A stretch of 35,478 nucleotides of DNA from Acidobacteriota bacterium (GTDB lineage Bacteria > Acidobacteriota > UBA6911 > RPQK01 > JAPXNP01). The translations under genes were made by a program, and so were the position numbers. Positions 1 through 35,478 of this stretch are shown here, one piece after another. How positions within the stretch are numbered: position 1 is the stretch's first letter; each line of letters begins with the position of its first letter. The stretch covers positions 1 to 35,478 of the forward strand of contig JAUVSF010000002.1 of the NCBI GenBank assembly GCA_030597245.1. Direction: 5' to 3'. The notes under the pieces were generated by a model that made no database searches, was not told the origin of the DNA, and was given only the letters and a program-made list of their open reading frames with translations.

Positions 1-63
1 CCATGACTGATAGGGATTTCAAGGACTCTTTTTCCTCTTGATAATCAACACACCATCTTGAAC

Positions 64-227
64 GACGACCTGGAAGGCCATCCTCCCGGAAGATAAGCTT
101 CCAGCTTGTCACTCTGGAGATCAACAGTTTTGCGACGACCTGGAAGGTCATCCTCCCGGAAGATAAGCTTCCAGCTTGTCACTCTGGAGATCAGCAGTTT
201 TGTGACGACCTGGAAGGTCATCCTCCG
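64..227. repeat. 70-bp tandem repeat, two full copies plus a truncated third (64-133, 134-203, 204-227)
   Basis: gacgacctggaaggYcatcctcccggaagataagcttccagcttgtcactctggagatcaRcagttttgY recurs at exact 70-nt spacing with only a few substitutions; each full unit contains ggaag-ataag-cttcc. Confidence 0.95.
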
Positions 228-338
228 GCCGACGCTGTTCACAACCAACCAAGCATTTCCTCGGTGTTCCTGGTACCTGGGTAGTAAATCCCACCAGTGA
301 GGAACCTCGCAGCGCTGATGCGATTCATCATCCGCTGA

Positions 339-1199
339 TCACTGTTGGGCGAGGATCTCGCGGATCTGGGGACCTGATGGATGGTCGGGATAGGCCTTGA
401 TAAAGCCGGCCAGGAGTTTCTTTGCTTCGTCCATTTCGCCCGTGTGAAGGAGGACTTCAGCTTTCATCAAGTCGGCTTCCTTAGCATACTCACTCTCCGG
501 AAACTTCTTCTGCAAACTCTCCAGCGTCTCAACAGTTCCGGCCAGATTCTGGGTGGCGAAGTGGATTTCTGCCAAATAATAAAGGCTTGAATCAGTGGTT
601 CCTGAACGATTCTCGGGATCCAGGTCGATGACCTTGGAAAACTGCTCCCTCGCCTTCTCATATATACGGCTCTCCATATACTTTACAGCGAGACGATATT
701 GAATCTCTGCATTGTCAGGGGATTCCTCCGCCTGCTTCCTGAGAAATCCAACGGAAGTTGGAGAAGATACGCTACCCTCGACTGCCTTAACGAACTGCGC
801 CGGTGGTACAAACCCCTGAAGTCGGTCAATTTCGTCTCCGCCTTCATCCAGAATCAGGACGGTCGGAAACGCTGCGACCCCGAAACGCTGCCGCATCTCG
901 GCACCTGCCGGATCCGTTTCAGCATTAAGACGCAACCAGGAGTACTCGGATCCCAGTTGATCAATTACAGTGCGATCCTGAAAAGTTATCTGATCCATCT
1001 GTCGGCAATAGCCGCACCAATCAGTGTAAAGAAAGGTGAGGATCGTCTGGTTCCCGTCAGCGGCTTCTGCGAAGGCGGTTTCCGGATTTGTGTGCCATTG
1101 AATGCCTGAAGACTGGGATTGTGGTCGCCGAAGCAGTGGCACGAGCGCCACCAGAAGTATGAGACCACCAAGAACGAAAAGAAGTTTGCTTTTTATCAC
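339..1199 (-). CDS. Thioredoxin-fold protein with C-terminal TPR repeats, membrane anchored or secreted
   Basis: N-terminal hydrophobic segment, FLYTDWCGYCRQMD CxxC motif, TPR-like helices; GTG start overlaps upstream stop (GTGA). Confidence 0.85.
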   Translation of the reverse strand: MIKSKLLFVLGGLILLVALVPLLRRPQSQSSGIQWHTNPETAFAEAADGNQTILTFLYTDWCGYCRQMDQITFQDRTVIDQLGSEYSWLRLNAETDPAGAEMRQRFGVAAFPTVLILDEGGDEIDRLQGFVPPAQFVKAVEGSVSSPTSVGFLRKQAEESPDNAEIQYRLAVKYMESRIYEKAREQFSKVIDLDPENRSGTTDSSLYYLAEIHFATQNLAGTVETLESLQKKFPESEYAKEADLMKAEVLLHTGEMDEAKKLLAGFIKAYPDHPSGPQIREILAQQ

Positions 1200-1756
1200 T
1201 TGCTCACCAAATCATCATCGGTATGAAATTTGCCGTCCGGACCGGCGGAGCGCAGGTCATAGGCGGCATTGCCCAGCGGTTCGTAACCGAACGGCTTCCA
1301 CCAACTGTCGACTCGAATCACCGTAGGAAGATATCTCGGATTCAATGTGTCAATCAGTTCTTCATACGACATTACTTGTGGGACCTGTCCCGAAACCTCG
1401 ACATATTTGTGAATGCCATGGGCAATCTGGTCAATCTGGCCCAGCGTTTCCGCTTTTCGACTTTCTTCCAGAGCCTCGAGGATGCGGTCAACTTTTTCCC
1501 ACCTTCGATCTCCGAGCCGGACTTCATCCAGGACCCAATGCTTCCCCTCCTTGCGCATTCTCACCGCCGTCTTGACACTGATCTCGGCGATCGCCTGGTC
1601 TCCACTTTCTCGAACGCTCAAGATTTCTACCGCATCAGCGTCCAGTTCGGCGTTAGCAGTAGTTCGAACCTGGTCCTGAATCTGTTTATCAAGGCTCTTC
1701 CCACAGGAAAGAAGGAGTATGGTTCCAATCAAAAGGGTGGGGTACCGGCATCTCAC
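1196..1756 (-). CDS. Lipoprotein with C-terminal region resembling type II secretion pseudopilin GspG
   Basis: Lipobox-like LLLSCGK; C-term RVDSWWKPFGYEPLGNAAYDLRSAGPDGKFHTDDDLVSK resembles the GspG C-terminal motif. Confidence 0.7.
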   Translation of the reverse strand: MRCRYPTLLIGTILLLSCGKSLDKQIQDQVRTTANAELDADAVEILSVRESGDQAIAEISVKTAVRMRKEGKHWVLDEVRLGDRRWEKVDRILEALEESRKAETLGQIDQIAHGIHKYVEVSGQVPQVMSYEELIDTLNPRYLPTVIRVDSWWKPFGYEPLGNAAYDLRSAGPDGKFHTDDDLVSK

Positions 1757-1844
1757 AGAATCAGAACTATAGCATAGTCAGCACTTGGCCAGTACTTGGC
1801 AAGCTGTTCTTGACTAATGGTTTTTTGGCGATAAGTATAGGCCG

Positions 1845-3971
1845 GTGTCTGTCAATTTCGAGACCCCGGTTCGACACATAAAGGGTGTTGGCCCACGTCG
1901 TAGCGAAATATTCGAAAAGGCGGGAATCAGAACGGTCGGGGATCTTGTGAGATATCGGCCCTTTCGATACGAGGATCGGACCAATTTTCAGGAAATCGCC
2001 CGCCTAAGGCCGGAAAGAGAGGTGGTGGTTCGAGGGACGGTCCGGCATCCGGGAAGGTTACTGATTCGCCGCAAAGGCCTCAGCATTCTTGAGTTGGTTG
2101 TGGCGGACAGTTCGGGTTCCGTACCGGTCAGGTTCTTCAATCAACCATACCTCAGTAAAGTCTTCAGAAAAGAGCAGGAGGTGATTCTCTTTGGGACCCC
2201 CCGCTACGATTCGTACTCCTTTGCTCTTACCTTTCAGAACCCGGAGTTCGAGTTGATCGTTGCCGGCGAGGATCAGGTGATCCATACAGGCCGGATCACC
2301 CCTGTTTATCGAAGGATCGACAAATTGACGACTCGAATCCTCAGGCAATTAATCCATCGCTCGCTGGAAGCCCTGGGAGTTGATGAACACGATTCTCTTC
2401 CGCGTGAGATCCTGTCCAGGTGGAATTTCCCTAGTCTTTTCAAGGCTTTGCGGAATCTTCACTTCCCGGAATTCCCTGCGGATACGAGCAAAGAGGAATT
2501 TCTGAAGGCCTTGAATGAGTTCTCGACACCGGCCCAGCGGCGATTCGTCTTTGAGGAGTTCTTCCTGTTTCAGTTGGGGCTTTACATGGCGCGGAGAGGC
2601 CGGGAGTTGATTCCCAAGCGAAGGAAGATAGTTCTCAGTTCCAGTGTTCGGAAGCGATTAAAGTCGATTCTTCCGTTTCACCCTACAGCGGCCCAGAAGA
2701 GGGTCTTAAAGGAGATTGCAGGGGACCTCTGTGGTGACCGGGTGATGAGCCGACTGCTGCAGGGTGACGTCGGTTCCGGTAAGACCATCGTTGCACTTCA
2801 AGCCATGGTTATTGTCATAGAGAATGGTTTTCAGGCAGCTCTGATGGCGCCTACAGAACTGCTGGTGGAACAGCACTTCAGGAACATGCAGAAGTACCTT
2901 CGGCAGACCCCTTACCATCTGGCTTCTCTTTCCCGAAGAATCAAGGGGGAAGAGCGAAAGCGGATCCTATCCCAAGTCAAGTCGGGAGAAGTACAGCTTC
3001 TGGTGGGGACTCATGCCTTAATCCAGGAGAAAGTAGCATTTCAGGATCTGGGCATTGTGGTGGTCGATGAACAGCACCGTTTCGGTGTGATTCAGAGATC
3101 GGAGTTGATGAAGAAGGGAAGCCTCCCTGACACACTGGTGATGACCGCCACTCCGATTCCAAGAAGTCTCGCAATGACGGTGTATGGTGACTTGAGAGTC
3201 TCGGTTCTCGATGAGATGCCTCCTGGGCGGAAGCCCGTGAAGACTGTAGTGAAAATGGAAACCAGCCGGGATGAGGTCTACTCAGTTCTGCGGCGGCAGG
3301 TAAAGGAGGGTAGACAGGTCTACATCGTTTATCCTCTGATCGAAGAATCGGCAAAACTGGAACTCCGGTCTGCAGTCGAAATGGCCGAGCAACTTCAAAC
3401 CGAGGTTTTTGAGGATGTTAAGGTGGGGCTGATGCATGGCAGGCTCCAGCCGGCCGAAAAGGACGAACTCATGAAGCAGTTCGTTGAGGGGCTTGTACAG
3501 ATTTTGGTTTCGACCACGGTCATCGAGGTGGGCATTGACGTTCCGAACGCGACCGTCATGGTGATTGAGCATGCTGAGCGGTTTGGACTCTCACAGCTTC
3601 ATCAACTGAGAGGGAGGATTGGAAGAGGAGAGCATGGAGGTTTGTGCATCCTGATGGTGGATAAAGTGGCGAGCCGCGATGCTCATGAGCGGCTGGACAT
3701 TATGAAAAGAACCAGTGATGGGTTCAAGATAGCTGAGAAGGACTTGGAAATACGAGGCCCGGGGGAGTTCTTGGGTACCCGGCAGTCGGGTGTTCCCATG
3801 TTTCATTTTGGGGACATCGTCCGAGACAGAGAAATCCTTGAGTTGGCACGCCGGGAGGCCGAGAGCTTCTTTGATCGCGTGAATTCGGGAGATGATGAAG
3901 AGCAGAAAGCGAATCTAGGCTGTTTGATCAATGAGTGGAGGGAACAGCACGGGCTGATTCGAGTGGGTTGA
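1845..3971 (+). CDS. recG: ATP-dependent DNA helicase RecG
   Basis: GTG start; LLQGDVGSGKTIVA, VDEQHRFGV, MTATPIPRSLAMT, QLRGRIGRG motifs; full-length architecture. Confidence 0.96.
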   Translation: MSVNFETPVRHIKGVGPRRSEIFEKAGIRTVGDLVRYRPFRYEDRTNFQEIARLRPEREVVVRGTVRHPGRLLIRRKGLSILELVVADSSGSVPVRFFNQPYLSKVFRKEQEVILFGTPRYDSYSFALTFQNPEFELIVAGEDQVIHTGRITPVYRRIDKLTTRILRQLIHRSLEALGVDEHDSLPREILSRWNFPSLFKALRNLHFPEFPADTSKEEFLKALNEFSTPAQRRFVFEEFFLFQLGLYMARRGRELIPKRRKIVLSSSVRKRLKSILPFHPTAAQKRVLKEIAGDLCGDRVMSRLLQGDVGSGKTIVALQAMVIVIENGFQAALMAPTELLVEQHFRNMQKYLRQTPYHLASLSRRIKGEERKRILSQVKSGEVQLLVGTHALIQEKVAFQDLGIVVVDEQHRFGVIQRSELMKKGSLPDTLVMTATPIPRSLAMTVYGDLRVSVLDEMPPGRKPVKTVVKMETSRDEVYSVLRRQVKEGRQVYIVYPLIEESAKLELRSAVEMAEQLQTEVFEDVKVGLMHGRLQPAEKDELMKQFVEGLVQILVSTTVIEVGIDVPNATVMVIEHAERFGLSQLHQLRGRIGRGEHGGLCILMVDKVASRDAHERLDIMKRTSDGFKIAEKDLEIRGPGEFLGTRQSGVPMFHFGDIVRDREILELARREAESFFDRVNSGDDEEQKANLGCLINEWREQHGLIRVG

Positions 3972-4003
3972 GTCCGTGATCCCTGATCCAGGGGCGCCAA
4001 GCG

Positions 4004-4549
4004 ATGAGGATTATTGCCGGCAGATTCAAAGGGAGGAAACTCGTTGAGTTTAAAGGAGGTATCCGTCCCACCTCAGATCGTTTAAGGGAAAGTCTTTTCG
4101 CCTCTCTTGGCAACAGCGTTGAAGACAGCATCTGGCTGGACCTTTTTGCCGGCTCGGGAGCGGTGGGGCTCGAGGCACTGAGTCGCGGTGCCCGACACGT
4201 CGTGTTCAATGATAGGGAAGCCGACGCTCGGGCGTTATTGGAAAGAAACCTTAGTGCCTGCGGGGTCATTCACGGGGTGGAGACCTGGGGCCTGGATGCC
4301 ATTACGTTTCTCAGGAAGAGCTCGGTCCGGAAAGTCTGTACGCACATTTTTCTGGACCCGCCTTACGAGTATCCACGGTTCGGCAAATTGCTTCGGACTG
4401 TGATTGGCTCACCTCTGTTCGAACCGGGAAGTACAATCGTAATGCTTGAGATCTTCAAGAAGACGAAGGTCGATCTGACCGACTTAGATTTGGAAATCGA
4501 GAAGACATTAAGAGGTGGCGATAGCTTGATCCTGATTATGCGCAGCTGA
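4004..4549 (+). CDS. rsmD: 16S rRNA (guanine966-N2)-methyltransferase RsmD
   Basis: MRIIAGRFKGRKL, RPTSDRLRESLF, LDLFAGSGAVGLEALSRGA, FLDPPYEYP. Confidence 0.93.
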   Translation: MRIIAGRFKGRKLVEFKGGIRPTSDRLRESLFASLGNSVEDSIWLDLFAGSGAVGLEALSRGARHVVFNDREADARALLERNLSACGVIHGVETWGLDAITFLRKSSVRKVCTHIFLDPPYEYPRFGKLLRTVIGSPLFEPGSTIVMLEIFKKTKVDLTDLDLEIEKTLRGGDSLILIMRS

Positions 4550-4624
4550 ACGACTTGCTGGGGGCTGATAAAGGCGAATCCTTGATTCTTGGTGTTTTGG
4601 TCGTGAGTTTATCAATTGTCCCAG

Positions 4625-7207
4625 CTATGGTTCTCTGTGCTTTGGTGGTTTGAATGGTGCAGACAAGGCCCCTCGACGAAGGAACAGGGCGAAAACGCAG
4701 GCGAGGGCAAAGGCAAGGGAGAAGACGAAGGGGGCTAGCAAACTCTTCAGCGTGTTCTCCTGATACTTTTGCAGCTTTTTCCCGGGCCAGCCGACGTAGC
4801 AGATGCCGGCCCAGAAATATGGGTGCGACCCGGAGACTGTCTGGCCATTGCGTGGAAGCCGTCGCTTAACGAAACTGTTCCGAGCCAGGTACAGTGCCTC
4901 ATCCATCGGATGGCCCGAGAGGGAGTAACGATAGAAGTCGACGAAGATCTCAGCCGAAAGTTCATCCATTCCCCACCTGCTTGCTATCAAGGCTTGCGCT
5001 CCCTGAGCAAGGAAGAGCTCGGTTAACCCCAACCAGTAGGGAGAACCGGAATTATAGGCGTTTGCTGACTCGCACACTGCCAACGAAAGAAGTTGGCACT
5101 CAAATCCCTTCTTTACGAAGGCCATAAGATTGGTCCTCCTCGAGCCGTTCTGGAAGGCGGACGCCGGCCAGAATTCTGGATGCAGAGAAAAGTGGGTCGA
5201 GACATGTATCCACTGACCAGTAAGCTTTCCGGGTATGTCGAGGTTCTCGACTACTCGGAGACTGGGAGCGTATTGACGAAGGACTCTTCGCTCCATCTGC
5301 GCCCCTTGACGGATCGAAAACCCAGAAGGCAGCAGGAGTAGAGGCGCAGAGTCTACAGGTTTGGTTTCTTTGAATCGTTTGTCCGGATCGGGCAGGTAAC
5401 TGAGGATGCGCTTTTCACCCCAGCGGAGCCCGTCCGGGCAACGGAGTAACTCGAAGGGAATGATCTGGAGCTCTTTGTGAGGGATGAGAAGTATACGGCG
5501 GGTTGTGAGCAAGCGGTTCACTGGAGCAATGATTTCGGTGTAGAGACGGTCTGTTGGTGGAATCAGGGCGCTTGGGGACAGCGTAGATTGGTGGCCGTAG
5601 AAATACTCACAGATTCGCTGGGTGAGTGCTGCGGTATCTTCAGAGATTCGAAAAGAAATGTACTGAGTTCCCGTCGTAGATTCGATCCACGCATGGATCA
5701 GCCTTCCGTCGGGCCACATCTCGAGGATTGTAAAGCCGTCTTCGGCCGGGCCCGGTGTGTAATTGCTCAGGGCTTCCGGCCTCTGCGTCCGGGGTTGATT
5801 CGCTGCCCCGAGCTGTACCAATTGACTTAATTCGTCCTCTGCAGAGTCAATAGGTCCGCTGGAGCTGAGAACGTGTGTAGCGTTGACCCGTCTGCGGTAG
5901 CTGAGTTCCTGAATCTCTTTGCGGGCATATTCTTGTTCCCCCAGCTGGATCAGGCAACGGATCCATCCATCAAAGAGAGGTGAGACGGCTTGCCAGTATG
6001 GAAGAATTGATCCGTAATGCGCAGTGGAATCATCTTGCTTGAGGCCGCTTTGATAAGTCTCGGCTGCGTCCCGGTGCTGCCCTGCTTGCTCCATTGCCTT
6101 GCCCAAGAGGAAGTAAATTTCTCGGGAATAATAGGCCAGGTTGGCCTCCCGGCATCGTTCGAGTATTCGTCGGAGGCGGGTCATGTATTCTCGTAGATCC
6201 AGCTTCTCTCTCAGAAGTTTGGCGCGCAGCAAATCGCGCTCGATCCGGATTGATGCCTGAGTCACATCAACCCTATTCAGGATCTCGGGATCTCCAAGGA
6301 TCTCGGCCTGAGCCAGGTGGAACTCGTCGGGGGAAACGGCGGAGTGGATCGAGCATTGCTTTAGATGTTTGGCTGCTCTTAAGGAATCTCCTTTTCGATG
6401 CAGAAAGAGGGCGAAGTTTCGGTGGACGTGGAATCTCTGTTCGGAGAAGGCTGAAGGTCCCAGGTTCTGTAGGGCTCGGTGGTAACATTGTTCAGCCCGT
6501 TCGGTCATGCCGAGTTCTTCATACAGGGTGGCGAGATTGTTCCAGGCGTTGGTGATCCCCTCGGCGAAGTTGATTTGGTGCCATCGCTTCACCGCCTCCA
6601 AAAACGAAAGAATGCTGTTTTGAAGGTCGTCTAGAAACCATAGAGAGTAACCACGACTTTCATAAAGGAGGCCTGTGAGGTACGGCATTTTGGTTGTGTC
6701 GGTCCGCTCGAGTGCCTGGTTGATCCACTGGAGGCTAATGGAAAAGCTTTCCTCTTCTGCGTAGACTTCCCCGATCTGATAGGTACAGAAATGTGCTTCG
6801 GTTTCGGCGCCGTTGTTGAGAAATGCATCCCTCGCTTTCTTAAGAAGGGTGCGAGCGGTACGAAAGTCCCTACGTTCCCAATGTTCAATCGCTTTCTCGC
6901 GTACCCGCAAAGCGTTTCTCTGGCTGGTGGATTGGTGCCTGAGTCCGTCAAAGGAATGATCGCCTGTGATTTCCGCCAGATCATCGATGATCCTGGTGAC
7001 GTCCTGGCCCTGAGAAACCAGATCTCGAAGTCGCTTATGGGCAGCAGGCGGCGAAGAAACGTAGATCCGGGGCAGATCTCCGTGAGCCGACGTGGCCAGG
7101 GGCGAAGCTGCCAGAAAGGCAGGGAAGATCAACGAGAGGGCTAGACTCCCCATTCCGCAGCGCCACGGTTCGGCAGACACTTGTTTCGATGGACCATCCA
7201 GAGTCAT
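4625..7207 (-). CDS. Exported TPR-CHAT domain protein (caspase-like), C-terminal transmembrane segment
   Basis: N-terminal signal-like hydrophobic segment, TPR repeats, C-terminal CHAT region with HVSTHF and LSLAVCESANAY (His/Cys dyad candidates) and GAQALIASRWGMDELSAEIF; hydrophobic LLAPFVFSLAFALACVFALFL near C-terminus; ATGA overlap with upstream gene. Confidence 0.88.
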   Translation of the reverse strand: MTLDGPSKQVSAEPWRCGMGSLALSLIFPAFLAASPLATSAHGDLPRIYVSSPPAAHKRLRDLVSQGQDVTRIIDDLAEITGDHSFDGLRHQSTSQRNALRVREKAIEHWERRDFRTARTLLKKARDAFLNNGAETEAHFCTYQIGEVYAEEESFSISLQWINQALERTDTTKMPYLTGLLYESRGYSLWFLDDLQNSILSFLEAVKRWHQINFAEGITNAWNNLATLYEELGMTERAEQCYHRALQNLGPSAFSEQRFHVHRNFALFLHRKGDSLRAAKHLKQCSIHSAVSPDEFHLAQAEILGDPEILNRVDVTQASIRIERDLLRAKLLREKLDLREYMTRLRRILERCREANLAYYSREIYFLLGKAMEQAGQHRDAAETYQSGLKQDDSTAHYGSILPYWQAVSPLFDGWIRCLIQLGEQEYARKEIQELSYRRRVNATHVLSSSGPIDSAEDELSQLVQLGAANQPRTQRPEALSNYTPGPAEDGFTILEMWPDGRLIHAWIESTTGTQYISFRISEDTAALTQRICEYFYGHQSTLSPSALIPPTDRLYTEIIAPVNRLLTTRRILLIPHKELQIIPFELLRCPDGLRWGEKRILSYLPDPDKRFKETKPVDSAPLLLLPSGFSIRQGAQMERRVLRQYAPSLRVVENLDIPGKLTGQWIHVSTHFSLHPEFWPASAFQNGSRRTNLMAFVKKGFECQLLSLAVCESANAYNSGSPYWLGLTELFLAQGAQALIASRWGMDELSAEIFVDFYRYSLSGHPMDEALYLARNSFVKRRLPRNGQTVSGSHPYFWAGICYVGWPGKKLQKYQENTLKSLLAPFVFSLAFALACVFALFLRRGALSAPFKPPKHREP

Positions 7208-7902
7208 GGTTTGAGGACGCGCAATAATCCAGTACTTTCAACGGAAAATTCTTCTCCCCCCTCTTGCAGCGCTTCGAGCAACTTGATTGCTGAAGCTCTT
7301 TCGCCGTCTCTGAGTAGCAGATTGGCCATGTACCACTGTGAGGGGGACTTCCACCTAGGGTTCCTGGCTGCCTCCCGAAGGCGTGCCAACGCTTGGCTGG
7401 TGTTTCCTAGCAGATAGTGAGTCACACCCAGATAGAACGTTAGCTCCGGATCTTCGTCTCTAGCAACAAGGTTCTTGAGAATCGAGTTCGCTTTCAGGTA
7501 GTTTCCGGTGACATAGGCCTCGAATGCCGTTTCACGAAGTTTGTCGTTACTGGAATCCGTTCCGTCGGAACGCAACTCGAGTGGAAAATAGGGGTACGGC
7601 TCTGCAGCAGCGAAGCGCTCTCCCTCAACCAGCGGGGCGAAGTAGTAAGTAAGCGAAACCAGGCTAAAGATGAGTACAGCTGCAGCCGCCAGATACGTCC
7701 GAGGTCTAGGTTTCTTGGACTGATTCTCTATCTGGAACCGGGTTTCAAGGATGGCCATTACACGAATTCGTTCACGACAAATCTGGCATCCTTCCAGATG
7801 GCTGAGGACACCTTGTGTTTCGGGAGGTTCAAGTTCACCTCTCAAGAACTCAGCGAGCTTCAAATCTTCGCACATCATTGGGTTTTTCCTTTGTTTGTCC
7901 AA
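7204..7902 (-). CDS. Anti-sigma-factor-like zf-HC2 membrane protein with TPR-like C-terminal domain
   Basis: CEDLKLAEFLRGELEPPETQGVLSHLEGCQIC (HxxxCxxC zinc-binding motif), single TM TYLAAAAVLIFSLVSLTYYFAPLV, helical-repeat C-term; start may be the internal MMCEDL. Confidence 0.85.
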   Translation of the reverse strand: MDKQRKNPMMCEDLKLAEFLRGELEPPETQGVLSHLEGCQICRERIRVMAILETRFQIENQSKKPRPRTYLAAAAVLIFSLVSLTYYFAPLVEGERFAAAEPYPYFPLELRSDGTDSSNDKLRETAFEAYVTGNYLKANSILKNLVARDEDPELTFYLGVTHYLLGNTSQALARLREAARNPRWKSPSQWYMANLLLRDGERASAIKLLEALQEGGEEFSVESTGLLRVLKP

Positions 7903-8443
7903 ATCCTGAGACTCCTCGTTGCCGCAGGTATACTCGAATCAGGTCGATTCCCTGGAGCATGCGGCTGCGAAGAGTGGAGTAGGGAACACCCTGTTCCTGG
8001 CAGAACTCCTTCAGTTTCAGAGTGGATTCCCTTCGGAAGAACACCTCGACTGCTTCCCGTTGCTTCGGCTGTAGAGAACGCAATGCCATCTCGACCTCGT
8101 TAACCAGGTGGTTGTGCGTTTCTGCTTCCTCGTTTGTGAGTAGCAGGCTTAAGGGATCAGCCCCGATCTCAGCATATCTCTGGGTCTGGCGTTCACCATT
8201 TCGAGTATCGAATCTGGAATTTTGACGTTGCAGCCTTCGGTAAGTGTCGATGGAGGTGTTCAGGACTGCGCGGCGCAGGTAGTTGAAAGCTTCCTGCTGG
8301 TTGGCAAATCTCTTTCGGGTCCTCAGGACTCGCAAGAAGGCTTCCTGAAGAACATCCTCGACGCTGCTCGGATCGGATATGACTGCTCTGGCCATCGCAC
8401 GAAAGGCGCGTTTTTTCTCTTCCCACACATTTATGAGGGTCAA
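7850..8443 (-). CDS. ECF-type RNA polymerase sigma factor
   Basis: SSVEDVLQEAFLRVLRTRKRF (region 2) and LRSLQPKQREAVEVFFRRESTLKLKEFCQEQGVPYSTLRSRMLQGI (region 4 HTH). Confidence 0.92.
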   Translation of the reverse strand: MTLINVWEEKKRAFRAMARAVISDPSSVEDVLQEAFLRVLRTRKRFANQQEAFNYLRRAVLNTSIDTYRRLQRQNSRFDTRNGERQTQRYAEIGADPLSLLLTNEEAETHNHLVNEVEMALRSLQPKQREAVEVFFRRESTLKLKEFCQEQGVPYSTLRSRMLQGIDLIRVYLRQRGVSGFGQTKEKPNDVRRFEAR

Positions 8444-8510
8444 AGTAATGCTTATTCGCAGGATGGAAGGTCAGAGGCGTTAATAAAGAAGGTAGGAAAC
8501 CAACACGGAT

Positions 8511-8539
8511 AGCTTAGAAGGGGGTACGAACGTTGTCAA
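8511..8539 (-). promoter_or_regulatory. Candidate sigma-70-type promoter upstream of the ECF sigma operon
   Basis: On minus strand: TTGACA (8539-8534), 17-nt spacer, TAAGCT (8516-8511); about 60 nt upstream of the sigma start codon. Confidence 0.5.
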
Positions 8540-8820
8540 GGGGGCGAATTGCATTTCTGCGGCAAAGGGATTCGTTTTCGGTTCTGCTTTCACAGATTCG
8601 GAGATATATTCCCTACAGGCGATTTCGAATACTGTTGAACCTTCAGTTGGCTGGAGACAGATGGTTCGTTCGTCGGTACCTTCGGCCTGATTTCGAGATC
8701 ATCTGGGTTCAGGAGATGGAAAACTGGATCGACATCGCTTTCGATGCTCTCGAAGAGGGACGGAACATGATGCCGACTTTAAAGCGAATCGTTCACCTGT
8801 ACGGGCATCTTTTCAGATAA
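8533..8820 (+). CDS. Possible small hypothetical protein
   Basis: 95-aa ORF with plausible composition, weak TTG start overlapping the divergent promoter; no family recognised. Confidence 0.35.
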   Translation: MSRGRIAFLRQRDSFSVLLSQIRRYIPYRRFRILLNLQLAGDRWFVRRYLRPDFEIIWVQEMENWIDIAFDALEEGRNMMPTLKRIVHLYGHLFR

Positions 8821-8862
8821 CTCCCAATTCCCAACTCCCAACTCCCAATTCTCAATTCTCAG
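8821..8862. repeat. Heptanucleotide tandem repeat, 6 units of YTCYCAR
   Basis: CTCCCAA TTCCCAA CTCCCAA CTCCCAA TTCTCAA TTCTCAG, exact 7-nt period. Confidence 0.93.
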
Positions 8863-8975
8863 TTCGTCGTTCGCACTTCGATAAGCTCCCAGGGTCTTGA
8901 GGCTTGAAACCTGGCTGTTCTGTCGAATGGCCGGAGCTGAGTTGTCCTCTCTTTGGTCAAAACCCGAGAATTCAA

Positions 8976-9002
8976 ACCACCAGGACACCAAGAGCACCAA
9001 GG
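8976..9002. repeat. 9-mer repeat, 3 degenerate units (minus strand CTTGGTGNN family)
   Basis: ACCACCAGG ACACCAAGA GCACCAAGG; reverse complement contains CTTGGTGCT CTTGGTGTC CTGGTGGTT. Confidence 0.75.
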
Positions 9003-9026
9003 AAACACGGTTTTTGATATGAATCC

Positions 9027-9053
9027 CTTAGCAGCCTTTGCGAGCTTTGCGTG
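9027..9053. repeat. 9-mer repeat, 3 degenerate units (CTTTGCGNG)
   Basis: CTTAGCAGC CTTTGCGAG CTTTGCGTG. Confidence 0.7.
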
Positions 9054-9080
9054 AACCGTATTCCCCGCGTTTGTTTCCCC

Positions 9081-9115
9081 AATCGAAAATCGTCAATCGT
9101 CAATCGAAAATCCCA
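9081..9115. repeat. Heptanucleotide tandem repeat, 5 units of AATCGWM
   Basis: AATCGAA AATCGTC AATCGTC AATCGAA AATCCCA, exact 7-nt period. Confidence 0.9.
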
Positions 9116-9119
9116 GTCC

Positions 9120-9704
9120 CTACTTCCAGGAAACTGTGAGACCGCTGAGAAACCGTACACCATAGCTGTTACTTGAGCCCAGGTTATGAGACTTCACTTC
9201 GTTGATCCAGTTCAGGTGTGGAATCAGCTTCGTACGAATCCCTCCCCCGACCGTCCACACCCCATTTCGAGTGCTCTCTTTCCCCTGTTCCTCAAATCCT
9301 GGATAGCCATTCGGGTTGATGACCTGTCGGTTGTCCCAATGGGACCCTCCTCCGCCTTCCACAAATAAGCTGACGCGTTTGCGCCGAAGGAAATGAATCT
9401 GGAGGGTCACATCAACATATTGACGGTTACGGTCTTCCTCGCCTAGAAGGAAGGAATCTCTGGAGAAGGTGAAATCGTCACGGGGAAGGTAGGCCCACTC
9501 GCAGGAGACTGTCAGAAACTCAGTCGGCCACACATTGAGCCAAACTCCAAATTCAGGTCCAGTCTCCGTCCCCAGAACCGTCTCGTCGCCGATCACAGCC
9601 AATCCGATATGACCTCCGCCCTCCAGGTCGATGCCGTGAACCGAACCTCCTAGAGCCAGGAACAGACTTGCTGTTGCGAGTAGAAGCACTCGTGTCGAAT
9701 TCAT
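9120..9704 (-). CDS. Outer-membrane beta-barrel-like protein
   Basis: Signal peptide MNSTRVLLLATASLFLALGGSVHG, alternating beta-strand pattern, C-terminal LSGLTVSWK. Confidence 0.65.
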   Translation of the reverse strand: MNSTRVLLLATASLFLALGGSVHGIDLEGGGHIGLAVIGDETVLGTETGPEFGVWLNVWPTEFLTVSCEWAYLPRDDFTFSRDSFLLGEEDRNRQYVDVTLQIHFLRRKRVSLFVEGGGGSHWDNRQVINPNGYPGFEEQGKESTRNGVWTVGGGIRTKLIPHLNWINEVKSHNLGSSNSYGVRFLSGLTVSWK

Positions 9705-9793
9705 CAGCGAGAAGTCTACCACGGGGCGTTATCCGGATTGGATCTCATCCCAAATTGCTTTGTGTCTGCGCTGCGTACGATAATTGTGTCTCA

Positions 9794-10306
9794 ATGACAC
9801 AACAGATTAGTGCTATTTACCCAGGCTCCTTTGATCCGGTGACAAACGGGCATCTCGATATTATTGACAGGGGAAGGTCGATCTTTGACCGAGTGATAGT
9901 CGCCGTGTCGGTCAATCAGGACAAAAGCCCCATGTTTACGACCGAGGAGCGGATAGAGATGCTCCGCGATGTCACGAGGCAATGGGATAATGTTGAAATT
10001 GACCAGTTTGACGGACTCCTGGTGGGTTATGCGGCCTCAAGGGATGCTAGTGTAATCTTGAGAGGGATTCGTGCGGTTACTGATTTCGATTATGAGTTTC
10101 AGATGGCTCTCATGAACCGGCGCCTGGCAGGTGCAATTGAAACTGTCTTTTTGGTGCCGGCGGAGGCCTATGAATACTTGAGTTCTTCTCTTGTGAAGGA
10201 AGTGGCCTCGTTGGGAGGGTCAGTCAGCGGGCTGTTGCCTCCGCTCGTGGAGGAACTGCTTAGCGCGAAGCTCAAAGCTTTGAAAGATACGGACAGGGAA
10301 CTCTAA
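9794..10306 (+). CDS. coaD: Phosphopantetheine adenylyltransferase
   Basis: AIYPGSFDPVTNGHLDIIDR, RGIRAVTDFDYEFQMALMNR, SSSLVKEVASLGGSVSGLLPP; the ORF-track start at 9668 is probably too early. Confidence 0.96.
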   Translation: MTQQISAIYPGSFDPVTNGHLDIIDRGRSIFDRVIVAVSVNQDKSPMFTTEERIEMLRDVTRQWDNVEIDQFDGLLVGYAASRDASVILRGIRAVTDFDYEFQMALMNRRLAGAIETVFLVPAEAYEYLSSSLVKEVASLGGSVSGLLPPLVEELLSAKLKALKDTDREL

Positions 10307-11593
10307 ATGAAGGCCAATTGGAAGCTCCTTTGCTCGTTTGCAGCTGTTGTGGTGATTTGTGGATTGCTGACGCTCTCTTTCATCGACTTCGGGAAGGTTG
10401 ATTCTGGAGATGAGGAGGGTTTTGTCCTCAAGGATGGAGACTTTTTCGGCCCCAAGATTCCCCTTGAGTACCGGGTTGAGAGGGTAGAAGGCCAGTTCCC
10501 ACTCAATTCAACTTTGCAGGACTTCCTGTTCGACCATGGTTTCACTCCGTATGACGTTCACCAACTAATTCAGGGCACCCGGGACGTGCATGATCTCAAC
10601 CGGGTGGATGCAGGTCACCGAGTGGTCATCGAGACTTTCGGGGACGGGCGGTTCAGAAAGCTCGAGTATGACGTAGACGATGAGAAGTGTCTGGTTGTAA
10701 CTTCGAGTGGAGACCAGTATTCCGCTGAGATGAGGCGACGGGAACTCCATACTTCTCAGGAGAGAGTGTTCGGCAGGATCACGGAAAGCCTGTGGAACAC
10801 TCTGATTTCCCTTGGTGAGACTCCTGGACTGATTATGGGAATCATCGAGGTGATGCAGTGGGACGTCGATTTTACTGCTATTCAGCCTAACGACTCTTTC
10901 AAGCTCGTGTTTGAGAAGAAGTACCACGAAGGTGAGTTTGTGAAGTATGGAGAGATCCAATCTCTTCAGTTTCACCACGGCGGAAAGGACTTCTTTGCGT
11001 TCCTTTTTGAGGATCCGGTCACAGGGAAGAAGAAGTATTACGATTACGATGGGAAGGGTGTCAAGAAGGCGTTCCTGAAAGTTCCCTTCAAGTTTGATTA
11101 TCGAATTTCTTCAGGCTTTTCTCATTCGAGGTTCCATCCGGTAGTAAAGAAGCGGATGCCGCATTATGGGGTTGACTACGCGGCTCCTTACGGCACACCT
11201 GTACTAGCCTCTGCCAGTGGGCGAGTTGTCTTCGCCGGCTGGAAAGGAGCGAACGGGAAACTCGTCAAGATTCGGCACCCGAACAGGTACGTTACGTACT
11301 ACCTTCATCTTTCTAAGATTCTGGTCAAAGCGGGACAGAGTGTTGCCCAGGGCCAGGTGCTCGGACGAGTTGGCGCTACCGGGAGGACCACGGGACCACA
11401 TCTTGATTATCGGATTCAGGAAAGGAGTGGGCGCTTTATCAACCCTAAGAAGTATGTCTCCTTACCCTCCGATACGGGTGTTTCGAAGAAGCATATGGAT
11501 GAATTCATTGCGGTTCGTGACGCCTACCTTCGACAGCTGGATCAGATCCCGGAACAAGAACGAAGGTTTGGGAACCCTTCAGTTGCTGGCTGA
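10307..11593 (+). CDS. M23 family metallopeptidase (LytM-type murein endopeptidase)
   Basis: N-terminal TM, HYGVDYAAPYGTPVLASASGRVVFAGWKGANGKLVKIRH, YYLHLS, GATGRTTGPHLDYRI; TAA of coaD directly followed by ATG. Confidence 0.92.
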   Translation: MKANWKLLCSFAAVVVICGLLTLSFIDFGKVDSGDEEGFVLKDGDFFGPKIPLEYRVERVEGQFPLNSTLQDFLFDHGFTPYDVHQLIQGTRDVHDLNRVDAGHRVVIETFGDGRFRKLEYDVDDEKCLVVTSSGDQYSAEMRRRELHTSQERVFGRITESLWNTLISLGETPGLIMGIIEVMQWDVDFTAIQPNDSFKLVFEKKYHEGEFVKYGEIQSLQFHHGGKDFFAFLFEDPVTGKKKYYDYDGKGVKKAFLKVPFKFDYRISSGFSHSRFHPVVKKRMPHYGVDYAAPYGTPVLASASGRVVFAGWKGANGKLVKIRHPNRYVTYYLHLSKILVKAGQSVAQGQVLGRVGATGRTTGPHLDYRIQERSGRFINPKKYVSLPSDTGVSKKHMDEFIAVRDAYLRQLDQIPEQERRFGNPSVAG

Positions 11594-11743
11594 ACCTCAC
11601 TTTTCGATCCGAAACAATGATCGGGTTGTTTTGGTACGGCAATTGCTTAATCGATTCTCGGCTACTGGGTGGAGCTCCGGTTTCTCTAAACTGAATAGTC
11701 GGGGTTCGTACAGAGATCTAGTGTTTATTGGGTAGAAGAAAAC

Positions 11744-12607
11744 ATGTCGAGAAGTGCCTTACTTTTATATAACCCGAAAGCGGGTCGAGCAGCCCTGGGA
11801 GAAAAAGGGCTTGAAATGATTGTTGCGCGGTTGCGGGAGTGGGAGATTGATGCCGAGGTTCAACACTCGAGCAATGGCCAGAAGCGTAGGCTGAATCTAG
11901 CCGAGAAAGACCTCTTGATCGTTTGTGGTGGGGACGGCACCATCCACGACGCTTTACAGGATGCGATCGAGGCCGCTGTGCCGGTGGCGATCATTCCGGT
12001 TGGAACAGCCAACGTTCTGGCTCGAGAGTTATCGATTCCAAGAGATCCCTTGGCAGCCCTGCAAGTCTTGCGAACTGGAAGGACGAGGAAGCTTCATCTG
12101 GGTAAGGCTGACGACAAGTATTTCCACCTGATGGCAGGCGTGGGCCTCGATGGTTATCTCCTGCGTCAGGTCGGTCCATCGCTGAAGCGTTTCCTGGGAG
12201 TGGGAGCCTTCTGGCTCACAGGCTTTTTTCGATTTTGGAGCTACTCACTGCCCGTCTTCCAAGTCAAGATTGGCGAAGAACTGCACACTGCTACCTTTGC
12301 CGTGGTTTCGAATTCTCGTTTTTATGGCGGCCATCTGCGTGTCACTCCGCACGCGAACGTGTTCGACGATACGCTGGATGTGTGTCTGTTCAGTGCTAGA
12401 AGCCATTTCCGTTACCTGATGTACCTGTGGGGCAGTCTCCGGGGTAAACATCTGAATTACCCTGATGTCGTTTATCGAAAGACCCGAAAGTTAGAGGTGA
12501 CTGGTGGATCCAGAATAGCTGTGCAGCTGGATGGTGAGTTGGCAGGCACTCTCCCGCGGCATTTCGAAATGGCGGGCGAAACTCTGGAGGTGTTCGTGCC
12601 TGGCTAA
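11744..12607 (+). CDS. Diacylglycerol kinase family lipid kinase (YegS/DagK-like)
   Basis: LLLYNPKAGRA, LLIVCGGDGTIHDAL, IIPVGTANVLARELSIP, LQLDGE-like AVQLDGEL. Confidence 0.9.
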   Translation: MSRSALLLYNPKAGRAALGEKGLEMIVARLREWEIDAEVQHSSNGQKRRLNLAEKDLLIVCGGDGTIHDALQDAIEAAVPVAIIPVGTANVLARELSIPRDPLAALQVLRTGRTRKLHLGKADDKYFHLMAGVGLDGYLLRQVGPSLKRFLGVGAFWLTGFFRFWSYSLPVFQVKIGEELHTATFAVVSNSRFYGGHLRVTPHANVFDDTLDVCLFSARSHFRYLMYLWGSLRGKHLNYPDVVYRKTRKLEVTGGSRIAVQLDGELAGTLPRHFEMAGETLEVFVPG

Positions 12608-12657
12608 CCCTCTGAACTATCCCTTCGAGCATCGAACCGATCTGCGTAAACACCTTT

Positions 12658-12700
12658 CAAGACTCAAGACCCAAGACTCAAGACTCGAGACCCCGAGACC
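12658..12700. repeat. Heptanucleotide tandem repeat, about 6 units of CAAGACY
   Basis: CAAGACT CAAGACC CAAGACT CAAGACT CGAGACC then (C)CGAGACC. Confidence 0.9.
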
Positions 12701-12706
12701 TGTTCT

Positions 12707-13264
12707 TCAGTAACGCTTGCGACGCGCTTCTCGCTTTCCCATGAGTTCAATCTTGAGCACTGCATAGTCCTGGTGAAGGTCAGGGCTTTCAAAATTGACC
12801 TGGTTTATCCTCTGGGCAAGTGCTTCAAATGCGAGACAGTCGATTCGTTCGAGGGTGAATCGGTTGTTTCCCAAGTCGATCGATACCTCTTTCAGTTCGC
12901 TATAGCCTTCGAAGTCTCCTTTCAAGTCCAAGCCTATGAAACTCTCCCCGTGGACCTTCAGGTATTGGACGACATAAGGTTCTCCGGGAACTCCTGTGTC
13001 GATTGAGAACTTCTCTACCTCGGCTTCCCGCCGCCGGCTCTTGACGAGGTGAATCTGCTCCGGGCGCAGATCCCACTCGCCGTCACTGAATGTGATGATG
13101 TTTAGTATAGGGGTAGGGTTTCCCCCGGCACCTTTAATCATTTCCAGGGTCCAGATGAAGTCGTAGTCGATGAAAACGTGGCAGGCCGAAAGTTCCGGCG
13201 GAGGCAACTGGGTTGCCCACAGGGGGTTGTTGAGTAGTAGGACCAGAAAGAGGTTTTTCTTCAT
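12707..13264 (-). CDS. Secreted hypothetical protein
   Basis: Signal-like N-term MKKNLFLVLLLNNPLWATQ; overlaps the stop of pyrF by ATGA. Confidence 0.6.
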   Translation of the reverse strand: MKKNLFLVLLLNNPLWATQLPPPELSACHVFIDYDFIWTLEMIKGAGGNPTPILNIITFSDGEWDLRPEQIHLVKSRRREAEVEKFSIDTGVPGEPYVVQYLKVHGESFIGLDLKGDFEGYSELKEVSIDLGNNRFTLERIDCLAFEALAQRINQVNFESPDLHQDYAVLKIELMGKREARRKRY

Positions 13265-13998
13265 TTTGGAAATTCGGCTGTTCCGATCTCGTTCAGGATG
13301 ACCTCAGCGGCCTCGACTGGATCCGGGGTTCCCGTTATTGGGCGCCCCACAACGAGATAACTTGCGCCCGCAGCGATTGCCTCGGCAGGCCCTTTCACCC
13401 TGGCCTGGTCGTCGGTATTACTGCCGGATGGACGGATTCCAGGGGTAACGAAGAATAGGCGCTTGAACTTCTCTTCTCCCAGGCGTCCCAGTTCGAGCGG
13501 AGAACAAACAATTCCGTCAATACCTGTTTTCTCTGCCAGGCGGGCGAGGCTGACCACAAGATTCTCGACCGTACACCCGAATCCGAGTTGATTGATGTCG
13601 AGCTGGCTGAGGCTGGTTAGCACTGTTACACCCAACAGATAAGGACCTGCTTTGCTGGTTGACTGTGTCCATTCGTCGACGGTTTCTTTTGCCCCGCGCA
13701 GCATATTTGGACCACCAGAAGAGTGCAGCGTCAGCATGTGCACTCCAAGTTTGCAGGCTTCAAGAACAGCTTTCGAGACCGTGTTAGGAATGTCGTGCAG
13801 TTTGAGATCCAGGAAGACCCTGCAATCTTCGGCTTGGATTTTTTCAACGATCCGGGGGCCTGTCGCAGTGTAGAGCTGGAGCCCCACCTTGAACACACCG
13901 ACGTGGTTGCGCAAAGTCTGCACCAGTTCCAGCGCTTCGTCTGCAGTAGGAACATCGAGGGCTACGATTAAGCGTTGGCGCGGGTCAATTGGGTTCAT
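13261..13998 (-). CDS. pyrF: Orotidine 5'-phosphate decarboxylase
   Basis: RLIVALDVPTADEAL, VFLDLKLHDIPNTV, VTPGIRPSG, YLVVGRPITG; internal ATG start preferred over the 14091 start. Confidence 0.95.
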   Translation of the reverse strand: MNPIDPRQRLIVALDVPTADEALELVQTLRNHVGVFKVGLQLYTATGPRIVEKIQAEDCRVFLDLKLHDIPNTVSKAVLEACKLGVHMLTLHSSGGPNMLRGAKETVDEWTQSTSKAGPYLLGVTVLTSLSQLDINQLGFGCTVENLVVSLARLAEKTGIDGIVCSPLELGRLGEEKFKRLFFVTPGIRPSGSNTDDQARVKGPAEAIAAGASYLVVGRPITGTPDPVEAAEVILNEIGTAEFPK

Positions 13999-14103
13999 TT
14001 GATTCCTCCGCTCGGGTCTGCCCTGCCTTTTGTGCTCGTTGTCTGAAGCATGGCCTGCAGTTGAAATGCACTGCACGAATGATTGGGTCAACCTCCGGTT
14101 TGC

Positions 14104-15051
14104 TCAGTAGTATACGAAATCGCCCTCTTCGATGGGCCGAAACGATCCAATAATATCGTCAATATCGGAGACGCCCTCTTTCACACAATGTTCCCTGAGT
14201 CCCTCAACGATTCTTGCCGCGGCTGATGGGTCAACGAAATTTGCCGTGCCGACCTGGACTGCTCTCGCGCCGACAATTAGAAACTCGAGGGCATCTCGTA
14301 CAGTGCTGATGCCGCCGATTCCAATCACTGGGATATCCACAGCTTGAACTGTCTGGTACACCAACCTGACGGCGAGGGGGCGGATCGCGGGCCCCGATAG
14401 GCCGCCGGTCGTGTTGGACAGCATGGGACGCTTCTTGTGTACATCTACAACCATTCCTACAAAGGTGTTCACGAGTGTAATAGCGTCGGCACCGGCCTGT
14501 TCACAAGCCCGGGCGAACACGGTAATGTCGGTGACGTTCGGAGACAGTTTGACCCACACCGGCTTCTCGCTCACCGAAGAAACCGCTTGGACGACTCGGT
14601 GAGTCATCTCGGGATCGTGGCCAAACTGTACACCGCCTTCTTTGATATTGGGACAGGAGATGTTCAGTTCGTAGGCCGCCACCTTTGGGTGGGGGTTAAG
14701 TTTCTCGGTGAGAGCTACAAACTCTTCAATGGTTTTTCCGAAGATATTAGCGATTACGAGACAGTCGAAACCCTCGAGCAAGGGAAGTTTCTCTGCAATG
14801 AAACAGTCAACTCCGACGTTCTCGAGGCCAATGGCGTTCAACATCCCCGAAGGTGTTTCCGCAATCCGTCCCGGAGCATTTCCTTTCATGGGATGCAAAG
14901 AGAGGCCTTTGGTACAGAAACCACCGAGTTCGGATATGTCAAAGAAGTCGGCGAATTCCAAACCATACCCAAAGGTGCCCGAGGCCGTAAGAACGGGGTT
15001 CTTGAAACGGAGTCCCGATATCTCGACAGACAAATCCACTTCAGGAAGCAT
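14104..15051 (-). CDS. pyrD: Dihydroorotate dehydrogenase B, catalytic subunit
   Basis: NPVLTASGTFGYGLEF, ELNISCPNIKEGGVQFG, GIGGISTVRDALEFLIVGARAVQVGTANF. Confidence 0.95.
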   Translation of the reverse strand: MLPEVDLSVEISGLRFKNPVLTASGTFGYGLEFADFFDISELGGFCTKGLSLHPMKGNAPGRIAETPSGMLNAIGLENVGVDCFIAEKLPLLEGFDCLVIANIFGKTIEEFVALTEKLNPHPKVAAYELNISCPNIKEGGVQFGHDPEMTHRVVQAVSSVSEKPVWVKLSPNVTDITVFARACEQAGADAITLVNTFVGMVVDVHKKRPMLSNTTGGLSGPAIRPLAVRLVYQTVQAVDIPVIGIGGISTVRDALEFLIVGARAVQVGTANFVDPSAAARIVEGLREHCVKEGVSDIDDIIGSFRPIEEGDFVYY

Positions 15052-15056
15052 TTGTT

Positions 15057-15929
15057 TTACCTAGCAGAGTCGCTCTCCCATACAAAACTAGCACCGTCGA
15101 ACACCGGACCGTGGGTGCACGCCAAGCGGTATGAATCAAGTGTTTTCACGGCGCACCCTAGACAGACACCGAAGCCGCAAGCCATCTTTGACTCCACCGA
15201 AATCTGGCAGGGTATTTCCTGAGATCTTGCCACGACCGTGACTGCCTCCATCATTGCATTTGGACCACAGGTACAGAGGTTGATGTGCTCCGTCGGGACT
15301 TTACTTGAATATTCCTGGAAGCCCTGTGTTACCAGGCCCTGGTATCCAAGGCTGCCATCTTCGGTGGTAACAAAAACCGGAATTCCAAGCTTCTTGAAGT
15401 CGGCCAGTCCAATTAGATGATCGGCCGACTTGCCCCCATACACGAGGTGCACTTCTTCACCCCAGCGGTACCACTTCTCAGCCAGAAGATACACGGATGC
15501 AATACCAGTCCCCCCAACGACGAGGAGATTGATCTTACCCTTGCCCCGGTTCAAGTCGAAACCGTTTCCCAGAGTGCCCACGAGATCCAGATATTCACCC
15601 GTCCTGACTGAGTTCAATCGCCGCGTTCCCTCGCCCACAATCTTCACCAGAAAAGTCACGATCGAAGGTTGGCCATCTTCGGGGTGGACTGAATAGACAG
15701 CGAGTGCTCTTTTCAGCAGCGGAACAGGAGCCGCGCCGCGATCCGCGACCGCGACCATCACGAATTGACCAGGCAGCACTGATTGGGCTATCTCGGGGGC
15801 CCTGACCGCCAAAATGAAGCTGTCATAAGGGTACTGTCGATTCTCGACTACCGGAACCTTGATGCTGACCACAGCGACAGAATAGCATAGCCCTCGAGGG
15901 TCTGCAGCAGATCTGGATAAGGGGCACAA
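15057..15929 (-). CDS. pyrK: Dihydroorotate dehydrogenase B, electron transfer subunit
   Basis: FAD/NAD-binding reductase pattern, C-terminal ESKMACGFGVCLGCAVKT...YRLACTHGPVFDG cysteine cluster; N-terminal start uncertain. Confidence 0.92.
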   Translation of the reverse strand: MCPLSRSAADPRGLCYSVAVVSIKVPVVENRQYPYDSFILAVRAPEIAQSVLPGQFVMVAVADRGAAPVPLLKRALAVYSVHPEDGQPSIVTFLVKIVGEGTRRLNSVRTGEYLDLVGTLGNGFDLNRGKGKINLLVVGGTGIASVYLLAEKWYRWGEEVHLVYGGKSADHLIGLADFKKLGIPVFVTTEDGSLGYQGLVTQGFQEYSSKVPTEHINLCTCGPNAMMEAVTVVARSQEIPCQISVESKMACGFGVCLGCAVKTLDSYRLACTHGPVFDGASFVWESDSAR

Positions 15930-16006
15930 AGGGCCACATTCGATCGATCATCAAAGCTTTTTTCTTTGGCCATTTTTCGCTATTATCCCATGCAGGAATT
16001 CAAAGT

Positions 16007-16567
16007 ATGGGAATTAAGTTTCTTCGTCGTCTCATGAAACCGCGGGAGATGGATCTGGCGCTCTCCAGAATAGCTGCGGAAATTATCGAGGACCATGCCG
16101 ATCTCTCCGACGTTGTACTGATTGGAATCCGACGGCGGGGTATTCCACTGGCCGAGATTCTCAAAGACAAGATTAAACGACTCTCGGGGAACGAGCTGCC
16201 CTTGGGTATTCTGGATATAACTTTCTACCGTGATGATCTAACTCTTGTTGACACACAGCCTGTGGTGGAAGGGTCCCACCTCGATTTTGGGGTAGACGGT
16301 AAAGCGGTACTTCTTGTCGATGATGTTTTGAACACAGGGAGGACAACCAGGGCCGCTCTGGAAAGCGTGATCGACTATGGAAGACCGAGGAAAGTGGAGT
16401 TGGTGGTTCTGGTGGATCGTGGGCATCGAGAGTTGCCGATTCAGGCAGACTACGTAGGGAAGCATGTCGAGACTGCGGAAGATGAGGTTGTAGAGGTCAG
16501 GGTGCCCTCAATCGATGGGGAAGAGGGAGTGTTTCTCACCACCCCGGAACTGCTGAAGGGCACCTGA
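16007..16567 (+). CDS. pyrR: Bifunctional pyr operon regulator / uracil phosphoribosyltransferase PyrR
   Basis: VLIGIRRRGIPLAEIL, LDITFYRDDL, VLLVDDVLNTGRTTRAALE, VLVDRGHRELPIQADYVGKH. Confidence 0.95.
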   Translation: MGIKFLRRLMKPREMDLALSRIAAEIIEDHADLSDVVLIGIRRRGIPLAEILKDKIKRLSGNELPLGILDITFYRDDLTLVDTQPVVEGSHLDFGVDGKAVLLVDDVLNTGRTTRAALESVIDYGRPRKVELVVLVDRGHRELPIQADYVGKHVETAEDEVVEVRVPSIDGEEGVFLTTPELLKGT

Positions 16568-16653
16568 TCTGAGTTATAGGGGGTACTGTTCCAAAATCAG
16601 AGGTGACTGGCTGAGCCAGTTGTCCTCTATTCTCTCAGGGGACGAGTAATTGT

Positions 16654-17592
16654 ATGCCTTTAAGTGGTAAGAATCTGTTGGGTATCGCCGGTCTTCCCGT
16701 CTCAGATGTCAGACTGATACTGAACACGGCCAGGAGCTTCCGAGAGATCTCCTCCCGGGCAATCAAGAAGGTTCCCACGCTGCGTGGACGCACCGTGATC
16801 AACCTGTTTTATGAACCTTCGACGCGAACACGATCTTCGTTTGAGATCGCGGCAAAGAGGCTCAGTGCGGACTCTCTCAACTTCAGCGCTTCAAGCAGCA
16901 GCGTCTCCAAAGGAGAAACTCTGATCGACACTGCCTTGAATCTACAGTCGATGAACCCCGACATTATCATCATTCGACACAAAGCTGCAGGAGCTCCCCA
17001 TTTGCTGGCAAAACATTGTAGGGATTGTGCGGTGATCAACGCGGGTGATGGGATGCATGAGCATCCGACTCAGGCTCTCCTGGATGCTCTCACAATAGAA
17101 GACAAGAAGGGAAAACTCGAAGGGCTGAAAGTCTCGATCGTGGGGGACATCACACATAGCAGGGTGGCTCGTTCGAATGCTCTCCTGCTGAAAAAGATGG
17201 GCGCAGACGTCTGGATCTGTGGGCCACCAACGTTGATACCGCTCGATTTCGAGCAGTATGACGTGACAGTCACGTACGACATGCTCGAAGCCCTCAGCGG
17301 TGCAGACGTTGTCATGATGCTGCGCACGCAGCTGGAACGTCAGCAGGAAGTCTTCTTCCCGTCCGTTAAGGAGTACTTCTCACTGTACGGACTCAACCGG
17401 AAGAAGCTTTCGGCGGCCAAAAAGGACGTCATCGTCATGCACCCGGGACCGATTAACCGGGGGGTCGAGATCGACCCGGAGATTGCAGACGGGGACGTTT
17501 CGGTGATTTTGGAGCAGGTGACCAACGGAGTCGCCGTGCGAATGGCTATTCTCTACCTGATTCTCGGGGCTAGCGAGGAAGGTTCGAAATGA
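16654..17592 (+). CDS. pyrB: Aspartate carbamoyltransferase catalytic subunit
   Basis: [57 protein letters not shown]. Confidence 0.96.
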
Positions 17593-18869
17593 CAATCTTG
17601 CTCAAAGGGGGCGAAGTCGTAGATCCGGCCCAGGATCTTAAGAAGAAAGCGGATGTTCTCCTGGAGAAAGGACGTGTAGCCAAACTGGGCCGGATAGGGG
17701 CTCAGGAGGGATGGCGTGTAGTTGATGTCTCAAGCATGTACGTAATGCCGGGTCTTATCGATATGCATGTTCATTTGAGAGAGCCGGGCCAGGAATACAA
17801 GGAAACCATTGAAACCGGCTCGCGAGCCGCTGTCGCAGGAGGGTTCACAAGCATAGCCTGCATGCCCAATACGGAACCGGTCAACGATTGCGAAGCGATT
17901 ACCAGGTACATCCTCGAAAAGGGACGCCAGGCGAACCTGGTCAACATTCACCCTGTTGGTGCCATTACCAAGGGATTGAATGGTATGGAGTTGGCAGAGA
18001 TAGGTGAGATGGTCCGAACTGGTGCCGTCGCCATCAGCGATGACGGCAAGCCTGTTCAGAACAACCAGATCATGCGTCGGGCAATGGAGTACTCACGGAT
18101 TTTCGACGTGCCTGTACTGGACCACTGCGAGGACTGTGATCTTGCGGCTCATGGGGTAATGAACGAAGGAACTGTTTCGACCGAACTCGGCCTGCGGGGG
18201 ATGCACGCAGTTGCCGAAGAACTGCAGGTGGTTCGTGACATCATGTTGTCTCGCCTTACCGGAACCCGGGTACATATTTGCCATATCTCGTCTGAAGAAG
18301 CTCTGAACGCAATCCGTGAAGCCAAGGCCAAAGGACTGAAAGTAACTTGTGAGGTCGCGCCGCACCATTTCACGTTGACGGATGAAAATGTGAGGACCTA
18401 CGACCCAGACTTTAGGATGAATCCTCCGCTTCGGACCGGTAGAGATGTTGAGGCGATGATATCGGGTCTTGCGGATGGCTCCATCGACTGTATTGCTACG
18501 GATCATGCACCGCACGCCCGGATCGACAAAGACTTGACCTTTGAGGACGCGGCCAACGGTGTGATCGGACTTGAGACTTCGGTTCCGCTGGTCTGGGAGC
18601 ACCTGGTGCGAAAGGACGTCATTTCAGTCTCCCGAATGGTCGAGCTGATGAGCCTGAATCCGAGCCGGATTCTGGGGTTAGATCGCGGAACATTGAAAGT
18701 TGGTTCAGTTGCGGATGTGACCGTGATCGACCCTGATAAGGAGATCACGGTAGATGCGTCCCAGTTCGAATCGAAAGCTCGAAACTGTCCGTTTGATGGC
18801 TGGCAGCTCCATGGGTGCCCAGTTCTTACGATTGTAAAGGGTCGCGTCGTCTGGAATCGTCTCTCTTGA
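17589..18869 (+). CDS. pyrC: Dihydroorotase
   Basis: [69 protein letters not shown] overlap with pyrB. Confidence 0.96.
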
Positions 18870-19047
18870 AGAGTCACCGGTTGTTCGGTCAAGCTCTGCG
18901 ATTGTAAACTGTGCCCTCCTGGTTCAATCGTAAGGAGCTCCTTGCTCAGTGAGTTGACGGATGCAGGCCCAAAAGGGACATGTCGTCTACCCTGTAGCAT
19001 GGTCGCCTTTATGGAAACCTTCTTATTTGTTTGGTCGTCCTAAGGTC

Positions 19048-20985
19048 ATGATGAAAGCGCTATTGAGGCTACTGGTATGCTTCTTGGTCTTTCCCCTTGC
19101 CATTGGGGTCTCGTTCGGGCAGGGCCAGATCCGCTTTAAACTGTTGGAAAGTGGGCAGGAAGTGCCGGTCGGGGGTAGCTTCAATGTAACGCTCCGGGCT
19201 GAGATATCCAGGGGATGGCACCTTTATTCCATGGAAGTACTGCCTGGAGGGCCCATTCCCACCACGATAACGGTCCAGGAAGATGCAATCTTCGCACCAG
19301 CCGGGGACCCTCAGGAGCCGACGCCTATCCCCTGGTTCGATCGAAATTTCGATATGCAGACGAACTACTTCAAGGACAGTGTGGATTTCGATGTCCCCGT
19401 TCTGGTGAAGGCCTCTGCTGCGCCGGGGGATCATGAGCTGTCTGTAAAAGTCAGGTTTATGCTCTGCAACGATTCGTCTTGTCTTCCGCCTCAAACGAAG
19501 ACCGTTCGCCGCTTTGTACCTGTAATCGAGGGGGAAGGCATTCCAGCGGCTTTGCCGATTCCAGGTCCGGGCGGTCCGTCAGGGGACAACCTTCAGCGTG
19601 ACAGTGCAGGCACCACCGAGCCGACGTCAGTCGAGTCCGCTCTGCCCATTCCCAAGGAGGGCGGGGCTCTTCCTGTGATCGCCTACGTCTGGTTTGCGAT
19701 GACCATGGGGGCCTTGGCACTTCTGACTCCCTGTGTGTTCCCGATGATCCCCATAACGGTGTCGTACTTCACGAAACGTAATGCCAAGAGCCGCAAACAG
19801 GCGGTGTTTGAGGCTGGACTCTATTCGGTTGGGATCATCGCTACGTTCACGTTGCTTGGATTCCTGCTGACGTTTCTTTTTGGAGCGGGTGGAATCAACC
19901 GGTTGGCAGCCAGCCCGCTCGTAAACATTTTCATTGCTGCTGTTTTCGTAATCTTTGCCCTCAGCCTTTTCGGAGTTCTCGAGTTAACGCTACCCAGCAG
20001 CTGGCTCAGCGCGGTTAACCGGAAGTCCTCCGAGACAACAGGAGTGCTCGGTATCCTGTTGATGGCGCTCACTTTTTCACTGACTTCCTTCACATGTACC
20101 GTTCCCTTCGTAGGGACAGTGATGGTTGCCGCGTTGAGTGGGGAAGGTTTTGGCTGGTCTTTGCTCGGGGTAACTGCTTTTGCCACTGTTTTTTCCCTCC
20201 CGTTCTTTCTTTTGGCTCTCTTTCCGTCGTGGCTTCAGAACCTTCCCAAGAGTGGGAATTGGATGAACTCGGTGAAGATCACGATGGGATTCCTTGAGTT
20301 GGCGGCTGCTCTGAAGTTTGCCAGCAATGTGGACCTGGTCTTCCAATGGGAGCTACTCACACGGCCTGTCTTCATTACTGTTTGGCTTGCCATTGGAATT
20401 GTGATCACTGCATATCTGCTTGGCTGGTTTAGATTCCCGCATGAGACGTTGGTCGAGTCCGTGGGCGCATTTCGAGTCCTTTTCGCGGTGTTTTTCCTGG
20501 CTGTGTCACTTTATCTACTCAGAGGTTTGTTCGGATTCTCTCTGGGAGAGTTAGATGCATTTCTCCCTCCTCGGGACTACGGCGCTGTCAGTGAAGGGGC
20601 GTTTCTCACGTCGTCAGGGCGGGGTGCGGAAGAAAGGTGGCTTTCGGATTATGCTTTGGCCTTGGAACGCGCCAAGGCTGAGAATCGACCCATATTCGTG
20701 GATTTCACTGGGTATACGTGTACCAATTGTCGTTGGATGGAAGCGAATGTTTTTACCTTGCCGGAGGTCCAGAAACTCCTCAATGAGTTTGTTCTGGTGC
20801 GCCTGTACACGGACGGGGGCAAACCGGTTCACGAGCAAAACATGCAGCTGGAACGGGATAGGTACAAGACCGTTGCACTGCCGTTCTATGCGATTGTGGC
20901 TCCCGATGACAGTACGATAGCTACGTTTCCAGGGTTGACGAGGAATCCGCAGGAATTTATAGAGTTTCTAAAAAAGGGGTTGTGA
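19048..20985 (+). CDS. Thiol:disulfide interchange protein DsbD-like
   Basis: N-terminal DsbD-alpha-like domain, multi-TM core with TPCVFPMIPITVSYF, C-terminal thioredoxin FTGYTCTNCRWME; start at the internal ATG before a signal peptide. Confidence 0.9.
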   Translation: MMKALLRLLVCFLVFPLAIGVSFGQGQIRFKLLESGQEVPVGGSFNVTLRAEISRGWHLYSMEVLPGGPIPTTITVQEDAIFAPAGDPQEPTPIPWFDRNFDMQTNYFKDSVDFDVPVLVKASAAPGDHELSVKVRFMLCNDSSCLPPQTKTVRRFVPVIEGEGIPAALPIPGPGGPSGDNLQRDSAGTTEPTSVESALPIPKEGGALPVIAYVWFAMTMGALALLTPCVFPMIPITVSYFTKRNAKSRKQAVFEAGLYSVGIIATFTLLGFLLTFLFGAGGINRLAASPLVNIFIAAVFVIFALSLFGVLELTLPSSWLSAVNRKSSETTGVLGILLMALTFSLTSFTCTVPFVGTVMVAALSGEGFGWSLLGVTAFATVFSLPFFLLALFPSWLQNLPKSGNWMNSVKITMGFLELAAALKFASNVDLVFQWELLTRPVFITVWLAIGIVITAYLLGWFRFPHETLVESVGAFRVLFAVFFLAVSLYLLRGLFGFSLGELDAFLPPRDYGAVSEGAFLTSSGRGAEERWLSDYALALERAKAENRPIFVDFTGYTCTNCRWMEANVFTLPEVQKLLNEFVLVRLYTDGGKPVHEQNMQLERDRYKTVALPFYAIVAPDDSTIATFPGLTRNPQEFIEFLKKGL

Positions 20986-21027
20986 ACGTCTGGAGTGGAC
21001 AGGTTCGGAGTCTGCGTTCGAGGAATG

Positions 21028-21333
21028 TTACTTGCGGTCCCGCTTGGGGATCGTCACTATGATATCTCCGGGACGCGCCAGATTGTAGTACTCGCGGGCA
21101 AGGCGCTCAATCTCATACGGGTCGTTCCTTAGCCGATTGATTCTTAAGCGGAGCTCCTTTTGGGACTCGCGTAATCGGAGGTTCTCCAGCTGCAGCTCCC
21201 TCAATTCCGCTCGGTATTCTCTCAGCTTGAAGTAGCCGCCTTGGCCAAAGACCAGGAAGTAGGTAAAGGAGAGACAGCCAGTGAGCAGGAAAATCAAGAT
21301 AATCTCTCTTCTTGCCTTACGACTTATTTCCAT
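21028..21333 (-). CDS. Septum formation initiator family protein (FtsB/DivIC-like)
   Basis: Short protein: one TM followed by coiled coil and PYEIERLAREYYNLARPGDIIV motif. Confidence 0.85.
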   Translation of the reverse strand: MEISRKARREIILIFLLTGCLSFTYFLVFGQGGYFKLREYRAELRELQLENLRLRESQKELRLRINRLRNDPYEIERLAREYYNLARPGDIIVTIPKRDRK

Positions 21334-21350
21334 TTTAGAAGGAGTCTAAC

Positions 21351-21686
21351 ATGTCCGAAACCAGAATCATCTTGTCAACCGTTGATGGCCAATCCAAAGC
21401 GGAGGAGATTGCCGAGAGCCTGGTCTCAGAAAGACTGGCAAGCTGTGTCAATATCCTCCCCCAAATCGTTTCGGTCTACCGCTGGAAGGGGCAGATCGAA
21501 AAGGAGCCGGAAACCCTGTTAATTATAAAAACCCGCGGTGACAGGGTCGATGAAGGGATTAGTCGGGTTGTCGAGATTCACCCTTACGACGTTCCTGAGG
21601 TGATTTCCCTGCCCATCGAGAAGGGACACCAGCCCTATCTGGACTGGGTACTAGCCGAAACCGCTACGCAGGGAGGTAATCGGTGA
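21351..21686 (+). CDS. cutA: Divalent-cation tolerance protein CutA
   Basis: LASCVNILPQIVSVYRWKGQIEKEPETLLIIKT, HPYDVPEVISLPI; TGA stop lies inside a heptamer array. Confidence 0.94.
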   Translation: MSETRIILSTVDGQSKAEEIAESLVSERLASCVNILPQIVSVYRWKGQIEKEPETLLIIKTRGDRVDEGISRVVEIHPYDVPEVISLPIEKGHQPYLDWVLAETATQGGNR

Positions 21687-21737
21687 TCGGTGATCGGTGA
21701 TCGGTAAACGGTTATCGGTAATCGGTAATCGGTGACC
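21675..21737. repeat. Heptanucleotide tandem repeat, 9 units of GGTNATC
   Basis: GGTAATC GGTGATC GGTGATC GGTGATC GGTAAAC GGTTATC GGTAATC GGTAATC GGTGACC. Confidence 0.96.
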
Positions 21738-21768
21738 AGTAGTAAGAAGCAAGAAGGCCACGTATTCT

Positions 21769-21795
21769 CTTGGTGACCTTGGTGACCTTGGTGAC
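21769..21795. repeat. 9-mer tandem repeat, 3 perfect units CTTGGTGAC
   Basis: CTTGGTGAC x3, between two inverted heptamer arrays. Confidence 0.93.
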
Positions 21796-21817
21796 TTTGT
21801 GGTTAGCCCTCTTAACC

Positions 21818-21852
21818 GATAACTGATCACCGATAACGGATGACCGATCACC
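21818..21852. repeat. Inverted heptanucleotide array, 5 units of GATNACC (reverse complement of GGTNATC)
   Basis: GATAACT GATCACC GATAACG GATGACC GATCACC. Confidence 0.93.
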
Positions 21853-22708
21853 GACCCGGTGGATCCGCTGCACAACGGAAGCCGACCCTCTCAGTTCTTC
21901 CTGACTGTCCCAGATTCAGGAATCTGTAGAAAGTGACCATCTCCCGAGCGGCTGTCTTGAACGAACCTCCCCTCACAACAACCTGCTCGCGGCCGTTGCG
22001 CTGAACCACTGTCGAGGTGAGCTCAGCCACATTTGCTGCCAGGTCATAGATGTCGTATGGAGAGACGTCTCCGGGGCGATTGCCGTATGGTTCGACCTGA
22101 TTCGTGAGTGAGTTTGCTGTTTCCCGATCCGGAGGAGTGCTTCCCCAGGGGAAGACCCTGGCGTCGGTTCCGCGAGCTGCCTTCTCCCACTCTTCTTCGG
22201 TCGGGAGACGCCCCCCTGTCCATTCACAATACGCTGCAGCATCTCTTTGCGAAACCCAGACGACGGGAAAGGTTGCGGCCCATTCAGGAAAAGAATTGGT
22301 CCCGGTCCAGACTTTCACGAAATTCTTCGAGTCCTCGGGCCGATAGCCGGTTTCCGAAACGAACTCGAGGTACTGCTCGTTAGTAACCTCGAACTGGCCA
22401 ATGAAGAAACCAGGAAGTTCGACTGATCGCGGTGGAATCACGAAGTCTTGCCTAAGGTTGTCGACCATTCCCGGAAAGTTCAAAGTGCCGGCCTTCGCAA
22501 AAGACTGGAAGAGCTCCTCGGTGGTTCCGAAGGTGAAGGTGCCGGCGGGAACTTCAACCATGCCCGAGAGGTCAGGCTCCGGTGGAGGGTGGACTTCGGT
22601 GAGATCCGCTGGGTTCTCTGTGACTTCAGGGTTTTGAGCCGGATCGACGCCCGCCGAACCACATCCGACCAATAACAAGGTGCATGCCAGCAGCAGTTCC
22701 TTACACAT
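21848..22708 (-). CDS. Formylglycine-generating-enzyme (SUMF1)-like lipoprotein
   Basis: Lipobox LLLVGCGSA; VEVPAGTFTFGT, EVTNEQYLEFV, GGRLPTEEEWEKAARG, VVRGGSFKTAAREM, VGFRCAADPP. Confidence 0.87.
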   Translation of the reverse strand: MCKELLLACTLLLVGCGSAGVDPAQNPEVTENPADLTEVHPPPEPDLSGMVEVPAGTFTFGTTEELFQSFAKAGTLNFPGMVDNLRQDFVIPPRSVELPGFFIGQFEVTNEQYLEFVSETGYRPEDSKNFVKVWTGTNSFPEWAATFPVVWVSQRDAAAYCEWTGGRLPTEEEWEKAARGTDARVFPWGSTPPDRETANSLTNQVEPYGNRPGDVSPYDIYDLAANVAELTSTVVQRNGREQVVVRGGSFKTAAREMVTFYRFLNLGQSGRTERVGFRCAADPPGR

Positions 22709-22726
22709 ATGGATTCCAATCTTGTC

Positions 22727-23512
22727 TCAACTGCCCTTGAATAGTGCAGGTCTGTTTTGTACGAACGCTTGTAAACCCTCCCTCAAGTCATCGCTCAGGA
22801 AACAGCGGATCCTTCCTTCCAGTTCTGTGTCCACAATTTCCTCAAGCTGTCGGGAGGCTCGGTAGACAGAGCGTTTGACGTTCCTCAAGACCATCGGTGA
22901 AATTGCTTCCATCTCTTGAGCAAGCTCTGTCTGTTTGTCTTCCAGCTTTTCGAACGGAACGATCTCATCCAGGATTCCGAGATCATATGCTTCTTGCGAG
23001 GTTAACAGTTTGCCAGAGAGTGTGATCTGCAGGGCCTTTGCCTGGCTCAGCAGGCCCTGGAGAAGCATTGACGTGCCCACGTCAGGGCTCATTCCGATCT
23101 GTGCGAAGGGATACCCAAACAAAGAAGAAGGAGTAGCAACTCTCCTGTCACAGGCGAGGGCCAGGTTTAGCCCACCGTCCGCAGCAACACCATCGATGGA
23201 GGCTAACGTGAACTGAGGGAGACGCCGAATCAGTAGCAGGATCTGTTTGGTCACTTCGAGAAGGCGTCTTAAAGAGCGAACATCGCCACTCTCCATTACG
23301 TCCAAGAGCTTCTGCAAGTCAGGCCCAGTACAGAATGTACTCCCCGCCCCCTCGAAAACGAGGAGTCGTACGTCTGCTCGTTGTGAGTATTGCTCGATAG
23401 TCTGGTGGAAGTGAACAAGGATTTCCAGGTCGTACGAGTTAAGGTTTTGTGGCCTGTTGAGGGCCAGTGTAGCTATCCCGTTTCGAAACGTTTCAATTAT
23501 TGCGCCGTTCAC
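22727..23512 (-). CDS. Enoyl-CoA hydratase/isomerase family protein
   Basis: IATLALNRPQNLNSYD, GSTFCTGPDL, ASIDGVAADGGLNLALACDRRVA, GMSPDVGTSMLL. Confidence 0.9.
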   Translation of the reverse strand: MNGAIIETFRNGIATLALNRPQNLNSYDLEILVHFHQTIEQYSQRADVRLLVFEGAGSTFCTGPDLQKLLDVMESGDVRSLRRLLEVTKQILLLIRRLPQFTLASIDGVAADGGLNLALACDRRVATPSSLFGYPFAQIGMSPDVGTSMLLQGLLSQAKALQITLSGKLLTSQEAYDLGILDEIVPFEKLEDKQTELAQEMEAISPMVLRNVKRSVYRASRQLEEIVDTELEGRIRCFLSDDLREGLQAFVQNRPALFKGS

Positions 23513-23620
23513 AACCAGACCCGAGTACCAGCGCGAGCTCGAAGCTCGAGTGCGCCAAATTGCCCCATGCCTTCGTAACTTCGGAAGTTGGGACGTAATA
23601 CAGAGGGGGGAATATATCAG

Positions 23621-24979
23621 ATGCTAGAGGAGCATGTCGATGCTCTAAGGGATTACCTTCGTTGTTATCCGGAACTAAGTGAGCGGGTTAGATTTGGCCC
23701 CTTGCGAGTTCTGACACGGGGTCGATGGAAACGAGTTCAAAGTCTCAAAGTGTCGGCCTCAGGAATAGAACTTCAGTTCGGCCGAGGCTCGAAAACCAAA
23801 CTGGTTCCGAAAGTTCGCGTCACGAGTCTCAGAATGGATCAGCGTGACCGTTTGATCCAGTTGATTCAGACTCTGTTCGGTGGCTATCGAGTAGTTAGAA
23901 CGCTGGCCAGGACCGATCGTCTTCGGTATCAATCTGCCGCATTTCTTCGGATCATCCTGGAATCCGGCAGTGAGCGAGTTGCGGTACTGGCTGCTTATGA
24001 AGGTGAGCCTGCGGAGTCTCGAAGCCGGTTTCTGGTCTCTCTGGTCATGTGGTGGGATAGCCTTTCTCCAAGTGAGGGGATTGCACGTGTCGTGGGATTG
24101 GTACCGGAGTCCTGGGGGAACGCAATCGCGCAAGATGTCCACGTTTTGAAGATCCCAATTGACTTGTACTGGTTTCGCCTGGATGATCTTGCAGTGCAAC
24201 CGCTTAATCCTTCAGGCGAGTTGTCTGAGGTAGGATCACCGTACGTCATATTCCCAAGTTCACAAGCATTGCCAACTCTCTTGAAATCGCTGCATTCGGG
24301 AAATCCAGAACTGGATCTGCTATATCGGAAGAACAGGTGGGAGTTGTGTTTCCGAGGACTCCCCGTGCTTTGGGAAGCTTGTGATGGAAAACTGGATTTC
24401 AACCATCTTGACCCTAGATCGCTTGAGCCGGGCCGGTTCGAAAGCTTCCAGAGGCATCTTGAACAAGTCAAGCGATTTAGATGCTTTCCTCCCATCGAGC
24501 CTGGGCATTCCTTCTACACCTACGGAAGGGAAAGGTGGTTCGAAAGCCTCCTGATTCGAAAGCATCGGTTGTTGAACCCGAATCTCACGGATGAAGTCTA
24601 CTGCCAGGTGCCGACTTGGGTAGGAGGTGAAAGAAAAGTCCTTGATCTGCTGACCGTGACTCGTGATGGGCGCCTCGCTGTCCTCGAACTGAAACCGCAG
24701 AAGGATCTTACCTTAGTGTTCCAGGGGTTGGAGTACTGGAACCGGGTTGTTCACCACCTGAGACACCAGGACTTCCAGAAAGCAGGATACTTTACGGGGC
24801 ACCGGCTTCAGACTCTTCCCCCGCTTCTCTATTTGGTGTCGCCGCTGTTTGAGTTTCATCGTCTACTACCAGTCTTTCGAAGACACCTCGATCCCAGGGT
24901 GAGTTTCGAGTGTTTCGGGACGAATCAGGACTGGAAAAAAGGTTTGAAACTGCTCCGCCGTTTTCGGCTTCGCACCTGA
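23621..24979 (+). CDS. Hypothetical protein with C-terminal PD-(D/E)XK nuclease-like motif
   Basis: C-terminal KVLDLLTVTRDGRLAVLELKPQKDLTLVFQGLEYW matches the D-x(n)-ExK core spacing; ATG 23621 preceded by gagggggg. Confidence 0.65.
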   Translation: MLEEHVDALRDYLRCYPELSERVRFGPLRVLTRGRWKRVQSLKVSASGIELQFGRGSKTKLVPKVRVTSLRMDQRDRLIQLIQTLFGGYRVVRTLARTDRLRYQSAAFLRIILESGSERVAVLAAYEGEPAESRSRFLVSLVMWWDSLSPSEGIARVVGLVPESWGNAIAQDVHVLKIPIDLYWFRLDDLAVQPLNPSGELSEVGSPYVIFPSSQALPTLLKSLHSGNPELDLLYRKNRWELCFRGLPVLWEACDGKLDFNHLDPRSLEPGRFESFQRHLEQVKRFRCFPPIEPGHSFYTYGRERWFESLLIRKHRLLNPNLTDEVYCQVPTWVGGERKVLDLLTVTRDGRLAVLELKPQKDLTLVFQGLEYWNRVVHHLRHQDFQKAGYFTGHRLQTLPPLLYLVSPLFEFHRLLPVFRRHLDPRVSFECFGTNQDWKKGLKLLRRFRLRT

Positions 24980-25048
24980 TGGGGCAAGAATCCTTTCTGA
25001 ATTCGGGAAGGCAGTTGTCAGGAAGGGAATGTGGGAACGAAAAAGTGC

Positions 25049-25222
25049 TCAGGACTCGTTTTCCGACTCCTCACTCTCCTCCTTGCCCGATTTTAAGGAT
25101 CGCTTGAAGTTGGAGATTCCCTCTCCAAGGCCGCGGCCTATTTGAGGTAATCGACTGGCTCCGAAAAGCACGATCACTATGACGAGGATTACTACTAGTT
25201 CCGTAACACCAAGACCCATCAT
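25049..25222 (-). CDS. tatA: Sec-independent protein translocase TatA/E
   Basis: [42 protein letters not shown]. Confidence 0.93.
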
Positions 25223-25340
25223 GAGCACCTCCAATCTCTACCTGATCATACGCTGTTGCTTTCAGCACTGTCAAACCAGGACAGGGTTGAGGCATTCGCG
25301 CTGTAGAGGTTTCTAAGTCCGTTGAAATACCCGGTTCCAG

Positions 25341-25396
25341 TGACAAATGACAAGTGATAAATGACAAATGCCAAGTGACAAATGACAAATGACAAA
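25341..25396. repeat. Heptanucleotide tandem repeat, 8 units of TGACAAR
   Basis: TGACAAA TGACAAG TGATAAA TGACAAA TGCCAAG TGACAAA TGACAAA TGACAAA. Confidence 0.95.
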
Positions 25397-25464
25397 TGCC
25401 GGCCTGCCAGCCGTAGCTCGAAGAGCGAAGGCGGATGCCGGCTCCCAGTCCCGCCTTGCGGGAC
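25396..25464. repeat. REP-like palindromic element next to the heptamer array
   Basis: ATGCCGGC direct repeats at 25396-25403 and 25435-25442, then perfect hairpin GTCCCGC-CTT-GCGGGAC at 25448-25464. Confidence 0.6.
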
Positions 25465-25703
25465 GGCATGAATCTCGCAGATCCACCCTCTGTAGGATAC
25501 CTGGGCGGCTGAATCTGTGCGTCTCTGTCGACAACGGGGTGAAATCGACCTGGTACCTTCCCCTCACAACCGTTGTTCAACAACTTACAGCCATTTCCCG
25601 GGGTAAATTTCTTCGCTCACCTCTGGCAAGCCGCTCGGCGACTGCCTTTCGCCACAGCGCGATTGGCTAGGGTTGCGTGGTTTCGCTAAAATACCGGCTA
25701 AAG

Positions 25704-26939
25704 CTATTTCTCCAATTCAATTACAAAGACCCTATCTCCTTCAAGAGTCAGCGTAACTTCCAGATCGGGCTTTCGCCAAATCCGGGTCTCCGTGGCGGAT
25801 GAAATCTTTTGGTCGGACCTCTCAGCTTGTGGGTATTTCTTTACGATCAACTCAGAGTAAGCTTCAAAGAATTCACTCGCGTCTGTGTTCCCATCCCAGA
25901 TCGTACTCAAGAGGACCGCTGTGTTGCCGCTTCTGTCCTCCCAGAGTGCCACTCTGTCTCCATCCCACCCTTCTGAGGCTCGTTGCGCCTGCTCGTCGCT
26001 AATGTATTCCTTCAACAGGAGGTACGTTGAGAATTCCCCAAGAACGTTGTCGATGACAGGTTTCCAATCCTCGGATAGATTCTCTTGCTGTCTCTTCGTA
26101 TCAACTTCGGTAGGATGATCGCGAGAATTCAGGTACTTCTCCGGGTGCAGAATCTGTTCCGTCGATTCAGGTAAGTCGCTGTAGATTCGATCTACATCCT
26201 GCCATGAACCGTCCTTAAGAATTTCCTTGAGGAAGGCGCCGCCATATGCATAGGGGAAAAGCAGTGTCTCTTTGAGGTAGTCGGGCGCTTTCCCGAAGAC
26301 CGGAAACTGAGTCTCCATCAACGGCATCTGGAGGCGGCTCAACTCGATGAGATCCGGGATATCCGCAACACTCCGGCCCATAGGGCGGAGTGTGTAGTCG
26401 AGCATAATAATGAACCCTTCTCCTTCGATGAGGGCGTTATGGGCAAGAGTTCTGTCATCGTTGCCTTCGACGGGTGTCAGAAACCTTTTCAGATCAAAAT
26501 ATTGATCTTGCAGCGCGTGGGTCAGTTCGTGGGCCATGACCGGTTTCTGGATCTCCAGCGGAATCCAGTCTGCGATGAAGAATGTCTTCGAGTAGGGATC
26601 ATAATAGCCCGCTACCTGCTCGGTCAGTAATTCCAGCATGAATTCATAGAGAGGGAGATCAGGCGGGATCAGCCCCAGTTTTTCCAGCAACCGCTCTTCA
26701 GCCTCGATTTCATCTTTCGGGTATTCCTCCTGAATTCGACTGACCAGATAGGCTTTGACCTCCTCACGAGACTTGACACCTTTCTGAATCGGTTCTTTGG
26801 GCTCAAGTTCCCGGATCTCCACAACGGTCTCTAGAACTTCGTCTGCCGACTCCAACAGCTTGGAGACATCTGAGGCAAAGAGGACTGAAACACCGAGTGC
26901 AAGGGTGAGCAGCGCACATGGTCGCATTAAGGTTTTCAT
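25704..26939 (-). CDS. Secreted putative zinc metallopeptidase
   Basis: Signal peptide MKTLMRPCALLTLALGVSVLFA; HELTHALQDQYFDL contains HExxH. Confidence 0.75.
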   Translation of the reverse strand: MKTLMRPCALLTLALGVSVLFASDVSKLLESADEVLETVVEIRELEPKEPIQKGVKSREEVKAYLVSRIQEEYPKDEIEAEERLLEKLGLIPPDLPLYEFMLELLTEQVAGYYDPYSKTFFIADWIPLEIQKPVMAHELTHALQDQYFDLKRFLTPVEGNDDRTLAHNALIEGEGFIIMLDYTLRPMGRSVADIPDLIELSRLQMPLMETQFPVFGKAPDYLKETLLFPYAYGGAFLKEILKDGSWQDVDRIYSDLPESTEQILHPEKYLNSRDHPTEVDTKRQQENLSEDWKPVIDNVLGEFSTYLLLKEYISDEQAQRASEGWDGDRVALWEDRSGNTAVLLSTIWDGNTDASEFFEAYSELIVKKYPQAERSDQKISSATETRIWRKPDLEVTLTLEGDRVFVIELEK

Positions 26940-27013
26940 TAAATCTCTTTCCTGGATGAGGGGAAGGGCTGTAGGAAAGCCTGGCCAGCCCCCAAACTCT
27001 TAATGTTACGTCA

Positions 27014-28960
27014 TCAGGCTTGTGAGCGGCCGAGCACTTTCCTCTTGTCTCCACTTCGGCTCGTGATCCGCCGGCGATCCAAAAACTCCAGCAAAGGGAT
27101 CGCGTACTTCCGACTGATCGAGAACAGTTTCTTGAATTCAGGCACGGTAAAGGTTTGGCCTTCGGGAAACTTCTTCCTCAGGCCTTCTGCAAGCTGATCC
27201 AGTAAGTCCTGCGTGATAACCAGGCTCTCGGAAATCCTGACGATTTGCCCTGTCGAGAGCAAGTGGTAGGCAACCTCTCTCGCACCCCTGTTGTTCTTGT
27301 CAACTCTCTCGAGCACCTTGTCCAAGGTAGTGATTTCAAACCCTGATCGCCCGATCAGTGTCAGGATTTCTTCCTTGATCTTCTCCTGCTCCACGTTCAA
27401 ATCAACGCTGTGGCCATGAAGTCGGACGTGTTTTCCATCTACTTCAATGACTCCCGCCTGTTCGAGCTCTCCCAGAACAAACTGAAAACATGCAGGGGTC
27501 CCTCCCGGCAGTAATCGTTTCTTGAGCTCTTCCTTTGAAAACCCTGGGCCGAGAGGCTTCGCTTCATGATACCGAGACAGAACTTGTACGACTTCGGACT
27601 CTAGTGCTTCAAATGAGTCTCTATGTATGGCCAGAAGAGGCTCTTGAGGGATCACCATCAGGGAGGGAATCGAAGGGAGAACCTCTTTTATGAAGGCTTC
27701 AGAGAAGCCGGTTCGCGCTACAAGCTCCTTCGAATTGACTCCCGTAAGACCAGCATCTGCCACTATAAGCTCGCAAAGGGGAGGCCCCCATTTGTCCGCG
27801 TTCTCCTCCATCGACTGTTCGAGCGATGTCAGGCGTGCAAGCAGGTGAGGCAGTTCACTCTTGCGGTGCCTTCTCGGAGAGTTGTCCAGGACAATCCCGC
27901 CTCCAACTGTGGTCAATGGTGAGTAGCGACGTAGAATCAAGTGGTCGCCAGGAAAGCAGAGGAGTGGGGAATCGATCCGCAGCTGAACCATTCCAGACTG
28001 ACCAGGTTCTAAAGTCTGCGAGTCCAGGAGTCTAATACGGCCTATCACTTCTGCACTTCCGTGATGGATACGGACGGGGGCTCGATTCCGCAGTGGCCCC
28101 GGCGCGTTTTTAAGGATTCGAACGGATGCATCAAGAGCGTATGTTGGTTCGAGGATTCCAGGGATAGAGAGTGTCATGCCTCTGTTCAGGTCCTGTTTGT
28201 CGATGTTACTCAAGTTCACGGCTGTTCGCTGGCCCGGGGAAGCTGAGTGATTGGCCGCATTGAATACCTCGATGCCGCGAACCTTGGCTACTTTTCGTGA
28301 TGGGTAGACTCCGACGAAGTCGTCTTTTGTTAATTGGCCCCAGAGTGTGGTGCCTGTAATAACCGTTCCGAATCCTCGCACAGAGAAGACTCTGTCGACA
28401 GGTAGACGGAAGATCCGGTTGGTAGCATCAAACGTCAACCTGTCTCGGTCTATCTTGCCCGCCTCCTTCTCGATGGCCTCCAGCAATTCCGGAATACCAT
28501 CTCCTTCGATGCTGTCAACTGCCAGGATCGGTGCATCTTCAAGAAGCGTTCCCTGGGTAAGATCTCTGATCTCTTCTTCGACCAGGCTCAGTAGCTCTTC
28601 TTCTACCAGGGACTTCTTGGTGATAACAACAAGTCCTCGCGGAATGTCCAGCAACTGGCATATCTGCAGATGTTCGAGGGTCTGAGGCATTATGGACTCG
28701 TCGGCGGCTACGATCAGAAGGAGCAGGTGAACCCCTCCAATTCCAGCCAGCATGTTCTTGACGAACTTCTCGTGCCCAGGAACGTCGATAAAGCCCATGC
28801 GGTAGTCACCCGATTCCAGATGGGCAAAACCTATGTCAATGGTTATTCCTCGACGCTTCTCCTCTTCTAATCGGTCCGTATCGATACCTGTGAGAGCTCG
28901 GACAAGTGCGGTCTTTCCGTGGTCAATGTGTCCGGCTGTTCCGACGATCAGGTTTTTCAC
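27014..28960 (-). CDS. selB: Selenocysteine-specific translation elongation factor SelB
   Basis: IVGTAGHIDHGKTALVRALTGIDTDRLEEEKRRGITIDIGFAHL, VPGHEKFVKNMLAG, C-terminal winged-helix repeats ending in FKKLFSISRKYAIPLLEFLDRRRITSRSGDKR. Confidence 0.96.
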   Translation of the reverse strand: MKNLIVGTAGHIDHGKTALVRALTGIDTDRLEEEKRRGITIDIGFAHLESGDYRMGFIDVPGHEKFVKNMLAGIGGVHLLLLIVAADESIMPQTLEHLQICQLLDIPRGLVVITKKSLVEEELLSLVEEEIRDLTQGTLLEDAPILAVDSIEGDGIPELLEAIEKEAGKIDRDRLTFDATNRIFRLPVDRVFSVRGFGTVITGTTLWGQLTKDDFVGVYPSRKVAKVRGIEVFNAANHSASPGQRTAVNLSNIDKQDLNRGMTLSIPGILEPTYALDASVRILKNAPGPLRNRAPVRIHHGSAEVIGRIRLLDSQTLEPGQSGMVQLRIDSPLLCFPGDHLILRRYSPLTTVGGGIVLDNSPRRHRKSELPHLLARLTSLEQSMEENADKWGPPLCELIVADAGLTGVNSKELVARTGFSEAFIKEVLPSIPSLMVIPQEPLLAIHRDSFEALESEVVQVLSRYHEAKPLGPGFSKEELKKRLLPGGTPACFQFVLGELEQAGVIEVDGKHVRLHGHSVDLNVEQEKIKEEILTLIGRSGFEITTLDKVLERVDKNNRGAREVAYHLLSTGQIVRISESLVITQDLLDQLAEGLRKKFPEGQTFTVPEFKKLFSISRKYAIPLLEFLDRRRITSRSGDKRKVLGRSQA

Positions 28961-29057
28961 TGTTCGCTATTGTAATGCAAAACCAGGTGCTTCCGTGGGC
29001 CCCAAGACGAGCTTGGGGTGTCTCGGAAAAGGTGCTTGGGGAGTGAGAAGTCCTTCT

Positions 29058-29087
29058 TTGACACTCTCCAGCGCAGCCGGGTAAAAT
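29058..29087 (+). promoter_or_regulatory. Candidate sigma-70-type promoter for ffh operon
   Basis: TTGACA (29058-29063), 18-nt spacer, TAAAAT (29082-29087), 26 nt upstream of the ffh ATG. Confidence 0.6.
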
Positions 29088-29113
29088 ACGCGTTTTCCTT
29101 TTGAGGGGGCGCG

Positions 29114-30439
29114 ATGTTCGAGAGCTTATCAGAGAGGCTCCAAAAAACACTCCGAAATCTGAAAGGCGAGGGCCGGGTTTCTGAGCGACATGTGCAGGAG
29201 TCGATGCGCGAAATCAGGATGGCCCTGCTCGAAGCAGATGTTAACTTCAAAGTTGTCAAGGAGTTTGTAGCCGGCCTCAAAACGAAGGCGCTAGGTGAGG
29301 AGGTACTGAAAAGCCTGACTCCCGGACAACAGATAGTGAAACTGGTTCGAGACGAGCTGGTCGAGTTGCTGGGGAAAGAACCTTCAGAACTAGAGTTTAA
29401 GAAGGTTCCTCCTACCGCGGTTGTTCTTGTTGGATTGCAGGGGAGTGGGAAAACGACTTCTACAGGCAAGCTGGCACGATGGTTGTCTTTACAAGGCCGC
29501 CGGCCGTTGATGGTTTCTACCGATGTCTACAGGCCTGCCGCGCTGGATCAGCTGCGGATAATTGGTGAAGCTCTGCAGTTACCCGTTTTCGAGAGTGAAA
29601 GTCGAGACCCGGTTCAACTGGCAAGAGAGGCTTTTACCCATAGCAGGAACATGGGTTTTGATGTGCTGCTCGTAGATACTGCCGGGCGGTTGCACATCGA
29701 CGATGCTCTCATGACCGAGTTGGAACAGATTCGGCATGAACTGTCTGCAGAAGAGGTGCTATTGGTTGCGGATGCAATGACCGGACAGGATGCGGTCAAT
29801 TCTGCAGCAGAGTTCAACAGGCGGATACACCTCTCCGGGGTGATTCTGACTAAGCTTGACGGCGACGCTCGAGGAGGAGCTGCTCTTTCAATCCGGGAAG
29901 TAACCGGAACTCCGATTAAGTTCATTGGTGTGGGAGAGAAATACGAAGCACTGGAGGTGTTCCACCCTGATCGGTTGGCCGGCAGGATCCTGGGAATGGG
30001 CGACGTCCTGACCCTGATCGAGAAAGCAGAAGGGGTTGCCGACGAGGAGCAGGCTCGAGTCGTCTTGGAAAAGATTCGCAGGGATGAGTTTACTCTCGGA
30101 GACTTTCGTGACCAGCTCAGACAGATTCGAAAGTTAGGGCCCCTGGATCAAGTGCTTGGAATGCTTCCCCAGATAGGGCCACTTCGGGGATTGGACAAAG
30201 TGCGGATTGACGAGAAGCAGTTTGCCCATCTCGAAGCAATCATCAACTCGATGACTCCGAAGGAGAGAGCCAGGTACAAAGTAATTAATGGATCTCGGCG
30301 CAAAAGGATAGCCAGGGGCAGTGGCCGACCCGTTTCGGAAGTGAACCGCTTGCTCAAACAGTTTATCCAGACCAGGAAGATGATGAAAAGCCTCAGTAAG
30401 GGTTTCTTGGGCAAGAAGTTCCCCAAGCTTGGTTGGTAG
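29114..30439 (+). CDS. ffh: Signal recognition particle protein Ffh
   Basis: GLQGSGKTTSTGKLA, VDTAGRLHIDD, LTKLDGDARGGAALSI, C-terminal M domain INSMTPKERARYKVINGSRRKRIARGSG. Confidence 0.97.
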   Translation: MFESLSERLQKTLRNLKGEGRVSERHVQESMREIRMALLEADVNFKVVKEFVAGLKTKALGEEVLKSLTPGQQIVKLVRDELVELLGKEPSELEFKKVPPTAVVLVGLQGSGKTTSTGKLARWLSLQGRRPLMVSTDVYRPAALDQLRIIGEALQLPVFESESRDPVQLAREAFTHSRNMGFDVLLVDTAGRLHIDDALMTELEQIRHELSAEEVLLVADAMTGQDAVNSAAEFNRRIHLSGVILTKLDGDARGGAALSIREVTGTPIKFIGVGEKYEALEVFHPDRLAGRILGMGDVLTLIEKAEGVADEEQARVVLEKIRRDEFTLGDFRDQLRQIRKLGPLDQVLGMLPQIGPLRGLDKVRIDEKQFAHLEAIINSMTPKERARYKVINGSRRKRIARGSGRPVSEVNRLLKQFIQTRKMMKSLSKGFLGKKFPKLGW

Positions 30440-30508
30440 CTCAGATATTTTTTTTCCGAGATCAGGAAGTATCTGATAACATTTGTAGTTTACGAGGAGG
30501 TTAAGCTT

Positions 30509-31036
30509 TTGTTGAGAATTCGATTGTCTCGTCGTGGAGCTAAGAAAAATCCACATTATCGTGTCGTAGTGACCGAAAGAAGTAGCCCCAGAGACGGGCG
30601 ATTCAAAGAAATCGTTGGCCACTACAGCCCGGCTCGTGAGCCGGTACAACTCAAATTAGATTTGGAACGTGTTGACCATTGGATCAAGAATGGAGCACAA
30701 CCCACCCGGACGGTAAAAACGTTGATCAGGCGTGTTAGGGCTCAGGGGCAGCCTGAAGAGGTGACTGTTGAAAAGGTGGCTGAGGAAAAAGCGCAAGAGA
30801 AACTTGAAGAAGTGACAGAGGAAGCGTCGCAGGAGGAACCTGAAAAGGCGGCCGAGAAAAAGTCACAGGCAGAACCCGAGAAAGTGGCTGAGGAAAAGAC
30901 GCAAGAGAAACTTGAAGAGGTGACAGCGGAAGCTTCGCAGGCAAAAGCTGAAGAGGTGAGTGAAGAAGTGACAGAGGAAACGTCGCAGGAGGAACCTGAG
31001 AAGGCGGCCGAGAAAGTGTCGCCGGGCGAGGCCTAG
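30509..31036 (+). CDS. rpsP: 30S ribosomal protein S16 with repetitive acidic C-terminal extension
   Basis: [39 protein letters not shown] core; about 90-aa E/K/A/V-rich repetitive tail; TTG start after GAGGAGG. Confidence 0.93.
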
Positions 31037-31078
31037 AGAGAGCGCTCTAGGTTTGGGTTCAGATGCGAGGAGGGCAGC

Positions 31079-31309
31079 ATGAGAGAGCTAGTTGAGAATA
31101 TCGCAAAGGCGCTGGTGGACAGTCCGGAAGAAGTCAACGTAGCTGAGGTTGTGGGAGAGCAAACGACGGTTCTCGAATTGCGCGTGGCCCAACCAGATTT
31201 GGGTAAAGTGATAGGGAAACAAGGACGGACGGCACGGGCCATTCGTACCATCTTGGGCGCTGCTGGAATGAAACTCCGCAAGCGCTTTGTCCTGGAAATC
31301 CTTGAGTAG
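31079..31309 (+). CDS. khpA: KH domain RNA-binding protein KhpA (YlqC)
   Basis: [39 protein letters not shown]. Confidence 0.93.
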
Positions 31310-31864
31310 TTGGATCAATTCGTCTCTATAGCCCGAATCATTAAGACCCGCGGTATTCGAGGAGAAGTTGCGGCAGAGATCCTCAGCGATTTTCCAGAGC
31401 GGTTCTCAACCCTGAGTCGAGTATACCTTTCGTCCGGAACCGAAGGAGCCTGGGAGGTGCTGGAGCATCACTGGTTCCATCGTCAGCGTGTAATCCTCAA
31501 GTTCAAAGGTCGAAACCGTCCGCACGAAGTCGAAGACTTGATCGGCTACGAAGTGCAGGTTCCCCTCAGTGAACGTGTTGATCCTCCCAAGGATACCTTC
31601 TTCGATTCCGACCTGATAGATTGCCAGGTTATTGAGGACGGCAAAGTGCTGGGAACTGTCACCAGCGTTCTCAAAGTTAGCAAAACGGCAACCCTTGTCG
31701 TTTTGACTGCCGATGAGACCGAGTTCATGATCCCCCTCGTCAAACAGTTTGTCCGTGAAGTGGATATAGACTCGAAGGCAGTTCACGTACAATTGCCCTC
31801 TGGCATGGTGGATTTAGGGGTCAGTCGAAGGCTTGGCGACAGGAAGAAGCATCATGAAGGTTGA
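31310..31864 (+). CDS. rimM: Ribosome maturation factor RimM
   Basis: IARIIKTRGIRGEVAAEILSDFPERF, FLIPLV-like FMIPLVKQFVREVD. Confidence 0.92.
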   Translation: MDQFVSIARIIKTRGIRGEVAAEILSDFPERFSTLSRVYLSSGTEGAWEVLEHHWFHRQRVILKFKGRNRPHEVEDLIGYEVQVPLSERVDPPKDTFFDSDLIDCQVIEDGKVLGTVTSVLKVSKTATLVVLTADETEFMIPLVKQFVREVDIDSKAVHVQLPSGMVDLGVSRRLGDRKKHHEG

Positions 31865-32573
31865 GATTATCTCGATCTTTCCAGGCATGTTCGACCAGAT
31901 CTTTGACTCGGGAATGATCGGGCGGGCGATCAAGAAGAACCTGCTGGAGATCAAAGCTCTGGATCTCAGGGGCTTCACAGATGACAGGCACAGAACTGTT
32001 GACGACCGTCCCTTTGGGGGTGGTGAAGGGATGGTTCTGAAACCGGGCCCACTGTTCCGTGCCGTCGAGTTCTGCAGGGAACAGGATCAGACCCCTCCCC
32101 ACATTGTATTGCTGTCTCCGCAAGGACGTAGATTTGATCAGGCAAAAGCAAAAGAGTTATCCTTGAAAGCTCGCCTGATCTTGATCTGCGGTCGATACGA
32201 GGGGATCGATCAGAGAGTGGCTGATCACCTCATAGACGAAGAGATTTCGATTGGCGATTATGTGCTATCCGGCGGTGAACTGGCGGCTGCCGTGGTTGTT
32301 GATGCGGTGTCGCGTTTGATCCCCGGAGTGGTGGGACGGAGTGAGTCCGTTTTAGAAGAGTCATTCATGGATGGGCTTCTGGACTACCCGCATTACACTC
32401 GCCCCGCCGAGTTCAGGGAGTGGAGAATCCCGGATGTATTGCTATCCGGCGATCATGAGCAGATCCGGAAATGGAGAGAACGCCAGGCTTTGCTGCAAAC
32501 ACGCTGTAGAAGACCCGATCTATTGACGTCGGCGACAACTAACAGTGAGGAGAAAGAAGATGAATCCGGTTGA
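31854..32573 (+). CDS. trmD: tRNA (guanine37-N1)-methyltransferase TrmD
   Basis: [68 protein letters not shown]. Confidence 0.96.
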
Positions 32574-32901
32574 AATGGTTGAGAAGAAATACATGGAGCG
32601 CGAAGCGCCGGAGTTCAGGCCCGGCGACACTGTTCGTGTGAACGTCAAGATCCGTGAAGGTGGCGAGTTCCGAATTCAGGTATTCGAAGGAGTCGTCATC
32701 GCCATCAAAAGGAGAGGCCTTCAGTCCACTTTTACCGTACGAAAGGTCACGTCCGGCTACGGCGTGGAGAGGATTTTTCCGCTCTATTCCCCTGTGATTG
32801 AGAGTATTCAGCGGATTAAGAAGGGACGAGTCCGCCGTGCGAAGCTTTATTACCTCAGGGAGAGAAAGGGTAAGGCAGCTCGGATTCGTGAGATTCGCTA
32901 G
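32560..32901 (+). CDS. rplS: 50S ribosomal protein L19
   Basis: [80 protein letters not shown]. Confidence 0.97.
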
Positions 32902-33041
32902 CGAGATTTGCCTGTTTGCCCTTTAACCCATCTCTAACCGGTAAAGCACTTCTGACAAACCTTATTTTCTCCCTAAAAGAGCGGTCCTGATCACAATTTT
33001 GGTGTAGGGCCGTTGCTAGAATAGGGCGGGTTTGGAAGTGC

Positions 33042-35478
33042 ATGCTGGACAAATTTAAGGTTCTTCGGAACGCAGAAACTTATGTAGTGAATCGCCAGTT
33101 CGGTCGGGCGATTTCCGAATACCGGTCACTCCTCGAGACTAAGGGGGAGGACCCCGCCTTGCTCAATACCCTGGGTGATCTTCTCCTTCAAAACAACGAG
33201 CAAATGGAGGCTCTGAGCAACTTTCACCGGGTTGCCCAGATCTTCATCGAGAGTGGATTCACCAATAAGGCCATAGCGGTCTGCAAGAAGATCCACAAGC
33301 TTGACCCCTCCGATAGAGGAATCAAGGGTCAGTTAGCCGGTCTGTATGTGAAGAGGGGGTTCCAGTCCCAGGCTGCGAAGTACTACCGACAATTGGTGGC
33401 AGAGTCTCGAGATGCCGGCGATTTCCAGGAAGCGGTTGACTGGCAACAGCAGGTGCTCAAGGTCTTTCCCGGAGAGCCGGAACCTCTTGCTGAGATGGCG
33501 GAGCTCAATCTTGAGTTCGAAGAGGCAAACCGTGCGCTGGACAACTTCGTAACAGCATCCTGGCTTTCATTCAATAAGGGGGCCTATCAGGAATCCGTAA
33601 AGTATGCCGAGCAGGCCCTGTCAGTCGATCAGCAGTCAGACTCGGCTTTGCGGCTCAAGGAAGTGGCCTCGCGTGTGTTAGTCGATGGAGAGTCGGTGCT
33701 TTCTGATCCAGCATTCCAGTTGGACGCTGATCTTTTTGCATCCGCAGTTTCTCTCCAGTCAGACGAATCTGAGACAGCCACCGAAGAGCCTGCCCAAAAA
33801 CTCCCTGATGAGCCGCTCGCGGAGTCTAAACCGATTGAGTTAAGTCAGGGAGCCGGGGAATCGTCAGTCAAAGCTGAGGAGGACTGGAGCACGGCCGAAG
33901 AGGTGGTTGACGACTACTCGGCTGTGGGCGAGCTGGTTGGAGAAGCAGAGGAAGAAGCATCAGCCTCAGATGCTGAAATCCCTGATGAGTTGGTGGCACC
34001 TGCTGAGTCCGAGAGTGAGCCCGAGTCTGAGATGGTTCACGAGCTCAGCGAAGACATCATCGACAATGATTTGCAGGACGTTGAAGAACTACTCAGGGGC
34101 GTCGCCCAAACAGCAACGGACCTGGAGAAGCACGCCGAAGACTTTGGCATGGTTGAAGGCGAAATGCTCGGGGAACTGGACGTTAAGTTAGGTGGGACAG
34201 TCGATGCCCTCGAGCGATATGGAGAGGTTCTCGGAGGGGATGAAGTTGATGAAACTCCATCCGACCCCGACGAGCAGGAACCATCGGAGAAGTTGTCCGG
34301 AGCACCGCTGGAATCGTCTTCCGGAATTGAAGCTGCAGACGAATCAAGAATTGAGCTCTCTGACGAGCGTGAACAGGATAGTGAAGCCGTTGAGAATGCC
34401 GCCGCCGAAGGTGAGGTTGTCCAGGAAACCTCAGAGGACGGCAGGATTGAGGGCTTGGTCGGGACTGATGAGTATGTGCAGGAAGACGCTTTGGCGGGAA
34501 CGCTCGACGAACCAAGCCCTGAACAGGCTCTACCGTCAGAGCCTAATGACAGCGACGGTTTGCCGATTATCGCAGAGGACGAGCAATCAGCCTTGGGTGT
34601 TGTCGAGATTCCTGAGGACATCGAGACGCTCGCAGAACCTCTCGATGAGCTGGTCGAAGACGGCGAAGTGGCCGGATCCCCTGTATCGGAGCAGGATGAA
34701 GACATCTTCGACGTAAGTGTTGAGGAGAGTGCTGATGAAGTCCTCGAGCGGCTCGAAGAGGCTCCGTTTGAATCTGAGGGGACTGAGCTGGAGCGTGAAT
34801 CAGGGATCAGCGAGCCTAGGGAAGACGAGACGGTACTCGAGATAGCCGATGATTTCTCAACTGAAGAGCTGTCCTCAGTATCCGTTGAGAGCCTGTTTGA
34901 AGAGGCTGTGTCAGCGGAAGCATCTCCGGACTCAACAGAGGATTCCCTGGAGCAGCCCTTGGCCTTGGATGAGATTGAGGAGTTTGGGTCCAAGGAATCT
35001 GATACCTCGGTGACATTCCAGGGTTGTCTACCTTCCGAGGATGAATCTCCTGCCGAAGAAAAGCCTGCTGATCACCAGGTGTCCGCTGGCCCATGGGGAG
35101 AATCCGTGCTCGGCCTGGGATTACTCCACAGGTCTCACCATGACGAATCTCAGTTAGATCGGGAAGCAGCAGCAGAGACGAAACTGGAAGCGGCTGGGCA
35201 GGAAACTGCTGAAGTGTCTCAGGAATCGCCGTCATTCTGGGATAAGCTGCGCGGCAGCGTCATGGGTCGCAGCAGCGACGTTGACGAGGCGGCATCGAAC
35301 GAGGCAACTGAGGAAACGTCCGAGTTTCTGTCGGGTGAAGAAAACGAGGAAGAGCTTGGGTCGGCAGAGGCTACTGAAGGTGACGTCGAAGAGGTGGCCA
35401 AGGCGGAGGCATCCGAGGAGGAAGCCGAACCGATAGAAGTAGAGGCCCTGGAAGAGGGGGGTGAGTCAGTACCAGAAG
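33042..35478 (+). CDS. TPR protein with very long acidic, low-complexity C-terminal region (3' truncated by window end)
   Basis: My translation from ATG 33042 (MLDKFKVLRNAETYVVNRQFGRAISEYRSLLE...) remains open to the window end; about 200 aa of TPR-like helices then E/D/S-rich sequence. Absent from the ORF track because no stop is in the window. Confidence 0.85.
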   Translation, partial: MLDKFKVLRNAETYVVNRQFGRAISEYRSLLETKGEDPALLNTLGDLLLQNNEQMEALSNFHRVAQIFIESGFTNKAIAVCKKIHKLDPSDRGIKGQLAGLYVKRGFQSQAAKYYRQLVAESRDAGDFQEAVDWQQQVLKVFPGEPEPLAEMAELNLEFEEANRALDNFVTASWLSFNKGAYQESVKYAEQALSVDQQSDSALRLKEVASRVLVDGESVLSDPAFQLDADLFASAVSLQSDESETATEEPAQKLPDEPLAESKPIELSQGAGESSVKAEEDWSTAEEVVDDYSAVGELVGEAEEEASASDAEIPDELVAPAESESEPESEMVHELSEDIIDNDLQDVEELLRGVAQTATDLEKHAEDFGMVEGEMLGELDVKLGGTVDALERYGEVLGGDEVDETPSDPDEQEPSEKLSGAPLESSSGIEAADESRIELSDEREQDSEAVENAAAEGEVVQETSEDGRIEGLVGTDEYVQEDALAGTLDEPSPEQALPSEPNDSDGLPIIAEDEQSALGVVEIPEDIETLAEPLDELVEDGEVAGSPVSEQDEDIFDVSVEESADEVLERLEEAPFESEGTELERESGISEPREDETVLEIADDFSTEELSSVSVESLFEEAVSAEASPDSTEDSLEQPLALDEIEEFGSKESDTSVTFQGCLPSEDESPAEEKPADHQVSAGPWGESVLGLGLLHRSHHDESQLDREAAAETKLEAAGQETAEVSQESPSFWDKLRGSVMGRSSDVDEAASNEATEETSEFLSGEENEEELGSAEATEGDVEEVAKAEASEEEAEPIEVEALEEGGESVPE

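Follow-up and report, generated by a model that had tools for sequence, protein, structure and literature searches.

A minus-strand operon of Acidobacteriota encoding an ECF sigma factor, a transmembrane anti-sigma factor and a putatively exported TPR-CHAT protease

The window analysed here, the whole of a 35,478-nt stretch of DNA from an Acidobacteriota bacterium, contains in its list of open reading frames (ORFs) three mutually overlapping genes on the minus strand. These encode an ECF-type sigma factor (7850-8443; 197 aa), an anti-sigma factor with a ZAS domain, one transmembrane (TM) helix and a predicted extracytoplasmic TPR domain (7204-7902; 232 aa), and a TPR-CHAT protein (4625-7207; 860 aa; identified by Pfam, a profile match to Csx29 and Foldseek) with a putative signal peptide, a TPR solenoid, a CHAT protease domain and a C-terminal TM segment. 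The anti-sigma and CHAT genes overlap in an ATGA at 7204-7207, as read from the letters, which suggests co-translation of CHAT and the anti-sigma. An earlier note on this DNA had described both the three overlapping genes and the ATGA coupling, and the ORFs were found where it had placed them. The neighbours of the operon are recG, rsmD, coaD and an M23 peptidase gene. Upstream of the sigma gene and on the same strand lies a gene for an outer-membrane beta-barrel-like protein (9120-9722), for which the Pfam model OMP_b-brl gave an E-value of only 0.046. This gene, which the earlier note did not mention, occurs in four of the eight orthologous loci (the others being L037 and L034, with 42-55% identity, and L093) and is absent from the other four, and its product may be an optional partner of the system.

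The sigma factor was matched by the Pfam model Sigma70_r2 (E-value 4e-9) and weakly by Sigma70_r4_2 (E-value about 0.02; 0.023), as well as by the NCBIfam model TIGR02937 (sigma70-ECF) with 55.1 bits at a cut-off of 42.9, and thus has the sigma2 and sigma4 regions only that characterize ECF sigmas, the match to region 4 being weak. Orthologues at the same site were found in 29 other genomes. Upstream of the gene lies a sigma70-type promoter (TTGACA-N17-TAAGCT; 8511-8539, minus strand), followed downstream of the -10 by the leader motif TTGGTTTCC (GGTTTCC element; 8495-8503, minus strand). The promoter is kept in L093, L034 and L036 and in the orphan-sigma loci L241, L242 and L249, and the GGTTTCC element holds the same position in each of them, so that both are kept with and without the anti-sigma/CHAT cassette. 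The promoter is constitutive-looking; if the sigma gene is transcribed constitutively, its product would have to be controlled post-translationally, by the anti-sigma.

For the anti-sigma, the ATG at 7878 is a likelier start than the TTG at 7902, because an AGGA lies upstream of it and the homologues begin at the same place; with this start (about 7878-7204) the overlap with the sigma gene remains. Both zf-HC2 (E-value 3.6e-5; 24.2 bits against a cut-off of 22.2) and TPR models of Pfam matched the protein. The residues C11, H35, C39 and C42 are invariant (5 orthologues), and the C...HxxxCxxC ligands lie N-terminal to the TM helix as in other ZAS proteins. A single TM helix (residues 71-89; 7636-7692, minus strand; hydropathy 1.99) is preceded by K/R-rich residues, and the ZAS domain is therefore predicted inside and the TPR domain outside, in agreement with the HxxxCxxC motif, the one TM helix and the outside repeat domain proposed earlier. 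Through its cytoplasmic ZAS domain the anti-sigma would hold the sigma factor inactive. The juxtamembrane segment YPYFPLELRS (residues 103-112; 7567-7596, minus strand), in which Y103, P107 and R111 are invariant (5 orthologues), is a candidate structural cap or cleavage region. Its consideration as a CHAT-specific cut site (YPYFPLxxRS) was rejected, since a looser YxPxxxR[G/S] occurs family-wide, including in relatives without CHAT.

The TPR-CHAT protein was matched by the Pfam model CHAT (PF12770; E-value 2.4e-17) and by TPR models. A search of the genome contigs with the CHAT protein returned only one close relative. Profile search and structure prediction were performed on the CHAT region using an alignment of 43 sequences, which replaced a single-sequence AlphaFold model of the whole protein (pLDDT 44). 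The best match of the 43-sequence profile among PDB sequences was Csx29 (E-value 3.8e-12), and, counted along the profile alignment, H672 (5192-5194, minus strand) falls exactly on Csx29 H615 and C712 (5072-5074, minus strand) exactly on Csx29 C658. The His is present in 43/43 CHAT sequences and the Cys in all 42 of those reaching the position. The AlphaFold (AF2) model of the CHAT region had a pLDDT of 84.5 and a pTM of 0.85, and when it was searched with Foldseek fifteen Csx29/TPR-CHAT structures ranked on top (8eey_B, E-value 1.2e-14), followed by separases (5fby, E-value 6.9e-10) and weakly by caspases. The predicted fold is thus Csx29/separase-like, with His and Cys at the catalytic positions by alignment, which is consistent with the His-Cys geometry that the earlier note had wanted verified and places the protein among the clan CD CHAT proteases with a His-Cys dyad. 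The two motifs named there as catalytic candidates, HVSTHF and AVCESA, are present, although their coordinates had been given a few bases off (they lie at 5206-5189 and 5080-5063, respectively); the second His of HVSTHF is H672 and the Cys of AVCESA is C712. H672 and C712 follow successive core strands, the usual arrangement in clan CD.

The location of the CHAT protein was predicted from hydropathy and charge. The hydrophobic core of a putative signal peptide (about residues 17-41; 7085-7159, minus strand) was recognized by hydropathy and by AxA-like sites in the orthologues, and a C-terminal TM segment (residues 823-841; 4685-4741, minus strand; hydropathy 2.51) is followed by an RR tail. 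Among the eight syntenic orthologues, a signal peptide-like start was seen in 7/7 with a visible N-terminus and a C-terminal hydrophobic segment in 8/8, those of L034 and L040 being weaker and under the hydropathy cut-off used, and nearly all have a basic (Arg-rich) tail. By the positive-inside rule the CHAT domain is predicted outside the inner membrane and the tail inside. The signal-like N-terminus, TPRs and C-terminal TM segment noticed earlier are consequently borne out by Pfam and by the recurrence of both ends in the orthologues, and the predicted topology is extracytoplasmic and not cytoplasmic. To our knowledge, all CHAT/separase proteases of known substrate are active in the cytoplasm or the nucleus, which counts against an extracytoplasmic action of CHAT here.

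The conservation of the neighbourhood was surveyed across the class. At the rsmD-coaD site a sigma gene was found in 30 genomes, eight of which have both anti-sigma and CHAT, 22 neither, and none only one of the two; rsmD and coaD are on one contig in 14/22 of the sigma-alone genomes, and the remainder were seen from one side. In G000, G002, G018 and G020 the full operon sits between rsmD and coaD in antisense orientation; in G001, G005, G015 and G016 the contigs are separate or short, and it was seen there from one side or from both. The neighbourhood is therefore kept outside the source genome, and among the orthologues, whose CHAT identity falls to about 20-21%, the layout, catalytic residues and topology are retained. 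Empty rsmD-coaD sites had been expected in genomes without the operon; orphan sigma genes were found there instead. Between two species of one genus the anti-sigma/CHAT pair is the exact difference: in G016 (L036) a convergent TPR gene and then a kinase gene come after sigma, anti-sigma and CHAT, and in G009 (L249) the sigma gene directly precedes the same TPR and kinase genes. A tree of the sigma factors required at least five changes between the sigma-alone and paired states, in a weakly resolved topology that does not distinguish gain from loss.

Beyond this site, an anti-sigma profile identified relatives in 36/396 genomes of the phylum. Of 40 further loci, about half have the sigma, anti-sigma and CHAT genes no more than a few kb apart, either as one operon or divergently oriented, and many of the CHAT proteins there have an N-terminal signal-like segment. 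Anti-sigmas in L095-L100 and L104 have no adjacent CHAT gene, and hence only part of the anti-sigma family is paired with CHAT; no alternative protease was seen beside them in the loci inspected. Of 43 CHAT genes sampled phylum-wide, 19 have an ECF sigma gene no more than 3 kb away, and 14 have a zf-TM gene nearby as well, a rate that is approximate since these CHATs were hand-picked from the stronger matches (about two per genome at most). The background density of sigma genes (140 in 23.4 Mb, about 6 per Mb) gives an expectation of about 0.05 per CHAT, or about 2/43 (binomial 2e-13).

We propose that a membrane-anchored extracytoplasmic CHAT protease inactivates the anti-sigma and thereby releases the sigma factor, a reading that we regard as evenly balanced between right and wrong. 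The sigma factor would be made from its constitutive-looking sigma70-type promoter and kept inactive by the ZAS domain of an anti-sigma that spans the inner membrane and exposes its TPR domain outside. The signal peptide would direct the export of CHAT and the C-terminal TM segment would anchor it, so that the TPR solenoid and His-Cys protease come to lie beside the outer part of the anti-sigma. A periplasmic or envelope signal, perhaps bound by the TPRs of CHAT or tied to the barrel-like protein, would activate CHAT, which would cut the anti-sigma within its juxtamembrane linker or close to it. General proteases, of the site-2 (M50) type and in the cytoplasm, would then complete the release; M50 site-2 protease homologues are present in the genome. 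In this model we infer the topology (from sequence), binding and cleavage, the order of the steps, the signal and the regulon. If CHAT is the sigma releaser, loss of CHAT alone would lock the sigma factor off and a CHAT left by itself would serve no purpose; one would then expect the two genes to be retained or lost jointly, which is the pattern seen. This joint gain or loss makes release of the sigma factor by CHAT the likeliest reading, and the all-or-none pattern with a persisting sigma gene supports, without proving, an action of CHAT through the anti-sigma; it is also compatible with plain deletion of two adjacent genes. The similar reading in the earlier note is therefore partly supported, in that fold, predicted topology and conserved neighbourhood agree with it and none of the three contrary outcomes it had named was found.

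CHAT could instead be the output, with the sigma/anti-sigma pair sensing alone and the sigma factor driving a CHAT that acts on another envelope target, in remodelling or self-killing. Genes adjoining ECF sigmas are often targets of those sigmas, TPR-bearing anti-sigmas exist without CHAT, and CHAT is divergently transcribed in L105, L112 and L114-L116, but we consider this rather unlikely given that at rsmD-coaD 22 genomes keep the sigma gene with no CHAT, which is never the case for the anti-sigma, that the ATGA overlap suggests co-translation of CHAT with the anti-sigma, and that the sigma promoter is sigma70-like. An RseB-like sensory complex without proteolysis, in which CHAT stabilizes or shields the anti-sigma via its TPRs and the protease fold serves as scaffold or for autoprocessing only, appears improbable: His and Cys do not vary even where identity is as low as about 20%, which is unexpected of a mere scaffold, even though both proteins carry TPRs and all-or-none occurrence fits any obligate complex. 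That CHAT and anti-sigma have no functional link, their association reflecting vertical inheritance and chance deletion alone, would suit the one rsmD-coaD site throughout the class but is very improbable in view of the overlapping reading frames, the similar neighbourhoods at sites elsewhere in the phylum and the 19/43 CHATs that have an ECF sigma nearby, where about 2 would be expected.

The proposed release of the sigma factor by CHAT has its closest parallel in Craspase (Csx29/Csx30/CASP-sigma), in which a TPR-CHAT protein with the same His-Cys and fold is co-encoded with an inhibitor and an ECF-like sigma (PMC10028731). The H615A/C658A substitution of Csx29 abolishes cleavage of Csx30, the inhibitor of CASP-sigma (PMC10028731). 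The acidobacterial operon differs in its predicted exported, membrane-anchored CHAT and its transmembrane anti-sigma: Csx29 is activated by RNA through Cas7-11, and Csx30 does not belong to the ZAS membrane anti-sigmas (PMC10028731). No Cas7-11 or CRISPR genes occur in the neighbourhood read, so that the operon is not a type III-E Craspase, and PADLOC returned no match for the three operon proteins. For ECF54 sigmas, CHAT, subtilase or carboxypeptidase genes are described in the context and proteolytic control with no anti-sigma is proposed (PMC8999054, citing Casas-Pastor et al. 2021); compared by this description, the operon shares the ECF sigma and CHAT genes and differs in having an anti-sigma. 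Neither precedent had been cited in the earlier note. Like RpoE-RseA-DegS-RseP, the operon has a membrane anti-sigma with a proposed periplasmic site-1 cut preceding site-2 proteolysis, but in place of a PDZ-serine protease its candidate site-1 enzyme is a TPR-bearing Cys protease of clan CD. The C...HxxxCxxC cytoplasmic domain is common to the ZAS proteins RsrA, ChrR and RsiW, to which the acidobacterial anti-sigma adds the outside TPR domain and a paired CHAT gene. By the features tested, the operon resembles both the Csx29-Csx30-CASP-sigma relay and DegS-RseA signalling and is a member of neither. The literature on CHAT and anti-sigma contained nothing else relevant within a coverage that took in a minority of the subscription papers, which makes any novelty provisional; CHAT control of an ECF sigma has precedent, and the pairing of an exported CHAT and a transmembrane anti-sigma seems to be a variant not described before.

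More tentatively, exported CHATs, tethered to the membrane and caspase/separase-like, may be dedicated site-1 proteases for transmembrane ZAS-TPR anti-sigmas in a widespread, undescribed class of Acidobacteriota transmembrane signalling systems, in which an ancestral orphan ECF sigma has repeatedly gained or lost the cassette, with the CRISPR-associated Csx29-Csx30-CASP-sigma as a cytoplasmic relative. If true, this would place the type III-E link within a broader CHAT control over ECF sigmas. The operon also suggests, by prediction, an extracytoplasmic site for a caspase-like protease, and G016 and G009 offer a natural plus/minus pair in one genus. Bacterial CHAT proteases are abundant and mostly without known substrates, and the operon gives a concrete substrate hypothesis; within the Acidobacteriota they were found in 35/60 sampled genomes, with up to at least 32 per genome.

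Most genomes of the class retain the ECF sigma gene between rsmD and coaD as an orphan, in antisense orientation and with no anti-sigma gene adjoining; such orphans lie at L241:3939-4493, L242:1057-1599, L243:1248-1814 and L249:2783-3373. In genome G017 the orphan is preceded by genes for a cNMP-binding GGDEF protein and an HD-domain response regulator (L241:1807-3768), apparently a c-di-GMP gene pair at the rsmD-coaD site.

The leader of the window sigma gene contains a GGTTTCC element (8495-8503), a little 3' of the sigma70-type -10, which is also kept in loci L034, L036, L093, L241, L242 and L249. Divergent from the sigma gene is a small ORF of 95 aa (8533-8820, plus strand) with no match in Pfam and with relatives in genomes G001, G002, G015 and G017 (33-85% identity). 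The gene upstream of sigma, encoding an exported barrel-like protein (9120-9722, minus strand), was kept in only four of the eight operon loci.

Two more CHAT genes were found in the window's own genome (L047, C551:6626-7531; L048, C483:6805-7746), with no anti-sigma gene adjoining either within the DNA read there. At L044, L046 and L049 the CHAT gene is overlapped by, or directly downstream of, an ECF sigma gene with no anti-sigma gene between them, a layout resembling that of ECF54, the known sigma group that has CHAT genes in context and lacks an anti-sigma.

At L117:4403-7684 and L113:8282-11524 the gene after the sigma/anti-sigma genes encodes a large exported protein, whose N-terminus is carboxypeptidase-regulatory-like and which by eye was judged TonB-receptor-like; in L117 a CHAT gene comes next.

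Follow-up and report, generated by a model that had tools for sequence, protein, structure and literature searches.

The spacer at positions 8821–9115 of the Acidobacteriota DNA analysed here (the window; 35,478 nucleotides, contig JAUVSF010000002.1 of assembly GCA_030597245.1) lies between two convergent genes and is packed with short tandem repeats, which raises the question of what kind of element, if any, these repeats make up. The original prediction saw a composite of heptamers, 9-mers and heptamers, and suggested a class of modular elements that conserve their period and not their unit. The assembly comprises 5.33 Mb in 748 contigs, and genome statistics were taken from stretches of it, namely a 304 kb unbiased sample and 242 kb chosen by matches. 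The features of the window referred to below are as follows.

8533–8820, plus strand: conserved 95-aa ORF with no Pfam family; the repeat island starts directly after it
8821–8862, plus strand: heptamer array 1, six YTCYCAR units (sequence reading, TRF)
8863–8880, plus strand: short heptamer run of TTCGTCG/TTCGCAC, TTCGTCGTTCGCACTTCG
8892–8974, plus strand: dispersed block alpha, core CCGGAGCTGAGTYGTCC...AACCCGARAATTCAA
8975–9002, plus strand: nonamer arm ACCACCAGG-ACACCAAG-AGCACCAAGG, three CACCAAG steps; the minus strand reads CTTGGTGCTCTTGGTGTCCTGGTGGTT
9000–9034, plus strand: shortened loop, GGAAACACGGTTTTTGATATGAATCCCTTAGC, from a different dispersed element of the nonamer-hairpin kind, aligning with a longer loop in L066, L075, L104 and L080
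9036–9053, minus strand: two CTTTGCGNG units, one arm of a second nonamer subfamily that uses CACGCAAAGNNCGCAAAG
9081–9115, plus strand: heptamer array AATCGAA, AATCGTC, AATCGTC, AATCGAA and a degenerate AATCCCA
9120–9722, minus strand: ORF convergent with 8533–8820, no Pfam hit (a beta-barrel gene in the original prediction)
12657–12691, plus strand: solo heptamer array, TCAAGAC five times
21675–21854, unstranded: second island, with a GGTRATC array, a nonamer block and an inverted ACCGATN array
21769–21802: nonamer block of the second island, CTTGGTGAC three times...GTGGTT
25290–25668, plus strand: MITE-like element with TIRs AGGCATTCGCGCTGTAG / AGCCAATCGCGCTGTGG
25341–25398: TGACAAA array inside that element
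25283–25289 and 25669–25675: 7-bp duplication AGGGTTG flanking it

The original prediction was mostly right about what the spacer holds, and the pattern exceeds chance. The six YTCYCAR heptamers are present at about 8821–8862 (in order CTCCCAA, TTCCCAA, CTCCCAA, CTCCCAA, TTCTCAA and TTCTCAG; TRF calls period 7 over 8822–8858), as is the three-step CACCAAG-type block at 8975–9002, whose 9-mer family occurs also at 21769–21802. The second 9-mer has two full units and not the three that were counted, and four of the five AATCGWM heptamers are exact (9081–9108), the fifth being degenerate. The run at 8863–8880, whose heptamer families recur at other genome sites, had not been listed. The spacer is convergent as described: the plus-strand ORF is kept in the sister species (L029/L091) with a 3-nt in-frame indel, and the minus-strand gene ends at 9120. 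Elsewhere in the window, one minus-strand row at 4625–8443 comprises a CHAT/TPR protein, a zinc-finger/TPR protein and a sigma-70 region 2 protein; a 70-bp tandem repeat at 63–226 (GACGACCTGGAAGGTCATCCTCCCGGAAGATAAGCTTCCAGCTTGTCACTC) has further, scattered copies in the genome sample (depth 8), and a 36-bp repeat at 30768–30989 lies within the coding frame of a Glu/Lys-rich protein and is repeated in the sister contig.

Autocorrelation over 8821–9119 against Markov shuffles gave z = 6.05 at lag 7 and z = 5.11 at lag 14, compared with z = 0.98 at lag 9. The 7-mers are therefore significant at the locus itself, and the 9-mers only as a genome-wide family, which had 15 sites in 304 kb against one after shuffling. 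Folding of the locus yielded no hairpin (z +1.8), and Rfam returned no matches over positions 8000–26000 of the window. Neither TIR, target duplication nor empty site was found at 8821–9115, which is mostly common to the sister species, and its nonamer copy is a half-element only. By itself the locus is not one intact element.

Tandem arrays scoring at least 14 were counted at periods 1 to 30 in the 304 kb of content-blind contigs. There were 20 arrays of period 7, two of period 8 and none at the other periods from 1 to 13, while arrays of longer period fell mainly at multiples of 7; ten Markov-2 randomisations of these contigs contained no arrays at periods 7, 8 or 9. In this shuffle comparison, which the original prediction had named as its refuting test and which was run on samples, the period-7 arrays lie far above the nulls. 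In the sister species (G001, of the same genus and the closest relative compared), two samples held 35 and 22 period-7 arrays, densities that are not unbiased as both samples were chosen by matches. Sorted by unit, the arrays make up about ten families unlike in sequence (TTGGGAR, GTCTTGR, CGGTRAT, TGACAAR, CGGCATC, CGAACGA, CGATTKT, AGTAAGT, CGAAGTG and CGAANNT), and some arrays switch from one family to another in register. With one dominant period across the genome and about ten families of unit, a class with conserved period and variable unit sequence is supported for the heptamers. The nonamers stand outside it: they are a separate hairpin or half-hairpin family and keep a conserved sequence frame, which is more than a second period.

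Most of the listed arrays (52 of 66, all of period 7 apart from one of period 9) lie outside predicted ORFs, which cover 87% of bases. The proposed enrichment in convergent spacers is weak, amounting to 13 of 43 arrays with genes on both sides, where convergent pairs make up 17% of all gene pairs (P = 0.024, on crude gene calls), and other arrays were found between divergent and co-directional genes. The expected co-occurrence of 9-mers with 7-mer arrays is suggestive, with 4 of 10 nonamer sites co-located against 2.2 expected in one count and 8 of 27 against 4.7 in another (P about 0.06 each). Two candidate properties of the arrays were set aside. On inspection G runs are confined to some heptamers (GGGTCTT, TTGGGAR), so a G-quadruplex is not a shared property; an origin as relics of a 7-bp target duplication is unsupported, as the duplications seen match none of the array families.

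Heptameric SSR or STRR arrays have been described from cyanobacteria, Xanthomonas (GGGAATC) and Beggiatoaceae (TAACTGA), and in many genomes heptamers are reported to outnumber the other classes of long SSR (PMC4692102, PMC4679880). The arrays found here resemble them in being intergenic 7-bp tandem units above chance at many loci, with several heptamers per genome in some of those species. They differ in that about ten families share one genome, and in that the arrays fill slots of mosaic elements beside nonamer hairpins, where the slot unit can switch.

One arm of the nonamer family reads ACCACCAAG, (R)CACCAAG, (RN)CACCAAG, and its complement returns after a loop (CRCNAAG-type tandem pairs were listed). 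The present genome (G000) carries 49 arms and five hairpins, most arms having no partner. A generalised pattern, ACCAMNRAGRNCACNRAGRNCACNRAG, matched in 25 of 149 genomes across the phylum, with none of its reversed control among the matches listed for the 149. The N and R letters are lineage-specific (CACAGAG in G140 and G116, CACGAAG in G065, CACAAAG in G077, CACGGAG in G033 and CACCAAG in G000), and across 16 aligned hairpins from several genomes and viral contigs, 10 of 25 pairs show double changes, mostly at the variable N and R positions. The full nonamer form is a hairpin whose arms vary by lineage and covary across Acidobacteriota. A query of named phages and plasmids with the hairpin gave no matches. 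Viral contigs gave many, although a second arm lay within 150 bp at just 13 of 102 sites, some matches were coding-type repeats such as (ACCACCGAG)n, and exact matches to the nonamer-plus-linker composite described below were absent from them; viral carriage is not counted as proven in view of the few paired arms and the coding-type repeats. Many of the viral contigs L171–L250 show a single arm such as ATTTAACCACGGAGGACACGGAGARCACGGAGG, usually with no partner arm within 150 bp.

Block alpha (core CCGGAGCTGAGTYGTCC...GARAATTCAA) was found at five places when copies of 8881–9060 were aligned. Outside the window it occurs in C252, C585, C36 and G001:C153, behind heptamer arrays that are not all alike; the preceding runs are GTCTTGR in three copies and CGAACGA in C252. 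The copies diverge beyond the nonamers that they have in common, with the change falling at or just after the 9-mers. There, both the window and C252 enter the loop start of another nonamer-hairpin element; C252 then switches to the linker CGAAAGACAGGACAATCTTTAC and to CAAGACC heptamers, and the window to the second nonamer subfamily and to AATCGWM. A coarse left-by-right table of nonamer neighbours likewise showed mixed pairings, and together with the copy alignments this places the arrays at or near module joints. A 69-bp nonamer-plus-linker query had 36 matches in the genome, from which a composite was read with the order CGGTRAT slot, GAAGATTTACCACCAAGGCACCAAGNACACCAAG, AAAATGTCACCC...GGGACAATCTTTAC, slot 2, CTTCGCTCTTCGAGCTACGGAGGACAGGTCCGGC, ACTTGTC slot and CTGGTACCCGGTACTTCAACGGACTC, some parts of which are missing in some copies. 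Slot 2 is mostly occupied by CGGCATC and otherwise by CAAGACC, GGCACCC, GGTATCC, TGACATT, TTCGTCG or an 8-mer. Among 28 testable copies, the sequence downstream of the linker was a period-7 array in 14 and a period-8 array in four, compared with 1% of random windows. Where the slot usually filled by CGGCATC holds an array made up wholly of a one-letter variant (GGCACCC or GGTATCC), a single unit has apparently been amplified on the spot.

The composites of the original prediction turned out to be mosaics drawn from several dispersed families, including at least one with TIRs and a target duplication. This family has the ends AGGCATTCGCGCTGTAG...CGCGATTGGCT with a 7-bp duplication, and five copies of 379–727 bp retain both ends. 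The duplication is exact in two of the five, 6/7 in a third and not clear in the other two. In the L344 copy the TIR ends enclose a nonamer block together with two heptamer arrays. The copy at 25290–25668 is a reduced relative of the slot-bearing composite on the opposite strand, and the sister species lacks its sequence at the corresponding position. With TIRs, a target duplication, multiple copies, no gene found inside and an empty sister-species site it resembles a MITE, from which it differs in its internal heptamer slots and nonamer blocks; the 8821–9115 locus differs further in having no TIR or target duplication of its own. A search of 38 genomes from the class placed these elements in this genus alone; a genome from a distant family gave 21 matches, nearly all owing to the TGACAAA heptamers of the element.

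A second dispersed family of ~190 bp has CGAANNT heptamer arms and ends such as TTTGAGCAACAGACCC (L064:1081–1279, L064:8802–9010 and L062:16998–17189). The sister species lacks two of these copies at the orthologous sites, although its genome has more than 20 matches. A clean large indel was also seen, with 1.6 kb of G000 (L064:3512–5117) missing between bases 2139 and 2142 of G001:C404.

Comparison of orthologous sites showed species-specific islands, with pieces of 200–380 bp missing from the sister species. An Acidobacteriota MAG containing JAUWTT010000292.1 has 88% DNA identity to the window. The sister species has kept the general layout of the 8.8 kb island: array 1 has fewer and more degenerate units, the CTTTGCG nonamer block has exactly one 9-bp unit fewer, and the last array (the AATCGWM site) carries substitutions. 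The middle of the 21.7 kb island is entirely different. Few orthologous arrays were compared, and the changes in them were of heptamer copy number, with the one exact loss of a nonamer unit. As its layout is common to both species, the 8.8 kb locus predates the species split and has changed by units and by module replacement.

We regard 8821–9115 as probably a non-coding mosaic of dispersed modules tolerated in a convergent gene spacer, in which slippage arrays would double as exchange joints. The heptamer arrays, of many different units, would lengthen, shorten and become locally uniform through slippage that favours steps of 7 bases; the nonamer blocks would be arms of a small REP-like hairpin element, and the pieces of unique sequence would derive from dispersed non-autonomous elements, some with TIRs, target duplications and arrays inside. 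As short stretches of shared sequence, the arrays may then act as joints at which modules are swapped between elements, giving heptamer/9-mer/heptamer layouts with changing contents. Recombination at the arrays as the means of shuffling is inferred from the mosaics; growth by slippage and the absence of a selected function are probable in the same reading. Against this reading stand the two of five TIR copies with no clear duplication, the marginal co-location of 7-mers and 9-mers in the unbiased sample, and the stems of G030. That genome, of another Acidobacteriota family, contains long stems, perfect or nearly so, in which a single heptamer array makes up the two arms, the heptamer varying by site (GAGTGCT, AAATTGA, CAGACCG and GAATTGA; L303:4427–4560, 5879–5960, 7033–7160 and 11018–11105, L304:19117–19250 and L306:4223–4320); three of them fold at z -9 to -13, and octamer versions exist (L305:16795). 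Simple slippage of one array does not explain such same-heptamer arms, and inverted duplication or fold-back copying has to be added.

The same stems bear on two other explanations. If the islands were selected cis-elements, namely bidirectional terminators or 3'-end protectors of convergent mRNAs whose stems are built by the repeats, then the very stable stems of G030, the covarying stems of full nonamer elements and the moderate excess of arrays in convergent spacers would all be accounted for. We nevertheless consider this unlikely, because the locus itself fails to fold, most arms of this genome are partnerless half-elements, arrays also lie in divergent and co-directional spacers, the sister species differ in what their islands contain, and Rfam is empty over the region searched. 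The patchwork has the look of a novel type of mosaic repeat in bacteria, and not of a gene switch. A dedicated system working in 7-nt steps (a polymerase, a terminal repeat-adding enzyme or a 7-bp-staggered transposase) that writes arbitrary heptamer arrays would suit the strict period with its diverse units, the different heptamers in the same slot, the complementary paired arms with site-specific heptamers in G030 and the 7-bp target duplication of the TIR family. We find it improbable all the same, given that earlier work proposed a general polymerase-slippage bias towards 7 nt in bacteria (recounted in PMC4679880), which would account for the period with no dedicated enzyme, that the duplicated heptamers (AGGGTTG, CTGGTGA) lie outside the array families, that period-8 arrays exist too and that no candidate gene was found. 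The broader form of this idea, a 7-nt-step activity working inside mosaic and palindromic elements across Acidobacteriota, in which the step (and the pairing of arms in palindromes) is inherited and the unit sequence is free, is held to be just as doubtful.

REP and REPIN elements come with RAYT transposases (PMC3733652, PMC3116915), and the nonamer element is, like them, a short extragenic palindrome in many copies. Its arms differ in consisting of three 9-bp steps with the lineage-tuned frame CAC-N-R-AG, and the family has no consistent RAYT partner. That RAYT/IS200-type (Y1) transposases move the nonamer hairpins as ordinary REPs would fit their form and copy number, as well as the one Y1 gene of G000 (C520), which has a 9-mer site about 1.7 kb away. 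PF01797 is, however, absent from G077, G116 and G117 despite their 45, 18 and 4 pattern matches, and the Y1 loci of G000 contain no arrays; a Y1/RAYT transposase was accordingly rejected as the general mover, and we give this explanation very little credence.

BIMEs and the intergenic mosaic elements of Neisseria are mosaics of short dispersed modules in spacers. The combination of shared modules in different ways at different loci is a likeness between these and the islands described here, whose modules differ in being joined by 7-mer and 9-mer arrays, with no E. coli REP core identified. The 7-mer bias and interspersed mosaic elements are known as such; what appears to be undescribed is the combination of arrays with mosaic elements, and the lineage-tuned nonamer hairpin. 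An exact-string literature search for the nonamers returned nothing relevant, though papers beyond its reach are possible, and we found no description of a widespread hairpin family that keeps the CAC--AG frame while its other letters covary and are tuned to the lineage.

The seven-base preference of long tandem repeats in bacteria has been noted for years, and slippage has been proposed as its cause, with no test found in the literature. In the dispersed element, one slot holds different heptamers across tens of copies, which serve as natural replicates, and the sister species supply pairs of sites before and after change. Taken together with the heptamer-armed stems of G030, the slot replicates and sister pairs make models of slippage, copying and exchange directly testable.
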